In this document: positions 1 to 64,000 of the stretch, one piece after another
Position numbering within the stretch: position 1 is the stretch's first letter
How the letters are laid out: every line of letters starts with the position of its first letter
Source of the DNA: a virus
Direction: 5' to 3' (one strand)
IMG/VR virus record: IMGVR_UViG_3300032311_001249
Coordinates: 25,935-89,934 of that record
Length of the DNA: 64,000 nucleotides
Position numbers and translations under genes: made by a program
Notes under the pieces: generated by a model
What the model was told of the DNA's origin: nothing
Seen by the model: the letters and a program-made list of their open reading frames with translations, nothing else
Database searches by the model: none

Positions 1-23
1 AGTTTTGTGCGTTCTTCTTCCAT
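1..23 (-). CDS. 5' end of a leftward gene cut by the window edge
   Basis: An ATG on the minus strand at 23-21 opens a frame (MEEERTK) that runs out of the window. It lies 15 bases after the stop of the gp62-like gene, so it is probably the next gene of that operon. In T4 the gene after 62 is regA, but seven residues are too few to assign anything. The start is an inference from spacing alone. Confidence 0.35.
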
Positions 24-38
24 AAGTCTATTTAAAAG

Positions 39-443
39 TTATTTTTTGAGTTTCAATATCTTTTCTTTGTCTTCTTTTATATTTTTCTCTAATTCTGGAA
101 ATATTTCCAACAACTCTTTTAGTTGTTTAACAGGAATTTCCAAACAAGAAGATATTGAATTTAATTCTAGTTTAATTTCTTTTTCTTCATGTTTAATTGC
201 AAAATATTTGTAACGACAGTTTTTTTTTGGAATTAAACATTTTAAGAAATCGTATATTTCTTGACAGTCATTCCAAGAATGTAATTTATTATTTAATATA
301 TCGTTTACTAAATTACAGTAGGTTGGATGCACTCCAGAAACGTATTTCTGAACCAAAAAAGAAACAAAATTATCACAAGGAGATAATTCCGAAAATTCTT
401 TTTCACATAATATGTCTTTTGCTAAATCTGATGAATTTCTCAT
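39..443 (-). CDS. 62: clamp-loader small subunit, gp62-like
   Basis: The 134-residue product resembles the short gp62 proteins of T4-like phages. A central stretch (about residues 28-75) has the pattern in which a conserved helix is followed by YDFL, a basic PKK motif and R-x-KY/W. A C-terminal helical part follows, where other gp62 proteins have a helix ending in LS-D-x-x-x-x-I-K. In T4, gp62 joins gp44 to load the sliding clamp gp45 on primer junctions. The start codon overlaps the stop of the upstream glycosyltransferase gene as ATGA, so translation is probably coupled. Its partner gp44 is not in this window. The call is from remembered family pattern, not a search; a regulatory protein of similar size is the main alternative. 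Confidence 0.5.
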   Translation of the reverse strand: MRNSSDLAKDILCEKEFSELSPCDNFVSFLVQKYVSGVHPTYCNLVNDILNNKLHSWNDCQEIYDFLKCLIPKKNCRYKYFAIKHEEKEIKLELNSISSCLEIPVKQLKELLEIFPELEKNIKEDKEKILKLKK

Positions 444-1177
444 ATTCTCATAATTTTGTTACCGTATTTTTCTTTAAATTCTTGTGCATGTTTTTGCCAT
501 GTTTTATCATTAGCAAATTCACCCAATCCATGATGTATTACAAAAATTGGCCATACTCCTATTTTTAAACCAAGATCAAAAGCTTTACAGCACATGCACA
601 TATCATAATGGTGAAAAGTGAATTGTCTATCAAAAATTTCTTGTTTGTCTGTTAGACTACTCATTTTAAAACTCATGAATAGACCATCAATAACAACAAC
701 AGGAGATGGGGTTGGTCCAAAATATACTGAATTTATATGATTCTGTTCTACTCCATTAAAACCTTTTGGAATATAATGATTTACTATACCTCTGCTGTGC
801 TCTGGTTTTTCTCTGCACAAATGCCAAACCATGGGATTATTTGTGTTATAATTTTGAGATGTTGATCCAGCAAGACCCACAACATCATAAAATTCATGCG
901 CTTTTATTAATTTATCAAAAAAGAAATGGTCGTGTATTTCTAGATCATCATGCATAAAAATAGCATAATCACAGTCATTTTTATTTAATTCATCTTGATA
1001 TAATTCTGATAATCCTTGTGAATTTTCGGTAAATGGTCTTAAAATTATATTAACATCATCATTTTTTACATTTATTTTAGAATGTATCAAAGATTGTAAA
1101 CATTTATAACATTGAGAAGAAGAAAATTGCTCTTTGGTTTGTTTGGTAGGTACAGTTATTTTTATATTTAAAGTCAT
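440..1177 (-). CDS. family-2-like glycosyltransferase
   Basis: This 245-residue protein looks like the small Glyco_tranf_2_5 type of glycosyltransferase. Residues 72-79 read IFMHDDLE, an HDD metal and nucleotide-sugar site after a beta strand. A later HHGLGEF segment near residue 215 fits the end of the fold. It has no signal peptide or membrane segment and should act in the cytosol on an activated sugar, either on phage DNA, a virion protein or host glycan. It is first in an operon with the gp62-like gene, overlapping it by four bases. A clear early-type promoter sits five bases upstream of its ATG. Acceptor and donor cannot be told. Confidence 0.75.
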   Translation of the reverse strand: MTLNIKITVPTKQTKEQFSSSQCYKCLQSLIHSKINVKNDDVNIILRPFTENSQGLSELYQDELNKNDCDYAIFMHDDLEIHDHFFFDKLIKAHEFYDVVGLAGSTSQNYNTNNPMVWHLCREKPEHSRGIVNHYIPKGFNGVEQNHINSVYFGPTPSPVVVIDGLFMSFKMSSLTDKQEIFDRQFTFHHYDMCMCCKAFDLGLKIGVWPIFVIHHGLGEFANDKTWQKHAQEFKEKYGNKIMRI

Positions 1178-1182
1178 AAAAT

Positions 1183-1210
1183 ACTATACTACCATTACAA
1201 AAAAAGTCAA
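1183..1210 (-). promoter_or_regulatory. sigma-70-like early promoter, near-leaderless
   Basis: On the minus strand TTGACT (1210-1205), a 16-base spacer and TATAGT (1188-1183) are followed by only five bases before the ATG at 1177. The expected transcription start therefore falls on the start codon. Confidence 0.6.
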
Positions 1211-1215
1211 TCTTC

Positions 1216-1223
1216 AATAAATA
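1216..1223 (+). promoter_or_regulatory. T4-type late promoter (AATAAATA)
   Basis: AATAAATA, one mismatch from the T4 late consensus TATAAATA, lies six bases before the ATG at 1230. It shares a 52-base intergenic region with the leftward early promoter at 1183-1210. Confidence 0.5.
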
Positions 1224-1229
1224 TTAAAT

Positions 1230-1757
1230 ATGAACTACAAGCAATTTTTTAATAAATTACTACAAGAAGCTGTTAATCCTACACATGAGATACCAGATGA
1301 TGCTATTAATGGTATTTTGGATGATGACACAAATCCAGACGAATTCAGAAACGACATTAGCGTTAACGGAGCACCAAAAAGTAGCGTAGATGATGCTAAG
1401 AATTTATGGGAGAATGAAACCTCTATTTCTGGTTCAACTCCAGAAGAAAAGAAAGTTTCCATCAAAAAAACTGAAAACTTTTTAACAAAATTAAACACTT
1501 ACAAGAGCAATCTTAAAAATTTAAGCCCAGAAAAAAAATATACTGATATTGCTATTCTTGCAGATTTAGTGTCTTCTGATCCTGACATGAGTGAAAAATA
1601 TACTAAACTTAATGCTAAAATAGAAAAACTTAAAAAAGCGGAAGAATTGAGAAAACAAGCAGAACAAATGGAACAAGAGGCATCTAGTTCTGAATCTGAT
1701 GTAAATGATTCTGGTTTTGATTCACAAGCAGAACCACTGCCTAGTCCCCAAGCTTAA
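1230..1757 (+). CDS. candidate internal head protein with capsid-targeting-like N-terminus
   Basis: The 175-residue product is of unknown family. It starts MNYKQFFNKLLQEA, which fits a T4-like capsid-targeting peptide: an aromatic/hydrophobic helix ending in L-Q-E at residues 11-13, a possible prohead-protease site. The rest is hydrophilic and acidic, with a Lys/Glu/Gln-rich helix near residues 120-150 and a Ser/Pro/acid tail, and no cysteine. A late-type promoter precedes it and it stands alone on the plus strand between leftward replication genes. Its 3' end overlaps the primase gene by 17 bases, and a terminator for it lies inside the primase gene. Internal location is inferred from the N-terminus and promoter only. 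Confidence 0.6.
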   Translation: MNYKQFFNKLLQEAVNPTHEIPDDAINGILDDDTNPDEFRNDISVNGAPKSSVDDAKNLWENETSISGSTPEEKKVSIKKTENFLTKLNTYKSNLKNLSPEKKYTDIAILADLVSSDPDMSEKYTKLNAKIEKLKKAEELRKQAEQMEQEASSSESDVNDSGFDSQAEPLPSPQA

Positions 1758-2739
1758 CTAGACCCTTTTGACCACTATAACAACTCTTTAATATTAGAGC
1801 AGGATCAACAAAATCCTGCTCTTTTTTTATGCAGTATTCATTCAAATCTTTGAATTCTGAGAATTCGTTATCATATAAAAAAACAGTCTCATTTTTTTGT
1901 AATTTTTCTTTTATGATTTCTATAACTTGTTTTTTCTCAAAACGAAAGTTATCTAGTATCCATATTTTATTATGAAAAGGAAATTCACTGGTTAATATAT
2001 ATTCTTGTTCTGTTGTTAGTTTGGTTCCAGAAATTGATACACCGTTTTTTAAAAACATACTGTCTATTTGGCCTTCAAAAAGAAAAATATAAGGATAGTT
2101 TTCATCAATTTTACAAGAATTAAACAACGGTTTTTTGCTACCAAATTTTAATAAATATTTTCCTTTAGTGTCATTATCCAATAAAGCTCTTGAAGTATAA
2201 CAAGTGATTTTGGAGTTATTATCATAGTAGGGTATTATCAATCTGTTACCATGAAATTTATCATTCAAACAACAATATAGAGTTTTTGGAGAATTTATTG
2301 CTGAAAAAAGTCTTCTTTGTTCACAGTATTTTTTAGCTTTTTGAATAATATCATATTTTGAAAAATATTTTAACTGCAATTCATCTTTAAGATTCACACA
2401 TTCTCCCGGAAGGCTAGGAAGTTCAAAACTAGTTTCTTCTTGTTTATCAAGAACCAACTGATATTTAAAATCATGAACATAACCTTTTAATTCTTTGATT
2501 ATCTCTTTGAAAGTTAAACCTGTTGCTTCTTTTACCCAAAAATATGGTGTCCAACTACGAAAACAATTATGGCAGTAGAGATAATCGTCTTTTTTAAAAT
2601 AAAAAAGTCTGGTTTTTTTGCCCCAACTACTACCTTCACTACAAATTGGACAACAACCATTCAGATAGTTGGTTGTTTCTCTAACGTTGTAGGAAAAAGA
2701 ATAAAACTTATCTATAACATAACTTTGGGGTAGTTCCAT
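1741..2739 (-). CDS. 61: DNA primase, gp61-like
   Basis: Primase of the T4 gp61 type, making RNA primers for lagging-strand synthesis with helicase gp41. Near the N-terminus is a zinc-binding domain with CPIC and, after about 27 residues, CHNC. The TOPRIM core shows LFEGQIDSMFLKNGVSISG and IWILDN, matching the EGPIDS...ITGG and VWVLDN motifs of gp61. At 332 residues it is close to T4 gp61 (342). I start it at ATG 2739 rather than the upstream TTG at 2772. An early promoter (TTGAAA, 16 bases, TACAGT) ends five bases before 2739, and its -35 box is that TTG. The last codons overlap the convergent gene at 1230-1757. Confidence 0.88.
   Translation of the reverse strand: MELPQSYVIDKFYSFSYNVRETTNYLNGCCPICSEGSSWGKKTRLFYFKKDDYLYCHNCFRSWTPYFWVKEATGLTFKEIIKELKGYVHDFKYQLVLDKQEETSFELPSLPGECVNLKDELQLKYFSKYDIIQKAKKYCEQRRLFSAINSPKTLYCCLNDKFHGNRLIIPYYDNNSKITCYTSRALLDNDTKGKYLLKFGSKKPLFNSCKIDENYPYIFLFEGQIDSMFLKNGVSISGTKLTTEQEYILTSEFPFHNKIWILDNFRFEKKQVIEIIKEKLQKNETVFLYDNEFSEFKDLNEYCIKKEQDFVDPALILKSCYSGQKGLVKLGD
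1796..1828 (+). terminator. intrinsic terminator inside the primase coding region
   Basis: A perfect 10-bp stem (AGAGCAGGAT at 1796-1805 with ATCCTGCTCT at 1813-1822), a seven-base loop and a run of seven T follow the rightward gene that ends at 1757. The site lies within the last codons of the convergent primase gene. Confidence 0.8.
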
Positions 2740-2744
2740 AAATG

Positions 2745-2772
2745 ACTGTATCACAAACTTTGCTGTTTTCAA
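2745..2772 (-). promoter_or_regulatory. sigma-70-like early promoter of the primase gene
   Basis: TTGAAA (2772-2767), a 16-base spacer and TACAGT (2750-2745) lie five bases before the primase ATG at 2739. It decides that start over the TTG at 2772. Confidence 0.55.
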
Positions 2773-2790
2773 TAAGTAAATTTATAAAAT

Positions 2791-3234
2791 ATGACAAAAA
2801 ATTTTGATTTTTTCTATGAACAATTAATAAAAGAGGTTTTTACATCCAAAAATAAAAGGAGAGAAAATCGTTATGGGTTGAATGAACCTAATACTAGTTC
2901 AAAGATCAGAGCCGTCAGATTGTTTCCTAGAAAAACAGACTCACAAGATACTAAAATAGGTAATTCTCAACAATATGTTGGAAACTACTGGAAAAAAGAT
3001 GGAATAAGAACCAACAAATCTGAGAAAACAGCAACAGAAAGAGCGATAGCTAATGGAACTGGTGGTCATTTGAGAATAAAAGGTGTTAATCCTAAAAAAC
3101 CGGGAGCCAAAGTAAACTCCAAACAAGGAGATATGGAAGTCAAATATTCTCTTGGTAATGGAATGTATAAAGTGGGTAAAACTGGTAAAACACAGTTTAA
3201 AAATGTAGAAAAGATATTCAGCAAACAAGATTAA
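2791..3234 (+). CDS. small basic protein with capsid-targeting-like N-terminus
   Basis: The 147-residue product has no recognised family. It begins MTKNFDFFYEQLIKEV, so the candidate targeting peptide ends in I-K-E at residues 13-15. The body is basic and Gly/Lys/Asn-rich (for example GGHLRIKGVNPKKPGAK), as expected for a DNA-associated internal protein, and has no cysteine. The upstream 18 bases hold an A/T-rich TTTATAAAAT element rather than a Shine-Dalgarno sequence. It is the first gene of the rightward late block and diverges from primase. A role inside the capsid is inferred. Confidence 0.6.
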   Translation: MTKNFDFFYEQLIKEVFTSKNKRRENRYGLNEPNTSSKIRAVRLFPRKTDSQDTKIGNSQQYVGNYWKKDGIRTNKSEKTATERAIANGTGGHLRIKGVNPKKPGAKVNSKQGDMEVKYSLGNGMYKVGKTGKTQFKNVEKIFSKQD

Positions 3235-3242
3235 GTAATTAT

Positions 3243-4127
3243 ATGCTTGATATACCCACCAACTGTGGTCCTTTAGATTTACAATTTGCTAACGAAGCTC
3301 TGGAGAGAGTTAATCGCTTTAGGCAAAGTCATATAGATGCTACAAGTCCACCAGATTTAACTCATGGAAGAATAAAATATTTTCATAATATAATATGTAG
3401 TTGGGCATTTAGTGTTCCTTTAAAATTTGATTGGGTGGTTGTTATAAATGCCAAAAATAAAAATTATATATTAAATGAAATAAACAACATAGGAGATAGA
3501 TATGAAACAAAAGGTTGGAATGTGGGAAATTCTGCTAGCCAAACTACTATTCACAGTGTTCAAGATGTTATAGGCTGCATCTTTGCACAAGGAGTGCAAA
3601 TACCGGGAGAAAAAACAAAAATAGAAAGAGCAGGAATATCAGAAGGTTCGAATAGAGGATTTATAAATGCTCCTATTGTTAGTGGAAGAACAGATTTTGA
3701 ACCTTTGCAAATAGGATTTTTAGAAACTAATAAATCTTTTATTGATGGATTTCTCAGACCTTGGAATATTTTAGTTTCTCATAAAGGTCTTATAGCCACA
3801 TCAAACAGCCAAAGCATAAAGGCTGATATTGTGTTGCATCAATTAGCAAGAAATGGCAGTGATGTCACATCAAAAATTAGAAAAACTTTTGTATTTGAAG
3901 ATTGTGCTCCTATAAGCATAGCCAATGAAACTTTAGATTATAATAGCGGCAGCGATTTTCCAAAATTACAAGTGGAATTTTCTTATTCCAAATATTATAT
4001 TAGTGATGGTTATTCTAATAATACCAACGATTATTATCCACAATCCAATTCTACAACTAATAAAATACCTAATAATCTTTTAACAATAAGAACTACTCCA
4101 GAAATATTTGCTAACACCGCTGTTTAA
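3243..4127 (+). CDS. tail-tube-fold baseplate protein, gp54-like
   Basis: The 294-residue product resembles the T4 gp19/gp48/gp54 tube-fold family. The middle holds a pattern in which an FLETN strand is followed by a helix with W and then a hydrophobic stretch. The C-terminal half has FEDCAPISIANETLDYN followed by LQVEFSYSKY, close in form to T4 gp54 FTGCIPISVSAPELSYD...FDVTFAYR. In T4, gp54 sits on the baseplate hub and starts tube polymerisation. It opens the baseplate block here, only eight bases after the previous gene. gp19 (the tube itself) is an alternative, though that is normally about 160 residues. Confidence 0.6.
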   Translation: MLDIPTNCGPLDLQFANEALERVNRFRQSHIDATSPPDLTHGRIKYFHNIICSWAFSVPLKFDWVVVINAKNKNYILNEINNIGDRYETKGWNVGNSASQTTIHSVQDVIGCIFAQGVQIPGEKTKIERAGISEGSNRGFINAPIVSGRTDFEPLQIGFLETNKSFIDGFLRPWNILVSHKGLIATSNSQSIKADIVLHQLARNGSDVTSKIRKTFVFEDCAPISIANETLDYNSGSDFPKLQVEFSYSKYYISDGYSNNTNDYYPQSNSTTNKIPNNLLTIRTTPEIFANTAV

Positions 4128-4141
4128 AGATAATTAGTTTA

Positions 4142-5104
4142 ATGGCATTTTATAAAATTTGGGTTCCTTCAAAACAGAAATATGTTAGATTTAAAGAAAT
4201 TGATTCGGAACAATATAGAGATATATTAAAAAGTGTTGATGATGACTCTGATTTTGAATATAACGTAAACTATATTGTACAAAACAATTGCTGTTCAAAA
4301 GATTTTTTATTAAAAGAACACACTATAATAGACCGTTTTGTTATTTTATTACAACTAAAAATACATTCTTGTGGTTCAAAACTAAATTTAACCAGAATTT
4401 GTGATAAATGCGACACAAAAACAGACTTTTCTATTGATTTAAACCAATTGATTGATGAGTTGGCTAAAGGTGTAGATCGTTCTTTTGAGAAAATTTTTAA
4501 AATAAACGATTTATCAGTGCTGTGTGATGTTCCTTCTGTTGGAAATCAAGAATCACAACAATTTGATAAGACTGATTTGGGTAAAAGAATTGATTTTTAT
4601 CTGTATTCTTTTATAAAATCATTGTATATAGGAGATAAAACTATAAATTTAGCCGATTTTGATTTTGAACAAAGAAATGAGATATGTTCTAACCTTCCTT
4701 TTTCATGTATAAACACTATAAAAACAATTTATGTGGACGAAATTCATAGAATATTCTCTGATTGTATGATAAAAGAAACAGTTTGTTCTAATAATAAATG
4801 TGAGGACATACTTTCTATAAAATTTGATTTTTCTAGTGTGACTGATGTTATGAAATTATTGTTTAGAGACTCTAATAATGTGAACATTTTATCACAATAT
4901 GCTAATTTAAGCATGAATTGTCACTTCGACTATCATTTTTATAAGAATATTTGTCCAGCAGAATTAATAATTTTGGATAATTTGGTTAGAAACAGCATGA
5001 AAAAGACTGAACAAGAACAGAATTCCAATAAAGACATCAACATGTTTGAACAATACAAATTAAATGAGATTGATATGGTTGAAAGTAAGAGCGAATTTGA
5101 GTAA
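4142..5104 (+). CDS. baseplate hub/assembly protein, gp26-like, with zinc-ribbon cysteines
   Basis: The 320-residue protein fits the T4_baseplate (gp26/gp51) type. An N-terminal domain is followed by a hydrophobic segment ending VILLQLKIHSCG, then a CDKC pair, FSIDL and a helical C-terminal half. The CDKC pair (about residues 89-92) could form half of a zinc ribbon, with other half-sites at CCS and at CSNNKC (about 217-222). The next gene is a shorter relative with the same layout, so this is a tandem pair as with T4 gp26 and gp51. The role would be in hub assembly. Assigned by domain layout and position. Confidence 0.5.
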   Translation: MAFYKIWVPSKQKYVRFKEIDSEQYRDILKSVDDDSDFEYNVNYIVQNNCCSKDFLLKEHTIIDRFVILLQLKIHSCGSKLNLTRICDKCDTKTDFSIDLNQLIDELAKGVDRSFEKIFKINDLSVLCDVPSVGNQESQQFDKTDLGKRIDFYLYSFIKSLYIGDKTINLADFDFEQRNEICSNLPFSCINTIKTIYVDEIHRIFSDCMIKETVCSNNKCEDILSIKFDFSSVTDVMKLLFRDSNNVNILSQYANLSMNCHFDYHFYKNICPAELIILDNLVRNSMKKTEQEQNSNKDINMFEQYKLNEIDMVESKSEFE

Positions 5105-5112
5105 TTAACTAT

Positions 5113-5922
5113 ATGTCAGAAACATTAAACATAAATGATATTATTTCCTTGGTAAAAGAATCAAACAAACAGTTTGAATCTGATATTTACGTTCCATCAT
5201 TAAACAAAGAGATTCATTGTAAACCCATGAATGCATCTCATTTAAAAAATATCATCAAAACTTCCATTTCTGGTGTGTTTTCAAATATAAAATTCAACCA
5301 AACCATGCACACAGTGTTAAAAGATGTGTTAGACCCATCAGTTCCAACCACTATTATTAATACTTTTGATAAAATTTTAATTTTATTACAATTAAGAAAC
5401 AAAAATGTTAAAAATACAGTTGATGTAGAATTATTCTGTGATGAAGATAAGAAAATTGAATCTTTTTCTTTGGATAAAATAATTAACAAAGGAAAAAAAG
5501 ATAAATTTGATTTTCAAGAGCAAATAATAACTGATGGTTCTTACATTGTAACACTAGATTTTCCTTCTATAGAGCAAGAATTTTTATTTGATCGTTATTT
5601 TGAGCAAAATAAACTAAAAAATGTAAAGGAAGATGACAAAAATTCTCTCAAAGAATTATTTGGACCTCTTTTTATTCATGAAGTAGCACAATATGTTAAA
5701 AACATAAAAATTTCTGACAAAGAAATAAACATGAGAAGCTTGTCAGTCGAAGACAGAACCAGCATCATGGAAAATTTATCCAGTAACATCATTGCACAAA
5801 TAATAGAAAAAATAGATGATGTATTTGGTAAACAAATCAATAAACTTATTTCTGTTGAAAAGGATTTTGATGGAACCAAATACAGGGGAACCATTCAAAT
5901 AAATTCAACACTGTTTTCGTAA
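5113..5922 (+). CDS. baseplate hub/assembly protein, second gp26-like paralogue
   Basis: The 269-residue protein has the same order of elements as its neighbour: IYVPSLNKEIHCKPMNASHLK at the front, then ILILLQLRNKNV followed by a beta-rich VDVELFCDED, then a helical second half with NIKISDKEINMRSLSVEDRTSIMENL. The neighbour has KSLYIGDKTINLADFDFEQRNEICSNL at the equivalent place. The cysteine pairs of the neighbour are not kept here. It follows the neighbour by eight bases and ends just before a strong bidirectional terminator. It is probably a baseplate hub assembly factor. Confidence 0.5.
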   Translation: MSETLNINDIISLVKESNKQFESDIYVPSLNKEIHCKPMNASHLKNIIKTSISGVFSNIKFNQTMHTVLKDVLDPSVPTTIINTFDKILILLQLRNKNVKNTVDVELFCDEDKKIESFSLDKIINKGKKDKFDFQEQIITDGSYIVTLDFPSIEQEFLFDRYFEQNKLKNVKEDDKNSLKELFGPLFIHEVAQYVKNIKISDKEINMRSLSVEDRTSIMENLSSNIIAQIIEKIDDVFGKQINKLISVEKDFDGTKYRGTIQINSTLFS

Positions 5923-5924
5923 AT

Positions 5925-5952
5925 AAAAAACCCGGTCATTGACCGGGTTTTT
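5925..5952. terminator. bidirectional intrinsic terminator
   Basis: CCCGGTC (5931-5937) and GACCGGG (5941-5947) form a GC-rich stem with a three-base loop, flanked by A6 and T5. It separates the convergent genes ending at 5922 (+) and 5957 (-) and can serve both. Confidence 0.88.
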
Positions 5953-5956
5953 AGTT

Positions 5957-6517
5957 TTAAGCGTTGTAACCTTGCTGCATTGCTGATCCAGCACCTTTAG
6001 TGAAACCACCTTGCTGTGCTGCTGTGGCAGACCTGCTTGCTGTATCAGCAATTTGATTTACTTGTTTAATCAAATTGCTAAGTCTAGGGTCTTTTCCTAT
6101 AAATTGAGCTATTTGAGGATTTATCTGTTGAGCATTAGCTATAACTTGTTGAACTTGCGTTAACAATTTTTGAAGAGTTGCTATTTGTGCTGCTGCTTTT
6201 CTAGCTTGTTCACCAGTCTGATATATGTTTGAAACGTTTTGTCCAATTTGTTTTGCGCCTGCTGCTGCTGCATTATAACCTTTTTTAGCAACGTTTGCTG
6301 CTCCTTGGGCAGCACCAGAAATACCGCTACCAATAGCTCTGCCTATATTGGATAGACCTCCGAAAAGCTCTTGAACAATCTGTTTTTGTTGTTCTGTTAG
6401 CTGATTGTTTTCATGCATTTCTAATAGTTTTGATTCTGTCAAATACCCAGACATAATTTGTTTCTGGAAATTTTCCAATTGTGCCGATTCATAAATATAA
6501 CTGTAGTTGTTGTTCAT
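5957..6517 (-). CDS. Gly/Ala-rich amphipathic protein on the opposite strand of the tail block
   Basis: The 186-residue product is of unknown family. Residues 50-95 are rich in Gly and Ala (GGLSNIGRAIGSGISGAAQG) and could insert in or cross a membrane, and the rest is Gln/Ala-rich helix. The N-terminus (MNNNYSYIYESAQ) has I-Y-E at residues 8-10, compatible with the capsid-targeting and cleavage pattern seen in other genes here. It is the only leftward gene within the tail operon, with its own 30-base divergent promoter region and a shared terminator. A pilot, membrane-active or internal virion role is possible but not shown. Confidence 0.55.
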   Translation of the reverse strand: MNNNYSYIYESAQLENFQKQIMSGYLTESKLLEMHENNQLTEQQKQIVQELFGGLSNIGRAIGSGISGAAQGAANVAKKGYNAAAAGAKQIGQNVSNIYQTGEQARKAAAQIATLQKLLTQVQQVIANAQQINPQIAQFIGKDPRLSNLIKQVNQIADTASRSATAAQQGGFTKGAGSAMQQGYNA

Positions 6518-6533
6518 AATAATATTACTTACT

Positions 6534-6541
6534 TATAAATA
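6534..6541 (+). promoter_or_regulatory. T4-type late promoter (TATAAATA)
   Basis: An exact TATAAATA octamer ends six bases before the tape-measure ATG at 6548, within the 30-base divergent intergenic space. Confidence 0.7.
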
Positions 6542-6547
6542 TATAAA

Positions 6548-8455
6548 ATGGCAGAAATTTCCGAAATAATGGCAGCAATAGATTCTTTTTTATCTAAAAA
6601 AGGAAAAGAGGATAGTTATCTTGTCAAAAAAATAACCGGATTATTTGAAGGAGATGATGCTCCTTTTAATACTGAAAAAGGAGTATTAAAAGAATTTAAG
6701 AAAAAATTTAAAAAATTAAATGATGGAGCAGAAAAAAATACAGAAAATTTTAATGAATTATCAAAAACAATAAAAAAATTTAACAGAGTTTTTACAGATA
6801 ATTTCTTTAAAAACTTGAGAGGGTTCAGAGATAATTTAAAAATATCTGTGTTAAATAACTTTTTTGAAAATTTAAAAGATGTTAATAAAAAATTTAAAAA
6901 AGGAATCTCTCCTGACAAAGAGAGTGTCATACAACAAGAAAGTATAGTTGATGTTAGAATAAAAGAAATAGATGATGGGGTAGCTAATTCTCTGTTATCC
7001 AAAATATCTAACATAATGGCTAGAAAAATAAATTTTTCTTCTGACAATAAAAATGAAGAACGATACGACAAAGAACAAGGTTTTTTCTCAAAAATATTAA
7101 AAGGAATATTAGGAGTCTCTGCTCTTTTTGTAGGTGTTGGTTTTATAAGCAAGTTTTTAAATGAGACAGAAATAGGAAAGTCTATAAAAAATAAATTAGG
7201 AGATTTTAAAGACAAAGCTTTAGAAGCTCTCAAACCAGCATTAAAAGTATTGATGAATCTTTTTGTAGAAGGTATGAAACAAGTTTTGTTTGAGTTACCT
7301 AAATGGTTTTTAAAACAAACATTTAATTTCTTTGGTCTAAAGGAAATGTTGGGAGAACAATATGAGGGCATAGCAGTTATTTTAACCAAAGGAATATACT
7401 ATGGAGTAAAAACATTTTTTACTAAAACATTAAATAAAATTTCTTTTGGATTATTTGGTAAATTAACTCAGAGTTTAACTGGTATGTTTGGTAGTTTAGG
7501 AAATTCATTAATTAAAATAGGCAAAGGGTTATCAGATAGTTTACTAAGACCATTAAGTTTTATAGGAAAAATTCCCGGAATGTTGGGTAAATTTTTTAGT
7601 AATATAGGTTTTGGTGCAGGTGGAGGAGTTGCTAAAGTTTTAACAAGTATAACAAAAATATCAGGAGGAAGTTTACTAAAAATATTAGGAACTGGACTAA
7701 AAAATATAGCAAAAAGAATTCCTTTTATTGGTGCTCTTATATCTTTCAAAGATGCATATGATAGATTTCAAAAAGGAGATATTCTAGGCGGTTTTATCAG
7801 CATAGGTTCTGGTATAGCTAGTACTTTTCCGGGCATAGGCACTGCTATAAGCATAGGTCTGGATGTGCTTAATGCTTTCTTGGACTATTCTGATAGTGGA
7901 TCAAAATTTAAAACAATGATTAATGATAACTTTATCACTAGAGCTATAGGAGATTTGATAAACGGAACAATGGATTTTTTCACCAATATTTTAGAAATGT
8001 TAAATCCAGTATCTTGGGGTAAGAGTATATGGGATTGGATTACTGGAAAGAAAAAATCTGCTGAACAACAAATAAAAGATAGTGAGCAAGATTCTAGTGT
8101 TAAACCTTATTCTGGTGCTAGATATGATTTACCTGTTAAACAAGTTCAAGATGCAAGAGTGAGTGGTAAAAACTTGATAGTTCCAAGCAATCAAGATGAT
8201 GTTGTTCTTGCCAAAAATAATGGCCCATTTGACAGAGCTTTCAAAGATATGAATCATAAATTAGATGTATTGACTAACGTATTTTCACAAGGAGTTGAAT
8301 TAATAGCATCTGCTAGTGTTAATGGTAGTTCTAGCATAGTTCAGGCTGTTGTTTCAACAGCAGGTTCAAAACAAGCACCAATAATATCAAATTCATCTGA
8401 TCCAATACATAGTTTTAGAACTAGAGCACAAAGAGCTATAGAATCTGTCCGATAA
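6548..8455 (+). CDS. tape measure protein (gp29-like position)
   Basis: The 635-residue protein is long, helical and Lys-rich at the N-terminus, with central hydrophobic Gly-rich segments such as GVSALFVGVGFISKF (about residues 192-206), GFGAGGGVAKVL and FIGALISFKDAYDRF. Its size, composition and place between hub-assembly genes and the gp48-like tube cap match a tape measure, which sets tail length and leads DNA out. T4 gp29 is 590 residues. No peptidase or lysozyme motif was seen. It is driven by an exact TATAAATA element with no Shine-Dalgarno sequence. Function is inferred from position and composition. Confidence 0.6.
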   Translation: MAEISEIMAAIDSFLSKKGKEDSYLVKKITGLFEGDDAPFNTEKGVLKEFKKKFKKLNDGAEKNTENFNELSKTIKKFNRVFTDNFFKNLRGFRDNLKISVLNNFFENLKDVNKKFKKGISPDKESVIQQESIVDVRIKEIDDGVANSLLSKISNIMARKINFSSDNKNEERYDKEQGFFSKILKGILGVSALFVGVGFISKFLNETEIGKSIKNKLGDFKDKALEALKPALKVLMNLFVEGMKQVLFELPKWFLKQTFNFFGLKEMLGEQYEGIAVILTKGIYYGVKTFFTKTLNKISFGLFGKLTQSLTGMFGSLGNSLIKIGKGLSDSLLRPLSFIGKIPGMLGKFFSNIGFGAGGGVAKVLTSITKISGGSLLKILGTGLKNIAKRIPFIGALISFKDAYDRFQKGDILGGFISIGSGIASTFPGIGTAISIGLDVLNAFLDYSDSGSKFKTMINDNFITRAIGDLINGTMDFFTNILEMLNPVSWGKSIWDWITGKKKSAEQQIKDSEQDSSVKPYSGARYDLPVKQVQDARVSGKNLIVPSNQDDVVLAKNNGPFDRAFKDMNHKLDVLTNVFSQGVELIASASVNGSSSIVQAVVSTAGSKQAPIISNSSDPIHSFRTRAQRAIESVR

Positions 8456-8458
8456 ATA
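8451..8458 (+). promoter_or_regulatory. late-type promoter (GATAAATA)
   Basis: GATAAATA overlaps the stop of the tape-measure gene and ends six bases before the ATG at 8465, the same spacing as the exact TATAAATA sites. Confidence 0.45.
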
Positions 8459-8464
8459 TTAATT

Positions 8465-9598
8465 ATGAATATAGTCTTGCAAGAGAAACCCAACAACAAC
8501 AGCAGAGTTTACGGCACTTCTGGTGGTACACAAATAATAGATGTTGTGAACGAAATGAGTTGGACTATTTCTAATAAAAGATCAAGAAGAGATGCACCAA
8601 GAATGCGTCTTGTAGAATATCAACAATCCACAGGACAACTAATAGCATCTATTATATATTTTAGCAGAGTATTAAAGGATTTTGATTATTCTAATGCTAT
8701 TGACAGTTTAACTAAAAAAGCTGATCCCATAGAAATCTATAAACTTAAATATTTTGGTGATAAGACTGGTTATGAATATAGTGTTCCTTATTTTAATCCT
8801 AAAAATTTATCTAGAAATAATGAATTTTCTCCTAGTGATCCATTTGCTCCATTAACTCAATTAGGAACAAGTTATGGTGGTTCAGGATTTTCAAGAGGAG
8901 CAGCCCAAATTTCAACATTATATTCAACAGGAAAAGAGATCATAGACTCTGTTCTTCCCGGAAAAATAAATTTTGAATTTCCTCAAACATGGAACAATAC
9001 TAGCCCTGAAACTTATTCTACAACATTTGATCTTATAAATACAACAAATTTTAATGATGTTATAAATAATTGGAAATTTTGTCATTTATTAAGTTATCAA
9101 AATACTCCTAGCAGAAGAAACTTTGCTATAATGGACCCTCCTGTCATATATACTATGAGCATTCCCGGAATAGTTAACTTTCCTGTATGCTATATGAATG
9201 AATTACAAATAACAAATCTTGGAAATACAAGATTGATTGATATAGAAGGTAAGAAAAGAATAATACCAGAGGCATATAGAATAACATTCACATTAACTTC
9301 TTTATTGATGCCCAGCAGAAATATTATGGGAGCTACAAGAGATGGTTCAAATGTAGAAGTTATTGGTAGCAGCGAAGATGTGTCTAAATGGATAGATTAT
9401 GATAATGTTTTACAACAAGTTAAACAAGTTCTCACTCCTGTACCACAACCTGTTCCACCTCCCTCAACACCAGCCCCCATACCTCAGACTCCAGCACCTG
9501 AAAATTACAGAAATAATAATCTTGATCAAAGAAGTTTTGAAAAACCTTTTCCGCCCGGATTTAGATTTGATGTATTTGGCTCTAGACCTTTAAGTTAA
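8465..9598 (+). CDS. 48: baseplate tail-tube cap, gp48-like
   Basis: The 377-residue protein resembles T4 gp48, which sits between hub and tube. Its second half shows PETYSTTFDLINTTNFNDVINN, then MDPPVIYTMSIPGIVNFPVCYMNELQITNLGNTR, then a final strand AYRITFTLTSLLMPSRN. This is the tube-fold order seen in gp48 (WDLTPR..., NPTVWMVKN..., TFTLEITMREI). The C-terminal about 60 residues form a proline-rich linker (about residues 322-343) and a tail not seen in T4 gp48. It is translated between the tape measure and the gp53-like gene. Confidence 0.65.
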   Translation: MNIVLQEKPNNNSRVYGTSGGTQIIDVVNEMSWTISNKRSRRDAPRMRLVEYQQSTGQLIASIIYFSRVLKDFDYSNAIDSLTKKADPIEIYKLKYFGDKTGYEYSVPYFNPKNLSRNNEFSPSDPFAPLTQLGTSYGGSGFSRGAAQISTLYSTGKEIIDSVLPGKINFEFPQTWNNTSPETYSTTFDLINTTNFNDVINNWKFCHLLSYQNTPSRRNFAIMDPPVIYTMSIPGIVNFPVCYMNELQITNLGNTRLIDIEGKKRIIPEAYRITFTLTSLLMPSRNIMGATRDGSNVEVIGSSEDVSKWIDYDNVLQQVKQVLTPVPQPVPPPSTPAPIPQTPAPENYRNNNLDQRSFEKPFPPGFRFDVFGSRPLS

Positions 9599-9605
9599 TA
9601 TTTTT

Positions 9606-9935
9606 ATGGCAAACAATTTAGATTTAGATTATTACGACTACTCAAATATTCTTACCACTTACACAGATGGTGATGGATATGAATTTTTTAATTTGATGAA
9701 CAGCATCAATATAGAAGGAGATATTGATGCTAGTTTATACATTTATGACATTGCTGATTCTTTCTCAGATGTATATAATTTATCTAAAAAGTATTACGGC
9801 ACTCATAAATTATGGTGGATAATATTATTAGTTAATAAAATACAGAACCCTTTCGAAATAAATGCAGGTCAAAAAGTAAAGATTCTAAATAATTCTTCTG
9901 TTTCTCAAATTTTGAGTCAGATAAATAGTATGTAA
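9606..9935 (+). CDS. 53: baseplate wedge protein, gp53-like
   Basis: The 109-residue protein has the gp53 signature KKYYGTHKLWWIILLVNKIQNPFEI, compared with T4 IYGNPQLYWVLLMCNDNYDPY, followed by a short LysM-like GQKVKIL segment. In T4, gp53 helps join wedges around the hub. It is shorter than T4 gp53 (196 residues) but of the usual length for phages outside the T4 core group. Its stop overlaps the next start as TAATG. AGTTAATA lies five bases upstream of its ATG as a weak late-type element. Confidence 0.75.
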   Translation: MANNLDLDYYDYSNILTTYTDGDGYEFFNLMNSINIEGDIDASLYIYDIADSFSDVYNLSKKYYGTHKLWWIILLVNKIQNPFEINAGQKVKILNNSSVSQILSQINSM

Positions 9936-11542
9936 TGAATCCAGAAAATAAAAACACTTATAATTTTAATAATCAAGATTATGATTTTGTTTTTCGTTTG
10001 TATAATGGCATAAACGATGTTTTTTTAACAAATACTGCATGGGAGGATTTGTATCTTGAAGAGGATATTTTTGATTGGAAAATAAAAGGCAGTGTTATAA
10101 TAAAATCTCCCTATGAAAGTTTTGAAAGAGAGAGCGAAGAATCACTATCTTTAACAAAAGGAGATAAGAAAAATACAATTTATAAATTTAGGAATGATTG
10201 TAGAGATACTCTTTTTATTTCTATTAAACCCAAGATACAAAATAAAGATACTGATATACAAATCAGTGATTCTGTTTGGAGATTAGAATTCGAAGCTGTT
10301 GTTTATGATGTAGAGGAATTAGATAACCAAAATAGTATAAACAAATATAAAAAACTATACTTTTGGGAAAAAACATATCAATTAATGAGAGAGAAAAACT
10401 GTTATTTCTCTACTGCTACGTCTGGAGAAAATTCTAACAAAAACAATACTGATCAACTTGATAATAGCGAAAGAAGTCTTCAAACAGGAGTGGCATTAAA
10501 ATATTTGCTTTCTAATGACGAAACATTTAAAATAAATTCAAATTTAACACAAAATGATGAAACTTGGGATAATGGAGATGATTCTGCCAGATTATTTTAC
10601 TCTTGTAAAGATGGAGAAAAATTCATAGATGCATTAAACTATCTTACTCATTATCATATATCTACAAAAGATAATGGTTATATTCCTTGCGTATTAAAAT
10701 TTGAAAGAGCAGAAAAATCAATGCAACCAAAACAATTTTCATTAAAACCTATTTCTGAATATTTTGAAAAAGCTGGTAATGAAGCTGGTAAACCACCAAA
10801 AGAATACCAGACAGAACATTTTTTTATATATGGTCATGGAGGTCAAACAAAAGAAAGTGTTTCTATAATGAAATCGCCAATAGATGAGAAAAGTCAAAAA
10901 ATTGAATTTAAGGGCGATGATTTTAGCACTATAAGAAATTATAAAATTGTTGATATGAGTGGTTTATATTATTCTGAAAATCTTTGCAATTATAGAACAA
11001 CATCTTTCAATAAAATAGATGGTCAATTTCAGATAGAAAACATTTTAGCTGGTGAAGAAGATGATGGGTTCAAACAGTTTTATAGAGATGTTGTTTCTAA
11101 AAATATTGTTACTAAAAACAAAAACGACAGATTACCTATAACACCATTCATACAAAGTAATTATAATACAAAAATATTATCATCTGTCAGAACAAGTCCA
11201 CAAGCAAGATTAGCAGAGAGTAGAAATGCTATGATAAACCATTATTTATTTTCTAATTTAACTATATGTTTTTCTGTAAAAGGTTCTACTCACCGTCAAA
11301 CTGGAAGATTTTTCGCAGTATCTAAAAATACAGATAATAAATCAGAATTTGATGCAAAACTAGAAGGACAATATTTTCTAACCAATATAATCCATCATTT
11401 TAGCAATTCAGCAAAAAGTTATACTACAGAATTAGTGGGAGTTAAGACACAAACATATAAAGAAACCACATTATTTGAATCTAATGACAATTTGATTATA
11501 AACTCTTCAAATTCAGTTTCTATTCCTGAAGGACTGGGATAA
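9935..11542 (+). CDS. baseplate hub protein, gp27-like
   Basis: The 535-residue protein starts with a strand-rich domain (YDFVFRLYNGINDVFLTN). It ends with the pattern TGRFFAVSKN...GQYFLTNIIHHFSNSAKSYTTELVGV, as in the last domain of T4 gp27 ([24 protein letters not shown]). gp27 is the trimeric hub that holds the gp5 spike. It is larger than T4 gp27 (391 residues). It is coupled to the gp53-like gene and lies upstream of the two spike genes, which supports the call. Confidence 0.5.
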   Translation: MNPENKNTYNFNNQDYDFVFRLYNGINDVFLTNTAWEDLYLEEDIFDWKIKGSVIIKSPYESFERESEESLSLTKGDKKNTIYKFRNDCRDTLFISIKPKIQNKDTDIQISDSVWRLEFEAVVYDVEELDNQNSINKYKKLYFWEKTYQLMREKNCYFSTATSGENSNKNNTDQLDNSERSLQTGVALKYLLSNDETFKINSNLTQNDETWDNGDDSARLFYSCKDGEKFIDALNYLTHYHISTKDNGYIPCVLKFERAEKSMQPKQFSLKPISEYFEKAGNEAGKPPKEYQTEHFFIYGHGGQTKESVSIMKSPIDEKSQKIEFKGDDFSTIRNYKIVDMSGLYYSENLCNYRTTSFNKIDGQFQIENILAGEEDDGFKQFYRDVVSKNIVTKNKNDRLPITPFIQSNYNTKILSSVRTSPQARLAESRNAMINHYLFSNLTICFSVKGSTHRQTGRFFAVSKNTDNKSEFDAKLEGQYFLTNIIHHFSNSAKSYTTELVGVKTQTYKETTLFESNDNLIINSSNSVSIPEGLG

Positions 11543-11563
11543 TTAATTTGCCAAATACATCAT

Positions 11564-11571
11564 CATAAATA
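11564..11571 (+). promoter_or_regulatory. late-type promoter (CATAAATA)
   Basis: CATAAATA, one mismatch from the late consensus, ends five bases before the ATG at 11577. Confidence 0.5.
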
Positions 11572-11576
11572 AATAT

Positions 11577-12605
11577 ATGCCTCAAGTAACAGATGAAAAA
11601 TTTCATAAAACTATATTCTCTAGTCCTAACGGAAAGAGAAAAGATGGAACTATATTTGATAGACTTTATTGCTCTACACAATATAGTGAATTTCCATTAG
11701 ACCAAATAATTCAAACCATAGCAGAATTTCATGGCCCTTGGACAGGAGGTTCAACACAATTAGCGGATTTTTCCACGTTTGTTGCATCATCTCTCAACAG
11801 TATTTCTTTACAGAATAACGCAAGACAAGCTGCTAGTAATGCTATTACTGCAAAATCAGCATCACAGAAAATACCATCTGCACAAAACGGAATTACTTGT
11901 GCTGTTATGCCAACTCCTTTATTAAGAGAATTTTTAAATAGATCACAAAAAATACATCCATCAGTTAACATGTATATACAAAATAATATTGGAACGTTTC
12001 CTTATTTTCAACAAGTCAGTGAAGAAATAGGACAATACGCTAATGTTGTTATGAATAATACTAGTATTGATCCAATGAAATGGCCTAATAGAAACGGTGG
12101 TAGTTGTTGGAATACCAACAGTAGATTTAATGTTAATGATCTATTAAAAATACCGGGGGATGTATTAACACTAATGGATGATGCTAATAATTTAGTTAAT
12201 ACCATGTTTTTAAGAAGCATGCCAAAACAAAATAATATGAGTTTTATGCACACTGGTTATTCAACAGAAAGACCTATATCACATGGTCATAATTTTACCA
12301 TGGATGTGTTTAATGCAAAAAGAGAACAGAATGCTGTTGCACCCTGTCTTGCAGCTATACTCAATCTTGCAGGAGATGTTTTAAGAATATTAAATCGTTA
12401 TTTTTGTATAAAAGAATTATCAAAAGTTGCTATTGATGGTTTTAGAATAACATTCAACGAAGGACCAAACGGTGAACCAATAACATACATAACAGATAAT
12501 AATGCAAGACCTATGTATGATACTGAAAAACCAAATAACATCACTGATCCAACAAATGACTTGGTGTTGAAAACAAAGAAAAAATTATCAACAGAAAAAT
12601 CATGA
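11577..12605 (+). CDS. unknown baseplate-region structural protein
   Basis: The 342-residue product is not recognised. It has an N-terminal globular part, an Ala/Ser/Gln-rich helix near residues 60-100, and a C-terminal domain containing FRITFNEGPNGEPITYITDN. It is neither basic nor membrane-like. It lies between the gp27-like hub and the spike OB-fold gene and overlaps the latter by four bases (ATGA), so a structural or chaperone role in the central hub is likely. It has its own late-type promoter. Confidence 0.6.
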   Translation: MPQVTDEKFHKTIFSSPNGKRKDGTIFDRLYCSTQYSEFPLDQIIQTIAEFHGPWTGGSTQLADFSTFVASSLNSISLQNNARQAASNAITAKSASQKIPSAQNGITCAVMPTPLLREFLNRSQKIHPSVNMYIQNNIGTFPYFQQVSEEIGQYANVVMNNTSIDPMKWPNRNGGSCWNTNSRFNVNDLLKIPGDVLTLMDDANNLVNTMFLRSMPKQNNMSFMHTGYSTERPISHGHNFTMDVFNAKREQNAVAPCLAAILNLAGDVLRILNRYFCIKELSKVAIDGFRITFNEGPNGEPITYITDNNARPMYDTEKPNNITDPTNDLVLKTKKKLSTEKS

Positions 12606-14050
12606 AAAATGCAGATGGAATTTATAGAGGAATAGTGATACAAAACAATGATCCTAAAAATGCTGGGAGAGTAAAAGTATTTGTGCCCGGTCTGAATGTT
12701 TCTCAATATAATAGTTGGGACCAAAAATCAGAAGAAGACAAATATTTTAAATATATAGGAAAAAACACAAACAGTTCCATAACACCAGAAGTTTTACAAA
12801 AATTAAAAGAAAAAATTTTCTGGGCTGATACTATTTTACCCATAGCAGGGGGTGGTAGTCCGGGAATATATAATGCACCATCAGACACTATGAGTGTAGG
12901 TAATGATAATGATTTTACATTTCAGGAAAAAAATAAAACACAAGAGTTTTTTAAAAAAGATGAAAACGATTTTAAACAAAGAGAAAATGTTCCAGTTCAA
13001 AATCCATCTTATGGAACAGAACCCACAACACAAATAAATCTTAATTTTAGTTTTTCTGGTAAAAGATATTGCAACAAGAGTTCTTGTAATACACCATCAC
13101 AAGATGTTAAATCTTTTTGGCCTAGTAATAACGGTGTTTTAGATGAAATAGTCAAAGAGTTGCCAAAAGTTTATTCTGATGTTCCGTTAATTCTAGACCA
13201 AACACAAAATGAAGACAACACAGGAATAGTAGGAGTTAGAGTGGATGTATTTGATCCTATCATTTATATTGATGATAAAGAAGTTCCAAAGGATAGTCCT
13301 TTATACAATAATGATTGTTACACATTTCCTGATACTGAAAATATTATAAGATTTTCTCCTCCTATTTTTTACGAAGAGACTGATCAAGATGCACAATACA
13401 AATACGATGAGATACCACTACAAATATCAGTAAATGGTAAACTATCTAATTCTGATTATTTTGAATTAGACTCTTATGATTCTGAAAAAGTAGTATATAA
13501 AAGTGATAGGATGAAAATTCAAGTGCCAGTAAACAATATAGATTCTATTACAATAAAGCATAATAAAAATGGTTTTGATATAAACAGAATACTATCATTA
13601 ATACCTCTTTTGAAATCTGTCATCAATTTGGTTGGAAGTCTTATAATGCCCAGAGCACCATATCCAAATGGCGGAAAACCAACAAGAGCAGGAGGAGGAG
13701 CAACAATATATAATAACGTTGCAACAAAACTATTACCAACGCAACAAAGAATGCAGTCTCATATAAAAGGGGCTAATAATTTTAGTAAAACAGAAATAAA
13801 CAAAGGAAGAAAAGCAGACAACGATTCTAATAAAACATTAGGAAATAATATTTCTGGTCCAACCAATCAAGCTCACAGAGGAGCAATGAGATCACCGGAC
13901 TATACAAATAAAATGAAAGGAATGATTAGTATTCCATCTGTAGGAAGTCATGTTTGGGTGAAATTTTCTAATGGGGACACTAATTTTGCAACAATAATAG
14001 GAATAACAACTGGTCAAGAATCTTTTAAAGGAATCTTTGAAACCAAATAA
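12602..14050 (+). CDS. spike OB-fold protein, gp5 N-terminal-domain-like
   Basis: The 482-residue product opens with GIYRGIVIQNNDPKNAGRVKVFVPGLN, the signature of the gp5 OB-fold (T4: GVVEDRMDPLKLGRVRVRVVGLH). It ends with VGSHVWVKFSNGDTNFATIIGI, the closing strands of the same barrel (T4: GTRVYGHFLDKWKTNGIVLGTYG). About 400 residues are inserted within the barrel. No lysozyme motif was found. In T4 this fold plugs the hub and carries lysozyme and the beta-helix on one chain. Here the beta-helix part is the next gene. Start overlaps the upstream stop as ATGA. Confidence 0.7.
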   Translation: MKNADGIYRGIVIQNNDPKNAGRVKVFVPGLNVSQYNSWDQKSEEDKYFKYIGKNTNSSITPEVLQKLKEKIFWADTILPIAGGGSPGIYNAPSDTMSVGNDNDFTFQEKNKTQEFFKKDENDFKQRENVPVQNPSYGTEPTTQINLNFSFSGKRYCNKSSCNTPSQDVKSFWPSNNGVLDEIVKELPKVYSDVPLILDQTQNEDNTGIVGVRVDVFDPIIYIDDKEVPKDSPLYNNDCYTFPDTENIIRFSPPIFYEETDQDAQYKYDEIPLQISVNGKLSNSDYFELDSYDSEKVVYKSDRMKIQVPVNNIDSITIKHNKNGFDINRILSLIPLLKSVINLVGSLIMPRAPYPNGGKPTRAGGGATIYNNVATKLLPTQQRMQSHIKGANNFSKTEINKGRKADNDSNKTLGNNISGPTNQAHRGAMRSPDYTNKMKGMISIPSVGSHVWVKFSNGDTNFATIIGITTGQESFKGIFETK

Positions 14051-14057
14051 TTCTGTA

Positions 14058-14065
14058 GCTAAATA
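14058..14065 (+). promoter_or_regulatory. late-type promoter (GCTAAATA)
   Basis: GCTAAATA ends six bases before the ATG at 14072. It differs from consensus at two positions but keeps the spacing seen at the exact sites. Confidence 0.4.
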
Positions 14066-14071
14066 AAATAT

Positions 14072-16093
14072 ATGCATTACCCCGGTAAATTTGATAATGA
14101 TTCTAGAAATAACGAAGAAGTCTTTAAAGATAAAGTTGTGTGGAATCAACAAGCAGGTTGTATAGAATTTATTAATACAAAAGATGCGGAAAGTATAACA
14201 ACATCACATAAAAACGGTTCTTATACCAGAATGGATAAATTTGGTAGCGAAGAATTAACAACAAGAGATAAAAGAGAACATGTTATAGGTAATAGCCAAT
14301 TAGAAATAAATGGTTCACAAACAGAGTATGTGCATGAAAACAGCGAAAAAGTAGTTTTAGGAGATGAAATAAAAACAGTCGGAGATGCTGATAATTGGTT
14401 GGAACCAATGCAGCAAATAAAAAAAATTCAAAAAGAATTACATGATAAAAAAAGACTTTTTGAAGTAAAAAGAACAAATAGAAAAGACTCTATTGATCAA
14501 GCTCCCGGTCAGAGTAAATCTGGCAGTCATGCAAAATGTCCCACTCATTCTAATAAATCTAAAGTAATAAAAAATACAAAACCAACAAGAGTTAGTTCTA
14601 AAAAAGTTAACAGCGCAACAATATTAGATATACAAGATGGATCGGAAAAATTCGAAACTGTGTCTGGTGGTGGTGATGGTAGATGCATGACTTGTTGGGG
14701 TAAATTGCTTAGTCCATCAACCCAAGATGGTAGATGGGCAACAGAGTCTGAAAAACAAAGCATAGTTCAAAAAAGACAAGAGCTACAGCAAAGACTATAT
14801 GAATATGAAAAACAATTAGGTCAAAACAAATGTCCTAATGGTGGCAGCAAAATAGAAATTATAGCAAAAAATTTTATACAAAATATAGGTATTGTTTTCA
14901 ATGATTTTGAAAGTTTTCGACGTGATCCAGCGGGAAAACTAGTTCCTTGTGGAATAAAGATAGACCCCATGGGAACCACTATATACACACAATACAGAGA
15001 ATCTCCTTTGATTGAAAATGTTGATGTGGAAAAATTTCCGGGCGGAAGTTACGAATTAAATATATGTGATGGTTGGAAAGCAACAGTGGGTTCTAATGGC
15101 ATAGAATTCAAAACTACTGGACCTTTAAACTTGTTTGGAACCAATGTAAACATAGTTGGAGAACAAGTAGGAATAGGAAGCAGAGGAGATTTAACTATAG
15201 AGGGACAGAGAGTGGATTTGACAGCAGATGTGCTTACTCTTAGACCCAAGAAGCTTAGCAGAACTCTAGAGACTGGAGGAAAGACAGAAGAGGAACAACA
15301 GCTACTAATAGATGGCAACTTGAATGTTGGATTAAATGCTATAATCAGAGGTGGAGCACACATAGAAGGAGAATTATCAGTTCATCATATAACTGCTCCT
15401 TGTGAATATCATGTAACAGAAACAGATTTTACATACGGAACAAAAACAGAACCAAAAGTTTTACCAAATCCCGATCCAAAATTATGTTATTATGGTAAGA
15501 ATGGCACTAGTACATTAGAATCTCCTGAATGTGGTTCTACTCCTTCAAAATCTGGAACTTATGGCAAGTTATTAGCTGGTACACACATAGGAAAAGCTGT
15601 TGGATATGATTCTAATGGCCAGCCTTTATGTTTGGATGTATATTCTTTAGAAGCAGAGAATGCTGTTCTTGTTGATCCACATGTTCACTATTTTAAAAAT
15701 ATAGCATGCAAACTTTTTGACAAAGATTCCGATGTCTCTTCTAATGCTGGATTTTCTTCTGGTTCTGGAAGTATAAATGTTCATGATGCAATAAGAGCTA
15801 TAGGCTCTAGAAACAACTGGACAACTCCTGTTTTACCAATGCCTGTCATGAATTCCGAAAGTAATTATACTGTTGTTGATAAATTTGGAGGAAGTTGTGA
15901 AACTCTTTCTATAAATAAAGCTGATTGGGAAGAATCTTCACAGGAAGATTCTTTACCTTCTGGAGAAGGTGTAAGAACTTCAAAATACACTGATCAAACA
16001 ATCCAAAATAAAGTAAAAGCTATAGAAGCTGAATTAGAAGCAAAATATGCTGAGTTAAAACTCGCTCTATCAGAAATTAAAAATACCGCTTAA
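14072..16093 (+). CDS. spike needle protein, gp5 C-terminal-domain-like
   Basis: The 673-residue product begins with the region that precedes the T4 gp5 beta-helix. AGCIEFINTKDAESITTSHKNGSYTRMDKFGSEELTTRDKREHVIG is the counterpart of T4 SGHIQEFDDTPGQERYRLVHPTGTYEEVSPSGRRTRKTVDN. Short beta repeats follow here and around residues 350-430 (GPLNLFGTNVNIVGEQVGIGSRGDLTIEGQRVDL). The C-terminal half has Cys and His pairs (CEYH, CYYG, HVHYF) that might hold metal at the tip, and a final helix. Together with the preceding gene it makes a two-chain gp5. It ends four bases inside a convergent gene. Confidence 0.65.
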   Translation: MHYPGKFDNDSRNNEEVFKDKVVWNQQAGCIEFINTKDAESITTSHKNGSYTRMDKFGSEELTTRDKREHVIGNSQLEINGSQTEYVHENSEKVVLGDEIKTVGDADNWLEPMQQIKKIQKELHDKKRLFEVKRTNRKDSIDQAPGQSKSGSHAKCPTHSNKSKVIKNTKPTRVSSKKVNSATILDIQDGSEKFETVSGGGDGRCMTCWGKLLSPSTQDGRWATESEKQSIVQKRQELQQRLYEYEKQLGQNKCPNGGSKIEIIAKNFIQNIGIVFNDFESFRRDPAGKLVPCGIKIDPMGTTIYTQYRESPLIENVDVEKFPGGSYELNICDGWKATVGSNGIEFKTTGPLNLFGTNVNIVGEQVGIGSRGDLTIEGQRVDLTADVLTLRPKKLSRTLETGGKTEEEQQLLIDGNLNVGLNAIIRGGAHIEGELSVHHITAPCEYHVTETDFTYGTKTEPKVLPNPDPKLCYYGKNGTSTLESPECGSTPSKSGTYGKLLAGTHIGKAVGYDSNGQPLCLDVYSLEAENAVLVDPHVHYFKNIACKLFDKDSDVSSNAGFSSGSGSINVHDAIRAIGSRNNWTTPVLPMPVMNSESNYTVVDKFGGSCETLSINKADWEESSQEDSLPSGEGVRTSKYTDQTIQNKVKAIEAELEAKYAELKLALSEIKNTA

Positions 16094-16434
16094 AAGTCTT
16101 CTTCCGATTCATCATCTTCGAAAGAAGCATTTTCTGACATATCATAAGGAGTAAGAAAATCTTCCACTAGATTTCTTAATGCTCTATTTTCTAATTCGTT
16201 AGCACTATTAACTAATATAACATCATTGCCATGAGTATCAAAACCAAGCAAGATGTAACTATCCATATGTTCGATTATTTTATTATTTATAGAAATAGCT
16301 AATTGTTGTTTTTCTTTTAAAGACAGATTTTTTTGTTTTTTTCTTAAATTTACTTTTTTATTTGCTGTTTTTTTAAGAAAATCTTCGATTTTTTTCATTT
16401 CCGCATCTGATATTTTGTCTTTATCTTCATCCAT
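16090..16434 (-). CDS. unknown small acidic protein
   Basis: The 114-residue protein is not recognised. The first 60 residues are Lys-rich helix (KKTANKKVNLRKKQKNLSLKEKQQ). A short beta-like core follows (YILLGFDTHGNDVILVNSANEL), then a very acidic tail ending ESEEDF. It is the last leftward gene before the tail block and overlaps the convergent spike gene by four bases. Small size, acidic tail and closeness to the clamp genes would suit a transcription or clamp accessory factor, but nothing specific supports that. Confidence 0.6.
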   Translation of the reverse strand: MDEDKDKISDAEMKKIEDFLKKTANKKVNLRKKQKNLSLKEKQQLAISINNKIIEHMDSYILLGFDTHGNDVILVNSANELENRALRNLVEDFLTPYDMSENASFEDDESEEDF

Positions 16435-16463
16435 ATGGTAATATATATACTTATATAAAAAAT

Positions 16464-16493
16464 AAAAGAGGAGGAATTTCTTCCTCCTCTTTT
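16464..16493 (-). terminator. intrinsic terminator
   Basis: A perfect 13-bp stem (AAAAGAGGAGGAA at 16464-16476 with TTCCTCCTCTTTT at 16481-16493) with a TTTC loop abuts the stop of the leftward gene ending at 16494. Flanking A/T runs would let it work in both directions. Confidence 0.85.
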
Positions 16494-16802
16494 TTAATTT
16501 TTATTACAGTATCTGTAATGCTTGTGAATCAGACCTCTGTCGTTCAGATATTCTGCCAGAACTTCCACACTATCAGTGTTTAGTTTCATATTGGTATTGG
16601 TGTATCTACCTCCATCATATACATGCAGAGTATCGTTTTTGTAGCATGTTACAAAAATACTCATTCCACCATTGTCTATAATGAATGACCATTTTCTTTG
16701 ATCGTTTTCAGAGTATTCTATAGTGTCTATTTTATCCACCATATACCCCATATCTCTGAGGCGTTTAATACAATACGATTTTGTTGTTATTTTATTAGAC
16801 AT
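16494..16802 (-). CDS. unknown small protein, paralogue of its upstream neighbour
   Basis: The 102-residue product has no recognised family. Its centre (IDTIEYSENDQRKWSFIIDNGG, then IFVTCYKNDTLHVYDGGRY) matches in order the neighbour at 16805-17095 (IKIDIAYNQSDSRCWSALLNQN, then IVVTHHLNKYDYGTQTFDIFS). Both end in a helix with a D-x-L or E-x-L pattern. They look like an old tandem duplication. They lie downstream of the sliding clamp in the same leftward operon, and the pair is separated by two bases. Function unknown. Confidence 0.65.
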   Translation of the reverse strand: MSNKITTKSYCIKRLRDMGYMVDKIDTIEYSENDQRKWSFIIDNGGMSIFVTCYKNDTLHVYDGGRYTNTNMKLNTDSVEVLAEYLNDRGLIHKHYRYCNKN

Positions 16803-16804
16803 AA

Positions 16805-17095
16805 TTATTCTTGTGTTGAATTTTCTTGAACTTGTTCTCTTTTTATAAGAAGGTCTAGAGTATCATACAAATCTTCTGTTTCTACATCAGTTATAATTTT
16901 ATCAGATGAAAAAATATCAAATGTTTGTGTTCCGTAGTCGTATTTGTTTAAATGATGTGTTACTACTATATTATCTTTATTTTGATTTAATAGAGCACTC
17001 CAACATCTAGAATCAGATTGATTATATGCTATATCTATTTTTATTACAGAGCAGTCTATTTTTTTAACGTTGTCTGCGAATTTTGAATATTCCAT
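16805..17095 (-). CDS. unknown small protein, paralogue of its downstream neighbour
   Basis: The 96-residue product is similar in layout to the next gene: a short helix, a beta hairpin with SDSRCWSALL, an IVVTHH strand and a C-terminal helix with DLYDTLDLLI. It starts one base after the stop of the sliding-clamp gene and should be co-transcribed with it. No catalytic motif was seen. An accessory role in replication or late transcription is possible from position only. Confidence 0.65.
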   Translation of the reverse strand: MEYSKFADNVKKIDCSVIKIDIAYNQSDSRCWSALLNQNKDNIVVTHHLNKYDYGTQTFDIFSSDKIITDVETEDLYDTLDLLIKREQVQENSTQE

Positions 17096-17096
17096 T

Positions 17097-17828
17097 TTAT
17101 TTTATTAATGGGGTTGTTATATATTTTAAGTTTGAGTTTGAGTTTTCGATTTCAATGTACATGACTCCGTTGTCATTTAATTTAATCGAGAAATTGTTTT
17201 TAGATTTTAATACTAGTTTAAGAATATCCACATCATAAGCTTTTAGAGGAAGACTAGTATCAACATTCTCTGCAATTAATATTTTTATATTATCAGAGTG
17301 ATTGGAGGTAGAGTTCTTATCTCCAAAAAACAAGAAAACGTTTTGATCCTCTTGTTCTATATAAAACTTTACAGTATCATTAGAAAATTCTAATGCTTTT
17401 CTTATGTTTAAGATTTTTTCCGAACTAATTTCTACTGTGTGATGAACAATAAATTTTTTAAAGTTATCTAAATTAAATTTAGGAACTTCTACTAGATTAT
17501 CATCTAGTAGTCTTATATTAAATCTAATGTCTTTACTAGAAAAATTACAAGAATCATCTGTTAATTCCAAAGATACAAACATTTCATCACTACCAATACA
17601 TTGTAGTCCTTTTACAAGTTTTAAAACATTAAGACTAAAGCGATCTTTTACATCACTTATGTGTAATGGTTTGTATGTGTTATATAAATAAATTGCTCTT
17701 GCTTTTGTAGATATGGAATATAACTCTCCATCACAGCAAAATACTGCTATTTTTCCTTCTTTGTTCAAGTCGTTTATAGGATTTACAAAATCATTTACAA
17801 ACTCTTTAGGATTTATCTGAACTATCAT
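17097..17828 (-). CDS. 45: sliding clamp, gp45-like
   Basis: The 243-residue protein has the size (T4 gp45 is 228) and two-domain strand-helix-strand pattern of phage clamps. An N-terminal helix is followed by GKIAVFCCDGELYSISTKARAIYLYNTY. The end of domain one is DRFSLNVLKLVKGLQ, the second domain starts with ISSEKILNIRKALEF, and the final strands are FSIKLNDNGVMYIEIEN and YITTPL. The clamp holds gp43 on DNA and, in T4, activates late transcription through gp55 and gp33. The start is inside the 3' end of the upstream gene (23-base overlap). Assigned from fold pattern and neighbours gp32 and gp41. Confidence 0.7.
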   Translation of the reverse strand: MIVQINPKEFVNDFVNPINDLNKEGKIAVFCCDGELYSISTKARAIYLYNTYKPLHISDVKDRFSLNVLKLVKGLQCIGSDEMFVSLELTDDSCNFSSKDIRFNIRLLDDNLVEVPKFNLDNFKKFIVHHTVEISSEKILNIRKALEFSNDTVKFYIEQEDQNVFLFFGDKNSTSNHSDNIKILIAENVDTSLPLKAYDVDILKLVLKSKNNFSIKLNDNGVMYIEIENSNSNLKYITTPLIK

Positions 17829-18375
17829 CTGTTATTTCTTGTGGTTGATTAGATTGTGGTATTACATTACCACTACTCACTAGTTTAATCAACTTATTAA
17901 TTAAGGTTTTTTGTGATTTTATAGAATTTTTTAAAGATTTAATTTCTTCTATCAAAGCATCTCTAAAAGATTGTTCATCTTCCAGATAATTTTTCTTTGC
18001 TGGCTGATTGTAGTCTGGCATCTGAAAACCTTGCACAGACTCTATGTTAGAACTAATCATAGGTTGAACATTTTGTTGTGGTTGAGCGCCAGCAATCTGG
18101 GGAACATTCAATAATCTAGCATTTGATGGAGGTAGAGTACCTTCTGGAACAACATAATCTACTGGAACATTATTTTGATTATAGTGTTCAGGTGTAGGCG
18201 CATACGCTTGTTGTGGATACATTTGCTGTGGCTGAAATTGACCAACAGGTTGTCCATTTCCCAAGAATCTTCTAAAATCAGTTCTATTGTATTTGATACT
18301 AGAACCTCCTAGAGATTGTCTCATCTCCCTTTCACAAGAAGCCGCTAAAAAAGCTATGTCTGCATTATCATTCAT
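17806..18375 (-). CDS. unknown Pro/Gln-rich protein with C-terminal coiled coil
   Basis: The 189-residue product is not recognised. Residues 1-35 form a short ordered segment (ADIAFLAASCEREMRQSL). Residues 38-115 are low-complexity Pro/Gln/Asn. Residues 125-165 form a coiled coil (LIEEIKSLKNSIKSQKTLINKLIKLV), followed by a Ser/Gln-rich tail. It lies between gp32 and the clamp. Its start codon is buried in a long hairpin (18339-18393), so its translation may be controlled. An adaptor between replication proteins is possible. Confidence 0.65.
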   Translation of the reverse strand: MNDNADIAFLAASCEREMRQSLGGSSIKYNRTDFRRFLGNGQPVGQFQPQQMYPQQAYAPTPEHYNQNNVPVDYVVPEGTLPPSNARLLNVPQIAGAQPQQNVQPMISSNIESVQGFQMPDYNQPAKKNYLEDEQSFRDALIEEIKSLKNSIKSQKTLINKLIKLVSSGNVIPQSNQPQEITDDSSDKS

Positions 18376-18393
18376 AGCTATATTTAGCGGCTT
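18339..18393 (-). promoter_or_regulatory. hairpin that sequesters a start codon
   Basis: Two nested inverted repeats, AAGCCGCTA/TAGCGGCTT (outer, 9 bp) and AGCTATG/CATAGCT (inner, 7 bp), form one long stem with a small internal loop. The ATG of the gene at 17806-18375 lies in the inner stem. No T run follows, so it is not a terminator. Confidence 0.55.
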
Positions 18394-18414
18394 TTCGTTT
18401 TATTTCAATAGATA

Positions 18415-19341
18415 TTAATCGTCTAACAACGCATCCAATTCATCTTTTTCTGATTTTTTTCCCATAGGAATTTCATCATCTTCTGGAGTTGAACTTAGAT
18501 CAATTCTTGGAGAAGATGTTGCGTCATCTTCATTATCACCAACTTCATCTTCTAAGTTTGCACTTGTTCCAAACCAGTGTTTATCCAAAATATTTTGAAT
18601 ATCTTCTTGAGATTTTACTGCTGGAATAAACTCTGTGAGATCATGAGCACTTTCTAGAATTTTTTGAATTTCTGAATCAGACAAACCAAGGTCTTCTGCA
18701 TCATCAAAAGTAGTCTCTGAATAATTGTGGTAGCCTGCTTTTTCTGTGACTTTGACTATAAGACTTCTTCCTTTGGCAGATAAATCTAGTGCTTTAGCTC
18801 CAATTTTTTTACTCATATCACCAAAAATGGCACTATGAATTTTTTTATAAATATCGCTGATAGGATTTCCTTCACGATCCACTTGTGCTGGATATAAACC
18901 AGCAACAACTTGACCGATTTTTTCCTTTGCATCAGGATCATCTCCATCTACACTGATAAGATAGCCGTTTACCGCTTGTTTTCTTTGTGGAAGGAGTTTA
19001 TAACTAGCTTTTTGTTCAGCTTCATCTCCTTTTTCTTTGGCTTTGGTATAGTGATCCCATTGAGTTTTCTTGTATAAATCTTCTTTTATACCAGCATCTT
19101 GTGGTGATCTTCCACCATAAACATAAGTTCCATCCACTCTGCTTTTAAAGCCGATTTCCTTAAATGTTATAAATGTATTATTGACATTTTTAATGTAAGG
19201 AATTAATCTGATTACATAAGTACAATTCTTTTTGAATTTTAATATTCTGGGGTCTCCTTTAAAGACTCCTTTTTCTTTTTGAATACTTGTTTCTTCTACT
19301 GCTTTTACTTGATTTAATATATTTTCTAGGTTTAATGACAT
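18415..19341 (-). CDS. 32: single-stranded DNA-binding protein, gp32-like
   Basis: The 308-residue protein has the three-part gp32 layout: an N-terminal basic/helical segment for cooperativity, an OB-fold core (YVIRLIPYIKNVNNTFITFKEIGFKSRVDGTYVYGG, then a KKTQWDHYTKA helix) and a very acidic C-terminal tail ending DELDALLDD. T4 gp32 coats ssDNA and recruits gp43, gp59 and UvsY through that tail. The core lacks the Cys/His zinc site of T4 gp32; the whole protein has one cysteine. Genes around it (gp59-like, gp41, clamp) fit. Confidence 0.8.
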   Translation of the reverse strand: MSLNLENILNQVKAVEETSIQKEKGVFKGDPRILKFKKNCTYVIRLIPYIKNVNNTFITFKEIGFKSRVDGTYVYGGRSPQDAGIKEDLYKKTQWDHYTKAKEKGDEAEQKASYKLLPQRKQAVNGYLISVDGDDPDAKEKIGQVVAGLYPAQVDREGNPISDIYKKIHSAIFGDMSKKIGAKALDLSAKGRSLIVKVTEKAGYHNYSETTFDDAEDLGLSDSEIQKILESAHDLTEFIPAVKSQEDIQNILDKHWFGTSANLEDEVGDNEDDATSSPRIDLSSTPEDDEIPMGKKSEKDELDALLDD

Positions 19342-19410
19342 ATTTCTAATTTTCTTTATTTCTTAATCAACTACATCCATTTTACTTTCAGTAGTTATGT
19401 TATACTTATA

Positions 19411-20082
19411 CTACAAAATTGCTTTTTGTTCAAGTTTTTTCTTGAGATAATGTGATATTTTTCTTTTCAATTCTTCTAGATAATTCTGTGTTTTAATACT
19501 GCTTTTGTAACAATTGTACATTTTGTTCAAATCTAAATCACTACCATAATAAAGTTCAAATTCATCTCTGGGCATTTTATATAAAATATCATACATACCC
19601 GGTATGCTAAACACAGAATACCATGATATTTTATGTTCTTTTAAATGAATTAGACAATCATTTTGTGCCACAGAACAATGCTTAGAATAGTCTTCTAATC
19701 TTATATTTTTTGATTCACAAAAATTAGCTATAAATTTGTAAGACTCTTTAAAGTATTCAAATTGTTCTTCTGGGTTGCTTTGTTGAAGAACTTTTATGTA
19801 TGCTATACAAGTAGAAATTCCTTTGCTGCTAGCATAAAATTTTAATGGAAAAAATATTTTTTCATCATTATATATTTTGTATGGAGCATCAAAGAAAAAA
19901 CTATTGAAAAATGATGGATATTTTTCAAATACTTTTTCTATTTTTTGTAGATATGTTATTTTTTCTAAATCTTGCTCTATATCAGAAAAATTTTTCTTTG
20001 CTCTATATGGTTGATTATTGTTTATTCTGAATGCTCTTAAATATAAATTATATATTCTTTTTTGGTTTTCTGTCACATTCAT
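19411..20082 (-). CDS. possible helicase loader, gp59-like
   Basis: The 223-residue all-helical, Lys-rich product has the length of T4 gp59 (217). A YPSFFNSFFF segment and then CLIHLKEHKISWYSVFSIPGMYDILYKMP recall gp59 IFKLLQSNIISFETFILLDSFLNIIDKH. gp59 loads gp41 on gp32-coated forks. The gene lies between gp32 and gp41, which is where such a loader would be expected. Similarity is weak and by eye; an unrelated helical replication accessory protein is possible. Confidence 0.45.
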   Translation of the reverse strand: MNVTENQKRIYNLYLRAFRINNNQPYRAKKNFSDIEQDLEKITYLQKIEKVFEKYPSFFNSFFFDAPYKIYNDEKIFFPLKFYASSKGISTCIAYIKVLQQSNPEEQFEYFKESYKFIANFCESKNIRLEDYSKHCSVAQNDCLIHLKEHKISWYSVFSIPGMYDILYKMPRDEFELYYGSDLDLNKMYNCYKSSIKTQNYLEELKRKISHYLKKKLEQKAIL

Positions 20083-20345
20083 TTTTTTATTTTCTTGGAT
20101 TTATTTAAGACTGGATAACGATGAGCCATATATTCTACAACAGAATACCATGAAGTGTCTGTTAATTTTAACAACAAGGTTTTTAATTCTGGACTCTTAT
20201 TTATTAAGATAAATAGAGAAACACATGAAATCGGTTTATTTGATATAAGAGTTATAAAACTTCCAAATTTATTTATGGTATCTTCTAATTCTTGATTTAT
20301 TATATAAGTATTAGCGCACGGAAATATAAAATCTTGTTTGAACAT
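20079..20345 (-). CDS. unknown small protein
   Basis: The 88-residue product is not recognised. It is rich in hydrophobic residues with a central stretch ITLISNKPISCVSLFILINK, then a helix and a basic end (NKSKKIKK). It overlaps the downstream gp59-like gene by four bases (ATGA) and starts eight bases after gp41, so all three are probably translated from one message. No membrane signal is clear. Size would fit a late co-activator such as gp33, but no motif supports it. Confidence 0.6.
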   Translation of the reverse strand: MFKQDFIFPCANTYIINQELEDTINKFGSFITLISNKPISCVSLFILINKSPELKTLLLKLTDTSWYSVVEYMAHRYPVLNKSKKIKK

Positions 20346-20353
20346 TAATATAT

Positions 20354-21715
20354 TTAATCACCTTTCATCAAAGATTCAAAATCTAAAATGTCAGATAGAT
20401 TCATGTTCTCTCCAGATGATACAGAATTATCAAAAACAGGTTCATCATTTTCGTTGTATAGTCTAAGAGTATCATAATCTATTTTAAGATAACCTTCTGC
20501 ACCCTTGGCACCATCTCTGACTTTTTTACCACCAAATCTTATTATACTGCATTCTCTGTCTTCATCTGTCTGCCATATATTAACATGTCCATCAAAGTCC
20601 GCAAGTTGATCCCAACTACCACTCATGGTATCTAAACCGGGATTATTACTTCTATGACTAGCTCTGTTAAGTTGGGCTACTGTTAGAATAGGTGCTTCTA
20701 TCTGATATGATATACCTCTACATTCTTGAACTATATACTGTAGTTCAGTGTGTTTGCTAGTCTGAGATACTGATGGTTTTAATAATGCATGCCCATCAAT
20801 ACATAATAAATCGGGAGAAACGCCAGTTTTATCTTTTAATTTTTTAAGATAAGCATATACATTTTTTGCTGAAACTCCTTTGGTTGGAACTTCTTTTATT
20901 ATAAGCTTAGAATTATATTTTCTTTTGAATTCTTCAACTTGTTTTTTATATTTGTCTATGTTTTCTCCTAACAAAGAAATAGCTATTCCTGTGAGCATGC
21001 CTGATATTCTTTTGGCATATCTCATTTCACTCATTTCTGGTGATATAATAACTACATTCTTATTTTGTAAAACAACATTCAATGCTATGTTTGCTAGAAA
21101 AATACTTTTACCCACATTGGTTTCTCCACCAATATCATAAATAGCTTTTCCTTCTTTTTGAAAACCTCCACCAAAAGCATCATCAAGACTTTTATAACCA
21201 GTAGAAATAAAACAGTCTTTTTGTTGTAGATAATTTACAACTCTGTCATTTTCACAAAAATAATCCAGACCAAAATTATCAACAAGAGTTATAGAATGAA
21301 TTTTTTCACTCTCTTTTTGTATATCATCCAAGTTGAATTCTCTTTTAGATGCTTTTTCATCAATTATTTTATCCGTTAACAATGCATATTTTCTTTGCTT
21401 TAAGAAATACTCTGTATTATTAACTAATTCTATTTCGTTGTAATCAGAATCCAACTCTTTAATATAACCTACTACTTTTTTCAGAGACTCTTTTAAAGAT
21501 ATTGTGTTTACTCTAGACTTTAATTCTGTGAGACTAGGAATACTATTTCTTTCCAAATAAAAAGTTTTAATGATATTAATTATCTCTGCTATATCCTTGT
21601 CTTTGAACAAGGATTTGTCCAGATAATCAATGATTGATGCGATATAGGTGCAGTCCTTTTTTAAACAATGCTGAATTATTACCTTCTCGAAGAAATCTAA
21701 GTCTATTTTAGCCAT
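20354..21715 (-). CDS. 41: replicative DNA helicase, gp41-like
   Basis: DnaB-family hexameric helicase of the T4 gp41 type, 453 residues (T4: 475). The Walker A motif GGETNVGKS lies at about 196-204, followed by VVIISPEMSEMRYAKRISG (motif H1a region), a Walker B strand LLCIDGHALL (about 305-315), a sensor AQLNRASH near 345, and a final arginine-finger region DEDRECSIIRFGGKKVRDG. It unwinds the fork ahead of gp43 and works with primase gp61. An early-type promoter lies eight bases before its ATG, inside the end of the preceding gene. Confidence 0.92.
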   Translation of the reverse strand: MAKIDLDFFEKVIIQHCLKKDCTYIASIIDYLDKSLFKDKDIAEIINIIKTFYLERNSIPSLTELKSRVNTISLKESLKKVVGYIKELDSDYNEIELVNNTEYFLKQRKYALLTDKIIDEKASKREFNLDDIQKESEKIHSITLVDNFGLDYFCENDRVVNYLQQKDCFISTGYKSLDDAFGGGFQKEGKAIYDIGGETNVGKSIFLANIALNVVLQNKNVVIISPEMSEMRYAKRISGMLTGIAISLLGENIDKYKKQVEEFKRKYNSKLIIKEVPTKGVSAKNVYAYLKKLKDKTGVSPDLLCIDGHALLKPSVSQTSKHTELQYIVQECRGISYQIEAPILTVAQLNRASHRSNNPGLDTMSGSWDQLADFDGHVNIWQTDEDRECSIIRFGGKKVRDGAKGAEGYLKIDYDTLRLYNENDEPVFDNSVSSGENMNLSDILDFESLMKGD

Positions 21716-21723
21716 ATACTAAC

Positions 21724-21752
21724 ACTATCAATCAAACCTGCTAGATAGTCAA
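21724..21752 (-). promoter_or_regulatory. sigma-70-like early promoter of the helicase gene
   Basis: TTGACT (21752-21747), a 17-base spacer and GATAGT (21729-21724) are followed by eight bases before the ATG at 21715, giving an expected leader of about two bases. Confidence 0.45.
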
Positions 21753-22042
21753 GAACTAACTCTAGAGAATTCTACTGATATGATGCTGTTCTGAATATTT
21801 TTTCCAGAAATGTATTTTTGACTAAACCAATCTTCAAATAATCTTTGGTCTGCTATATTTTGATTGTAGCTTGCCTTTTTATAAAAAGAATCGAACAGTT
21901 CACCTATTGTAAACTGTTCGATTCTGTTAGTTTCTTCGTTTTTTCTTCTTACTGCAATAGCGTTTTCATCTTCTAATAATATAGTTGTTATTCTAGGTTT
22001 GTTTATTAGAGTTCCTGTGGATTTTACTGTTGCCTTTATCAT
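21749..22042 (-). CDS. unknown small protein between uvsX and helicase
   Basis: The 97-residue product is not recognised. It has a beta-rich front (MIKATVKSTGTLINKPRITTILLEDENAIAVRRKN) and a helical back half with several aromatic residues (LFEDWFSQKYISGKN). It starts 11 bases after uvsX. T4 gene 40 occupies the same place between uvsX and 41, but I see no sequence likeness to it. A small OB- or SH3-like accessory protein would fit the strand pattern. Confidence 0.6.
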   Translation of the reverse strand: MIKATVKSTGTLINKPRITTILLEDENAIAVRRKNEETNRIEQFTIGELFDSFYKKASYNQNIADQRLFEDWFSQKYISGKNIQNSIISVEFSRVSS

Positions 22043-22053
22043 CAGAATACTTA

Positions 22054-23049
22054 CTATAAGGAAAATTTCTTTTCCACAGCATTACAAAATTCTTTGTTTT
22101 GTAATAGACTCTCCATATATTTCTCATCTTCTTCTAATTCTGCTCTTCTAACATTTTTATCATTACCTTTTATACAATACCATCCTTGTTTTGGATTTTC
22201 TATAAATCCCAACTCTAATGCAAGATCAAAAATACCAGAATAGCGGTCTATACCTTCACCAAATCTTACTGATACTGGAAATTTGGCATTTTCTTTTACA
22301 TATCTACTAAGACCTGCTGTAAGAGTAAATCTGAAACCTGCTAATTCATCCTTTTCTTTTTCTTGTGCTTTACTGATAAAGAGTAGAGTGTGTGCAGCAT
22401 ACTGTGCTCCTCTACCACCAGCAGCAACTTCTTTACTGTACATTTCTTGAGTCTGATAAGAGTGATTGATTATGACCATAGGAATCTGTTTGATGGCAGC
22501 TTCTCCAGTAACAATTCTAAAAAATGACTTTAGTTGTTTGGCTCTGGTCATGTCTGCCACCACTTTGTTGTCTTTGGCGTCCTCTGTCTCTTTGGTGCTT
22601 CTTAACATCCCAATAGAGTCAACACACACCAAGACTCTATCCCCCTCTGAAACGTCTTCCATAAGATTAGCCACATCAGACTTTAGTTCTTCCACACTTC
22701 TGATTGGTCTATGGTCTATTCTTTCTGTATCCACACCAGCTTTTTCATAATAAGAGGGGGTGGAACCCAATTCACTATCATATAATACCACCACATAATC
22801 ATGCCCTTCATTTTCTTTTTGAAACCCTTTTATGAGTTCTATCATAAAGTTGGTTTTAAAGTGTTTTGGTGGTGCTGCTATTTGAATTATTCCTTTTGGA
22901 AGTCCTCCATTCAATTTTCCAGATAGGGCTAAGTTTAATAAGGGAACATTAGTACCTATAAAAGTTTCATCTGTAAAATATTTACTATTTTTTAATATTT
23001 CTGGTTTTAATACTGTATTTTTTCTTAATTTCTTTAAAAGGTCTGACAT
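22054..23049 (-). CDS. uvsX: recombinase UvsX (RecA family)
   Basis: The 331-residue protein is a clear UvsX. The Walker A variant IAAPPKHFKTN corresponds to the A/G-x-S-K-x-F-K-[ST]-N form of T4 UvsX. Next come VVLYDSELGSTPSYYEKAGVD, Walker B VLVCVDSIGML, the KETEDAKDNKVVADMTRAKQLKSFFRIV helix, NHSYQTQEMYSKEVAAGGRGAQYAAHTLLFI, and GIDRYSGIFDLALELGFI. It polymerises on ssDNA with UvsY and gp32 for strand invasion and recombination-dependent replication. I prefer ATG 23049 to ATG 23055 because the promoter start point falls between them. Confidence 0.95.
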   Translation of the reverse strand: MSDLLKKLRKNTVLKPEILKNSKYFTDETFIGTNVPLLNLALSGKLNGGLPKGIIQIAAPPKHFKTNFMIELIKGFQKENEGHDYVVVLYDSELGSTPSYYEKAGVDTERIDHRPIRSVEELKSDVANLMEDVSEGDRVLVCVDSIGMLRSTKETEDAKDNKVVADMTRAKQLKSFFRIVTGEAAIKQIPMVIINHSYQTQEMYSKEVAAGGRGAQYAAHTLLFISKAQEKEKDELAGFRFTLTAGLSRYVKENAKFPVSVRFGEGIDRYSGIFDLALELGFIENPKQGWYCIKGNDKNVRRAELEEDEKYMESLLQNKEFCNAVEKKFSL

Positions 23050-23059
23050 AAACATTCAT

Positions 23060-23088
23060 ATTATAACATATGTGGTATTAAATTTCAA
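23060..23088 (-). promoter_or_regulatory. near-consensus sigma-70 promoter of uvsX
   Basis: TTGAAA (23088-23083), a 17-base spacer and TATAAT (23065-23060). The expected start is near 23053, about four bases before the ATG at 23049. It lies just after a terminator, so it begins a new transcript. Confidence 0.8.
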
Positions 23089-23090
23089 CA

Positions 23091-23121
23091 AAAAAGGAGA
23101 CCTTTTTTTGGTCTCCTTTTT
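23091..23121 (-). terminator. intrinsic terminator upstream of uvsX
   Basis: AAAAAGGAGACC (23091-23102) pairs with GGTCTCCTTTTT (23110-23121) around a seven-T loop. On the minus strand it is followed by a T run and lies 21 bases beyond the stop at 23142. Confidence 0.85.
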
Positions 23122-23141
23122 TCATTCATTTTAATAAAAAA

Positions 23142-23384
23142 TCAACAACTTGAACTTGTGCAACAACCTGAATTTTCACAAGAAGCAGGTTCTGAAATTA
23201 GATTACTTTTAAATAAAACTTTTTGTGTCTTTTTCTTTTGTTTGTTATATTCTTTTATAAATTGAGAAATTTGAACATCACCCCACTGAAATACATTTTT
23301 CAAGATGAATTTTTTTGGCAAATAATTCCAATCTTCCATCAAATAATTTAAAGAATATAGAATATCTTTTGTGTTTTGTTCCAT
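23142..23384 (-). CDS. unknown small protein with cysteine-rich tail
   Basis: The 80-residue product has a helical, aromatic N-terminal part (LYSLNYLMEDWNYLPKKF), a Lys-rich middle, and the C-terminal end CENSGCCTSSSC, with four cysteines in the last 12 residues. Such a tail could bind a metal or form a redox site. It starts two bases after the preceding gene and is the last gene before the terminator at 23091-23121. No family recognised. Confidence 0.65.
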   Translation of the reverse strand: MEQNTKDILYSLNYLMEDWNYLPKKFILKNVFQWGDVQISQFIKEYNKQKKKTQKVLFKSNLISEPASCENSGCCTSSSC

Positions 23385-23386
23385 AA

Positions 23387-23773
23387 TTAGAATAATTTTA
23401 TAATATTATCTTCTGGTTTAACAGATTGGTCTGATTGTTTGGTGTTGTTGTTTGTATTCACTGAATTTACTAAATTCAAATAATTTGATATAACATTTTC
23501 TGCTAATTGCAGATCATATTTTAAAAGAGAGCTTTTCTCGAATGTGTAAATTATATCTTCTTGAGGATTTTGTAAGAGATTTCTGATGTTAACAGCAGGT
23601 TGAATACTCAACATTTCTATGGGAATAAAATTTATATTGACTTGGTTGTTTTGACCTGATATTCCTAAAAATGCTGGTGCTTTAATTTTAATTGCTGTAT
23701 CATTTTCTTCAACTAATATTGCTACTAGTAATTCACTGATATTCTTTAATATTCCTATTACTTTTTGTTCCAT
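23387..23773 (-). CDS. unknown small protein ending in a clamp-binding-like motif
   Basis: The 128-residue protein begins with a beta-barrel-like half (VIGILKNISELLVAILVEENDTAIKIKAPAFLGI) and a helix near residues 85-105, then a Ser/Gln/Asn linker and the end PEDNIIKLF. A short hydrophobic/aromatic end after an acidic linker recalls the C-terminal clamp-binding peptides of T4 gp43, gp55 and gp33. It lies directly below a 30-base perfect palindrome. No family recognised. Confidence 0.6.
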   Translation of the reverse strand: MEQKVIGILKNISELLVAILVEENDTAIKIKAPAFLGISGQNNQVNINFIPIEMLSIQPAVNIRNLLQNPQEDIIYTFEKSSLLKYDLQLAENVISNYLNLVNSVNTNNNTKQSDQSVKPEDNIIKLF

Positions 23774-23783
23774 ATTACTATTA

Positions 23784-23813
23784 ATACAGTTGAATATGCA
23801 TATTCAACTGTAT
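23784..23813. promoter_or_regulatory. 30-base perfect palindrome, candidate operator
   Basis: The half-site ATACAGTTGAATATG (23784-23798) is followed directly by its exact reverse complement (23799-23813), with no loop. It lies between two leftward genes, 11 bases upstream of the ATG at 23773, and overlaps a possible TTGAAT -35 box. T5 follows on the plus strand, so a rightward hairpin terminator is an alternative reading. Confidence 0.6.
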
Positions 23814-24097
23814 TTTTGATTTTTAAGTTTTCCTTGCTCTTTTCTTTCTAAAAGAGCATAATTAGACAAACTATTCATATTAAAATACTTTAACATGTCG
23901 TTATATTGATTTTGTAATCGTGAGTAATTATTAATAAATTCGCTCTCTTCGTATTCTAATAAACGATATAATTCATTTTTAGAAATCCATAAATTATCAA
24001 AATAATCTTTTCTGATCTGTTCTACATCTCTATCATTAAAAATGATGTTGTATATTCTTTTTGCTTTAATTAAAAAAGTCTTCCACTGAAAATTCAT
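23804..24097 (-). CDS. unknown small helical protein
   Basis: The 97-residue product (from MNFQWKTFLIKAKRIYN) is all-helical and rich in Tyr, Asn, Leu and charged residues, with no recognised motif. An upstream ATG at 24121 is possible, but either start lies within the 3' end of the polymerase gene in another frame (overlap 32 or 56 bases). Its stop falls inside the palindrome at 23784-23813. Function unknown. Confidence 0.5.
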   Translation of the reverse strand: MNFQWKTFLIKAKRIYNIIFNDRDVEQIRKDYFDNLWISKNELYRLLEYEESEFINNYSRLQNQYNDMLKYFNMNSLSNYALLERKEQGKLKNQKYS

Positions 24098-26642
24098 ATT
24101 GTTTTTTTGGGTTAGGTACATTCCATTTCAAAGCTTCAAAAATAGGAGTTAAACATTTAATAACGCATTTTTCAAACATGGTTTCTTTATCAATTTGTAA
24201 ATCAAATTCAACTGGAAAATTGTCTGTATAAGCTATTCCATCAATATTATATTTATTGTGTTTTACATACACCAACTTGATTTTTTTACCCTCTTCTATA
24301 AGAGGATATTTATTTTCTAAACCTAGTCTTTTGATCATTTCATTATAATATACACTCCATTTTACATGTCTAGGACAACCCTTTTCTGTATTAAAACCAG
24401 TGGATTTATAATCTTTTAACACTTTGATGTTTGATCTTACAGCTATATCATTGATTGGCATGTTGAAAAAATCATCATAAGATTTAAAAAATTTTTCATC
24501 AGCTTTGTGCTTGTCAACAGAATCAAAAATACCTTTTACGATGTTTTTTATAATATCTTTGGTGTTATCTGAAAAAGTGGATTTAACAACACTTAGACCT
24601 TTGTACTTCATTTTATCCATCTTAACACCCTCTGAATTTTTTATATTCATAATATAGTGTTTTTTACCAACCCAAATTGCTTTGGGACAAGCACTTTCTC
24701 TTTTGAATTCAAATCTACAATCAATTGTATTAAAGGTTTCTATTGCCCACTCAACAACACCTTTATTTAAGTTTTCAGAAATTTTTTGTTCTATCTCTTC
24801 AAATTCTTTGGTTAAATCACCGTTCTCATCAACTATGGTTGAATTTAGTTTTTTAAGAATATCATCTATGGATAATATGGCACTGTCCGTATCTTCTGCA
24901 ATCACTCTGTCTTTCTCTGGTAGATTCCATTCATCTCTCATGTATTGATTGGCAATCTTGTCACTTTCTCTAATTAGTGCTTGTCCTGTAAGAGTGATGC
25001 TCTTGGCACAATCCAAATCATATAAAGCAAAAAATCTATTTGCAAGAACACCATAAGTGCTGTTCAAAAGAATTTTATACAGATATTGTTCTGTATCCAA
25101 CTGACTTGCCAGCATTTTTTTACTAGAATACTCATCAGACTGTGGAGAAAGATTTGTTAATTCGTTCTCTATAGAAAGCATTTGTTTTTTAACCTTTTTT
25201 CTTTTTTGATATAAGTCGTCAACGAATTCGCTGCACAAGCCTTTGGTATTTTGATCAAAGATAATTCCAGCAGCACTCACGCACCAATTTTTTTGTTTTA
25301 GAATTTCTTTGAATCTGTTCTTAGGAATATCAATCATCATTTTCTTTTTGAAATGATAGATGGTGGTAATATCATTAGTTTCATTAGCTATTTTGGCTAC
25401 TTTTGTCTCTGGACTGATATTAAGAGTAATGATGGTGTTGGGATACAAGCTGTTCAAGTCCATAACCATCACATTCTCGTATAAACCCGGTTCAGGGTCT
25501 TTCACAAACCCTCCCGGTATTTTAGTTTTATCGCCATCATCTTGAGTTGTGATGATTCTGTTTTGTAGCATTGCTTGTTTAGCAATAATACCATTAATAA
25601 TTGCCACTTTACCAAGAGCTTTATCAATATTACAAAATCCACTAAATGCACTAAATTTAGCAACATCTAGATATTTTCTTTTCTTTTCCAAATCAACCAG
25701 CAACTTAACGTCCCATATATTGTAATTTATAAAACGATTCCATTCTTTTTTAGCAAGATCAAGAAGAGATGTGTCTCCGTATTCTAATTTACCATATCCT
25801 AGTTCTTCATTACAAACAAAATCCAAACTATCGCTCTCTCTTTCACCGGGAGTAAATGTTTTATATAAAACCATGTAATCCAAGTGAGATATTCCTCCTA
25901 TATTATATTCTGTATAAGTCTGAGAAAATTTATTCTCTTTCTCATGACCATTTATATAATCCACAGGACTAAGAACTGATGATTTACCTTCTCCAAACAC
26001 CTTTTCTATTCTATGAACAATATAAGGCAAGTCGAAAGAATAAGAGTTGTATCCAACTAATAAATCTGGAAAATTAGCTCTCCAGTATCTTATGAATTTT
26101 TTAAGTAAATCCTTTTCGGACAAACAAAAAGTATATACTATTTCTTCTGGTTCTATGTCTTTTAAATGATCTTTACAAGAATAGAAATCGTACTTCTTAC
26201 AGCCCCACACAAAATACTTTTTAGCAAAACTATCATATATAGTTATACTGGTTATTTCAAATTTGGCTTCTTTAGCATCAGGAAATTCATCAGCAATAAC
26301 TTCTATGTCATAGTAAAAGATTCTAAGAGGCTGACTAGACAGTTCTGTTATATTCTTATCATAATACTTCTCCAGTAAATATTGCTGTGTTGCTGGTAAA
26401 TTGAAATATTTTTCTCCTTTATATTTTTTAAGAAATTCGTTTCTGTCCCACTCTGTTGTAAACTCTTTTTTTGATAAAGAAACTCCATCAATCCCAATTG
26501 CATCACATCTTTTCTTATCAGGAGAAGAGATGTACAAGTAAGGTCTAAATACCTCTTTCTTGTACATTCCTTGCCCGTTTTCATCATAAGTCCAGTGATG
26601 AATAGTGGAACGCTTTTTATCGTAGAATATATTTCTTAACAT
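24066..26642 (-). CDS. 43: DNA polymerase, family B, gp43-like
   Basis: Replicative polymerase with intact 3'-5' exonuclease: FYYDIEV (Exo I, about residues 109-115), GYNSYSFDLP (Exo II) and YNIWDV (Exo III). The polymerase motifs are VMDLNSLYPNTI (A), KILLNSTYGVLANRF (B) and AEDTDSAIL (C). All key acidic residues are present. The C-terminal SVEDFFN is a plausible clamp-binding peptide like T4 SLDFLFG. Length 858 (T4: 898). I place the start at ATG 26642. An early promoter (TTGCAA, 17 bases, TATATT) ends seven bases upstream of it, and no other in-frame ATG lies upstream, only TTG codons at 26681. Confidence 0.93.
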   Translation of the reverse strand: MLRNIFYDKKRSTIHHWTYDENGQGMYKKEVFRPYLYISSPDKKRCDAIGIDGVSLSKKEFTTEWDRNEFLKKYKGEKYFNLPATQQYLLEKYYDKNITELSSQPLRIFYYDIEVIADEFPDAKEAKFEITSITIYDSFAKKYFVWGCKKYDFYSCKDHLKDIEPEEIVYTFCLSEKDLLKKFIRYWRANFPDLLVGYNSYSFDLPYIVHRIEKVFGEGKSSVLSPVDYINGHEKENKFSQTYTEYNIGGISHLDYMVLYKTFTPGERESDSLDFVCNEELGYGKLEYGDTSLLDLAKKEWNRFINYNIWDVKLLVDLEKKRKYLDVAKFSAFSGFCNIDKALGKVAIINGIIAKQAMLQNRIITTQDDGDKTKIPGGFVKDPEPGLYENVMVMDLNSLYPNTIITLNISPETKVAKIANETNDITTIYHFKKKMMIDIPKNRFKEILKQKNWCVSAAGIIFDQNTKGLCSEFVDDLYQKRKKVKKQMLSIENELTNLSPQSDEYSSKKMLASQLDTEQYLYKILLNSTYGVLANRFFALYDLDCAKSITLTGQALIRESDKIANQYMRDEWNLPEKDRVIAEDTDSAILSIDDILKKLNSTIVDENGDLTKEFEEIEQKISENLNKGVVEWAIETFNTIDCRFEFKRESACPKAIWVGKKHYIMNIKNSEGVKMDKMKYKGLSVVKSTFSDNTKDIIKNIVKGIFDSVDKHKADEKFFKSYDDFFNMPINDIAVRSNIKVLKDYKSTGFNTEKGCPRHVKWSVYYNEMIKRLGLENKYPLIEEGKKIKLVYVKHNKYNIDGIAYTDNFPVEFDLQIDKETMFEKCVIKCLTPIFEALKWNVPNPKKQYEFSVEDFFN

Positions 26643-26649
26643 AGACTGC

Positions 26650-26678
26650 AATATAGGCAAATTCCATGATGTTTGCAA
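26650..26678 (-). promoter_or_regulatory. sigma-70-like early promoter of the polymerase gene
   Basis: TTGCAA (26678-26673), a 17-base spacer and TATATT (26655-26650) lie seven bases before ATG 26642, predicting a one-base leader. Confidence 0.5.
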
Positions 26679-26686
26679 CAATTAAC

Positions 26687-28036
26687 TTATACAAATTGAG
26701 AAAGATTGTTTTTATAGAAATATTTGTTTTCTTTTCTTTTTTCACTACCATATTCTGTAGTGTAGATTAGCATATGCTCTTCCAAATGATCTTGTAAAAT
26801 ATATTCGCTAGCATATGATCTGACATATTTGGCAGCATTCATATAAGAGTTTTCGTCTTTTAATAAATCGTCCATCATTTTGAACATTTGTTCTGATGTA
26901 TCAAACAGATATTTCCAACCATTAAAATTATAACAATCTAAATTTTGAGCAACACAAGGGATACCTTGCATGCCAGCTTCTGTTAGTTTTATATTAGCTT
27001 TTGATCTAGAGAAATTGTTATCTTGTAAAGGTGCTATGCATAAATCAACATCAAGAGATTTTAATTTTTCTGTATAGTCTGTGATAGCAGCCCAATCATG
27101 AAACTCTATACCTTTGTTTATGTATTCTCTTAAACGCATTGGTAATGCACCAAAAAATACCCATTCATATTTTTTGTCTATGGTTATATCTTTTATTATA
27201 GAATCCACTACATGACCGAAATCATCTTTTTGACCAACCTTGTTGGTTACATCAAAGTGTGTTCCGCTACCAGCATATAAAATTCTTGGTTTTGTTTTAT
27301 GCTTTTTGTATTTTTGTCTGATTTTATCTTCATCAAAACCTTTATCAAACCAATTTTTAGGAGCATAGTTAGGAATAACAGAAATCTTGTCAAAATTCAA
27401 CCATTTCTTGTAGTGATTTTTCATGTATTCAGAAACAACGGTCATTTCATCAACATATTTCATCATTTCTCTAACAGTGTTTAATACTGTATCTCCTTCA
27501 AAAGCACTCTTACAAACATTGTAGTCTGGAATATCTTGTGATGGGCAAACCACATCATCAACTTCCCAAATAATTCTAAATCCTTTACCAGTATCTTTTT
27601 TGATTTGATCCGATATGTTTCTTAGAAATTTTATAAACTCAAGTTGAGGTGCAGTGCATTGTCTTTGTAGTTTAACAGCATCAATACCCAGATAGAATTG
27701 GCCTATAGTGACCATCTGATACAGAGTCATTACAACAGCCTTGTTGTGAGCTAAAAGCTCTTCTGAGGGCCAAAGCATGCGCCAAAAGGCACAACCACTC
27801 TGGTCAGCACAATAGTTTATTATTCTGGGCAATCCTTCTCCCGGAACTGGTATTTTCACATTAGAATCTGGGGAGTATTTTATTAATTTAGAGTTTTTGT
27901 CTCCAAAGATTGATGGACCGAACTTTTTGAAAAATGGAAAACTTAAATTAGAATATTCGTTATAAGAAATCTGATTTTTCTGTGTTGGTTTTATATTAGG
28001 AACTTTAGAATTAGAACTAGAGACTATTGTTGGCAT
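26687..28036 (-). CDS. GT4-like glycosyltransferase inside the replication operon
   Basis: The 449-residue protein has a GT-B layout. An N-terminal half has an IIWEVDDVV strand, then YVDEMTVVSEYMKNHYKKWLN and ISVIPNYAP. The C-terminal half has RILYAGSGTHFD, VDLCIAPLQDN and RSKANIKLTEAGMQGIPCVAQN, the E-x7-E type donor-binding region of GT4 enzymes. It probably transfers a sugar to a phage or host target in the cytosol. Its place between polymerase and gp46 is unusual and it sits apart from the main glycan island. It is followed five bases later by the TTG codons upstream of polymerase. Confidence 0.75.
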   Translation of the reverse strand: MPTIVSSSNSKVPNIKPTQKNQISYNEYSNLSFPFFKKFGPSIFGDKNSKLIKYSPDSNVKIPVPGEGLPRIINYCADQSGCAFWRMLWPSEELLAHNKAVVMTLYQMVTIGQFYLGIDAVKLQRQCTAPQLEFIKFLRNISDQIKKDTGKGFRIIWEVDDVVCPSQDIPDYNVCKSAFEGDTVLNTVREMMKYVDEMTVVSEYMKNHYKKWLNFDKISVIPNYAPKNWFDKGFDEDKIRQKYKKHKTKPRILYAGSGTHFDVTNKVGQKDDFGHVVDSIIKDITIDKKYEWVFFGALPMRLREYINKGIEFHDWAAITDYTEKLKSLDVDLCIAPLQDNNFSRSKANIKLTEAGMQGIPCVAQNLDCYNFNGWKYLFDTSEQMFKMMDDLLKDENSYMNAAKYVRSYASEYILQDHLEEHMLIYTTEYGSEKRKENKYFYKNNLSQFV

Positions 28037-28057
28037 AATTTTATTTAAGAGTCATTT

Positions 28058-29797
28058 CTAAAAATTCAATCTTGTTATTTTATTTTCTTTTATCAAATCT
28101 ATGGTTCTACAGTTATAAGCTTCTACGTTGTGACTACGATGAGTCACTATCATATAACACTCATCTTGATTTTCTTGTAATAAATCTATTATATTCTGCA
28201 TTCCGCTGCCACATAATGCACTATCAAAAAGTTCATCCATAACAGTTATGTTTATATTAACTCCACTTTGTATTCTTCTTATATCTCTGAATGAAAACAA
28301 CATGGCAAAATCTACTCTTTTCTGCTCTCCTCCAGAAAGACTACCATAAGAATATTCTTGATCATCTATGCTTTTGAATTTCTCTTCAAAAAATTCATCA
28401 AAATAAACTCTAAATGGAGAATGTAATCTTATCAAATAATGATTTATTCTATTATTAAGAGAGTCTATGATCTTTTTAATCATGATGCTTTTTATTCCTG
28501 TTGGACTAGTGGCTTCTTTGACTATTTCTGCTAGTCTGCTTTTTTCTGATGCGCTAGAAAATTCATTCTGACATTCTTTTATTTTCTCAGCAATTAATTT
28601 TATTTTTTCTGAAAAAGGATTTTCTTGATTTTTAGCTTTGTCCAAAGATTGTTGTAAAGATTCTATCTCTAATTTACTCTTTATAAATTTCTCTTTTTCA
28701 ACGACCATATTTTTTAAATCATTCTCTATATTTCTAACAGAATTTCTGTAGTCTAGCACTTCGTTGGTCACTTTGTTTATTGCAAGTTGTAATTTATCTA
28801 TTTTGGTCTGAACATCATTTATCTTGATTTTTAAATCATTTTTTTCATCTTCTATTTGTTGTTTATTGTGTTGCTCAAATGGTCTCTTACAAGAAGGACA
28901 TTCCAACAGAGTTCCAGAAAGAGCAGACAAGTTTTTTTTCAACTGATTTTGTTCAGCTTGAATTTCTAATTTCTTTTTTATTCCAGCATTTATCTTGGTT
29001 TCCTTCTCTTGTATTATTTGTAGAATTTCTGTTTTTTTATTCTCAAGGTCGATCATTTTTTGAGAATTATCAACTGGCTGAACATTCTGACAGTTGGTTA
29101 TTTTTGCTTGCAATGTATTTATTTCTTCTCTTTTTTTAGCATCAAAGTTGTCATGATAAATCTTGTCATTCTCATAATCTCTTTGTCTAATAGTTAATTC
29201 TTGATATTTTTTGCTTTTAACATCTTCTATGTTTTTGTATTCTTCTTTGCTTAATCTGTTCCATTCTGTGAAAAATTCCAAGCCAAGAATACCTTCTATA
29301 AACTTGGTTTTCATTTCTTTTTTCTGATTTAAGAAATTCATAGAATCCTTGTTGGTCATTACTATGGTATTGGTAAACATGGTTTTTGATATACCAATTC
29401 TATCAATAATATCTTTTGTTGTTTCTGGTATGCTTTTTGTGAAATTATCACTGTCTCCATTAACACTCAAAATTAATTTTTTAGGACTCAGACTTCTGAC
29501 TATGTGTAATTCATCATCATTAACTTTTAACCATCCTTCTACTATACAAGTTTTGCCGCCATATTTATTAGGAATTAAACTCTGGTTTATATCTCTATAA
29601 GTTTCTCCGAAAAGAAGAAAGGATAATGATTCTACTATAAGGCTTGTTTTACCAACGCCATTATAAGAATCATTATCCTTATTGTATCCTGTTACAAAAG
29701 TGATGCCTTTTTGAAATTGTATTTCTATAGGATCATCTCCATAAGAGAGGAAATTACGAACTTTTATTTTTTTAAATTCTACTGTTTTTGAACTCAC
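28058..29797 (-). CDS. 46: recombination nuclease ATPase subunit, gp46-like (SbcC/Rad50)
   Basis: The 579-residue SMC-like protein has Walker A NGVGKTS (46-52), a long coiled coil, a zinc-hook-like CPSCKRPF turn near residue 300, a second coil, the signature YGSLSGGEQKRVDFAM, Walker B ITVMDELFD and an H-loop IVTHRSH. With gp47 it forms the T4-type Mre11/Rad50 complex that resects DNA ends for recombination and host DNA breakdown. The start codon is GTG at 29797; no ATG is available upstream. gp47 is 11 kb away at 41229-42227 rather than next to it as in T4. Confidence 0.92.
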   Translation of the reverse strand: MSSKTVEFKKIKVRNFLSYGDDPIEIQFQKGITFVTGYNKDNDSYNGVGKTSLIVESLSFLLFGETYRDINQSLIPNKYGGKTCIVEGWLKVNDDELHIVRSLSPKKLILSVNGDSDNFTKSIPETTKDIIDRIGISKTMFTNTIVMTNKDSMNFLNQKKEMKTKFIEGILGLEFFTEWNRLSKEEYKNIEDVKSKKYQELTIRQRDYENDKIYHDNFDAKKREEINTLQAKITNCQNVQPVDNSQKMIDLENKKTEILQIIQEKETKINAGIKKKLEIQAEQNQLKKNLSALSGTLLECPSCKRPFEQHNKQQIEDEKNDLKIKINDVQTKIDKLQLAINKVTNEVLDYRNSVRNIENDLKNMVVEKEKFIKSKLEIESLQQSLDKAKNQENPFSEKIKLIAEKIKECQNEFSSASEKSRLAEIVKEATSPTGIKSIMIKKIIDSLNNRINHYLIRLHSPFRVYFDEFFEEKFKSIDDQEYSYGSLSGGEQKRVDFAMLFSFRDIRRIQSGVNINITVMDELFDSALCGSGMQNIIDLLQENQDECYMIVTHRSHNVEAYNCRTIDLIKENKITRLNF

Positions 29798-29821
29798 AGT
29801 ATAATTTACATCATTAAATCA

Positions 29822-30031
29822 TTATTTCAACGAATCTTGTACTGTTTTTAGTTGTTCTTGTGTTATTTCATTGTTCATAAATTTTTTCAGGGCTTCTGAA
29901 AGAATTGAGAATTTTTGAGCTTCCACTTGAGATGCTGATTGTTGTTCTGCTGGTGAATGCTGTTGATACTGGCTTGTTCCAAGATGATCACCGGGTCTTG
30001 TTATGCCAAAGGCTTTTGCTGTTGTCATCAT
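29822..30031 (-). CDS. unknown small protein
   Basis: The 69-residue product from MMTTAKAFGITRPGDHLG has a flexible Ser/Gln-rich middle and a helical end (EALKKFMNNEITQEQLKTVQDSLK). A longer version from 30067 would add a hydrophobic MKFCFFLLNNFI leader and overlap the upstream gene by four bases. I prefer the ATG at 30031. It lies between the glycan island and gp46. Function unknown. Confidence 0.5.
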   Translation of the reverse strand: MMTTAKAFGITRPGDHLGTSQYQQHSPAEQQSASQVEAQKFSILSEALKKFMNNEITQEQLKTVQDSLK

Positions 30032-30063
30032 AATAAAGTTATTTAAAAGAAAAAAACAAAATT

Positions 30064-30651
30064 TCAATCTATTATTTTACACATCTCATAACTTTCCATA
30101 TTTTCTATTGCTGTGCGTTTGATGTAATATGTTTCTTTATATTTTTTTATAAAATTTTGAAGATCATTATTAGTAGTATTAAATTTATTATTGGTGTCGT
30201 CATTTTCATGAGGCCAATATTCAAAGATTATTTTTCGAATATTGTATTTATTTAATTCTAAACTATTTAAAATTCTTAAATCTAAACCTTCACAATCTAA
30301 ATATAAAATTTCTATTTCCGTAATATTTTTGTCTATCAAATACTTTTCTAATTTACAACTTTTACATGTAATAACAGAACTATAATTTAATGTTCGTCTG
30401 TTCATAAGAGATGAGTGACCATGTGAATCAAAAATATATAATTGTATTTCTTTATCTTCTGTATCGGTTATAGCAATATTATCTATGATTATGTTTTTAT
30501 TTTGAATTTCTGAATAATTTTTACTAAGTTCATCTATTAAAAAATGATTAGCTTCTATCAGAAATATATTAGCTTTATCTTTAATATCTGAGATTATTTG
30601 TTTAAAATAATCATTTCCTACGTTTGCTCCTATTTGAATATAATTTTTCAT
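30064..30651 (-). CDS. FkbM-type methyltransferase
   Basis: The 195-residue protein has the FkbM (Methyltransf_21) pattern: YIQIGANVGND as the SAM-binding motif I, an IEANHFLIDEL acidic loop, and ILYLDCEGLDLRIL as the post-motif region typical of the family. Such enzymes O-methylate sugars on surface glycans or glycoconjugates. It is last in the island. A second FkbM gene is at 31409-32026, with only modest similarity between the two. Lengths are typical of the domain alone. Confidence 0.85.
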   Translation of the reverse strand: MKNYIQIGANVGNDYFKQIISDIKDKANIFLIEANHFLIDELSKNYSEIQNKNIIIDNIAITDTEDKEIQLYIFDSHGHSSLMNRRTLNYSSVITCKSCKLEKYLIDKNITEIEILYLDCEGLDLRILNSLELNKYNIRKIIFEYWPHENDDTNNKFNTTNNDLQNFIKKYKETYYIKRTAIENMESYEMCKIID

Positions 30652-30716
30652 AAATTGAATGTATAATAATATTTATTGTGATATTTTTATATACTCAAAT
30701 ACACAAACTAAACATC

Positions 30717-31412
30717 TCATATATTTATTAATTTATTATCATTTAGTTCACCTGAAAGATCACCGTTATTTCGCAATAATACAAATTCCATTTTTGATCT
30801 AGAAATATTCAAATTTTTATATAAGATACAAAATTTCAAAAATGTTTCATAATGAAATCTTCCGCCCAAATCAATGTAATAATCAAGTAGGTCTAATCTA
30901 TTACACAAAAAATTCATATTTTCTGAGTTAGAAAAATAAAAACGATCATTATAACCATGATGATCATCGTGATCTGTAGTATAAACATAATTTTTCATAT
31001 TCCAATTTTCTATAGTTTTCTCTAAACTTGTATTATTGACTACGAGAATATCCGGTCTTATTCTTACAACTATATCATATTCAAAATTATTTTTATTTTC
31101 ATATTTATATTTAAGTTCGTTGCATTTTTTTAAACAATATAATTGTCTTAATAAACCTTGAACAGACACTTCTTGTCTTTTAGTTTGGCTGTATCTCGGA
31201 TGTTCTGTTACACATATACGATCTTCTATTAAAACATCTTTTATATGTGCATCGTTTTCTAAATAATGTAATTTATGTATATCTGGATCATCGTTCCAAG
31301 TATAATAAAAAATATCATAGTCTGTAAACATATTTAAGACTTTTTCTTTTAGTATAAAAAAAATTTTATCTATACTTCTCAATTCACCAGAAAAACAAAA
31401 TGCTGTTTTCAC
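30717..31412 (-). CDS. glycosyltransferase-like protein of glycan loci
   Basis: The 231-residue product starts MKTAFCFSGELRSIDK, the N-terminal strand of a family found in polysaccharide loci (FSG-x-LR). It has FEYDIVVRIRPDILV in the middle, where related proteins have YD-x-x-x-R-x-RPD, and YNDRFYFSNSENM after it. I place the start at GTG 31412, which overlaps the upstream TGA as GTGA. An apparent extension to TTG 31454 runs back into the upstream gene. It is probably a sugar transferase. The donor is unknown. Confidence 0.65.
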   Translation of the reverse strand: MKTAFCFSGELRSIDKIFFILKEKVLNMFTDYDIFYYTWNDDPDIHKLHYLENDAHIKDVLIEDRICVTEHPRYSQTKRQEVSVQGLLRQLYCLKKCNELKYKYENKNNFEYDIVVRIRPDILVVNNTSLEKTIENWNMKNYVYTTDHDDHHGYNDRFYFSNSENMNFLCNRLDLLDYYIDLGGRFHYETFLKFCILYKNLNISRSKMEFVLLRNNGDLSGELNDNKLINI

Positions 31413-32026
31413 GATTTTAAATAAAATCCATCCCCCCAAGTTCCTCCTTCCCAATTAGATTCGACCCTATAAAACCCATAGTTTTGTAAAAAATCGTCTA
31501 ATTCTTCAACCATACAACATCCTTCGTACAACTCTTTATTATTTATTTCAGCTATAATATACTGTATATTGTTTAATGTTTTTTTTGCTCCTTTTAAAAC
31601 TTCTAATTCATATCCTTGAACATCAATAGATATAAAATTATAGCTAATGTCGAAACAGAAACTATCCATAGTTTCGACATTAACATCAACCATATGTTCA
31701 AATTGTATATGAGGATATTGTTCTGTATGTAATTTAGGTTTTAATAAAGAATTGCTCTGTCCTTGATTTGCATTTTCTACAAACATAGGTATAATTTTTT
31801 TTTCAGAACCTAAAGCTATATTATGATAATTGATATTTTTGAAATTGTTTGTATTTTGTTTTAAGATATTGAATGTGAACGGATGAGGTTCAAAAATATC
31901 AATCACGCATTCTGGATTTATGTCTTTATATAATTTTATTTCTTGTCCAAAATGACCACCTACATGAATTATATTTTTTATATTCATGTTATATTTTTTA
32001 ATTAAAGATTTTAAATCAAACAGCAT
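31409..32026 (-). CDS. FkbM-type methyltransferase
   Basis: The 205-residue protein shows IIHVGGHFGQEI as SAM motif I, VIDIFEPHPFTFNIL as the acidic loop, and YNFISIDVQGYELEVLKGAKKTL, the IDVQG-x-E core of FkbM methyltransferases. It ends with a segment GGTWGDGFYL typical of this family when acting on glycans. It begins one base after the stop of the fucosyltransferase-like gene and is coupled to the next gene by GTGA, so it likely modifies the same glycan. Confidence 0.87.
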   Translation of the reverse strand: MLFDLKSLIKKYNMNIKNIIHVGGHFGQEIKLYKDINPECVIDIFEPHPFTFNILKQNTNNFKNINYHNIALGSEKKIIPMFVENANQGQSNSLLKPKLHTEQYPHIQFEHMVDVNVETMDSFCFDISYNFISIDVQGYELEVLKGAKKTLNNIQYIIAEINNKELYEGCCMVEELDDFLQNYGFYRVESNWEGGTWGDGFYLKS

Positions 32027-32027
32027 A

Positions 32028-32765
32028 TTAAATTTCTATTTTTATCATATCATCTCTGTAAACATCAGAGACATCATAGCTAACATTAAACCATATATTA
32101 GGAGCTAGTGTAATTTTATTTTTACCTAAATAACTTCCCCACCAACCAAAAGAGCTATTAGAAATTATAGCAAAATCAGATTGAGATATAGTTTTTAAAT
32201 CTTGTAATTCATCAGATGAAACAAATTCATAATCTATATTATCTGGTATATATTTACTTGCATAATGATAGTTATCTGAAACAATTTTAAATGATATATT
32301 TTCATTTATTGATAATACATAGTTTATTGCATTTTCAAAATATTTAGGAGTAATTATATTAAATGTATTATTAAAAAGATAATCGCCCGTTCTTATTTGA
32401 ATTACACAAACATTAGTAGGTTCATTACTACAATTAAATTCTAGTAAATTATTTATATCTTCTTTTTTATTCAAAAAATATTTTTCTGTTTGAAAAAATC
32501 CCTCTAATAATAAATCTTCTGAATATTCTATATCAGTATAATTGAATTGAGGTTCCTTGTAAAGAACTTTTGATTCGTGATTAGTCTTCTGTATATTTTT
32601 AAATATAGAATCTATATAAGTGTTTATAGAATTCCCCTGTCCACGACCTCTATCTAAATTAGGATTTATTCCATATTCTCCGTTATTTTGTTTTGCCAAG
32701 TAATAACCAACTATCACTTGGAATAATTGATTTCCTAAACCTCCTTTATATATGCTTGTTATCAT
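32028..32765 (-). CDS. alpha-1,2-fucosyltransferase-like (GT11)
   Basis: The 245-residue protein carries the GT11 motifs: YKGGLGNQLFQ at the N-terminus (GGLGNQ-x-FQ), VIQIRTGDY (family H-x-R-R-G-D-Y), FKIVSDNYHYA, and IISNSSFGWWGSYLG (SNSSFSWW). GT11 enzymes transfer fucose, or a similar deoxysugar, from a GDP-sugar to galactose in surface glycans. H-x-R-R is replaced by Q-I-R-T, but the key Arg and Asp are kept. Two TATAAATA octamers precede its start. Confidence 0.88.
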   Translation of the reverse strand: MITSIYKGGLGNQLFQVIVGYYLAKQNNGEYGINPNLDRGRGQGNSINTYIDSIFKNIQKTNHESKVLYKEPQFNYTDIEYSEDLLLEGFFQTEKYFLNKKEDINNLLEFNCSNEPTNVCVIQIRTGDYLFNNTFNIITPKYFENAINYVLSINENISFKIVSDNYHYASKYIPDNIDYEFVSSDELQDLKTISQSDFAIISNSSFGWWGSYLGKNKITLAPNIWFNVSYDVSDVYRDDMIKIEI

Positions 32766-32772
32766 AAGTTTT

Positions 32773-32792
32773 TATTTATATTGATATTTATA
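32773..32792 (-). promoter_or_regulatory. tandem TATAAATA late-type elements
   Basis: Two exact TATAAATA octamers on the minus strand (32792-32785 and 32780-32773). The second ends seven bases before the ATG at 32765. They suggest late transcription of the distal glycan genes, though the A/T richness here raises the chance of accident. Confidence 0.4.
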
Positions 32793-32798
32793 TTTTTT

Positions 32799-33419
32799 CT
32801 AACTATATAAAAATTTAGTTCCATTAGATACATAAGTATCTATATATTTCATAGACGGAATAATAGTAACTTTATCAGGAGTCTTACTATGAATATCTTT
32901 TACCATATCACAAACATGTTCTTCAAATATTTTTCCAAGATCATTCACTTCTGTTTCTAATGTAAAATATTGTTTAAATATATTTTTATTACAACCAAAA
33001 AATACAGTACTTACGTGTCTATCGTAATCTCTAGTTAATGTATAGAAATCATGATTTTTACTTATTATTGATTCACAGTCGGGAGAAAAATATCTTCCAG
33101 ATATTTTGAAAAACACATCTGAATCTTTTAAAAAATAAGAATTATCTAATACAAACAATAGTGTATCTTTTTCTCCGTGTCCTTTACCTTTTCCTATAGC
33201 GGTATTTTGTGTAATAGATAAATATTCTATTCGATCTGAATATTCTATAAATTTATTCTTCAAAAAACTTAAATCATAATTAGAGTTTTCTGCAAAAATA
33301 ATATTTAAATTAGTTTTTTGTAAAAAATTATTTAAAGCATTAATATAATGTGATTTACGTGTTTCGATATTATTTCTACTAAGTTGTGGACAACCTTCTA
33401 CATTTATAGTGGCAGTCAT
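32799..33419 (-). CDS. glycosyltransferase-like protein
   Basis: The 206-residue product begins MTATINVEGCPQLSRNNIETRKSHYINAL and continues with NLNIIFAENSNYDLSFLK and a KGKGHGEKDTLLFVL segment, then DVFFKISGRY. This order is seen in transferases of polysaccharide loci, where a KGYGE-like motif is followed by W/F-K-x-x-GRY. I start it at ATG 33419, seven bases after the upstream stop, not at 33527 inside the upstream gene. Substrate unknown. Confidence 0.6.
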   Translation of the reverse strand: MTATINVEGCPQLSRNNIETRKSHYINALNNFLQKTNLNIIFAENSNYDLSFLKNKFIEYSDRIEYLSITQNTAIGKGKGHGEKDTLLFVLDNSYFLKDSDVFFKISGRYFSPDCESIISKNHDFYTLTRDYDRHVSTVFFGCNKNIFKQYFTLETEVNDLGKIFEEHVCDMVKDIHSKTPDKVTIIPSMKYIDTYVSNGTKFLYS

Positions 33420-33426
33420 TATTAAA

Positions 33427-34218
33427 TTATTTCTTATTAAATTCATATGCTTCGTGTATTTGTTCACTAATGTCTTTAAGACTAATATCAGATAATAAAC
33501 ATTTGTTGACGTATTTATCAGATTCAAATGGAATTAAATTTTTATGAAGATTTAAAATTTCGTTGATATTTTTTAATATTTTATATTTAGATATTTTTTC
33601 TGTTCCTAATTGTAAAACATTTGAATTTGTTAATATATCCTTTTCTAAAATTATTTTCTCTGCCCATTTAGCCCATTCTAATGTAGTTATACCATTCCAG
33701 TATTGGTTTATAAATCCTTTAATACTTTCATTCTGACACTCAACAAACCAATTCCATAAGGACTTGCCTCCAATATTTTCTGGACCTATAATAGATGTTC
33801 TTATTTGGACTATATTTGGATTTTTCAGACTTTCTAAATACATATAAGATATTTTTTTACTAATACCATAGTCATCTATAGCATCTGGATAATCTGTTTT
33901 TTTGTAAAAATGATCAATATTAATTTTTCCAGAAAATTCACAATCGGTTGAAGGATTTATTATTTTTCCTTTAAAGAATTTTGTTAAATAAATCGGAAGT
34001 TCAGTATTTACATAGTAGTAATCTTTTATAGTTGATGTTTTCTGAGGAATACAACCTATACAATTTATTAACCATTCTGAATTTGAAGACTTTATAAAGT
34101 CTTCAAATTCCTTTGTACCCCAACGATTATCTGTTATTTCAATATCAAAATTTTGTCTCAAATATTTAAATACAGTATTCCCTAATAATCCGTTATGTCC
34201 TAAAATTAATATCTTCAT
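33427..34218 (-). CDS. dTDP-4-dehydrorhamnose-reductase-like SDR
   Basis: The 263-residue protein is an extended SDR of the RmlD group: GHNGLLGNTVFKYL as nucleotide-binding loop, LINCIGCIPQ, NPSTDCEFSG as the S-T-D-x-x-F-x-G active-site strand, and DYGISKKISY as Y-x-x-x-K. It reduces or epimerises an NDP-keto-sugar. It overlaps its upstream SDR gene by four bases (ATGA), so the two act on one sugar nucleotide. A separate RmlD-like gene lies at 53003-53887. Confidence 0.8.
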   Translation of the reverse strand: MKILILGHNGLLGNTVFKYLRQNFDIEITDNRWGTKEFEDFIKSSNSEWLINCIGCIPQKTSTIKDYYYVNTELPIYLTKFFKGKIINPSTDCEFSGKINIDHFYKKTDYPDAIDDYGISKKISYMYLESLKNPNIVQIRTSIIGPENIGGKSLWNWFVECQNESIKGFINQYWNGITTLEWAKWAEKIILEKDILTNSNVLQLGTEKISKYKILKNINEILNLHKNLIPFESDKYVNKCLLSDISLKDISEQIHEAYEFNKK

Positions 34219-35141
34219 GGTTTAAAATAATTATACTGATTTAAAAAATCATTAAGTTCTTTTTTAGAAATACAATAATCTCGACTTGAATAATATTTTG
34301 GTATATTCGCATTATTATATATTTTAGAGTAATGCATATAGTAATATTTCGAACATTCTGTTGTACGTACAGATTCTTCTTCAGAAAACATTATTTCGTG
34401 TAATTTTTCGGAAATTCTAGGAACACCCTTTTTATAATTTAGATTAAATTTTTCATTAAAAATTTCAAACAAATCTTTTATTCTAAAACTTTTAATTTTT
34501 GGTATTATGTTAAACCCTTTAAAATTTAATGAGTGTTCTATTAAATCTACAGCTTCATCTGATGTTATCATAAATCGAGTCATTTCATCAGAGTATAAAG
34601 TTAATTGGTAGTTATTTTTAATAGAATCCCATATAAGAGGTATTAAACTTCCAGTCGAATTCAAAACATTTCCGTATATTGCTGTGCTTAAGTTAATATC
34701 GTTTTTATCAGAATTTACAATAAATGATTCACCTGCAATAAATTTCATAGCACCGTATAAAGTTGTAGCAGAACGACTCTTATCAGAAGAAATAAAACAT
34801 GCAGATTTCATTTTATTTTTTTCAGCAGAATACCTACCATTAAAAGCTCCGTCAATTATTATTTTATTAGCTTCTTCAACATTTTGATCTACTGCTTCAA
34901 TCTGTTTTAAACTAGCTGCAAAAATTCCTATAGAGCAACCTTCAGAAGAACGAAGAAGTAAATCACGATCTCGTACATCCCCGATAATTGTTCGGATCTT
35001 CGGAAATTGTTTTTTTAAATAATAATGCTTGGCCTCATCTCTAGAAAATATAACAATATCATTAGCGTCGTAGAATTTTTTTATGATGTTTTTTCCTAAA
35101 AACCCCGCGCCGCCTGTTATAAATATTTTTTCATTTTTCAT
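34215..35141 (-). CDS. nucleotide-sugar dehydratase/epimerase (CapD/PseB-like SDR)
   Basis: The 308-residue protein has GGAGFLGKNIIKKF, DVRDRDLLLRSSEG, AASLKQIEAVDQNVEEA, ISSDKSRSATTLYGAMKFIAGE and a YGNVLNSTGSLIPLI strand, then MTRFMITSDEAVDLI. These match in order the motifs of UDP-GlcNAc 4,6-dehydratases of the CapD/PseB family. The catalytic region SSDK...YGAMK keeps Y and K. It likely makes a 4-keto-6-deoxy sugar for the RmlD-like gene that follows by ATGA overlap. Confidence 0.82.
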   Translation of the reverse strand: MKNEKIFITGGAGFLGKNIIKKFYDANDIVIFSRDEAKHYYLKKQFPKIRTIIGDVRDRDLLLRSSEGCSIGIFAASLKQIEAVDQNVEEANKIIIDGAFNGRYSAEKNKMKSACFISSDKSRSATTLYGAMKFIAGESFIVNSDKNDINLSTAIYGNVLNSTGSLIPLIWDSIKNNYQLTLYSDEMTRFMITSDEAVDLIEHSLNFKGFNIIPKIKSFRIKDLFEIFNEKFNLNYKKGVPRISEKLHEIMFSEEESVRTTECSKYYYMHYSKIYNNANIPKYYSSRDYCISKKELNDFLNQYNYFKP

Positions 35142-35938
35142 ATATAAATCAATTGTTTATTTCGAGATATTTTTTTAACAATAGCATTATCGTTTACCCA
35201 AGGTAAAAAGTCTTTTAACATTTGAGGAAAATGCTTACAATTTTGTAATCTCATCCAATTATTATAAGCATCTTTGTATCCGTAAAAATTTTCTTTAAAT
35301 TTAACTTGTTCTGGAAGAACATATGCATAATGATCAAATATCCAGTTTTTCTGTCCTGTGAAGTTTTTAGATAAAAATTCAGTAAGACCGTGAATTCTTG
35401 GTGGTTCATGAGTTCTCCAAGAAGTCTTGTTATTTATTTTCCATAAACGACACCATTCATCAGCTTTGTTACCATATGTATCATCTGATGTGATTAGTAT
35501 ATTAGGTCCAACAAAATAATTACATCTAAACAACATTCCATCAAATCCTTCATTATTCAAGGCATAATCAGTAACTTCTTGTAAAGTTTCAGGATTCCAA
35601 ATCTCATCCACATCAAACTGCATTAAGATGCAATCATTCATCTTATCATTTACCACGTTACACATTTCTGTTTTACCATTCCAGAAATCGTTTTTACGGT
35701 GAACAAAAACTTTTTTGTTATCGGCTATACTATCTAAAAATTCAGTAGTTCCGTCTATGGATAATTTTTTATCAGAATAAAATCTTTGATCAATATTCTG
35801 ACACCATGCTGTGTCAAATGTAGGAAGAGTCGCACCTTCAATTACATGCCATTCATCAAACACCTGAAGTATAACTTCTGTTTGTTTTTTTATGAATGGC
35901 ATACCATTCAATACTATTGTAAATGCTATTTTTTTCAT
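35138..35938 (-). CDS. family-2-like glycosyltransferase
   Basis: The 266-residue product from MKKIAFTIVLNGMPFIKK has a Rossmann-like start and CILMQFDVDEIWNPETL, a D-x-D site flanked as in GT2-like enzymes that handle one sugar at a time. The sequence then has WCRLWKINNKTSWRTHEPPR and HYAYVLPEQVKFKENFYGY. The start at 35938 overlaps the upstream stop as ATGA. It continues the tightly packed island. Confidence 0.75.
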   Translation of the reverse strand: MKKIAFTIVLNGMPFIKKQTEVILQVFDEWHVIEGATLPTFDTAWCQNIDQRFYSDKKLSIDGTTEFLDSIADNKKVFVHRKNDFWNGKTEMCNVVNDKMNDCILMQFDVDEIWNPETLQEVTDYALNNEGFDGMLFRCNYFVGPNILITSDDTYGNKADEWCRLWKINNKTSWRTHEPPRIHGLTEFLSKNFTGQKNWIFDHYAYVLPEQVKFKENFYGYKDAYNNWMRLQNCKHFPQMLKDFLPWVNDNAIVKKISRNKQLIYI

Positions 35939-36654
35939 AATTTTATCCAATATCTATTTAATACAGGTAATCCTCTCATTCTACCATCTTTTAAAGGATT
36001 TCCATAATAACCGTGTTTTAATAAAAGAACGTTTTTCTTGACTGGTATATTTAATTGATCTACTAGATTAGAAAAACTACTCTCTATCAATATGTGTTGC
36101 TCTGCATCTTCTAATACTCCTAACCAATCAAAAACACTATCTGTTATTGGTGATATGTCTATTCTTTTAATAGATTCGTTTTCCCATAGAACAGAACGTT
36201 TTGAGTCTGATGCTTTTTCTTGAACAACAACAAAAGGATTATCTGCCTCTATTGTAGTTTTTAAAAGATTTTCTTTTTGAGCATTTCTATTTATCTTTAA
36301 TTTCCACTTTTCTTCAAAAGGAACATCTGCTAAGAAATATTTAAACTCATCAAAAGAATATAAATCTTGAGTCAAGTAATTTTGGGAATTCAATGGATTT
36401 GCATTAGGTATAGTAAATGCTAAATCAATAATTTTTGTGCAGAAATTATTGATGCATGTCTGATATGCCTCCATACAATCAAATTCTATAGGCATAAATT
36501 TTACATAATCTACATATTCTGTAAAATTTTTAATCATTTCTTTTTCTACAGGCCAAATTATCTCATAACCTCTATCATAGTACCATTTTGCTATGGGCAG
36601 GCATATTATAATATCTCCTATTTTTCCCGGTTGAATTATTCCTAATCTTCTCAT
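35935..36654 (-). CDS. GT9-like (heptosyltransferase-type) glycosyltransferase
   Basis: The 239-residue protein opens with LGIIQPGKIGDIIICLPIAKWYYDRGYEIIWPV, the hallmark start of GT9 ADP-heptose transferases (R-x-G-D-x-I-x-x-P). A second domain holds FVVVQEKASDSKRS, ILIESSFSNLVDQL and VLLLKHGYYGNP. It is about 100 residues shorter than bacterial GT9 enzymes. It may modify an LPS-core-like or virion glycan. It is coupled on both sides by four-base overlaps. Confidence 0.75.
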   Translation of the reverse strand: MRRLGIIQPGKIGDIIICLPIAKWYYDRGYEIIWPVEKEMIKNFTEYVDYVKFMPIEFDCMEAYQTCINNFCTKIIDLAFTIPNANPLNSQNYLTQDLYSFDEFKYFLADVPFEEKWKLKINRNAQKENLLKTTIEADNPFVVVQEKASDSKRSVLWENESIKRIDISPITDSVFDWLGVLEDAEQHILIESSFSNLVDQLNIPVKKNVLLLKHGYYGNPLKDGRMRGLPVLNRYWIKL

Positions 36655-37526
36655 TCTATATATTTTATTTGGTTATCAAGATTTATATTCATAGCATCAA
36701 AAAATGTTTTTTGTATTTGTTGTTCATTCTCTTGTGGCTGTAAGAACGCTCCCCATGGTTTTCTTTTACACAAGTTATATTGTAGATTAAAGTATATAAT
36801 ATTATCAGCTATTCTAAACAAGTGATTTTTTCTAAAAATATCTTCATTATGTTTTTTTTCAGGACACTCTGATGTCACTGCTGCATTACCATGAAACATA
36901 TGCAAAGCAAACATAGGATAAGAATTAGAGATTATACACTTCTCTCCAAATATAACCATTAATCCTGCTATAACCACATCAAAAAAAGGTTTACCTATAA
37001 CAAACTTACTAATAAAGTGTTTTTTATATTTAGAAAACCATTTATTTTCAAAAACAAAATAATCATAACCTGCTATTTCTGTTCTGATGGGTTTTACATT
37101 CTCATCTAACACATCTTGAAAAGAGTTTATTTCCTCTATCTCTAATCTTGGTCCGGCCATGCAATCTGGTTCTTCTTTTAATATTTTTTCTATTAATCCC
37201 GGTAAAAGAATCACATCAGAATTAACAAACACAACATAATCACATTTACTAATAATAAAACCTTTGCATATTATTTCCGAAATTACTGGTAATTTTTTTT
37301 CACTGTTTTTGATATAAGATTCAGACGAACATTCCAAAACATGAACAGTATCTATTCCCTCATAATGAGCATCAAAAGTTTCTTCCTCATCTTTAAATTG
37401 TAAATTAAACAAATATACGTTGTCTGGAAATTTCTCTTTTAAATTTAAAAGAGATTGCATAGCAACATTCTGTCTATGATATTTACCAAAAGTATTAGTT
37501 ATTACGGCTATAGTTTTATTACTCAT
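36651..37526 (-). CDS. family-2-like glycosyltransferase
   Basis: The 291-residue product from MSNKTIAVITNTFGKYHRQNVAMQSL has a GT-A start, CDYVVFVNSDVILLPGLIEKIL as the donor-binding strand (SDV in place of D-x-D), and AGPRLEIEEIN after it. It ends with a helical region. The start lies eight bases inside the preceding gene, within its last codons. Likely cytosolic, no membrane segment. Confidence 0.7.
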   Translation of the reverse strand: MSNKTIAVITNTFGKYHRQNVAMQSLLNLKEKFPDNVYLFNLQFKDEEETFDAHYEGIDTVHVLECSSESYIKNSEKKLPVISEIICKGFIISKCDYVVFVNSDVILLPGLIEKILKEEPDCMAGPRLEIEEINSFQDVLDENVKPIRTEIAGYDYFVFENKWFSKYKKHFISKFVIGKPFFDVVIAGLMVIFGEKCIISNSYPMFALHMFHGNAAVTSECPEKKHNEDIFRKNHLFRIADNIIYFNLQYNLCKRKPWGAFLQPQENEQQIQKTFFDAMNINLDNQIKYIE

Positions 37527-38265
37527 ATTTGTTATATAATTCGTTTTTAATATCAATATTAACTTTATATTGATGATTTATTTTATTGTTTATTTGATTT
37601 TTTATTCCTTGTGCCATATTGTTTACATTTTTGGAATCAAGAATACATTTAAAATTATCAACATATATCAGTTTGTTAACAATCATCTGATCGGTGATGG
37701 GATAGTTTATCTTTGCTAAAACTTTAGACATTTCGTGAATAATCTTTTGATAAAACAAAGAAATACTAGAAAAATTTCCCAATATAAGACCACTATTTAT
37801 AACTATATTGTGTTTTACTATATCAAATACATTCTGACCATAACACACCATGCACCAAGTCTTATTAGTGTCGCAGTCATTAAAAGTTAAATCTTCTAAA
37901 CTCAACCAAACATCATCATGAGGCAATTCAAAAGGATTTATTTTAAAATAAACATCATTCATATCACAGTAAAAAATATCATGATCTTTCAAAGATTCTT
38001 TATATTTTTCTAAAAATAAATGTATATAAATTATTTTGTTGTTGTACGGGGATGTTTGAAACAACACATCAAATAATTTAGCATCAACCACTTGAATATT
38101 CTGAGAATTCAGAAATTCTATTAGTCTATCATCCACATTTTTTAGTATGACAGAAATATCGCCCTTGTAATATTCTCTAAGACTTTTTATAGTGACTTTT
38201 ATACCAGAAAAGTCATACTTTTGGCCTTCCATATACATTACAACCAATTGTTTATTTTCTGCCAT
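37519..38265 (-). CDS. GT8-like putative glycosyltransferase
   Basis: The 248-residue protein has a GT-A-like fold pattern with IFYCDMNDVYFKINPF, a D-x-N-D variant of the metal-binding motif, and NIVINSGLILGNF, where GT8-like enzymes have a N-x-G-x-x-x motif. A late DQMIVNKLIY segment fits the same fold. It overlaps the preceding gene by 14 bases. The donor and acceptor are unknown. Confidence 0.6.
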   Translation of the reverse strand: MAENKQLVVMYMEGQKYDFSGIKVTIKSLREYYKGDISVILKNVDDRLIEFLNSQNIQVVDAKLFDVLFQTSPYNNKIIYIHLFLEKYKESLKDHDIFYCDMNDVYFKINPFELPHDDVWLSLEDLTFNDCDTNKTWCMVCYGQNVFDIVKHNIVINSGLILGNFSSISLFYQKIIHEMSKVLAKINYPITDQMIVNKLIYVDNFKCILDSKNVNNMAQGIKNQINNKINHQYKVNIDIKNELYNKYE

Positions 38266-38989
38266 ATTTTTGTTTTATTTCTTTAAATTTATTCTTGAAA
38301 TTTATCATATCAAAGTCGTACAACTCCATTATGTCTTTACCCCATTTATTATTAAAATAATTTCTTCCTTTTTGAATTCTATCCATATATTCTAGACTTT
38401 TTCCAGTTATAGTAGATTCTCCATCATCTATGAGTTCTAGGTATTGGGATAAATCGAACGGAGATATAAAAATACCAAAGGAAGGAGCAAATCCAAGTCT
38501 ATCAGCTTGTAATTCCAAATCAGCATGTTCCCAACCATTAAAATAATTTTCATCAAATGTTATTTTTTCTAAAAAGCTTTTATGAAAATAAGAAAAATTT
38601 GCTTCTGTGTTATAACATAAACTAGCTTTTAAATTACCCCATTCTGCTATTCCAATTTTATCATATCTGTAATCATTCCAATTAAAATGTAATAGACCAG
38701 TTTGTTGTGAAAATTCTATACAATATTCCCACACCCTGTTGTCTTTGATCAAACAGTCATCTTCTAATAAAAATATATGTTCACAACCTTTTTCTAACAA
38801 AGACTGTATTGTTATATTTTTACACTTTCCTACCCCAACATTAGTGTCTAATACAACATCCACTGGTACAGAATATTTGTCTTTTCCACCATCTTTGATG
38901 GAAAAGACAACATCCACATGTTTTATAGAATCTTTTATTCTAGAGAATTGTTTTTCTCTGTTGTATGTTATTATTCCTGTCCCTATCAT
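38252..38989 (-). CDS. family-2-like glycosyltransferase
   Basis: The 245-residue product begins MIGTGIITYNREKQFSRI and contains GCEHIFLLEDDCLIKDNRVWEYCIE, an E-D-D donor site identical in surroundings to the enzyme at 40194-41036 (YLFLMEDDVLVKDNRVFQKYIE). A YFNGWEHADLELQADRLG segment matches the acceptor-side helix of the same kind of enzyme. The two genes are probable paralogues. The start overlaps the stop of the AAA gene as TAATG. Confidence 0.78.
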   Translation of the reverse strand: MIGTGIITYNREKQFSRIKDSIKHVDVVFSIKDGGKDKYSVPVDVVLDTNVGVGKCKNITIQSLLEKGCEHIFLLEDDCLIKDNRVWEYCIEFSQQTGLLHFNWNDYRYDKIGIAEWGNLKASLCYNTEANFSYFHKSFLEKITFDENYFNGWEHADLELQADRLGFAPSFGIFISPFDLSQYLELIDDGESTITGKSLEYMDRIQKGRNYFNNKWGKDIMELYDFDMINFKNKFKEIKQKYGRK

Positions 38990-40164
38990 TAATTATGTAC
39001 AAATCCCATTACTCTCTTTTCCTTTTTAACGGAAAAATCATTCTCATCATTATAAATTTCTGAAAGAGTCATCTCTTCTTTTGGAGGAGTGTGATCGTAG
39101 AGTTTTCTATAAAGTCTTTCTGTTTTTTCCTTATTTAAAGGTCCGAATTTATGTTTTAAAAACATTCTGCCTCTTCTTTTCAAAGCAGGATCAATTTTAT
39201 CTTCATCAGTATTGAATGTGGCTATAATCTTAAAATTAAGAACATCAGCCATAATTCCATCACATATGTTTAATAGAATAGAGATGATACTGTTGTCTGA
39301 TGAATCTTCTCTGTTTATAAGAACTTTTTCAGCATCTTCTATAATTAGAAGACTGTCTTTTTCTCTTCTTATGACTGGAAAAAATGCTGGGTCTGCCATA
39401 CTTTGAACAAAATAAGGAGGAATGTAAATCTTTTTAAGACCATCATCTCTGTTCAAGAGATATTTAATATAGTTTGTTTTCCCACTGCCCGGATCACCAT
39501 GAAGCAGCACTAATTTATTATTTGGAATAGAAAAATCATTTATCCAATTTTCTATTTTTCTGTGTGTTTTCTCAAAATCATCATTATAATTATCCTCTAA
39601 TGAAAGATCAAATCCCTTTACTTTATGAGGAGTAAGAACAATTTCATTATATTCATTTTTTTCAAAAAGTAATATTTTTCCTTTGGTATCCTTTACACTG
39701 TGGTCTGAAAATTTTTCTATTAATTCAAAAACTAAATTAGTATCTACATTAGCATCAAAACAAACATCTATACTTCCGATTACAGATTCTTTGTTATCAT
39801 TAACATCAACATCAGAAACAGAAACAGCAACGGGAAAATCTTCATTACCACTCAAATTAACATCTAACATTATTCTTTTTTCATGATTACTAAAATGAAT
39901 AGTCTCTCTAGTATTTCTTTCATATGTTAAATCTACATTAGAGACCACAAAGTTATTTTGTATCAAATATTTTATAATATCGTCACAACGTGTTAATTTA
40001 TATAACATTCTTGCTTTACTAGGAACACAATTATATTTTAAAGAAAAAATATAACTGCCATGATATGCCATATCTTTAGTAATAGTAAAATTTACATCTT
40101 TATTATTAAATGTTTGGTCATCAAACTTTGCTCCTAGATTTTTAAGTTTTTCTATTATATTCAT
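38989..40164 (-). CDS. AAA+ ATPase
   Basis: The 391-residue protein has a unique N-terminal domain of about 220 residues and a C-terminal AAA+ module: VLLHGDPGSGKTNYI (Walker A), SLLIIEDAEKVL (Walker B), FKIIATFNTDEDKIDPALKRRGRM (sensor 1 and arginine fingers of the BCS1/FtsH type). BCS1-like ATPases remodel proteins, and several phages carry one of unknown role. The start is ATG 40164. A TTGATT-16-TATATT promoter lies five bases upstream. The C-terminal end abuts a glycosyltransferase gene. Confidence 0.8.
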   Translation of the reverse strand: MNIIEKLKNLGAKFDDQTFNNKDVNFTITKDMAYHGSYIFSLKYNCVPSKARMLYKLTRCDDIIKYLIQNNFVVSNVDLTYERNTRETIHFSNHEKRIMLDVNLSGNEDFPVAVSVSDVDVNDNKESVIGSIDVCFDANVDTNLVFELIEKFSDHSVKDTKGKILLFEKNEYNEIVLTPHKVKGFDLSLEDNYNDDFEKTHRKIENWINDFSIPNNKLVLLHGDPGSGKTNYIKYLLNRDDGLKKIYIPPYFVQSMADPAFFPVIRREKDSLLIIEDAEKVLINREDSSDNSIISILLNICDGIMADVLNFKIIATFNTDEDKIDPALKRRGRMFLKHKFGPLNKEKTERLYRKLYDHTPPKEEMTLSEIYNDENDFSVKKEKRVMGFVHN

Positions 40165-40169
40165 AAAGA

Positions 40170-40197
40170 AATATAGCACTGTTGATCATGTAATCAA
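40170..40197 (-). promoter_or_regulatory. sigma-70-like early promoter of the AAA gene
   Basis: TTGATT (40197-40192), a 16-base spacer and TATATT (40175-40170) are followed by five bases before ATG 40164. It overlaps the stop of the preceding gene. Confidence 0.55.
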
Positions 40198-41036
40198 GAT
40201 GATAATAAATTTTTTTGAGAGTATCTTGATTCTATAGTGTTGAGTTTTTCATTCACCTCTTCCACAAGACTATCATCTATTTCATGAGGATATACTTTGT
40301 ATTTTTCTTTAAATATGTTCCAAGACTCTGAAAAATTTTTGAAAAATTCAGGACTTTTTCTAATAACACTGCTCTCATGATTTTTATCTATGTCTTGCAG
40401 ATACAAGAAAGAATCTTCTATATCTGGAAAAAACCAGTAGTTACAACCTAAACCTTTTAAATATGAGAAGTAATAATGGTCTAAATGCTCTGCTGCATTC
40501 ATGTAATTCTCTCCCATATAACCAATATAGTCTAATGTGTTAGCATGATATAACACAAAAGCATGTAAACTATGTTTATACAAATCTACTTTATTGTTTG
40601 TGTATTGCACTGTAAGGCGTTTTAAGGGGGTTCCATCTTCTGACACATTTCCTCCTCCAACACCTCCATGAACGCCGTAGGATAGCTGTCCTGCCCATAA
40701 TCCACTATCAGCAGCAGTCTCTATGTATTTCTGAAAAACTCTGTTGTCTTTTACCAACACATCATCTTCCATAAGAAATAGATATTCATATCCTTTTTGT
40801 TTCATTTCTCTTAATGCAATGTTTTTAGCAATTCCAACTACTGTGGGATTTCTATTGCACTGAATTATTTTAACTCCTTCTGGTCTTTTTTTGAATTGCT
40901 CACCAGCATTAACAACAAAGATTTCTCCTACTGCATCACTATCTATAGATTCTAATACTTTATGAAGAAATTCTTCACGATTACAGGTTATTACCGCTAC
41001 TGCTGTTTTTTCTTTGAATTTATTAATTTCTGACAT
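40194..41036 (-). CDS. family-2 glycosyltransferase
   Basis: The 280-residue enzyme has TAVAVITCNREEFLHKVLESI as the GT2 start, VGIAKNIALREM, and YEYLFLMEDDVLVKDNRVFQKYI as the donor and metal site. It is about 35 residues longer than its paralogue at 38252-38989, with a Gly-rich insert (YGVHGGVGGGNV). It stands alone between the AAA gene and gp47 and has its own early promoter. Confidence 0.82.
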   Translation of the reverse strand: MSEINKFKEKTAVAVITCNREEFLHKVLESIDSDAVGEIFVVNAGEQFKKRPEGVKIIQCNRNPTVVGIAKNIALREMKQKGYEYLFLMEDDVLVKDNRVFQKYIETAADSGLWAGQLSYGVHGGVGGGNVSEDGTPLKRLTVQYTNNKVDLYKHSLHAFVLYHANTLDYIGYMGENYMNAAEHLDHYYFSYLKGLGCNYWFFPDIEDSFLYLQDIDKNHESSVIRKSPEFFKNFSESWNIFKEKYKVYPHEIDDSLVEEVNEKLNTIESRYSQKNLLSS

Positions 41037-41048
41037 TTTGATATTAAC

Positions 41049-41077
41049 AATTTATCATTACTTTTGTGTTTTTTCAA
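41049..41077 (-). promoter_or_regulatory. sigma-70-like early promoter
   Basis: TTGAAA (41077-41072), a 17-base spacer and TAAATT (41054-41049) lie 12 bases before the ATG at 41036. Confidence 0.5.
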
Positions 41078-41118
41078 GAAATTTAATTTTATTTCCAGAC
41101 TAGCAAGGTCTTGTTTTT

Positions 41119-41226
41119 CTAAAAAATTTCTATCCAATAGACTTTCACATTAGCGGATTTACTATATCTACTTTTGTCGGTTTTGAAATAATTTATATTT
41201 CTGCCTTTTTTGCTGTAGTTTTTCAT
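41119..41226 (-). CDS. possible 35-residue basic protein
   Basis: Two bases after the gp47 stop an ATG opens a short basic frame starting MKNYSKKGRNINYF and ending VKVYWIEIF. The spacing suggests translational coupling to gp47. No relative is recognised, and the length alone does not prove it is coding. Confidence 0.4.
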   Translation of the reverse strand: MKNYSKKGRNINYFKTDKSRYSKSANVKVYWIEIF

Positions 41227-41228
41227 GA

Positions 41229-42227
41229 TTAAATACATTTATCATAAGTGTCTTTAAGAGATTTTAAGATTATTTGTTTATCTTGTTCCGATATTAGTAA
41301 CGTTGAAACATATTCATCAATACATTCATAAACACTACATCCTTCAAAAGAATCTTGTATTTCCATTGATTCTGTTAATTCTGACTTAACACTCTGTTGT
41401 TTTTTAAGAACAGTGATAAAATCCAGACACTTTGCATTTTTTAATTGAGTTTCTATTTTTGGTAAGTCTTCCACCTTGTCTATTTCTATGCTAACAAAAT
41501 TATTCTTTATTTCATCAGTTTGAGAAGCATCTTTTATTTTTACAAACTTTGGACTTATTGTGTTTTCTATCATTTCAAATTGTAATGATTCAGAATCCAA
41601 AATATAAACATATTTCTTTTCTCCACTTTCTCCCCAATTTAATTGATAAGCACTCCCAGAGTATATTAGTGGTTTCTTATCATAAAATCTCATTTGTGGT
41701 TTATGATAGTGACCACTAAAAAGCATTTTACATTTTTCCATAAGATTACTTGCAGTGAATCCATGTTCACTAATCTTGTAGGCATTCATTTCAAATCCTT
41801 TTATATCAAAATGACCAAAAACGACATCACTAGTGTCTGGAATATCTTCTAATTTTGTTCCCCATCCACAAAAGCACATGTTATCCAAAACACCGACCTT
41901 TTCATGTAGTGTTATATTGGGCCAATTCTTTAACAATTTAAGAGAATTAACATCACTAGTATTATTGTATAATGCATCATGATTTCCAACTACTATATGT
42001 ATTTGATAATCTGATAATTTTTCAAAAAAATCATGAGCACAATTTATTGTGGGAACATGAACCATCTCTCTGTTGTGAAACACATCTCCTAATTGAATTA
42101 TTGTATTTATGCCTTTTTCAAGGCATATATTTTTTATCCAGTCAGCATATTGCAGAGAAGTTTTAAAAAATGCTGGGTTATTTTTATTATTACCAATATG
42201 TAAATCGCCTGCTATAAGATATTTCAT
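41229..42227 (-). CDS. 47: recombination nuclease subunit, gp47-like (SbcD/Mre11)
   Basis: The 332-residue metallophosphoesterase has the Mre11 motifs in order: AGDLHIGNN (I), QLGDVFHNR (II), VVGNHDALY (III), then VVFGHFDIKG and LFSGHYHKPQ (IV and V). With gp46 it forms the end-resection nuclease used in recombination-dependent replication. The gene overlaps gp55 by four bases (ATGA), a linkage also seen in other T4-like phages where 55 and 47 are neighbours. The partner gp46 is encoded 11 kb away on the same strand. Confidence 0.93.
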   Translation of the reverse strand: MKYLIAGDLHIGNNKNNPAFFKTSLQYADWIKNICLEKGINTIIQLGDVFHNREMVHVPTINCAHDFFEKLSDYQIHIVVGNHDALYNNTSDVNSLKLLKNWPNITLHEKVGVLDNMCFCGWGTKLEDIPDTSDVVFGHFDIKGFEMNAYKISEHGFTASNLMEKCKMLFSGHYHKPQMRFYDKKPLIYSGSAYQLNWGESGEKKYVYILDSESLQFEMIENTISPKFVKIKDASQTDEIKNNFVSIEIDKVEDLPKIETQLKNAKCLDFITVLKKQQSVKSELTESMEIQDSFEGCSVYECIDEYVSTLLISEQDKQIILKSLKDTYDKCI

Positions 42228-42958
42228 TCCTCAAATATAACATCATTCTCATCATTTTCAATGTATTTTGGTCTTCTAACATTTCTGAAATTCTCATCAG
42301 CATACAGCTTTTCCCAAGTCTCTGTTTGAAAATTTCTTTTTGTTTCTTCTAATAGTTTTTCTTTTTTTATTCTATTAAGATAGGAGTGGCTTGTTATTCT
42401 GCTAAAGTAACCAAAAGGATTAGCTTTAAATTTAATTAATTTTTTATTATTTTCTTGAAAAAATTCATCGCTGTTTTCTTTTGGTTTTTTTTGTGCTTGA
42501 CCTTTTTTATCTAAAAAGCTTATATATTCCACACCATCTTCTTTTGAAGTGGAGATTATTTCTGCAACTGTAAAACATTTAAAACTACAGTCTCTCACAG
42601 CCTTTACCATTTTAAGAGTAGCATCTCCTATCATTTCATCTATCCAGCTATAACGACAAAAATTAGCTCTGTAACCCATTTTAGTTGCTATATCACTAAC
42701 AATGATTGTTAGACGATTTGATATAATTGGAAATTTGTCTTTTTTTATTAATTTCTGAGTTTTCCAATCATAGTCCTCTCCCAAAGATTCATAATAAGAA
42801 TACAACTCATTCCACATTTCCTCTTTGGAAACATATTCTTCTGTTGCTTCTTTATCTTCTTTCTTTTTCCTAGTTCTTTTCTTAGGAAAGTCATCAAAAA
42901 CTCCTATTTCTAGTTCTTCCGATTTTTCGTTGTATGTTTCATCATTTTGTTCCCACAT
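42224..42958 (-). CDS. 55: late-promoter sigma factor, gp55-like
   Basis: The 244-residue protein contains the gp55 core: NRLTIIVSDIATKMGYRANFCRYSWIDEMIGDATLKMVKAVRDC, and ANPFGYFSRITSHSYLNRIKKEK, close to T4 [21 protein letters not shown]...[22 protein letters not shown]. gp55 replaces host sigma on RNA polymerase and reads TATAAATA late promoters, which are present in this window. It has about 70 extra basic/acidic N-terminal residues compared with T4 (185). The end DVIFEE may be its clamp-binding peptide. Confidence 0.92.
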   Translation of the reverse strand: MWEQNDETYNEKSEELEIGVFDDFPKKRTRKKKEDKEATEEYVSKEEMWNELYSYYESLGEDYDWKTQKLIKKDKFPIISNRLTIIVSDIATKMGYRANFCRYSWIDEMIGDATLKMVKAVRDCSFKCFTVAEIISTSKEDGVEYISFLDKKGQAQKKPKENSDEFFQENNKKLIKFKANPFGYFSRITSHSYLNRIKKEKLLEETKRNFQTETWEKLYADENFRNVRRPKYIENDENDVIFEE

Positions 42959-42961
42959 ATG

Positions 42962-45529
42962 TTAAAGTTTTATTTTTTTCAAAGAATAATCTATCTTTTG
43001 TTTTTTATATATTTCAAGTCTTTTTCTTAGATGACTTAAAGAATATTGTAAATTGTCAGAGATGTCAAAAATGACAGCTTTATCTTTACTATGATGTTTT
43101 CTCACTGTTCTTCCCACAGTTTGTACTGTTTTCACTCCTCCCTTGCCCATATAGCACAATATGGCATAGTGTAAGTTTTTTATGCTAATACCAGTGGAGA
43201 AACATTTACTCATAACCAGACAAATTATACCTGATTCTTTTTCCATAGAATCTTGAATGCTAGTTCTTTCTTCTGTTGGAGTATCTCCTGTTATAATGCA
43301 TAATTTTTTAGTAGTATTTTTTAAAATTTTTTCCAAAGAATCTATATAGTCTCTTCTATCCACAACAATTATAATATTACCTTCTAATTTTTCAGCTATT
43401 TTTTTAATAATGTCATTTCTTTCTACACAATTTATAACATAATTAAATTCTGCTTCATAAGCATCTGTTGGATTTTGACCCTTGGGAAATACTGGTTTTG
43501 GGGAGTGTTCACAAACCAAAACTTTTACTTCTACATCACTGATGGTCTGTTGTTTTCTTAGTTCATAGCTATTTTTTTCGTATAGTATTGGTCCTATTTT
43601 ACCAACAACATTCCACGATGCCATAATATCGTCCGGGAGTGTTGCTGTTAACCCAAATTTAAAAGGAGTGTTTATATTGTGTATTACTTTACTAATCTTG
43701 TTCTTTTTGTTGTTTATAGTATGAACTTCATCAACAATTACATAGTCGTAATTTTCCACTATTTTCAGGGTTGCTTTAACATCACTGGTTAATATCTGAC
43801 TATTAGCTATAAGAATATTCTGTTTTAAATCTGGAATTTTTCCATCACCCCACATGGTTGTTTGGGGTATTCCGTATTCATGGATGAATGAGAGATACAA
43901 CTGATTTAACAAACTTACATTGGGAACTACCATTAGTATCTTACAGTCTGGTTTGTTGTCTATCAAAGTCTTGCATAGTCCTGCTTGTATAAGAGAATTA
44001 TGAGTTACAGTAAAATCTTTTAATAAAAAAAGTCTATCTCTGCCTTCTACTTCAAATCCATAATATTCTCCTTGCCCAACTTCTTCTACTTTTATTCCTT
44101 TTAAACAAGGATTGTAAAACGGTGTATAATTTTGAGTATTTTTACGCAATATCTTACATGGTATTTTTTGTAAATCACCATTTATATGTACTCTATAATA
44201 TTCGCCTGTTTTTCCAGTTTGAGATGATTTGACACATTTTTTCATATTTGCACTAAAACCTAATGATTTACATAAAAACACAACACTTTCCATAAAACCT
44301 TTTTGTTTCAATGTTAACTCGAAACCTTTGATATTTCCTTTTTTATTTCTTTGTAAGTGTCCATCTGTATCTAAAATACCTGCTAATAATTCTAATCTGT
44401 TACTTTCAGATGAAAATAGATAAACCTCTGGTATATGTTTATTTTTTATTAAGCTTAATTGTTTAAGACTATTAAGAATACTATTTCTGTCATGATATTT
44501 ATTTTCCCCTTCTCTTCCTGTTGTTAAATGATATGTTTTTGCTCTATTATTTAATTTAGATGATGTTCTTATTCTTAGGTTATACTCTTCGGATACGCTA
44601 TTAATATATTTCACTATTTCATCATCCATAGTAGTAACAGAAGGGGTAGCAGAACTTCCGTCTCCTAACCATATACCTAAAAAATAAGCAGGAATCAATT
44701 TTTCTATCTGATCATCATTTATATCTTCTTGTTTCCATCTGATGATGGTTGGTTTCCATGATTTGAGAATATGTTTCTGATATTTGGGTAATTTAAGATA
44801 ATCTTCGACTGATATATTGACTATATCTCCTGATTTAACTTTTTGACCATTGACATAACCATGTTTTTCTTTAGTATTATAACCTTTTTTTGTTTTCCAT
44901 TTACTAGTACCTAATGAAGTTATTTTAAAAGATAGTATATGAGAACTATTAACCACATACTCGTCTATTCCGTCTTTTTGACCAACACTAGAAATTCTAT
45001 ATAATCTGTCTGTTCCCCTTGCTAAAGAAATTACTCTTCTAGGGGTAGAATCCGGTCCCATAAGTAAATCGCCTTGAATTATATCTTCTACCTTTCTAAT
45101 TGATCCGTCAAACATCAATAATTGTGTTCCTTTACCAAAGCATTTACCAGCACCAGTGGCTAGTATTCCTATACCTCTACCATGTTGTAAAAACTCTTTA
45201 AGAGTGTCTTGTTGATAGTCATAATAATCAAATCCTTCTATGGTAGATGCTGTTTTTATGTTTAGATTTGGTTTGTAATTTTTTTGAAATTCTGGTGTAA
45301 TTTGTATTTTGATTGCAAGATTAAGAGTTCTTATATAATTCTCTATTTCAAACCACAAGCCAACTTGAAAAGCTCCTACCGGAGTTATTGCATAGAGTCT
45401 AGGCACAAATTTTCTCATCTGATAAGAGGGATTTTTTATACTAAATTTTTCCCTTATCATTTTTAATAAATGAGATGAACAAGTTATCACTCCATTTTTT
45501 TTAACAAAATCTACTTTTATAATTTCCAA
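42962..45529 (-). CDS. uvsW: DNA helicase UvsW interrupted by an intein
   Basis: The 855-residue precursor is an SF2 helicase of the UvsW type with a 382-residue intein (residues 130-511). The exteins sum to 473 residues (T4 UvsW: 503). They include LATGAGK|S (Walker A, split by the intein), VIVDEVHTIN (DExH), FGLTATLPD (motif III), ITGDTPTEERTSI, CFSTGISIKNLHYAIL and QTVGRTVRKH (motif VI). UvsW remodels forks and R-loops. The N-terminal part (MEIIKVDF...) aligns in pattern with T4 MDIKVHF, so the TTG start at 45529 is accepted. Activity depends on splicing because the P-loop is broken. Confidence 0.92.
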   Translation of the reverse strand: MEIIKVDFVKKNGVITCSSHLLKMIREKFSIKNPSYQMRKFVPRLYAITPVGAFQVGLWFEIENYIRTLNLAIKIQITPEFQKNYKPNLNIKTASTIEGFDYYDYQQDTLKEFLQHGRGIGILATGAGKCFGKGTQLLMFDGSIRKVEDIIQGDLLMGPDSTPRRVISLARGTDRLYRISSVGQKDGIDEYVVNSSHILSFKITSLGTSKWKTKKGYNTKEKHGYVNGQKVKSGDIVNISVEDYLKLPKYQKHILKSWKPTIIRWKQEDINDDQIEKLIPAYFLGIWLGDGSSATPSVTTMDDEIVKYINSVSEEYNLRIRTSSKLNNRAKTYHLTTGREGENKYHDRNSILNSLKQLSLIKNKHIPEVYLFSSESNRLELLAGILDTDGHLQRNKKGNIKGFELTLKQKGFMESVVFLCKSLGFSANMKKCVKSSQTGKTGEYYRVHINGDLQKIPCKILRKNTQNYTPFYNPCLKGIKVEEVGQGEYYGFEVEGRDRLFLLKDFTVTHNSLIQAGLCKTLIDNKPDCKILMVVPNVSLLNQLYLSFIHEYGIPQTTMWGDGKIPDLKQNILIANSQILTSDVKATLKIVENYDYVIVDEVHTINNKKNKISKVIHNINTPFKFGLTATLPDDIMASWNVVGKIGPILYEKNSYELRKQQTISDVEVKVLVCEHSPKPVFPKGQNPTDAYEAEFNYVINCVERNDIIKKIAEKLEGNIIIVVDRRDYIDSLEKILKNTTKKLCIITGDTPTEERTSIQDSMEKESGIICLVMSKCFSTGISIKNLHYAILCYMGKGGVKTVQTVGRTVRKHHSKDKAVIFDISDNLQYSLSHLRKRLEIYKKQKIDYSLKKIKL
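43997..45142 (-). mobile_element. intein with LAGLIDADG homing endonuclease in the UvsW P-loop
   Basis: The insert begins with Cys (CFGKGTQLLMFDGS, block A) and has a VVNSSHIL block B. Next come two LAGLIDADG-type helices with their acidic ends (LGIWLGDGSS and LLAGILDTDGHL), a block F segment YYGFEVEGRDRLFLL, and it ends TVTHN before Ser+1 of the extein. All splice-junction residues are of the functional type. It sits between K and S of GAGKS. It translates through without stops, so it is likely active or recently so. Confidence 0.93.
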
Positions 45530-45570
45530 ATCCCATTATTACAAAAATCATCAAATTCATTATTAATAAA

Positions 45571-45978
45571 TTATAACTGCTCCATTTTCAATAATTCTAC
45601 AATATTTTTAAAATCAAACCCTATTTGACTAAAAATTTTGTTTACTGCACTGTCTAAAAATTCCACCAATAGCTCTTGTTCTTTTATTTTCTTTTGGATG
45701 CTTTTAAAATCCATTTGAGATTCTAATTTGGAAGCAACCACTGCCTTGCTAAGCTTTAATGGATTGTCTTTTTGTAAAGCATTGTTTAAAAAATTCTCTT
45801 TGATTTCTACCAATTCTAATAATTGTTTTTTACTTTTTATTAGCCTAAAGAGCCATTTATGTTTAACATTAGGAGCACTTAGTTGCTTTTCCATAACATT
45901 AGTTACATCTATTTGTGTGTCCATTTCTATCTCTTTGGAATAATCTTCCATTAATTCCATTGGTTGCTTGTCAGTCAT
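45571..45978 (-). CDS. uvsY: recombination mediator, UvsY-like
   Basis: The 135-residue helical protein has the UvsY size (T4: 137) and layout: a front helix ending in a KHKWLFRLIKSKKQLLELVE segment, a middle DNA-binding stretch, and a late helix LDSAVNKIFSQIGFDFKNIVELLKMEQ. The late helix resembles T4 LDFCSGALDAIKSRGFAIKHIQDMRAFEAG. UvsY loads UvsX on gp32-coated DNA. It lies directly upstream of uvsW, as in T4, where uvsW and uvsY are neighbours. Start at ATG 45978, set by the promoter six bases upstream. Confidence 0.72.
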   Translation of the reverse strand: MTDKQPMELMEDYSKEIEMDTQIDVTNVMEKQLSAPNVKHKWLFRLIKSKKQLLELVEIKENFLNNALQKDNPLKLSKAVVASKLESQMDFKSIQKKIKEQELLVEFLDSAVNKIFSQIGFDFKNIVELLKMEQL

Positions 45979-45984
45979 AAAATA

Positions 45985-46013
45985 AATGTAACACATTAAT
46001 TATACTTTTTCAA
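45985..46013 (-). promoter_or_regulatory. sigma-70-like early promoter of uvsY, leaderless
   Basis: TTGAAA (46013-46008), a 17-base spacer and TACATT (45990-45985). Six bases follow before ATG 45978, so +1 should be the A of ATG. Confidence 0.6.
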
Positions 46014-46027
46014 GTAAATAATATAAA

Positions 46028-46411
46028 ATGACTAAAAATTTTGACAAATTCATAAAGCAGATAATAGAGAATATAAGTTTTGAATATAACGGTCTATTAA
46101 AAGATGAATGGGTGCATTTTCCCAACATTTCGGAATTTGATTTAAAGAATGGTATATATTTAGATGATTGGGATTTAACCAATTTTACAGAATTTAAACA
46201 ACTTATGAAAAAAGCTGATTCTGAGAAAAGATATATTTTTGGTCAAGCTTATCCGTACAATACTGTTGCTAATATGATGAAAAAAGGAAAAGACAGACAA
46301 GAAGCACAACAAGAATTCCAGAAAGACAGACAAAGATTAATGAATTTTTATAAAAAATTTAATTTTATACATACTCATAAAGGATGGATGTTCAGACCTT
46401 TTAAAGATTAA
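46028..46411 (+). CDS. small protein with capsid-targeting-like N-terminus
   Basis: The 127-residue protein begins MTKNFDKFIKQIIENI, nearly the same as the protein at 2791 (MTKNFDFFYEQLIKEV), with I-I-E at residues 12-14. The remainder contains a charged helix KGKDRQEAQQEFQKDRQRLMNFYKKFNF and ends HTHKGWMFRPFKD. The family is unknown. AGTAAATA seven bases upstream of the ATG is a weak late-type element. It is followed three bases later by the ADP-ribosyltransferase-like gene. Probably an internal head protein. Confidence 0.6.
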   Translation: MTKNFDKFIKQIIENISFEYNGLLKDEWVHFPNISEFDLKNGIYLDDWDLTNFTEFKQLMKKADSEKRYIFGQAYPYNTVANMMKKGKDRQEAQQEFQKDRQRLMNFYKKFNFIHTHKGWMFRPFKD

Positions 46412-46414
46412 TAT

Positions 46415-47200
46415 ATGACCAACAGATTTGATAATTTTTTAAAAAAAATACATGAAAGAGCATTTCATGCAAGCCCATATAATATTTCAGATAATTTTGA
46501 TTTAAAATTTGTAGGAAAAGGTGAAGGAAATAAAACATTTGGATGGGGTTTATATTTTGCAGAAAATCCAAAGGTGTCAAAAGAATATGGGGATTTATTT
46601 TATAGAAGAGGACATGACGAAATTTATATTTATGATGTAGAAATAGATGTAAAAGAAGATGAATTATTAGATTGGGATAAATCATTGGATGAACAGAGTT
46701 CTTTTGTAAAAGATAAAATAAAATATGCTGTAGAATATTTTAGAAGTTATAAATGGAAATCCTATAATGAAAAAGAAGGAACAGTGGTTGACCCTAACGG
46801 AAATCGTTCCAATGATATTATAGCATTTGACGAAAAACAATTAAAAGAAGCACAATATGGAAAGGCGTCTGATTTTTATCAATTTTTAGAATTTTATTCA
46901 AACTCTCAAAAAGATGCTTCTTTAGCTCTTTTAAAAAATGGCATAAAAGGAATAAAATATTTTGATTATCTTTCCAGAGAAAAAAAACAAGGAACTAGAA
47001 ATTTTGTAATTTTTGATGAAAGTCTTGTAAAAATAAATGGTAAAAACATTCATTATTTAAAAGAAATGACAGATGCTAGTGTATTTGGAGCAGATGGTCC
47101 TTATCCAACAGATGATGTTAGAACTCCTTTTGTGATGGGAACATATTCTAGAAAAGGAAAAATTAAAAAAAGAACTAGAAGGAAGAAAAGAAAAAAATAA
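46415..47200 (+). CDS. ADP-ribosyltransferase-like (ART-PolyVal type) with capsid-targeting-like N-terminus
   Basis: The 261-residue protein joins a candidate targeting peptide (MTNRFDNFLKKIHERA, I-H-E at 12-14) directly to an ART-like domain: FHASP (17-21), GEGNKTFGWGLYFAEN (36-51), and LKNGIKGIKYFDYLSRE...GTRNFVIFDESLVKI (about 180-210). These are the first and last conserved motifs of the ADP-ribosyltransferase family found in polyvalent and virion proteins. It ends in a very basic tail. T4 injects the ADP-ribosyltransferase Alt to modify host RNA polymerase. This could be its functional counterpart. It is late, in a pair with the preceding gene. Confidence 0.72.
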   Translation: MTNRFDNFLKKIHERAFHASPYNISDNFDLKFVGKGEGNKTFGWGLYFAENPKVSKEYGDLFYRRGHDEIYIYDVEIDVKEDELLDWDKSLDEQSSFVKDKIKYAVEYFRSYKWKSYNEKEGTVVDPNGNRSNDIIAFDEKQLKEAQYGKASDFYQFLEFYSNSQKDASLALLKNGIKGIKYFDYLSREKKQGTRNFVIFDESLVKINGKNIHYLKEMTDASVFGADGPYPTDDVRTPFVMGTYSRKGKIKKRTRRKKRKK

Positions 47201-47203
47201 ATA
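47196..47203 (+). promoter_or_regulatory. late-type promoter (AATAAATA)
   Basis: AATAAATA overlaps the stop of the upstream gene and ends five bases before ATG 47209. Confidence 0.35.
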
Positions 47204-47208
47204 TCCCT

Positions 47209-47622
47209 ATGCAATGGGAAAATGTGCCTGAAAAAATAGAGGATTGGTTTGGATTTGTTTATCGTATAACATGCTTATCCAATAATAAAAAATACATAGG
47301 AAAAAAACAATTTTGGAGTAATCAAAAAAGACCTCCTTTAAAAGGCAAAAAAAGAGGCAGAAGAGTAATTAAAGAAAGTGATTGGAAAGAGTATTATGGT
47401 TCTTCTAATGACTTGAAGGAAGACCTTAAAAAGTATGGAAAAGACTCTTTTAAAAGAGAGATTTTAGAGCTTACCACATGCAAGTGGGAGAGTGCATATC
47501 TTGAGCTTATGTGGCAATTAAAAGAAGATGCTATATTAAGAGAAGACTATTACAATAATATCATAAATATAAGATTGAACGGCCCTCCCAAGGATTTGAC
47601 AGAAAAATACAGTGTAAAATAA
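47209..47622 (+). CDS. GIY-YIG nuclease
   Basis: The 137-residue single-domain nuclease has GFVYRITCLSNNKKYIGKKQFWSN (GIY and YIG motifs at 15-18 and 29-31), a YYGSSNDLKEDLKKYGKDSFKREIL segment with the catalytic Arg, and a Glu in KWESAYLELMWQL. Similar stand-alone proteins are common in T4-like phages and may be homing or DNA-degrading enzymes. No DNA-binding domain is added, so a homing role is uncertain. Confidence 0.85.
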   Translation: MQWENVPEKIEDWFGFVYRITCLSNNKKYIGKKQFWSNQKRPPLKGKKRGRRVIKESDWKEYYGSSNDLKEDLKKYGKDSFKREILELTTCKWESAYLELMWQLKEDAILREDYYNNIINIRLNGPPKDLTEKYSVK

Positions 47623-47632
47623 TCACTAAAAT

Positions 47633-47660
47633 TTGAATATCATAATTCATGGTGTATATT
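47633..47660 (+). promoter_or_regulatory. sigma-70-like promoter, near-leaderless
   Basis: TTGAAT (47633-47638), a 16-base spacer and TATATT (47655-47660) lie five bases before ATG 47666. Confidence 0.5.
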
Positions 47661-47665
47661 AAAAG

Positions 47666-48148
47666 ATGATGCATTCTTTTGAAAAAATAGATGATTTTCT
47701 TTTCGATATAGAGAAAGACATAATAGATTGTCTTTATGATTATGGATTATTAAGTTCTTTTTCCAGAGATGTTAAAAAGATTATTTTTTATATTTTTGTC
47801 AAAAAGATCAACCAGAGAATAATAGATGATGGCAATTTACTTTTTTATCATGACAACAATTTCAGTGATGGTCATGAATTGTTCCAATATTTTGATAAAC
47901 AAAAAACAACATCGTTTTTAAACAAAATATGTGATAAAATTAGAAAAGTAACCAATAAGATTTTTTATATAAAAGAGAAAACAAAAATCCCTTCCAAAGC
48001 AGTTTTATATGACTTAGAAGGGAGTGTAATTGATGAAATATTACTTCTCAAAGAGAAGAAAGATTATGACTTGAAAAAACTAAAAGAATTTTTAAAACAA
48101 AATAACTTAAAGGATTTGTTTGATGGGCTGAGTAAGAAAATAACATAG
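47666..48148 (+). CDS. unknown helical protein
   Basis: The 160-residue product (MMHSFEKIDDFLFDIEKDIIDCL) is helical with many Asp/Lys/Phe residues and no known motif. Two ATG codons in tandem are available; the predicted transcript start lies between them. Unlike the neighbouring late genes it has an early-type promoter. It ends exactly where the convergent 44-residue gene ends (48149), so no base separates them. Confidence 0.6.
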   Translation: MMHSFEKIDDFLFDIEKDIIDCLYDYGLLSSFSRDVKKIIFYIFVKKINQRIIDDGNLLFYHDNNFSDGHELFQYFDKQKTTSFLNKICDKIRKVTNKIFYIKEKTKIPSKAVLYDLEGSVIDEILLLKEKKDYDLKKLKEFLKQNNLKDLFDGLSKKIT

Positions 48149-48283
48149 TTATTTCTTTTTCTGCGTTGATGGTTTCCAACCAGTTTTTCTCATGGTTCCA
48201 TAAACATAAGCATTTTTTCTTTCACCTGTTAGATGTTTTTTATTTGCTTGTTGTTTGAGTTGTTTTTCTAATTTTTTGGGCAT
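48149..48283 (-). CDS. 44-residue basic protein
   Basis: A short leftward gene reads MPKKLEKQLKQQANKKH and then LTGERKNAYVYGTMRKTGWKPSTQKKK. The K/R-rich start and the G-x-x-x-NAYVYGT-x-RKTGW end recall small conserved phage proteins of unknown role. It starts 12 bases after the stop of the ABC-type ATPase gene and is probably co-transcribed with it. Confidence 0.7.
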   Translation of the reverse strand: MPKKLEKQLKQQANKKHLTGERKNAYVYGTMRKTGWKPSTQKKK

Positions 48284-48295
48284 AAAAATACTTAT

Positions 48296-49075
48296 CTAAA
48301 AATACTTTTTTATTAATCCTTTACATTCTTTCATGTACCCCGGAGTAACATCTATGATATTAGCTTTTTTATAACCAAGAATAAAAGGAGAGTGAGTAGC
48401 GATTATTAATTGAAAATTGTCGCTCAATTTAACTAAAACATCAAACAATTCAACTTGTTTTGGAATACTAAGTGCTTTCTCAGGTTCATCCAACAGTAGT
48501 GTGATTTTACCATTTCTAGGCAAACTCTTTATGTATTCTGTTTCTAATTGAGCTAGTTGCTTGTTGGAAATATGGTTTGGAATGGTCACCAAATTTGGAG
48601 GAGACTGTATAACTTTCATAATTTTATTAATTTTATGAATTCTGTACTGACCACTGCTAGGTTTGCTTGCTAGTATGTCCATTTGCTCCGCTTCTGTGGT
48701 TATGCCATCAGCACTCTGTTTGGCGTTGCTAAAAAACCAAGTATTGTCATTCTTGCTTAATGCTTCGCTATCATTGTAAAATGAGGGAGTTCCATCCCAT
48801 TCTACATCAGCATCTATCTTGTTGGGAGTTATGTTTCTGTAGCAATAAGGAAAGTGTTTAACATCATTGTATGCTAATTGTGATGGTTCACTAATAGTGC
48901 TCCAGCCACCTGTGGAAATACCACAATAAGCTGCTATGGTTTTTAACATGGTGCTTTTACAGCTTCCCACATTACCAAACAACACATTAAACTTGTCATT
49001 GAATTGGAATTTACGATCTTTCAAATGATCATAACCCATAACAAATCCCGTTTTAAATTCAAAACTTTTAATCAT
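48296..49075 (-). CDS. ABC-type/SMC-like ATPase
   Basis: The 259-residue protein has VLFGNVGSCKSTMLKTIA as Walker A (GNVGSCKST, with Cys before Lys), LLLDEPEKALSIPKQVELFDVL as Walker B with the following D-loop region, and LIIATHSPFIL as H-loop. There is no clear LSGGQ; a Ser/Gly stretch SSGQYRIHKI might replace it. It has no membrane part and is close to the AAA_21/OLD-like ATPases. AAGGA eight bases upstream is a normal ribosome site. Function unknown. Confidence 0.75.
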   Translation of the reverse strand: MIKSFEFKTGFVMGYDHLKDRKFQFNDKFNVLFGNVGSCKSTMLKTIAAYCGISTGGWSTISEPSQLAYNDVKHFPYCYRNITPNKIDADVEWDGTPSFYNDSEALSKNDNTWFFSNAKQSADGITTEAEQMDILASKPSSGQYRIHKINKIMKVIQSPPNLVTIPNHISNKQLAQLETEYIKSLPRNGKITLLLDEPEKALSIPKQVELFDVLVKLSDNFQLIIATHSPFILGYKKANIIDVTPGYMKECKGLIKKYF

Positions 49076-49076
49076 A

Positions 49077-49745
49077 TCAGAATCCTTCTAATTTAGGACC
49101 ATCAAATGTTGTTTCCACATTATTTGATATTTTTTCAAATGCACTAAAATCATTTTTTGGTTTTAAATGTGGCTGAATAAGATTAACAAACTGATAATAC
49201 GAAATTATATTTTCCGTTCCAATAAAAGTTAAAGGATTTCTTTCTTCCACAAAAAAGCTGGTGCTTTTAATATGATTGATGTGATCAATTGTTCTAAAAT
49301 CACCTGCACCAGTGTTTACTGCTACTACGAATGTGTTATTTCCAACAAAAACTTCAAAATATTTTACACTTTCTCTGTCTATAGTCTGTGGAACAAATTC
49401 CAACTGAGATATATTATCTAATACCACTGGTTCCATATCAACGGAATCCAAAGACAATGCAACATCAAATAGTTTACAATTCACAGCATTTTCATCAATA
49501 GAATTAAATTCATTTTTATTTTGTTGAAAAATAGAACCCCCAAGGTCAATGCTCTCATATTGTTGTTTTATATTTTCTAGTTGTTCCTGTATATATTGTT
49601 TGGCATTTTTCTTATTTGATGATTCATCAAAAAAACTACCAAAATCAACAAAATGTTCTGTTAGTTCAGAATCGGACACATGTTCTAAACCTATTTCTCT
49701 TTTTAATTGTTGTGTCCAGTATTGCTGGTCAAATTGTGGAATCAT
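49077..49745 (-). CDS. unknown protein upstream of the ABC-type ATPase
   Basis: The 222-residue product from MIPQFDQQYWTQQLKREIG has no recognised domain. It has an acidic/Gln-rich helical front half and a beta-rich back half (YFEVFVGNNTFVVAVNTGAGDF). I place the start at ATG 49745, one base after the stop of a 55-residue gene, because an upstream ATG at 49796 would overlap that gene. It is followed after one base by the ATPase gene, so the three are an operon. Confidence 0.6.
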   Translation of the reverse strand: MIPQFDQQYWTQQLKREIGLEHVSDSELTEHFVDFGSFFDESSNKKNAKQYIQEQLENIKQQYESIDLGGSIFQQNKNEFNSIDENAVNCKLFDVALSLDSVDMEPVVLDNISQLEFVPQTIDRESVKYFEVFVGNNTFVVAVNTGAGDFRTIDHINHIKSTSFFVEERNPLTFIGTENIISYYQFVNLIQPHLKPKNDFSAFEKISNNVETTFDGPKLEGF

Positions 49746-49746
49746 A

Positions 49747-49914
49747 TTAGTCTGGTAATTGTATCTCTCTAACGTTGATGGTATTTTTATCAACATATTG
49801 CAAATTGTTCAAGTGTTCTGACAATTGTTTTTGGTCAAGATGCAAACTAGTCTTTTGCCAAATCTTGGAATCATCGTATTTAAAAAAACCAATATAATAA
49901 GTTTTCTGGGTCAT
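49747..49914 (-). CDS. 55-residue protein
   Basis: A short frame starts MTQKTYYIGFFKYDDSKIW and ends TINVREIQLPD. It has a strand-helix-strand look and normal codon choice. It follows the Dda stop by 21 bases and is coupled to the next gene (TAATATG). It overlaps the N-terminal extension of the 49796 frame, which it makes unlikely. Function unknown. Confidence 0.55.
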   Translation of the reverse strand: MTQKTYYIGFFKYDDSKIWQKTSLHLDQKQLSEHLNNLQYVDKNTINVREIQLPD

Positions 49915-49935
49915 AATAGCTATTTAAGAACAATG

Positions 49936-51279
49936 TTATATGATGTAAAGCATCTTTTTGGGTCTTGTCATGGCAGTGTAAAGAATTCTTTTTCTCTCAT
50001 CATCTCTTTTATTAAGATTAATATCACTGCTCACCACAAAACAATTATCATAAGTACTGCCTTGACTATTATGACTTGTTATAGCGTAGTTGTATTTCAC
50101 TTGTGCAAAATTTTCAGAAAAACTAAAATATTCAACCCATTTTTTTCTTCTTTTGCCGGGATCAGATTCACTGCTAGCACTCTTGCTTAATTTTTTAAGA
50201 TAAGATTCATAACGATTTTGTTCACTCTCATGCAAGATGTGAATAATTTCATTATTTTCGTTACCACTAACATCACAAGAGTAATATTTCCAACTTTCTC
50301 CATCAAACAGCTTTTTCTCTTTGACTATGGAACTCTGAACAACAAGGTCTTCGTTGGTGTTATACAACACTCCATCACCCTCATCATTTTTGATTGGTTT
50401 ATCAACTATGAGTTTTTCACCAACCACTATTTTGTTTGCAGTTGGTCCGTATTTAAAACTTCTCACAATTTTATTGTAATAATCCACAGTAATATTTCTC
50501 CATGCAATTATTTTACAAAAATCTGCATCTTCATCAAATTTACTACTACCAAAATAGTATTGTAACAATTGATGTAAAACTTTACTTTGGCTCTCTGAAA
50601 ACATCACAACTCCGCTATCATTTTGCATTTCTTTTTTGCCGCTCTCAAAAGAGAAACAATTATTTATAACCTTTTGACTGTATTGAATAATGGGGTTATC
50701 CTCTGCTTGACGCACAATTTTGTCCAAACGGCAGTATCCTATGTTGTATTTCTTTCTCTTTTCACTGTTCATGGGAATGCTTTCAGAGTGATTCACAGGA
50801 TTTATTTGGTTGCCATCCCCCACAAAAAGAACTTTGATGTTTCTATAATTTTGTTCTTGCATTTCATTGAACAAATCATCAGCAATCATGCTGCTCTCGT
50901 CAACCACAACAAAATCGTAAAATGGAAATTTGGTCATCACATTTTTATCTCTAACAAACACTTCTTTACCATCTTTGGTAATCTCATGTTTAAGACCCAA
51001 CATGCTGTGCAAGGTGCTAAAAGTGATTATATTTTTGCATTCTGATGGAATCATTTCACACAAAACTTTTAATGCTTTGTGAGTTGGACTAGCCATGCCA
51101 ACATTGCTGCATTTGCCATTTTGTTTTATCCACTTTAGCAAATAAGATAATAAAGTGGTTTTACCAGTTCCAGCAGCACCTTCTAATAAGAATAAATGCT
51201 GGTCTAGTTCTCCATTAATAAACTTTTTAAGATTTTCTAAAGCTTTTTCTTGATCTTCTGTTAGTTGAAATTCCTTCAT
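49936..51279 (-). CDS. dda: Dda-like DNA helicase (SF1B)
   Basis: The 447-residue helicase has LTEDQEKALENLKKFI (Q-like motif), LLEGAAGTGKTTLLS (Walker A), MASPTHKALKVL (Ia), FVVVDESSMIADDLF (II), VLFVGDGNQINPV (III), IVRQAEDNP (IV) and YAITSHNSQGSTYDNCFV...LYTAMTRPKKML (V/VI). All are Dda/RecD2-type motifs. In T4, Dda acts in early replication and recombination. The ATG at 51279 is chosen over GTG at 51294 because the promoter -10 box is in between. Confidence 0.92.
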   Translation of the reverse strand: MKEFQLTEDQEKALENLKKFINGELDQHLFLLEGAAGTGKTTLLSYLLKWIKQNGKCSNVGMASPTHKALKVLCEMIPSECKNIITFSTLHSMLGLKHEITKDGKEVFVRDKNVMTKFPFYDFVVVDESSMIADDLFNEMQEQNYRNIKVLFVGDGNQINPVNHSESIPMNSEKRKKYNIGYCRLDKIVRQAEDNPIIQYSQKVINNCFSFESGKKEMQNDSGVVMFSESQSKVLHQLLQYYFGSSKFDEDADFCKIIAWRNITVDYYNKIVRSFKYGPTANKIVVGEKLIVDKPIKNDEGDGVLYNTNEDLVVQSSIVKEKKLFDGESWKYYSCDVSGNENNEIIHILHESEQNRYESYLKKLSKSASSESDPGKRRKKWVEYFSFSENFAQVKYNYAITSHNSQGSTYDNCFVVSSDINLNKRDDERKRILYTAMTRPKKMLYII

Positions 51280-51284
51280 AGAGG

Positions 51285-51313
51285 AATATACCACAACAAC
51301 AATCCAAAAACAA
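51285..51313 (-). promoter_or_regulatory. sigma-70-like early promoter of dda
   Basis: TTGTTT (51313-51308), a 17-base spacer and TATATT (51290-51285) lie five bases before ATG 51279. Confidence 0.5.
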
Positions 51314-51316
51314 TTA

Positions 51317-52036
51317 TTAAGTTAAATCAAAACTCTTGTTTGTTCTGTCCTCTATTGCTTTTATAAAATTAGAACAATCCAGCAAGTCGTCTGGATTGCC
51401 AGCATCAAACCAAAAGCCATCAAGTTCATGCACTTTCACATCTTGGTGTATTTCATTCATTTTTAAAATTAAATCCACTATTTCTAATTCTCCTCTGGAG
51501 CTTGGTTTTAAAGTTTTAGCAATTTCGCATGCACTATTTTTTAAAATATATAAACCTATAACAGCTTCATTGTTGATGTATTCTTTTGGTTTTTCCACTA
51601 GAGATATTACTTTGCTGCCATGTCTTACCACCACTCCGTATCTTTCTGGCTTTTTAACCTTGTAAGAGAATATAGTGTTTGTAGAGCATTCTAATGGTTT
51701 GTTGTTGATTATGATATTATCTCCCAAAACTAGTGTTGCATCACTGCCATTCAACCATTCTTGTGCAAGAATAAAAGCTTGTGCTAAACCCTCTGGTTTT
51801 TCTTGAATACAAAAACTAAAATTTGCACAAGTTAAATCTTGCACAACCTTTTTGAAATTTTCAATTTGGTGTGGATTGGTAATGATTAATATATCTTTTA
51901 TTCCCATTCCAACAAGAGTGTTTATTGGAAAATAAATCATGGGATATTTATAAACTGGCAGCAATTGCTTGCTCACAGCTTTTGTTAATGGTGCTAGTCT
52001 TGTTCCACTGCCACCAGCTAAAATTATTCCTTTCAT
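51317..52036 (-). CDS. rmlA: glucose-1-phosphate thymidylyltransferase-like (RmlA, short form)
   Basis: The 239-residue protein has ILAGGSGTRLAPLTKAVSKQLLPVYKYPMIYFPI (pyrophosphorylase signature), LAQAFILAQEWL, TLVLGDNIII, GVVRHGSKVISLVEKPKE, YINNEAVIGLYIL, GELEIVDLILKM and GFWFDAGNPDDLLDCSNFI. It makes dTDP-glucose (or a similar NDP-sugar). About 50 C-terminal residues of the usual 290 are absent, as in short-form RmlA relatives. It follows rmlB by one base in one operon. Confidence 0.9.
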   Translation of the reverse strand: MKGIILAGGSGTRLAPLTKAVSKQLLPVYKYPMIYFPINTLVGMGIKDILIITNPHQIENFKKVVQDLTCANFSFCIQEKPEGLAQAFILAQEWLNGSDATLVLGDNIIINNKPLECSTNTIFSYKVKKPERYGVVVRHGSKVISLVEKPKEYINNEAVIGLYILKNSACEIAKTLKPSSRGELEIVDLILKMNEIHQDVKVHELDGFWFDAGNPDDLLDCSNFIKAIEDRTNKSFDLT

Positions 52037-52037
52037 A

Positions 52038-53036
52038 TCACTTGTTTAAATACCATTTTACAGTTTTTTCAAGACCTTGATTCAAACTTGTGCTTGGACT
52101 CCAATCCAATTCACTATAGCTTTTAAGATAGTCTATCTTGTAAATTTTATCATGACCTTTTCTATCTTGAACAAAACTCACCACATCTTGCAACTGGTGA
52201 TTTGTATTTTGAAAAATATTATATTTGTCCAAAATAATTTTTGTTATTTCCAAATTTGTAACATTTTTATTTGTTCCAAACAGATAGTTTTGACCATTTT
52301 TTCCTTTTTGAATTACTTTTAATATTCCCTCACAGTGGTCATCAACATACAACCAGTCTCTTTTTTGTTGACCATCACCATAAATGGGAATTTTCACACC
52401 ATTCTTTAAATTGTTTATAATTTTGGGAATTAATTTTTCAGAGTGTTGACCAAACCCATAGTTGTTGCTGCAATTGGTTATTATATAAGGAAAATTAAAT
52501 GTATGACCCAGACTTTTAACTATTAATTCTGCACAAGCTTTGCTAGCACTATAAGGATTGTTGGGATGTAAAATACTATATTCATCAAAAGCCACTCCAT
52601 TTTGGTCTTCCACACTACCAAACACTTCATCAGTGGAAACCTGAATAAAAAGACCATTCACTGCATTTTTATTCCAGTAATTTTTACAATTTTCCATTAA
52701 AATACCACAAGAATAAACATTGTTTTGTATAAAACTGCTTATGCTGCTTATGCTGTTGTCCACATGAGTGCTAGCAGCAAAATTTATCACCAAATCAATT
52801 TTGTGTTGAGATAAAAATATTTCGTTGATATATTTAATATCACTCTTATAAAATGTATATCTTTCATCATAGTACAATTCATTTTTTCCATTAATTGCGC
52901 TATATTCACATGAATCCACATTAATTACTTTTTCAAAATCAATTGATTTTGAATTGAATAATACTCTGAGAAAGTTCCAGCCTATAAATCCCAGACCACC
53001 AGTTACCAGAATATTGTTGAATCTTCTTTGTTCCAT
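52038..53036 (-). CDS. rmlB: dTDP-glucose 4,6-dehydratase-like (RmlB)
   Basis: The 332-residue extended SDR has VTGGLGFIGWNFLRVL, FYKSDIKYI, VINFAASTHVDNSI, QVSTDEVFGSVED (T-D-E catalytic acid pair), NPYSASKACAELIVKSLG (Y-x-x-x-K), TNCSNNYGFGQHSEKLIPKII and RDWLYVDDHCEGIL. All are RmlB features. It forms dTDP-4-keto-6-deoxyglucose. It overlaps the upstream rmlD-like gene by 34 bases. No rmlC was seen in the window. Confidence 0.93.
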   Translation of the reverse strand: MEQRRFNNILVTGGLGFIGWNFLRVLFNSKSIDFEKVINVDSCEYSAINGKNELYYDERYTFYKSDIKYINEIFLSQHKIDLVINFAASTHVDNSISSISSFIQNNVYSCGILMENCKNYWNKNAVNGLFIQVSTDEVFGSVEDQNGVAFDEYSILHPNNPYSASKACAELIVKSLGHTFNFPYIITNCSNNYGFGQHSEKLIPKIINNLKNGVKIPIYGDGQQKRDWLYVDDHCEGILKVIQKGKNGQNYLFGTNKNVTNLEITKIILDKYNIFQNTNHQLQDVVSFVQDRKGHDKIYKIDYLKSYSELDWSPSTSLNQGLEKTVKWYLNK

Positions 53037-53887
53037 ATTTCAAATGTTTTTATCAAACTTTCCTCTACTGGTAAAAAGTGTATTCCAGCATTTTCTATTT
53101 TATTACTATCCAAAACACAATTGCTTCTGGGAGTTTTTACTGTTTTTAAAAATTCACTCTCATCACTAAAATACTCATAACAATTTTTGGTAATATTAAA
53201 TTTTTTAGCAATATTCAAAACTTCTTTTGCATTTATGCCTCCACTATTAGTCATGTTATAAATTCCATAAGGAATTTTTTTCTCTATGCATTTGTAGCAG
53301 TTTTTAACAAACTCATCCAAATTTGTCAAGCTGTTTGCAGCACTCCAAATTTTATCATACTTTAGTATTTTACCAATGTAATTTTTTTCATTTTCTAAAT
53401 GATTAAAAGGCATTCTTAGTCTCCATATATAACTCTTGTGCCAAGTTTTTTGCACCAAACTTTCTGCCAGAGCTTTTGTACCACTATACCAGCTACAATT
53501 TTTAAAATCAAAGCAAAAATTAGGAAAGTCTGTTTCTTTATACTCTTTCCACCATTCAACTTTATCTTCTTGATAAATGCAACCACTGCCCACATATCCC
53601 AATGGAATATTGTATTTTTCACAAGCTTGTGCTATTTTTTCAGCTAATATCACATTAACAAATAAACATTCTTGTTTGTTGTCTTCACAGCCATCCACAT
53701 TGGGTTTTCCAGTATATCCAATGCAATTCAAAACAAAAGTTGGGTTGTACACTCTTATCATTTCTTCTGCCCAATAACTAGTGGGTTTATCTTTTAAACT
53801 AACAACACTATATGGAATTTCTTTATAATCAAAATATTCCTGAAACCGCTTGCTAACATATCCGTTTTTACCAAAGATTAGTATCAT
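53003..53887 (-). CDS. rmlD: dTDP-4-dehydrorhamnose-reductase-like (RmlD)
   Basis: The 294-residue protein begins MILIFGKNGYVSKRFQEYF. It continues with VLNCIGYTGKPNVDGCEDNK, YVGSGCIYQEDK (SGC in place of STD), SWYSGTKALAESL (Y-x-x-x-K) and a C-terminal KTVKTPRSNCVLDSNKIE, which is RmlD-like (P-R-x-x-x-x-L). It reduces the keto-sugar made by RmlB. ATG 53887 is preferred to 53893 by comparison with the promoter. It is first of the rml operon. Confidence 0.82.
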   Translation of the reverse strand: MILIFGKNGYVSKRFQEYFDYKEIPYSVVSLKDKPTSYWAEEMIRVYNPTFVLNCIGYTGKPNVDGCEDNKQECLFVNVILAEKIAQACEKYNIPLGYVGSGCIYQEDKVEWWKEYKETDFPNFCFDFKNCSWYSGTKALAESLVQKTWHKSYIWRLRMPFNHLENEKNYIGKILKYDKIWSAANSLTNLDEFVKNCYKCIEKKIPYGIYNMTNSGGINAKEVLNIAKKFNITKNCYEYFSDESEFLKTVKTPRSNCVLDSNKIENAGIHFLPVEESLIKTFEIWNKEDSTIFW

Positions 53888-53891
53888 TATC

Positions 53892-53921
53892 ATACTAATC
53901 TTTATTTTGGTAGTGTTTCAA
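53892..53921 (-). promoter_or_regulatory. sigma-70-like early promoter of the rml operon
   Basis: TTGAAA (53921-53916), an 18-base spacer and TAGTAT (53897-53892), followed by four bases before ATG 53887. Confidence 0.45.
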
Positions 53922-54292
53922 CTAATTTTTCGCCATAAATATGGTACAATTTATACCATAGTTATTAAAGTATTTGTTGATTTTGGTGGGAGGAATTCTT
54001 TAATCTTTGTCATAGTGACCCTTACCCATAGATTGGTTTTTATTAACTAAACCAGTGTATGAGCATCACTATGACAAAGAACATCTTCTTTTCTAAAATT
54101 CTTAGTTGATTTTGGAGCCGAGTATATTCTTGCAAGTCTTTTGTTGCTGTTCAGAACTATTAAAACTGAATAAAGACCTACGCTTTGCCCTGTTGCTGAC
54201 CCTTGGAGTACAACAGCGTTTTTGTATGTTTAATGCAACATTACTACTTTAATACACATAGTTTAGTTAGTCAAGATAAAGTAAGTAAAAAT
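53922..54292. other. about 370-base gene-free region with hairpins and imperfect direct repeats
   Basis: Together with the promoter this is the only stretch over 300 bases without a gene. It holds a 7-bp hairpin (53940-53946 with 53954-53960). A 15-bp perfect inverted repeat (TCTTTGTCATAGTGA at 54004-54018 with its complement at 54066-54080) encloses a 6-bp inner stem (54034-54039 with 54049-54054). A third stem pairs CTGTTG (54190-54195) with CAACAG (54211-54216). GTTGATTTTGG occurs twice (about 53977 and 54105), each followed by an ATTCTT-x-x-TCTT-like stretch. It lies between divergent operons. It may be a structured RNA or an origin. No tRNA fold was seen. Confidence 0.55.
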
Positions 54293-56896
54293 ATGAAGTT
54301 TAATCAATTTTTTCAAAAAACCTTAGTAAGTGAAATAAGTCAGAGCGTAATAGATAAACTACCCTATAATTTACAACAGGAATTATCAAAAAATAAAATG
54401 CCATTTAATAAAATATTTGGAAATCAATTAAGATTGATAGAGCCATTAAGAGGTACGTCACAATATGGTGAAACTATAAGAAATCTTTTGTCAGATGACT
54501 TTGAATTTGATTTTGAAAAATGGACCGGAACTAAATTAACAGATAAAGATAAGAAAAATCCCACCAGAATAGGAAAATTATTAAACAATAAAAAAAGAGA
54601 GCTATTAAAGAAAATATCAGACCTTCAAGAAGAATTAAAGACTCCCCCAAAAACTGAGGTTGTTGTTTTTCATCATTCTGTGAAAAGTGGTTGGATTGAA
54701 AAGTATAAGATACAAATAAAAGAAATTGATGATCTTTTAAAGGTGAATGACCTACAAAAAGCTCATATTTCTACCACTAAATCACAATACAGTATAATTT
54801 ATAGCAGAGTTCCTGTTGATGTTGTGAGAATGAGTGATTTTTCTTGGAGGAGTTGTCATAGTGAGGGAGGAGACTATTTTTATTGTGCATTAGCAGATGC
54901 AGTGCTTAATGCTGGAATAGCATATTTGGTTGACACTCAACAATTAATACAATTTGCTGGTGGTCAAGATAAAATACAATCATTTTTACAACAAGATGAA
55001 ATTTTTAAAGATTCAAAAAGAGCAATATCAGGAATACAGCCTCTTGCAAGAATAAGAATAAGAAATGTGATAGACTCTCAGGGAAATAGTATAGCAGTTC
55101 CCAGCACGAAAATATACAAAGACAAAGATTTGAAAGGAGTTGATGAAACTTTTAAAGATCAAGTGTTGATGTGGGCAAAAAAACAAGATGTTTCTAATTA
55201 TGAATGGGAGGACACTTTAACTCTTAAAGGTGGTAGTTATCAGGATGCTAATGTTGATGTGAAAACCATGATAAAACAGATATGGGGTAAAGATATTAGT
55301 TATGATGTGTCAGAAGATGAGGATGAATTTAGAGATGAACAAGACGAGGAAAATGACCACATCGAAGAACAGTTTTGGGATAACGTTAGAGAAGAAATAG
55401 ATGTTGAAAAGATTTTTAGAGATGCTCTAGGAAGGGATTATGAAGAAAACTTTACAGTTGATTTGGATTTGTATAATGGTGAATTAAAATTAGAATATGA
55501 TTTAAGTGGTGAATTTTTAGAGTTCTTATCTAAAAAATCAACAAATCTTGATAAAAAAACAATAAGATTGCAAAGACAAACAACAGCATATGATAAAAAT
55601 TTCACAGTTTTCATAGACCCCAAAAACAGAAAAGATATACAGTTTACATCAGTTAAATCATTTGTGTTATATGATTATGATCATGATGTGGAAACAGGAT
55701 ATTTTGATTATAGAGGATTTGTATATAGTATAGAAAAATATATAGAGAGTGTAATATCAGCATTTTTAGAGGAATCGTACGATGTTAGCCATCCACAGTA
55801 TTTGAGAGCTGCTATGAATAAAAAAATAGCAAAATATTATGATATAGAATTTCCAAAATATGATGAGGAAAATGTATCAGAATTAATAGCGTGGCATGAA
55901 CAATCAGAACTTTTTCATAAAACAATACTACCAAAATTAGATTATAAGTTAACAAGAGCTAATGATGGATATAATTTAGATTTTAACTTGAAACAAGAAA
56001 GTAAGCAATATGTTCTAGAAACTATAGATAATATGGAAAATTTCTTATATCATATAATTAATAAAGAATATAAAAATTTATACGAGAATAATTATATAGT
56101 TACACTAAAAAAGACATTATTCATCAAACGTCCTGAAAACATATCATCAGATGTAAATGCTAGAAGTTTTACAATAGGCATGGATAAACAAGGATATGAT
56201 AAATTAAAAGTGGTGGTGGATTCATATTCAAAAGTAGATTACATAGAGTATAAAATAGCAATAGTGCTTGAGTCTGATTTAAACAAAATTATAGACGATG
56301 GCAGTTATTTGCAGTGGCTGGATGCACTTTATTTTTTAAGAGATGAAGTTGCTCCAGAAATACAAGACAAAAAAACAGTGGAAGAATTGGAAAACTATAC
56401 TAAAAAGTTTATTAAAGATGAATATTTAAAAAAACAAGGACAGATGGATTTGGACCTTTCTAGTATAAATAGAAATATGAAAAATAAATTTGATCTTTAT
56501 ATACAAAAAATCTGGACAGAGAGTTTGGCAAACATGGGCACAGGAGGTTTATCCAACAGAAGTGGCGCGAACACACCTTCATCATCTAGTTATGGCACAT
56601 CATCTTCGACCACATCTAATACTCAGACTTCTCAAAACAAACCAATTTTTAGTAAAGATAAAAAAAATAAAATGAATGTTTCATCCATTGACATGGATAA
56701 TATGCTATTAAATCCTCAAACTAAACTAGATGATGTTTTAAAAGATAAAGACAATCAAAATTCAATTCTCACATACATATCATCATCCATGAGCGATCCT
56801 AACTATAAAAATAAAGAAAAAATTCAAAATTTGATAAAAAATAATAAAAATCTTAGTGATGCATTATCAAAATTTATCATAGGAGGTGCAAAATAA
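54293..56896 (+). CDS. large virion-like protein with capsid-targeting-like N-terminus
   Basis: The 867-residue protein starts MKFNQFFQKTLVSEIS (V-S-E at residues 12-14), again like an internal-protein leader. That start is preferred to TTG 54203 or ATG 54233. A conserved-looking block VDVVRMSDFSWRSCHSEGGDYFYCALADAV lies near residues 175-205, with Cys, His and Trp residues that might be catalytic or metal-binding. The middle is strongly acidic, and the end is a Ser/Thr/Asn-rich linker followed by a small helical domain. It is likely an ejected enzyme or capsid component. Family not recognised with confidence. Confidence 0.6.
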   Translation: MKFNQFFQKTLVSEISQSVIDKLPYNLQQELSKNKMPFNKIFGNQLRLIEPLRGTSQYGETIRNLLSDDFEFDFEKWTGTKLTDKDKKNPTRIGKLLNNKKRELLKKISDLQEELKTPPKTEVVVFHHSVKSGWIEKYKIQIKEIDDLLKVNDLQKAHISTTKSQYSIIYSRVPVDVVRMSDFSWRSCHSEGGDYFYCALADAVLNAGIAYLVDTQQLIQFAGGQDKIQSFLQQDEIFKDSKRAISGIQPLARIRIRNVIDSQGNSIAVPSTKIYKDKDLKGVDETFKDQVLMWAKKQDVSNYEWEDTLTLKGGSYQDANVDVKTMIKQIWGKDISYDVSEDEDEFRDEQDEENDHIEEQFWDNVREEIDVEKIFRDALGRDYEENFTVDLDLYNGELKLEYDLSGEFLEFLSKKSTNLDKKTIRLQRQTTAYDKNFTVFIDPKNRKDIQFTSVKSFVLYDYDHDVETGYFDYRGFVYSIEKYIESVISAFLEESYDVSHPQYLRAAMNKKIAKYYDIEFPKYDEENVSELIAWHEQSELFHKTILPKLDYKLTRANDGYNLDFNLKQESKQYVLETIDNMENFLYHIINKEYKNLYENNYIVTLKKTLFIKRPENISSDVNARSFTIGMDKQGYDKLKVVVDSYSKVDYIEYKIAIVLESDLNKIIDDGSYLQWLDALYFLRDEVAPEIQDKKTVEELENYTKKFIKDEYLKKQGQMDLDLSSINRNMKNKFDLYIQKIWTESLANMGTGGLSNRSGANTPSSSSYGTSSSTTSNTQTSQNKPIFSKDKKNKMNVSSIDMDNMLLNPQTKLDDVLKDKDNQNSILTYISSSMSDPNYKNKEKIQNLIKNNKNLSDALSKFIIGGAK

Positions 56897-56897
56897 T

Positions 56898-57533
56898 ATG
56901 AATTATAATTTTGATAAATATATCTATAAAGTTTTTCTAGAACAACCAGAAAATAATGCTCCAGATGAAAACCAACAAAATGATGTTGCAGAGCAAGAAC
57001 CACAGGATGTAGGACAACAAGAACCACAGGTTTTTCCAGAAGAATTAGAACTAGCAAAACTTGCTATCAGAGCTATATATTTTAATATATCATCCAAAGG
57101 TGTTCATAAACTTAAATTAAAGTATAAAGGTCGCATAATACCATTTGAGAAAATCTCTGATTTCTTTGAAAAAACAAAGAAAATATTTCCAGTTTTAGGA
57201 TTCGTGGAATGGGCGATGGATCGTTACGAAGGTTTTAGTAGTAAATGGACAGAACAACCAGAGATAAAAGGAGATAGTATAATAACAAAAATTAAAAAAT
57301 TTAATAAAAATCTCCCAGAAGAAAATCGTTTGGACAATGGTAAAAGAGTTTATTGGACCAGAATCATTCTCAATTGTTTATTACACGGAACCACTAATTT
57401 TAACATTAATATAAGTGATGTTAATGAACAAAATATAAAAGAAATTTTTAGACTTTTAAAACAACATTTTGGTAGTGATACCAGAGGAATGTTTGCCGGA
57501 GAAGGGGATTGGAAAGGACCGGGAACTTTTTAA
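56898..57533 (+). CDS. unknown protein with capsid-targeting-like N-terminus
   Basis: The 211-residue product from MNYNFDKYIYKVFLEQ has F-L-E at 13-15, then a Gln/Glu/Pro-rich linker (NQQNDVAEQEPQDVGQQEPQ) and a folded domain from about residue 45 with KLKLKYKGRIIPFEKISDFF and ILNCLLHGTTNFNINISDVNEQNIKEIF. It ends GEGDWKGPGTF. AGGAGG 12-17 bases before the ATG is one of the few true Shine-Dalgarno sequences here. It is directly behind the 867-residue protein, so they are co-transcribed. Confidence 0.6.
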   Translation: MNYNFDKYIYKVFLEQPENNAPDENQQNDVAEQEPQDVGQQEPQVFPEELELAKLAIRAIYFNISSKGVHKLKLKYKGRIIPFEKISDFFEKTKKIFPVLGFVEWAMDRYEGFSSKWTEQPEIKGDSIITKIKKFNKNLPEENRLDNGKRVYWTRIILNCLLHGTTNFNINISDVNEQNIKEIFRLLKQHFGSDTRGMFAGEGDWKGPGTF

Positions 57534-57534
57534 T

Positions 57535-57563
57535 TTGACATTGTAACAAATGAGAAGTATGGT
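57535..57563 (+). promoter_or_regulatory. sigma-70-like promoter
   Basis: A consensus TTGACA (57535-57540), a 17-base spacer and TATGGT (57558-57563) lie 12 bases before ATG 57576. Confidence 0.55.
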
Positions 57564-57575
57564 AAGTATCATTAT

Positions 57576-58874
57576 ATGAGCAAACCAAAAAGTCTCAAGT
57601 CTAACAAAGATTATTCTTTTAACACAACAAATAAAAAGTATGTGTTTCATACTGAAAAAATAGTAGGAAAAAATTATGTATTAGATTCTAGTAAAGTTGA
57701 TACAATTCTAAAATTGTATTCAGATTTTGACAAAAATCCATCCACTTGTGGAGAAATAGCACAAAGAGTTAGCACTCCTAAAAAGGTTATTGAATTTGTG
57801 CTCAAGTCTCTAGGAATCACGCATGCCAGTCTTCCTTTTTCTGATGAAAAGGTAAAAGAAAAAAGCGAAAAAGAATTGATTGATGAAGTTCTTTTGGAAA
57901 AAAGAGCTAGCGTAGAGCAAAAATTAGAAAGAATAGACTGGAAAAAAACTGTTGATGATGCAGAGAGTTGGAGACTTTTCCAACATAACTACGGAGATTA
58001 TTTTGATAATTTAGTAAAATATTGGCAACCAAAAAAATATGAACCAGTTAAATTACAAACTAAAAAAAGCTCAAACAAAGAATTAGTGGTAGGTTGTAGT
58101 GATTGGCATTTTGGTTTGATTGCAAACGAGAGATATTTATACAATCAGAAAGAGTGGAATATAGAAGCTACACAAACAGCAGTTTCAGACTATGCTCAAC
58201 AAATAGTAACACATTTGCAAGAGAGAAATCATCCTTATAAAAGAATAACACTTGCATTTGGGGGAGACCTTATTCATGGTTTGGACGGTTTTACAGATAA
58301 GGGCACCAGATTAGAAGCTCATCCAATCAAAGAAGATCAATTAGAACAGGCTTTTGATTGCACTTTACAATTTATAAAAACTCTTTTATCTGTTTGCGAA
58401 AATATCAGAGTGGTGAGTGTTCCCGGAAATCATTCTAGTTTTGGAGATTACTTTTTGATGAAAATGTTGAGTATTTATTTTAAGGATGAAAAAAGAATTT
58501 CCTTTGAAATAACCAGTAAGAGATTTATAACTTTTGATTGTTTTGATTCTTTATTTTTATTAGATCATGGTTATGCACCTACAACTAAAAACAGACTACC
58601 TTCTCCCGGCACAGGAAGAGAAAATTATATAAACAATATATTTTTATCAAAACCAGAAAAGTTAAATGGTTATAAACATTTTTATTACTTGAGTTGTGAT
58701 CAACACCATATGGAATCTGGAGAGATGACTAATGCAGAACACTATATGTTTAGTACTCTTGTTGGTGGTTGCCGTCATGCAGACAATAGTGGTTATAAGA
58801 GCAGACCGAGACAGAGCGCATTGGTTGTAGATGAAAGAGGAGTAAAAGAATTTTTACATTTTTATTTTGATTAA
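57576..58874 (+). CDS. calcineurin-like metallophosphoesterase
   Basis: The 432-residue protein has an N-terminal part with a helix-turn-helix-like segment (STCGEIAQRVSTPKKVIEFVLKSLG, 56-80). A C-terminal phosphoesterase domain follows: GCSDWHFG (173-180), FGGDLIHG (228-235), VPGNHSSFG (282-290), DHGYAP and DQHHMESGEM. These give the five metal-binding motifs. The HTH is unlike gp47, so a DNA-targeted exonuclease or phosphatase is likely. It is coupled to the methyltransferase gene (TAATG). Confidence 0.82.
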   Translation: MSKPKSLKSNKDYSFNTTNKKYVFHTEKIVGKNYVLDSSKVDTILKLYSDFDKNPSTCGEIAQRVSTPKKVIEFVLKSLGITHASLPFSDEKVKEKSEKELIDEVLLEKRASVEQKLERIDWKKTVDDAESWRLFQHNYGDYFDNLVKYWQPKKYEPVKLQTKKSSNKELVVGCSDWHFGLIANERYLYNQKEWNIEATQTAVSDYAQQIVTHLQERNHPYKRITLAFGGDLIHGLDGFTDKGTRLEAHPIKEDQLEQAFDCTLQFIKTLLSVCENIRVVSVPGNHSSFGDYFLMKMLSIYFKDEKRISFEITSKRFITFDCFDSLFLLDHGYAPTTKNRLPSPGTGRENYINNIFLSKPEKLNGYKHFYYLSCDQHHMESGEMTNAEHYMFSTLVGGCRHADNSGYKSRPRQSALVVDERGVKEFLHFYFD

Positions 58875-59383
58875 TGAAAAAAAGTTTAATACCTAGTAAA
58901 AATAATGCTGTATCTGACAGAGTATATACTCCAGACAATTTAGCACAAAAGATAGTTTCTTATTTTAAACCTTTTGGTAAAAAATGTTTGGACCCTTGCA
59001 AAGGAAAGGGTGCATTTTTAAATTCATTTAATAATATAGGAATAAATGCAGACTGGTGTGAAATTGATGAAGAAAAAGATTTTTTTCAGTATAATGAAAA
59101 AGTTGATTGGATAATTTCTAATTTTCCTTGGAGTATTCACAGAAAATTCTTACAACACTCCATGTCTATTAGTGATAATATTGTAACTCTTGTCACAGTA
59201 AATCATGTGATTGGATTAAAAGCAAGATTAAATGATGTTAGAGATTCTGGGTTCTTTATAAGAGAGATAATAACCTTTCCGACTCCAAAAGAGTTTCCAC
59301 AAAGCGGTTTTCAACTTGGAGCAGTATATTTAAATAAAAAACAAGGGGACTGTAAATTCACTCATTGGCAAAATTATGATTAA
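58874..59383 (+). CDS. DNA adenine-methyltransferase-like protein with NFPW motif
   Basis: The 169-residue protein has YTPDNLAQKIVSYFKP, CLDPCKGKGAFLNSF (SAM motif, D-P-x-x-G-x-G), WCEIDEEKDFF and WIISNFPWS (83-86), where active N6-adenine or C4-cytosine enzymes have [DNS]PP[YFW]. The first Pro is Phe here. Its short length and context next to a phosphoesterase suggest a DNA or RNA modification or decoy role. It shares a base with the preceding stop. Confidence 0.72.
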   Translation: MKKSLIPSKNNAVSDRVYTPDNLAQKIVSYFKPFGKKCLDPCKGKGAFLNSFNNIGINADWCEIDEEKDFFQYNEKVDWIISNFPWSIHRKFLQHSMSISDNIVTLVTVNHVIGLKARLNDVRDSGFFIREIITFPTPKEFPQSGFQLGAVYLNKKQGDCKFTHWQNYD

Positions 59384-59387
59384 ATAT

Positions 59388-59395
59388 TATAAATA
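59388..59395 (+). promoter_or_regulatory. T4-type late promoter (TATAAATA)
   Basis: An exact TATAAATA ends five bases before ATG 59401. Confidence 0.7.
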
Positions 59396-59400
59396 GTATT

Positions 59401-60246
59401 ATGACTTTCCAAGATTTAATTAATACTATTTTATTAAAAGAAGATTCTGTAGAAAATATACAAATGATAGGAGATTGGGATTCTCCAAAACAATATGGAT
59501 GGAGTAAATCTGATACTGGTATATTAAAATCTACCAAAGGTTTAGAAAAAATAAAAACTAAATGGAAAATAGATGAACCAGTTGATATTTATTTATTAAA
59601 AGGAAAAGAATATAGAAAATATGTTGAATTGGGAAAAGTTTCTTTTGAATTTATCAGAGATACTTTAAAATTAGATGTTCCCATAGACAGTGACCACATA
59701 ACAATATTTTATACACAGAATACTGGTGCTGAAAAAATACCAGCAACTCCTTGGACTCTTGCTCATAGATTTGGACATGCTCTTGCTAGAAGAGATGGAA
59801 TGGCCTTAAAAAACCAAGCATACGAAAATCTTCGAAAAACTATTGAAGAACTTTTCGATTCTGTTGGTAAAATAGTTTATGGCAGAACAACAAAGGATTA
59901 TTATTCTACAAATAATACATCTCTTAGGAAATATAGAAAAGAGTTGGCTCATGCACTAGGAACTTTTAAAAGTGCCAGAAACAGAAATCTAAGAGCAGAT
60001 TTTGAATTTACTAATGAAATAATAGCTCAATTTATAATAACAGGAGATGTTAAATTAAATAGAGAATTTCCAAGAGTTTTACCATTAATATATGCTTGGG
60101 GCAAACCTTCTGGATATTACTCTAAATCATTATCACAGGAACAAAAAGATGATTTAGAGAATATTTTAGACATAAAAGAAAGTGAGTTGCGTTATGATAT
60201 TAGTAGTGTTATCTCTGATGCAGTGGGCAACATTTATGTTATGTAA
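59401..60246 (+). CDS. late protein with capsid-targeting-like N-terminus and H-x-x-x-H motif
   Basis: The 281-residue product begins MTFQDLINTILLKED (L-K-E at 12-14). Near residue 121 it has TPWTLAHRFGHALARRDG, an H-x-x-x-H motif like the zincin helix but with Phe at the Glu position (zincins have H-E-x-x-H). A later EFTNEIIAQFI could supply Glu. It may be an inactive or altered metallopeptidase-like domain. The end is YVM. An exact TATAAATA promoter supports a late, virion role. Function is not proven. Confidence 0.65.
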   Translation: MTFQDLINTILLKEDSVENIQMIGDWDSPKQYGWSKSDTGILKSTKGLEKIKTKWKIDEPVDIYLLKGKEYRKYVELGKVSFEFIRDTLKLDVPIDSDHITIFYTQNTGAEKIPATPWTLAHRFGHALARRDGMALKNQAYENLRKTIEELFDSVGKIVYGRTTKDYYSTNNTSLRKYRKELAHALGTFKSARNRNLRADFEFTNEIIAQFIITGDVKLNREFPRVLPLIYAWGKPSGYYSKSLSQEQKDDLENILDIKESELRYDISSVISDAVGNIYVM

Positions 60247-60249
60247 AAT

Positions 60250-60278
60250 TTGATTTTTTCATCATTACAGTGTATAAT
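60250..60278 (+). promoter_or_regulatory. sigma-70 promoter touching the start codon
   Basis: TTGATT (60250-60255), a 17-base spacer and TATAAT (60273-60278). ATG codons start two and five bases later, so the transcript should begin at the second ATG (60284). Confidence 0.7.
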
Positions 60279-60283
60279 GTATG

Positions 60284-60763
60284 ATGATTAAAACAATTCC
60301 AAACTTTATAAGAAACACTGATAAGATAATAAGTCTTGTTAAAAGACACGAAAATCTGTTTCAACCTAGAGCAGGTAAAGATACTCATGCTAGTATTATT
60401 CCGGGAATTTGCTCTAAATTCAAAACACTTAAATCAGAAAACATGAGAGCAGAATTGATAGCTGCTATTTTTGAAGATTGTGATTTTGATCCAGATCTCA
60501 AGGATTTTTATAGTTTCATACAAATTCAAAAATATGAACCGGGAGATTTTATAGCTCCTCATAGAGATTCTTATGATATTCAAAAACTGCATTTAATAAC
60601 TCTGACTTCTAGCGAAGTTGATGGTCTTGTATGTGAAGATATGAATGGAGGATTAGTAAAGATATTTGATGTTGCTGGTCAATACATAGATTTTCCTTAC
60701 AATGCTATTCATTATGTTTCTCCAGTAAAATATGATAGATACAGCATGGTTGTAGCAGAATAA
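60284..60763 (+). CDS. 2-oxoglutarate/Fe(II) dioxygenase
   Basis: The 159-residue protein is a minimal prolyl-4-hydroxylase-type dioxygenase. It has YEPGDFIAPHRDSYD with the H-x-D pair (H93, D95), YNAIHYVSPVK with the distal His (H143), and DRYSMVVAE with the Arg that binds 2-oxoglutarate (R152). Such small phage enzymes may hydroxylate proteins or modified bases. The ATG at 60281 is also possible. The target is unknown; neighbours are a methyltransferase and a VWA protein. Confidence 0.85.
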   Translation: MIKTIPNFIRNTDKIISLVKRHENLFQPRAGKDTHASIIPGICSKFKTLKSENMRAELIAAIFEDCDFDPDLKDFYSFIQIQKYEPGDFIAPHRDSYDIQKLHLITLTSSEVDGLVCEDMNGGLVKIFDVAGQYIDFPYNAIHYVSPVKYDRYSMVVAE

Positions 60764-60764
60764 C

Positions 60765-60792
60765 TTGACAAATTTTTTATACAGAGTAAATA
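60765..60792 (+). promoter_or_regulatory. sigma-70 promoter of the VWA gene
   Basis: A consensus TTGACA (60765-60770), a 16-base spacer and TAAATA (60787-60792). Unlike other promoters in this window it is about 58 bases from the ATG at 60850. Confidence 0.5.
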
Positions 60793-60799
60793 TACCTTT

Positions 60800-60819
60800 A
60801 ACTAATAAATTTATTAGTT
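60800..60819. promoter_or_regulatory. 20-base perfect palindrome at the promoter
   Basis: AACTAATAAA (60800-60809) is followed directly by its complement TTTATTAGTT (60810-60819). It begins at about +2 of the predicted transcript: an operator, or a 5' hairpin of the message. Confidence 0.55.
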
Positions 60820-60849
60820 GGATATTTAGAAATTAAGAAATATTAGAAT

Positions 60850-62859
60850 ATGAAAATAACAATACCAAAAAATATAGAAGCGAAAAACAAACCAACAAAT
60901 TACTTTTTTGTAACAGATTTGTCTGGCAGTATGTGGGGCAGCATTCAAGACCTCAAACAAACAATAAAAGCAGCAAAAGAGCTTTTGAAACCAAATGATA
61001 CATTTAGTCTTGCATATTTTTCTAGCAGTGGAGATTTTGACTGGATTTGCAAAGGTTCATCAGTTAACAGTGATCTTAAATCTCTTATAGAAAACAAAAT
61101 CTATGCAAGAGGATTAACATGTTTTACAGAAGTTTTACAAAGTCTTGATGGAGTAGTAAAAGATGTGGAAATGATTTCTGCAAACACCGACAACGTGTTG
61201 TTTTTCTTAACAGATGGTTATCCTAATAACAACTCTCCAGAGAGTGAAGTGATTAGATTGTCCACACAACTTAAAAATAAATTTGTTCACAAACAAATTG
61301 TTGGATATAGTAATTATTACAACAGAAATCTCCTATTAGAAATGGCAGAAAAAATGGCTGGTAGTTTTTCACATGTTAATGATTATTCTGATATGAAAAA
61401 AACCTGTCATGATTTTGTTAGCAGTAAAAAATCTGTTAAAGTTATAGATCTGCCTAAATGTTATGATTTGATATGGCAAGTTAGTGATACAGACATAAAT
61501 GTATTAGAGTGTAGTTCTAAAAAAGTAGAGGTTTTAGAGTCTGATGTGGATGCAGAGTTGTTTGCAATAGACTATTCCGAATTAGATTCTCTTTCCCAAG
61601 AAACTATACAAGATGCAAAATTCTGTTACTCTTTAGCATTTGTATTGTCTCAAAAGAATAAGGCTAATTTAGGGGTTTCCTTGCTTAGAAAGGCTGGAGC
61701 ACTAGCCAAGGCCAAAATGCTTCAAAAGAGCTTTACAACAAGCCAGAAAGGCAAAGCAGAGAATGAGCTAAAGAGTGTTTGCTTGCTTGGAGGAACAGTT
61801 GCTCAAGAACTCAAATCAGACACAGTAACTTTAAATAGCTTTTTAGATACTGTTAAGCAAAAGATAGGAGAAGTATATATTGATCTTGATTCTTGTTCTT
61901 ATAGAGCCATTTCTAGAAAAGGTGCTGATGCATCCAAAGTGGAGTTTAAAACAACAGATAGAAAAGCAAAAATTGTTTCCATAACAGGAAACGAAAATAG
62001 AGCAAACATTAGTTTTCTAACTGTTAGAAATGGTCAAGTATCACAGATTCTTGATGAAGATTTAAAAACTAGAGTTGAGCAACACAATCAAACATGTGGC
62101 GATTCTCAAAAAATACAACTTCCTATAAGTGCAGAAACTTACAGAAATTATACTTTTGTAGCTAATGGTGATTTTAATTTTGATAAATTAGTTCTTGAGT
62201 CTCAAGAGCAGGTTTATAATATTAACCCTGAAAAAGATATAGATATTTTTGATGAAAATCAAAAAGATATATCAATATCAGAGTTTGTAAAACTTTATAA
62301 GAGTCTGATAGAAGAAAAGGCACATGCAAGTGTTCTCAGATATTATGTTAAGCAAAATTCCACTCAAAAACATACAGAAGACAAAAGAGTGGACAGATAT
62401 GGTGCTGATGGGGCAAAACTATTGGAAGAAATGGGATTTGATTATCAAATGAGATATTCTCCCAAAAAAGAATACAAATCAGTTGAAACAGATGCAGATT
62501 ACATTCCTTTCTTGGAAATTACAGGCCAATTAAAAGGTGCTGCAACAATTTCTGCTAGTAAAAGTTATGAGAAATTTGTTAAAAAAGGTAAACCTAATGT
62601 TGGTGATGCCGTAGTATTTCCTTTGTTTGAAAAATATGACAAAAAATTCAACGATTTAGGCAAATCTGTTTTTGTTGAATTTTGTCAGAAAACTCTTGAT
62701 GGAATAGAAGAAACAGTTGACTTATTATCTCAAAAAATTTCAGCAAGTAAATTCTATTTGATGGCAACCAATTCATGGTTTATAGGAGTTGAAAAATCTG
62801 ATGAATTTGAGTATGATGGTCTTGTTGTAAAAACAAAAGAGACTAAAGAATATATTTAA
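60850..62859 (+). CDS. VWA-domain protein
   Basis: The 669-residue protein has an N-terminal von Willebrand A domain with an intact metal site: FVTDLSGSMWG (D23-x-S-x-S), RGLTCFTEVL (Thr) and FFLTDGYP (Asp). A helical middle follows (LAFVLSQKNKANLGVSLLRKAGALAKAKML), then a C-terminal domain with several aromatic residues. VWA proteins bind partners through Mg2+ and often work with AAA ATPases or tellurium-resistance-type factors. No signal peptide is present. It has its own promoter and palindrome. Function unknown. Confidence 0.82.
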   Translation: MKITIPKNIEAKNKPTNYFFVTDLSGSMWGSIQDLKQTIKAAKELLKPNDTFSLAYFSSSGDFDWICKGSSVNSDLKSLIENKIYARGLTCFTEVLQSLDGVVKDVEMISANTDNVLFFLTDGYPNNNSPESEVIRLSTQLKNKFVHKQIVGYSNYYNRNLLLEMAEKMAGSFSHVNDYSDMKKTCHDFVSSKKSVKVIDLPKCYDLIWQVSDTDINVLECSSKKVEVLESDVDAELFAIDYSELDSLSQETIQDAKFCYSLAFVLSQKNKANLGVSLLRKAGALAKAKMLQKSFTTSQKGKAENELKSVCLLGGTVAQELKSDTVTLNSFLDTVKQKIGEVYIDLDSCSYRAISRKGADASKVEFKTTDRKAKIVSITGNENRANISFLTVRNGQVSQILDEDLKTRVEQHNQTCGDSQKIQLPISAETYRNYTFVANGDFNFDKLVLESQEQVYNINPEKDIDIFDENQKDISISEFVKLYKSLIEEKAHASVLRYYVKQNSTQKHTEDKRVDRYGADGAKLLEEMGFDYQMRYSPKKEYKSVETDADYIPFLEITGQLKGAATISASKSYEKFVKKGKPNVGDAVVFPLFEKYDKKFNDLGKSVFVEFCQKTLDGIEETVDLLSQKISASKFYLMATNSWFIGVEKSDEFEYDGLVVKTKETKEYI

Positions 62860-62888
62860 TTTCTTGAAAACTTAAAAAAAATGTGTTA

Positions 62889-62921
62889 AACTTGTGGAGT
62901 GGATAACTCCACAAGTTTTTT
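62889..62921 (+). terminator. intrinsic terminator just before the next start codon
   Basis: AACTTGTGGAGT (62889-62900) pairs with ACTCCACAAGTT (62906-62917), followed by a run of T. The next ATG is only five bases downstream (62926), so it may also gate that gene. Confidence 0.88.
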
Positions 62922-62925
62922 ATTT

Positions 62926-63267
62926 ATGACAAAACAAAAAGGATACATAGGAGTTGATTTTGATGGAACTCTAGCAACTTACGATAGATACAGAGGACCA
63001 CTAGTGTTGGGAGAACCCATCAAATTGATGGTGGAAAGAGTTAAAGAATGGTTGAGACAAGGTAAAAATGTAAAAATCTTTACTGCTAGAGTGTCTCCAG
63101 ATCATTCCGAAAATGATATTAGTGCATCCAAAATCGCCATACAAAAATGGTGTAAAAATAATATAGGACAAGAATTGGAAGTTACTTGCATCAAGTATCC
63201 AAATATGTACGAGTTCTGGGATGACAAAGCAGTATCGGTTGAAAAAAATACGGGAGAAATAATATGA
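62926..63267 (+). CDS. HAD-like hydrolase
   Basis: The 113-residue protein has YIGVDFDGTLATYD (HAD motif I, D-x-D-G-T), VKIFTARVS (motif II, T) and YPNMYEFWDDKAVSVE (motif IV DD). The minimal size fits phosphatases or nucleotidases of the C0 type. It starts at ATG 62926; an upstream GTG at 62899 falls in the terminator hairpin. It overlaps the next gene by four bases (ATGA). Confidence 0.8.
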   Translation: MTKQKGYIGVDFDGTLATYDRYRGPLVLGEPIKLMVERVKEWLRQGKNVKIFTARVSPDHSENDISASKIAIQKWCKNNIGQELEVTCIKYPNMYEFWDDKAVSVEKNTGEII

Positions 63268-63749
63268 GCGAATACAATTTATATGTGTTGTTTAATAAAA
63301 ATACAAAAAAAGTAGTAAGTTTTACATTTGATATAGATGTTTTTCCAGAACAAATTAGAAATAATTTTTTGATTAAAACTTTTAATTTTTCTGATTTAGC
63401 AATAAAAGATAATACCATCAATCTAGCTAGATTTAAATGGTTAGGAGATTATGATGATGGCAAATTAGTGGATGTATTTGATGAAAATATAACAGTTGTT
63501 TCTGAAAAAGATTTAGATAAAAAATATAAATTTTTATTTAATAAAAAATATAATATAGATGAAATATTACATGAACTTATATTAAATGCTGATATGAAAA
63601 CTGAAAAAGGAAAAGATATTCAAAATTTTCTTACTAAAACTATAAACAAAAAAGAAAAAGAAAAAGAGTTTTATAAAAATTCTAAGAGTCATATATTTGA
63701 AAGTTCAGAACAGATAGAAGATAGACAAAAGAAAGCATTTTCTATATAA
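63264..63749 (+). CDS. unknown protein
   Basis: The 161-residue product begins MSEYNLYVLFNKNTKKVVSFTFDIDVFPEQIRN, a beta-rich, anti-parallel-looking start. It continues with a helical Lys/Glu-rich second half (TKTINKKEKEKEFYKNSKSHI). It is coupled to the HAD gene by ATGA and has a GGGAG ribosome site. No family recognised. Confidence 0.6.
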   Translation: MSEYNLYVLFNKNTKKVVSFTFDIDVFPEQIRNNFLIKTFNFSDLAIKDNTINLARFKWLGDYDDGKLVDVFDENITVVSEKDLDKKYKFLFNKKYNIDEILHELILNADMKTEKGKDIQNFLTKTINKKEKEKEFYKNSKSHIFESSEQIEDRQKKAFSI

Positions 63750-63752
63750 ATA
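63745..63752 (+). promoter_or_regulatory. T4-type late promoter (TATAAATA)
   Basis: An exact TATAAATA overlaps the previous stop and ends six bases before ATG 63759. Confidence 0.7.
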
Positions 63753-63758
63753 AAATAT

Positions 63759-64000
63759 ATGCGATTTAATGAATTATATTATTTGATCTACGAAGAATAT
63801 GTGTTAGAAGAGAATTTTTTACAAAAACTCAAATGTGTGTTGATGGCTGGAGCATTAGGGATGTCTTCTTGTGATTATGATTCACAAGAAAAAATACAAG
63901 ATATTGCTAGAGAAAATCCACAGAAATACCAAAACCTTGCTGATGAAATAGGCAGAAAGGTTGTATTTTTATCAACACAAGAACCAGAAAAAATACAAGA
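63759..64000 (+). CDS. partial late protein with capsid-targeting-like N-terminus
   Basis: The first 80 residues are present and the gene runs off the window. It begins MRFNELYYLIYEEYVLEE (I-Y-E at 10-12), followed by a short hydrophobic LKCVLMAGALGMSSC segment and then a polar helix. The hydrophobic part with Cys resembles a lipobox but comes after the leader-like peptide, so after processing at I-Y-E it could be exposed. It has an exact TATAAATA promoter. Frame continues without a stop to the end. Confidence 0.65.
   Translation, partial: MRFNELYYLIYEEYVLEENFLQKLKCVLMAGALGMSSCDYDSQEKIQDIARENPQKYQNLADEIGRKVVFLSTQEPEKIQ

Follow-up and report, generated by a model that had tools for sequence, protein, structure and literature searches.

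The 261-amino-acid product of an open reading frame in a T4-like phage is probably (we put the chance at roughly 70%) a capsid-packaged ADP-ribosyltransferase (ART) that is injected as the cargo of an exchangeable internal-head-protein cassette. The window, i.e., the whole 64,000-nucleotide stretch that was analyzed, comprises bases 25935 to 89934 of an 89,934-base viral contig. In related phages the slot of the ART holds other proteins or nothing and therefore looks like an interchangeable delivery cassette.

Architecture of the protein and its ART domain

The frame spans exactly positions 46415 to 47200 of the window (plus strand), starts with ATG, and encodes from the N to the C terminus a 14-residue leader, an ART domain, and a basic tail of 44 residues (Table 1). 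The motifs FHASP, GEGNKTFGWGLYFAEN, and GTRNFVIFDE are all present in its translation. The leader lies directly in front of the catalytic domain, as the preliminary description had stated, and ends three residues ahead of the catalytic His. The same description saw an ART fused to a capsid-targeting-like leader; the leader is indeed of the T4 type and a gp21-type protease is encoded, but the protein is not a simple fusion, because the ART has the leader on one side and a conserved basic tail on the other. This tail and the sister leader gene directly upstream (46028-46411) were absent from that account. The tail begins with MTDASVFGADGPYPTDD, finishes in a Lys/Arg run (14 K/R and 4 D/E in total), and matched no known family. 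Two further LxE sites are located within the ART domain (91 and 143), besides those at both boundaries. Among cultured phage records, none matched the tail and none carried a leader-ART protein.

Table 1. Features of the ART locus and other leader-bearing genes (window positions, unless another locus is named)
Feature	Position	Strand	Remarks
uvsY homologue, divergent neighbor	45571..45978	-	Pfam UvsY 3.9e-5; anchor for finding relatives
Late-promoter-like element AGTAAATA	46013..46020	+	just 5' of the first leader gene ATG
Sister leader gene, 127 aa	46028..46411	+	leader MTKNFDKFIKQIIE and orphan domain "cargo C"; no tail
Capsid-targeting-like leader MTNRFDNFLKKIHE	46415..46456	+	F5/F8 spaced like T4 targeting residues 4/7; predicted cut between IHE and R
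ART-PolyVal-type ADP-ribosyltransferase domain, residues 15-217	46457..47065	+	H18, Y47, N196, D201
Second (L/I)xE site at the ART/tail boundary, LKE before M	47057..47065	+	motif recurs at this junction in relatives whose cargo differs
Conserved basic tail, 44 aa, residues 218-261	47066..47197	+	predicted disordered; leader and tail alone in relatives
SegE-like GIY-YIG endonuclease gene	47209..47622	+	Pfam SegE_GIY-YIG 9.6e-36; diverges along with the chassis between near-identical phages
Leader-bearing orphan gene	1230..1757	+	MNYKQFFNKLLQE, then A
Leader-bearing orphan gene, strongly basic	2791..3234	+	MTKNFDFFYEQLIKE, then V; net +18
Leader-bearing 867-aa orphan	54293..56896	+	second internal leader MKNKFDLYIQKIWTE at 56477, TATAAATA ahead at 56464
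Leader-bearing gene	56898..57533	+	MNYNFDKYIYKVFLE, then Q; conserved in relatives
Leader-bearing orphan gene	59401..60246	+	MTFQDLINTILLKE, then D; TATAAATA late promoter
gp21-type prohead protease	L004:6419-7096		Peptidase_S77 5e-19; PHROG head maturation protease 6.1e-34

By its predicted fold, its residues, and an alignment of 41 sequences (70 viral loci with relatives were collected), the domain is of the ART-PolyVal type. ART-PolyVal was also the best Pfam family in the profile search (E = 7.9e-4), scoring 20.6 bits where the cut-off is 31.2 and hence below the gathering score, which is why we speak of an ART-PolyVal-type domain and not of a Pfam member. In the alignment, Y47 and V198 are conserved in 41/41 sequences, N196 in 40/41, H18 in 34/41, and D201 in 28/41; some PolyVal members thus lack the Asp. 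AlphaFold gave a pLDDT of 32.6 with a two-sequence input, and the model used here was built from the 41-sequence alignment (mean pLDDT of 83). It has a confident ART core, mostly 87-98 over residues 41-210, and a disordered tail. H18 lies in strand E14-20, Y47 in strand E46-49, and D201 just past strand 195-199 (NFVIFD), N196 being seemingly equivalent in position to the PARP Glu and the Asp following five residues on. A Foldseek search of BFVD matched the model to phage polyvalent and ART-PolyVal models with E values down to 1.3e-15. Among solved structures, the first match was the cyanophage A4 pre-ejectosome protein 9k3a_B (E = 4e-4), followed by weak matches to the MbcT toxin, PARPs, and tankyrases, and a sequence search for a solved structure of the ART found none.

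An H in strand 1, a Y in strand 2, and a D in strand 5 define the ART-PolyVal (Tox-ART-HYD2) family and set it apart from Alt, which has R-S-E (Iyer et al. 2017, PMC5512222). The fold and the H-Y-(N)-D residues support the earlier assignment of the motifs to this type, and an active site with H18 first and Y47 second rules out membership in the T4 Alt/VIP2 (R-S-E) ARTs. Judging from the sequence, ADP-ribosyltransferase catalysis is likely but unproven, because the third residue is an Asn at the apparent PARP-Glu position and the Asp follows five residues later.

Leaders and late promoters in a T4-like phage

The contig encodes a gp23 major capsid protein (2.5e-87), a gp21-type protease (5e-19), and UvsY (3.9e-5), markers which identify the phage as T4-like. 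Its major capsid protein is ~31% identical to cyanomyovirus capsid proteins, and the only UvsY match among cultured phage records came from Sinorhizobium phage phiN3, where the protein is annotated as UvsY.

In the ten-residue capsid-targeting sequence (CTS) of T4, residues 4 and 7 serve in targeting, and the gp21 cut falls after (L/I)xE (PMC9026906). The ART leader follows these rules with the aromatic residues F5 and F8, three apart, and then IHE. Such a pattern is short; its strict form was taken from the T4 literature rules alone, and the relaxed form was partly informed by the present data. The strict pattern was found in 5 contig genes versus 0.6 in shuffles (0/1000 reached 5) and the relaxed one in 10 versus 3.1 ± 1.6 (0/1000 reached 10), so the leaders of the contig are beyond chance. 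Of the ten relaxed hits, two are probably spurious (contig 24545 and 71930, both minus strand), which leaves CTS-like leaders on ~8 contig genes. In two relatives the relaxed pattern was likewise in excess (5/1000 and 0/1000 shuffles), and the strict pattern showed no significant excess (62/1000 and 143/1000 shuffles).

The canonical late promoter motif TATAAATA precedes the protease, scaffold, and major capsid protein genes by 13-17 nt. The element in front of the sister gene, a variant of this motif at the late-promoter position, presumably drives 46028-47200, and the sequence TTTCAAGTAAATAxTATAAAATG is kept at the equivalent place in most relatives.

Several observations concern leader genes elsewhere. 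The downstream part of the counterpart of 54293-56896 is a separate 138-aa gene in G012. A 2H phosphoesterase related to the anti-CBASS protein Acb1 (L077:2198-2737, minus strand; same gene at L080:775-1314, plus strand; 2_5_RNA_ligase2 6.1e-8, Acb1 2.1e-4) starts with the capsid-targeting-like leader MKFTEFYQLFIE, followed by N, and may therefore be an injected counter-defense enzyme. Also in L077 (2734-3672, minus strand), a lysozyme-like protein (Phage_lysozyme 9.7e-4, below the cut-off) has a similar leader (MKFDELFHLVVE, then H). Both are leader genes of relatives, and they are of the kind to be expected if such genes encode injected effectors. In L082 (16183-16665, minus strand), a 160-aa acidic protein with the leader MDFDKLYKLFE and an FHGS motif had no Pfam match but may be a second cargo of the ART-like type, and at G012:2104 a 52-aa fragment has FFHGS after a leader similar to that of L082. 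Another phage encodes, beside a PhoH-like gene, a leader-ART protein that lacks the tail (MNFDKLCNSILE, then RVFHGTP; L102:2959-3852, plus strand).

A slot with varied contents

The loci compared were 30 found via UvsY and 26 found via the tail, many of them on the same contigs. Between uvsY and the SegE-like gene, related phages have the same leader and tail with different contents. The chassis is empty in some, with leader and tail only (58-61 aa; e.g., L038, L039, L050, L053, and L184), and in others it encloses cargo C, an orphan domain of ~110 aa (e.g., L029, L031, L033, and L037), another orphan domain (L048), or an ART (the window, L045, and L042, the last with a further domain after the tail). 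In the distant 208-kb phage represented by L058, a GNAT acetyltransferase (Pfam 5.3e-15) precedes a similar tail, and the leader is weaker. A cargo/tail junction of the (L/I)xE type recurs with different cargo (LKE, IKE, IEE, LSE, and IWE; absent in L058), which predicts cargo release. The additional domain of L042 (2767-3130, minus strand; CQDASSFL...HTWLEVEGIIVDPT) is transglutaminase- or cysteine-peptidase-like by eye and has no Pfam match.

In the window, cargo C without a tail is followed after 3 bases by leader, ART, and tail, as if a leader-ART unit had been inserted between cargo C and the tail. This cargo C shares 41-54% identity with the leader-cargo C-tail proteins of six relatives (alignment A8) and has no match in Pfam or the PDB and none convincing in PHROG. 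That it might be a GNAT, as suspected by eye from its ending, was unsupported by Pfam, PHROGs, and the PDB.

Replacement of the slot as a block is supported by three comparisons. Over 86.8 kb the genomes of L042 and L045 share 98.2% identity, and their UvsY is identical, whereas the DNA of the chassis and the SegE gene is only 47-61% identical; L042 is longer there by 300 nt, and identity is back at ~100% on both sides. The ART tree conflicts with the genome relationship, as the window groups with L045 against L042 (99/90). L037 has two leader genes in tandem that are identical over 36 bases, promoter through leader start; by its sequence, this repeat marks a duplicated cassette. A test of whether leader genes in general make up what varies between G001 and G012 gave no significant support (p = 0.12 and 0.70).

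Other features of the neighborhood were recorded in passing. The uvsW-like helicase gene of the window (42962-45529, minus strand) is split at Walker A by an intein-like insert (GAGK/CFGKGT...VTHN/S) that is absent from the relative in L002. In L027 (331-1485, minus strand) and L028 (310-1470, minus strand), a single frame joins the SegE-like GIY-YIG protein to a large-terminase-looking domain, the two being separate in other relatives. By eye, the minus strand of the window carries extended arrays of sugar-nucleotide, glycosyltransferase-like, and methyltransferase-like genes at 30064-41036 and 51317-53893.

There may be an even chance that the slot represents a dedicated two-ended effector-loading cassette, in which promoter-leader and basic-tail arms with protease sites would allow ARTs, acetyltransferases, and other cargo to be swapped, possibly driven by the GIY-YIG endonuclease, so that the enzyme injected as infection begins would differ from phage to phage. 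A literature search of partial coverage yielded no account of a chassis with two ends whose enzymatic cargo is exchangeable. As a search rule, anything between leader and tail, including domains without a family, becomes a candidate injected effector.

Proposed mode of action and comparison with known systems

We infer packaging, both cuts, injection, catalysis, and action on a host target in the following order. The precursor would be made late in infection from a late promoter, and the leader, in which F5 and F8 would play the part of T4 CTS residues 4 and 7, would carry it into the prohead core; the basic tail probably aids retention on the scaffold or the DNA, a role that is a guess. The gp21-type protease would cut after IHE-14 and LKE-217 and thus release a free ART and a basic peptide. 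The ART would then be ejected together with the DNA and use NAD+ to modify a host macromolecule before phage gene expression. Recombination between the conserved promoter-leader and the tail or flanking sequences would reload the slot, resulting in different effectors at the same place across this phage group.

The domain might instead have lost catalysis and now serve as a DNA- or capsid-binding module of a virion structural or core protein. The Asn at the third catalytic position, in place of a PARP-type Glu, would be compatible with such a loss, and cyanophage A4 9k3a_B exemplifies that these domains can sit in structural ejection proteins. We nevertheless consider this unlikely: the three chassis ARTs are only ~50% identical, yet H18, Y47, N196, and D201 are kept in all of them, and the unrelated domains or the lack of any domain at this position in relatives argue against a structural need for the ART.

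Equally to be weighed is a protein outside the head, whose "leader" would be an N-terminal helix for another interaction, e.g., with the recombination or replication machinery, and whose ART would act late in the cell like T4 ModA/ModB. Such a role would suit the fixed neighborhood of uvsY and uvsW instead of head genes, and is made quite improbable by gp21-type motifs at both cargo boundaries, the recurrence of this leader type in several late genes that are unrelated, and the late-promoter-like element upstream. Mere coincidence in an AT-rich, Lys/Phe/Glu-rich proteome, leaving a small standalone ART gene, is hardly credible; the motif is short and its strict form is not significant in two relatives, but orthologues keep the leader whether their cargo differs or is missing, and none of the 1000 shuffles reached the leader count of this contig. 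We prefer the reading as an injected internal head protein.

The internal proteins of T4 are diverse and described as having just the CTS in common (PMC3012670); IP1-3 block GmrSD restriction enzymes, a different one each (PMC12373910). IPI, IPII, and IPIII resemble the present protein in their short N-terminal leader with two spaced aromatics and an (L/I)xE, after which gp21 cuts in T4, and in their variable basic bodies; they are known as injected anti-restriction proteins (PMC9026906, PMC12373910). With the gp21-type protease of the phage, the sequence features of a T4-type internal (CTS) protein are present. Unlike in T4, the cargo here is an enzyme that is flanked by a conserved basic tail at the C terminus and by a second predicted cut site, and the chassis is also found without cargo.

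T4 Alt is cut by gp21 at both ends (PMC9026906) and belongs to the R-S-E Alt/VIP2 clade (PMC5512222). Our ART would likewise be head-packaged, with predicted cuts at both ends, and it likely works like Alt; it differs in its H-Y-(N)-D ART-PolyVal active site, its locus, and its size of 261 aa. The earlier proposal of a possible Alt analogue therefore stands for the likely mode of working and not for the enzyme family. The accompanying phrase of an independent way to deliver such an enzyme was overstated, since the proposed route is the known one of the T4 internal proteins, and the difference lies in the family of the enzyme and in the two-ended chassis.

Head-packaged ARTs beyond Alt have been predicted in polyvalent and MuF-fused proteins (PMC5512222, PMC9503650). 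The best solved-structure match, the ART-like domain of cyanophage A4, is part of a phage head assembly, but 9k3a_B is a 1071-residue chain of an ejection assembly with 12% identity, while our protein is small and predicted to be a gp21-processed internal protein. The ART-PolyVal domains of polyvalent proteins belong to the same family and are predicted to be injected host-modifying ARTs (PMC5512222); elsewhere in our search they were mostly found in frames of 1000-2000+ residues, and here the domain is a compact single-domain cargo with a CTS-like leader and a tail. Non-Alt head-injected ARTs have so far been predicted mainly from giant, hard-to-test polyvalent proteins, and a compact enzyme whose leader is clear, with cut sites that are predicted and empty slots as natural controls, makes packaging, processing, and NAD-dependent action directly testable.

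Follow-up and report, generated by a model that had tools for sequence, protein, structure and literature searches.

On its minus strand, the widest gene-free block in this stretch of viral DNA very probably encodes a structured RNA conserved among relatives. The RNA family is absent from Rfam and is found in uncultured T4-like phages. As to its function, we tentatively favor an RNA of the primer type that acts at an RNA-primed (R-loop) origin in the manner of ColE1 RNA II or T4 oriF, a reading that we consider a serious candidate rather than a probable one. The features behind these statements, namely the RNA structure, its strand, its promoter, its repeats, an AT-rich tract, a GC-skew minimum and an RNase HI neighbor in some relatives, were all read from sequence.

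The window (the whole 64,000-nucleotide stretch of DNA analyzed here) covers positions 25935-89934 of the 89,934-base virus record IMGVR_UViG_3300032311_001249, with a GC content of 29%. It carries T4-type genes for a DNA polymerase, UvsX, a gp32-like protein, a DnaB-type helicase, a Dda-like helicase, a tail tube and a baseplate hub. Since the nearest named polymerases are only ~31% identical to its own, we regard the virus as a distant, uncultured relative of T4. A sequence-only reading of this DNA had singled out a gene-free block between divergent operons, and this description holds: the 399 bases at 53894-54292 lack ORFs and form the widest inter-ORF gap of the window (the runner-up, at 48149-48295, measures 147 bases), separating a leftward operon (RmlD-like, epimerase/dehydratase, nucleotidyl transferase, Dda-like helicase) from a rightward one. 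The junction is organized as follows:

53003-53893, minus strand: first leftward gene, encoding an RmlD-like sugar reductase; in relatives, this place is taken by RNase HI, NADAR or other genes
53930-54240, minus strand: predicted structured non-coding RNA of ~300 nt, with homologues at the equivalent position in 10 further distinct copies
54280-54287, plus strand: T4-late-promoter-like element AGTAAGTA, immediately ahead of the 867-aa gene's ATG (54293)
54293-56896, plus strand: first rightward gene, encoding an 867-aa protein without database match, probably late

Relatives were retrieved from IMG/VR through the conserved rightward neighbor at 57576-58874 (exonuclease-like), and more were added through two neighbor genes and a DNA pattern. 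Every relative covering the place has a non-coding gap of ~300-490 bases at the same divergent junction; in L046, the gap occupies the same place before the 867-aa homologue. Eleven distinct copies were read, the window included, representing 8-9 lineages: type A comprises the window, L043, L044, L046, L049, L052 and L055, and the more diverged type B comprises L041, L066, L074 and L101, with L041 and L066 being close relatives. A search for a cultured phage with the RNA found none. A DNA pattern search with the arm CTTTGTCATAGTGAC returned 36 contigs, none of which had both arms nearby, while a three-block pattern gave 17 bacterial-genome matches and two extra viral ones, all without promoter or fold and judged to be chance.

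The proposed fold comprises a 5' domain and a 3' long hairpin, described here on the minus strand:

54235-54240, minus strand: 5' strand of helix B (TGTTGC), pairing with GCAACA at 54142-54147, both sides changed in 4 of 7 pairs
54142-54147, minus strand: 3' strand of helix B (GCAACA), showing covariation
54190-54216, minus strand: hairpin III (CTGTTG/CAACAG), whose loop holds G element copy 1, AAGGGTCA (54197-54204)
54132-54181, minus strand: helix A (54172-54181 with 54132-54141) around hairpin II (54166-54170/54150-54154), showing covariation
54004-54080, minus strand: hairpin I, a long rod with a perfect 15-bp outer stem and, in its 3' bulge, the second G element copy, AAGGGTCA (54016-54023)

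Because helix B crosses helix A, the 5' domain is a predicted pseudoknot. Across the seven type-A sequences, 92% of the cells of crossing helices A and B and hairpins II and III are paired, with double changes in 15 of 26 pairs, and the 34 doubly changed cells compare with 10.6 in shuffles (0 of 500 shuffles reached this number). Helix A is 94% paired with double changes in 5 pairs, and hairpin III 100% paired with double changes in all four counted pairs, whereas slid versions of the structure pair at 42-49%. In an alignment of 10-11 copies made by eye, stem by stem, helix B pairs at 95% within sequences vs 41% across them, and helix A, in 11 copies, at 98% vs 60%; L055 lacks helix B. The 3' half forms one long hairpin in 10 of 10 copies folded, and the 5' domain has a GC content of ~50% in a 30% GC genome. 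A 5'-domain covariance model recovered members at 1e-11 to 1e-26, one per record, and nothing else convincing. The window locus was found at ~1e-25 by a model for which it was itself among the building sequences. The type-A model misses the type-B members L041, L066, L074 and L101, which are considered homologous because of their gene position, their promoter and an identical order of helices. Further model matches, in L023 and at G005-G007, fall in reading frames or coding-like sequence and were taken as chance. We also considered the block as coding: short ORFs are present (e.g. 53850-54050), but the compensatory changes fit an RNA and not codons.

Several elements of the sequence-only reading can be recognized in this fold. 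Its 15-bp inverted repeat is exact (arms 54004-54018/54066-54080, 47 nt apart), an inner stem is found at 54027-54039/54049-54061, and the stems, whose lack of conservation it had named among the grounds for abandoning the idea, are conserved in relatives. Its suggestion of a structured RNA is strongly supported by covariation that includes the pseudoknot, by a conserved promoter and by the covariance-model score of ~1e-25. The non-conserved short inverted repeats of the block are unremarkable, and it is the arrangement conserved in relatives that counts. In RNA folding, each strand is more stable than 100 of 100 shuffles, with z = -4.2 for the minus and z = -3.2 for the plus strand.

The strand of the RNA is indicated by its pairs and by a promoter:

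54246-54274, minus strand: predicted sigma70-type RNA promoter, with -35 TTGACT (54269-54274), a 17-nt spacer and -10 TAAAGT (54246-54251)

Read on the minus strand, the helix cells include 14 G-U against 3 A.C, which argues that the minus strand is the RNA. The promoter has a minus-strand consensus TTGACW-17-TAAANT at a constant distance from helix B across copies. The same element occurs in L044 and L049, and the exact 17-nt spacer in L043, L046, L055, L066 (with TTGATA as its -35), L074, L052 and L101; L041 (TTGCAT-17-TAAACT) is the sole copy with a weak -35. Transcription is inferred to start at ~54239-54241, on the one or two bases that lead into helix B. Our first idea had been a plus-strand element, i.e. 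a leader or small RNA upstream of the 867-aa gene, terminating at hairpin III followed by GCGTTTTTGT, since a T run does follow this hairpin on the plus strand. We dropped the terminator reading because of the conserved minus-strand promoter and the wobble count, and as a separate late-promoter-like element immediately precedes the ATG of the 867-aa gene, we now give a plus-strand element almost no credence. Nearly as hard to sustain is the view of the block as a DNA element only, an origin or terminator with no functional RNA, in which the inverted repeats serve as cruciforms or as sites for proteins. The inverted repeats, the AT-rich palindromes and the position at a divergent junction would suit it, but the conserved pseudoknot, the strand-specific excess of 14 G-U over 3 A.C, and a promoter that immediately precedes helix B make it very unlikely.

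In a search of the window with the Rfam 15 models at gathering thresholds, no match was obtained, including to GOLLD, ROOL, wcaG, manA, RNase P and HDV-like models, and relaxing the search to E values up to 10 for four members yielded nothing beyond chance microRNA or sRNA matches to the long hairpin and further weak matches, likewise attributable to chance. An HDV-like topology was set aside, as the similar helix order lies on the plus strand, i.e. the wrong one, without HDV sequence or Rfam match; a minus-strand pseudoknot order like that of RNase P was rejected for want of an Rfam match. No tRNA genes were found in the window, and a tRNA or tmRNA identity of the block was rejected. The RNA resembles GOLLD and ROOL in being a conserved, elaborate, pseudoknotted phage RNA, theirs being of unknown function. 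GOLLD and ROOL are, however, far larger (659 nt for a ROOL example, >800 nt for many GOLLD) and often lie near tRNA genes (PMC12286853), whereas the RNA described here has no Rfam match and sits in a window without tRNA genes.

A different parallel is offered by manA and wcaG, structured RNAs of T4-like phages found near sugar-metabolism genes. By analogy with these 5' leaders of T4-like cyanophages, the RNA could be a long leader controlling the leftward operon, which in the window holds sugar-nucleotide genes. In 10 of 11 copies, leftward genes do follow the RNA, with RmlD in that operon in most, and the genes found behind manA and wcaG in cyanophages are sugar genes (PMC2864571). A co-oriented next gene is not found in every member, however: in L046, the RNA is followed by an oppositely oriented gene (3216-4262) that runs toward it, so that the RNA cannot be a leader there. 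The first gene also differs between relatives (RmlD, RNase HI, NADAR, DUF), and neither the window at gathering thresholds nor the four members at E values up to 10 matched wcaG or manA. We thus regard control of the leftward operon as improbable.

Beyond the helices, each RNA contains two R and two G elements, with one of each carried by the 5' part and one of each by the 3' part:

54105-54115, minus strand: R element copy 1, CCAAAATCAAC, preceded by ACTCGGCTC, co-evolving with copy 2
53976-53986, minus strand: R element copy 2, CCAAAATCAAC, co-evolving with copy 1

These correspond to a repeated motif of the sequence-only reading, of which the GTTGATTTTGG part occurs exactly twice in the block (53976, 54105) and the 'ATTCTT' part is only loosely repeated. 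The elements vary between phages: the R element reads CCAAAATCAAC in the window, CCAAAAACTAC in L044, AACGCGC in L046 and GGTTCAAAACTG in L066, and the G element AAGGGTCA, TAGGGGGC, TACGGGGG and AGGGGTTCC in the same members. R copies have a mean similarity score of 12.3 within one RNA vs 5.7 between RNAs (reached by 0 of 20000 permutations, and by 1 of 120 within type A), and G copies are likewise alike within one RNA and less so between RNAs (4 of 20000); these permutation tests ignore relatedness (L041 and L066 being close) and the operon-wise similarity of neighboring genes. Copies that are kept alike while their sequence drifts between phages suggest either one shared partner or an upstream copy matching the downstream template strand. 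Two narrower proposals were rejected: antisense targeting by the R element, as GTTGATTTTGG is no more frequent in the window than expected by chance, and a CsrA-type sponge, as GGA is present in the G element of only some members.

A shared partner would fit the main rival to an origin function, with the leader being less likely than either: a free-standing, trans-acting structured RNA made early and unlinked to replication, whose G and R modules would let a single partner, a protein or RNA of host or phage, bind at two sites, as in a sponge or scaffold. It would account for an RNA with its own promoter, a conserved fold and co-evolving twin elements, which in L046 is no leader and elsewhere precedes a first leftward gene that varies between relatives, and phage RNAs without known function, such as GOLLD and ROOL, do exist (PMC12286853). 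We consider such a role possible, but on its own it leaves the position at a GC-skew minimum, the unstable tract and the RNase HI neighbor unexplained.

It is these last features, together with the flanking, probably late gene, that lead us to favor a primer-type RNA. Cumulative GC skew has its global minimum at the RNA in all three long records read (G000 at 79890, i.e. window position 53956; G007 at 113327; G001 at 20575), and among the divergent junctions of G000, G007 and G001 (9, 11 and 9, respectively), the one at the RNA is the lowest, although skew largely tracks gene strand and any divergent junction is a local minimum. Since skew follows gene strand, we fitted gene strand and side of the locus jointly at third codon positions. 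A GC3-skew step at the locus remained, independent of coding strand (p = 0.006, 0.002 and 0.004), with the locus ranking 12 of 168, 9 of 260 and 10 of 169, such that neighboring or other positions fit slightly better. When linear drift is removed, the G007 minimum shifts to another junction. The second feature is the DNA directly after the RNA:

53876-53955, no strand assigned: AT-rich, easily unwound tract and candidate unwinding element, overlapping a small palindrome at 53935-53965

This DNA falls within the least stable 0.25% of 80-base windows of the locus in 8 of 11 copies and within 1.5-1.6% in two; in the window itself, the least stable 80-nt stretch begins at +291, after the RNA, and reaches no further than the record's lowest 12%. 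Finally, exactly one RNase HI gene is seen in 7 of 14 records, always within ~2.5 kb downstream of the RNA and on the same strand; G000 and G003, in which it was not seen, are partial records. RNase HI (PF00075) is the first or second gene after the RNA, and the sole RNase HI of the record, at L041:3887-4360, L049:6214-6696, L074:2478-2957 and L101:5041-5544, and lies ~2 kb from the RNA in L046.

Under the primer interpretation, the sigma70-type promoter would drive the ~300-nt RNA, presumably early in infection, and its pseudoknotted 5' domain (helix B across helix A, hairpins III and II) and 3' long hairpin would form a primer precursor. Because the two G copies are identical, as are the two R copies, the nascent RNA would, with its upstream copies, be able to pair with the template strand of the downstream ones. 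Behind RNA polymerase, the folded RNA might therefore anneal again and maintain an R-loop, which would spread into the very unstable AT-rich tract beyond the RNA. RNase H could then trim the RNA, whose 3' end would prime leftward leading-strand synthesis, while the opened strand would let the primosome in. We hold the origin role only tentatively because each piece of evidence for it has another possible reading: the AT-rich DNA, unremarkable in the window itself (12th percentile), could merely hold promoters and terminators, and the co-evolving repeats could be two sites for one protein. For the sequence-only reading, which had offered an origin or a structured RNA, this means that the guess as a whole is largely supported, the second proposal strongly and the first circumstantially, through the skew minimum in three records, the strand-corrected step, the unstable tract and RNase HI in 7 of 14 records. 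What it had missed is the minus-strand location of the RNA, the promoter at 54246-54274 and the place of the direct repeats in a two-module design.

The proposed origin shares several traits with those of T4. Like oriE, oriF and oriG, it lies where transcription diverges and skew shifts, and as at oriF and oriG of T4, a promoter in a T4-like phage is followed by an AT-rich tract, with RNase H nearby in some relatives. Thus, of the traits of T4 R-loop origins, both the divergence of transcription with a composition shift and a promoter reading into an AT-rich unwinding element are seen here, the latter weakly in the window itself (12th percentile). T4 origins, however, use MotA middle promoters and require no specific RNA sequence (PMC3016281), whereas the locus has a consensus -35 and a long, pseudoknotted, conserved RNA. 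Judged by the consensus -35 TTGACW, the promoter is not a MotA-dependent middle promoter (a MotA box in the -30 region and no -35), and we therefore do not file the locus as a T4 middle-promoter origin; since T4 origins need no RNA structure, the T4 model does not predict the conserved pseudoknot either. ColE1 RNA II is similar in being a long structured non-coding RNA with a host-type promoter upstream of the proposed start. In ColE1, the structured transcript makes its own persistent hybrid and primer, and no AT-rich tract is needed (PMC5043065). By this parallel, RNA structure would be needed for a lasting RNA-DNA hybrid, and RNase H would make the primer (PMC5043065). Unlike RNA II, the RNA described here is shorter and followed by an unstable tract, and a promoter scan identified no counter-transcript comparable to RNA I.

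A more specific version of the primer reading, which we regard as doubtful, is that these phages represent a new class of origin in the T4 superfamily, convergent with ColE1 RNA II, in which upstream repeats of a dedicated pseudoknotted primer RNA would invade the template at their downstream twins and would be kept alike by selection for RNA-DNA complementarity. If true, such twin-repeat invasion would explain how a transcript re-anneals to its own template at a chosen place. The rules of R-loop formation at origins and the use of R-loops by other origins are open questions in the T4 field (PMC3016281), and the model makes both testable.

Additional observations concern the surroundings of the RNA. 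In L055, it is followed (8425-8510) by about four head-to-tail, AT-rich, iteron-like units of ~22 bp (AAACTGTATTAAATTATAT...), and in L044, NADAR-domain and DUF4326 genes (3441-4194) come after it in place of RNase HI. In the window, the sugar-nucleotide genes at 51317-53893 (nucleotidyl transferase, GDP-mannose/dTDP-glucose dehydratase-like, RmlD-like) share an operon with the Dda-like helicase. A search for cultured relatives of the 867-aa protein found none; its gene (54293-56896) is fast-diverging, several relatives among L043, L055, L074 and L101 having a short remnant or a gene of 137-150 aa instead. Elements like AGTAAGTA precede many window genes (6534, 8451, 9920, 11564, 46013, 59388), and T4-late-promoter-like NATAAATA lies 3-14 bases ahead of many start codons (1216, 6534, 8451, 9920, 11564, 46013, 59388, 63745 and others), so that late mRNAs would be nearly leaderless. 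Finally, a protein weakly similar to ART-PolyVal ADP-ribosyltransferases (46415-47200) adjoins a SegE-like GIY-YIG endonuclease (47209-47622), the pair spanning 46415-47622.
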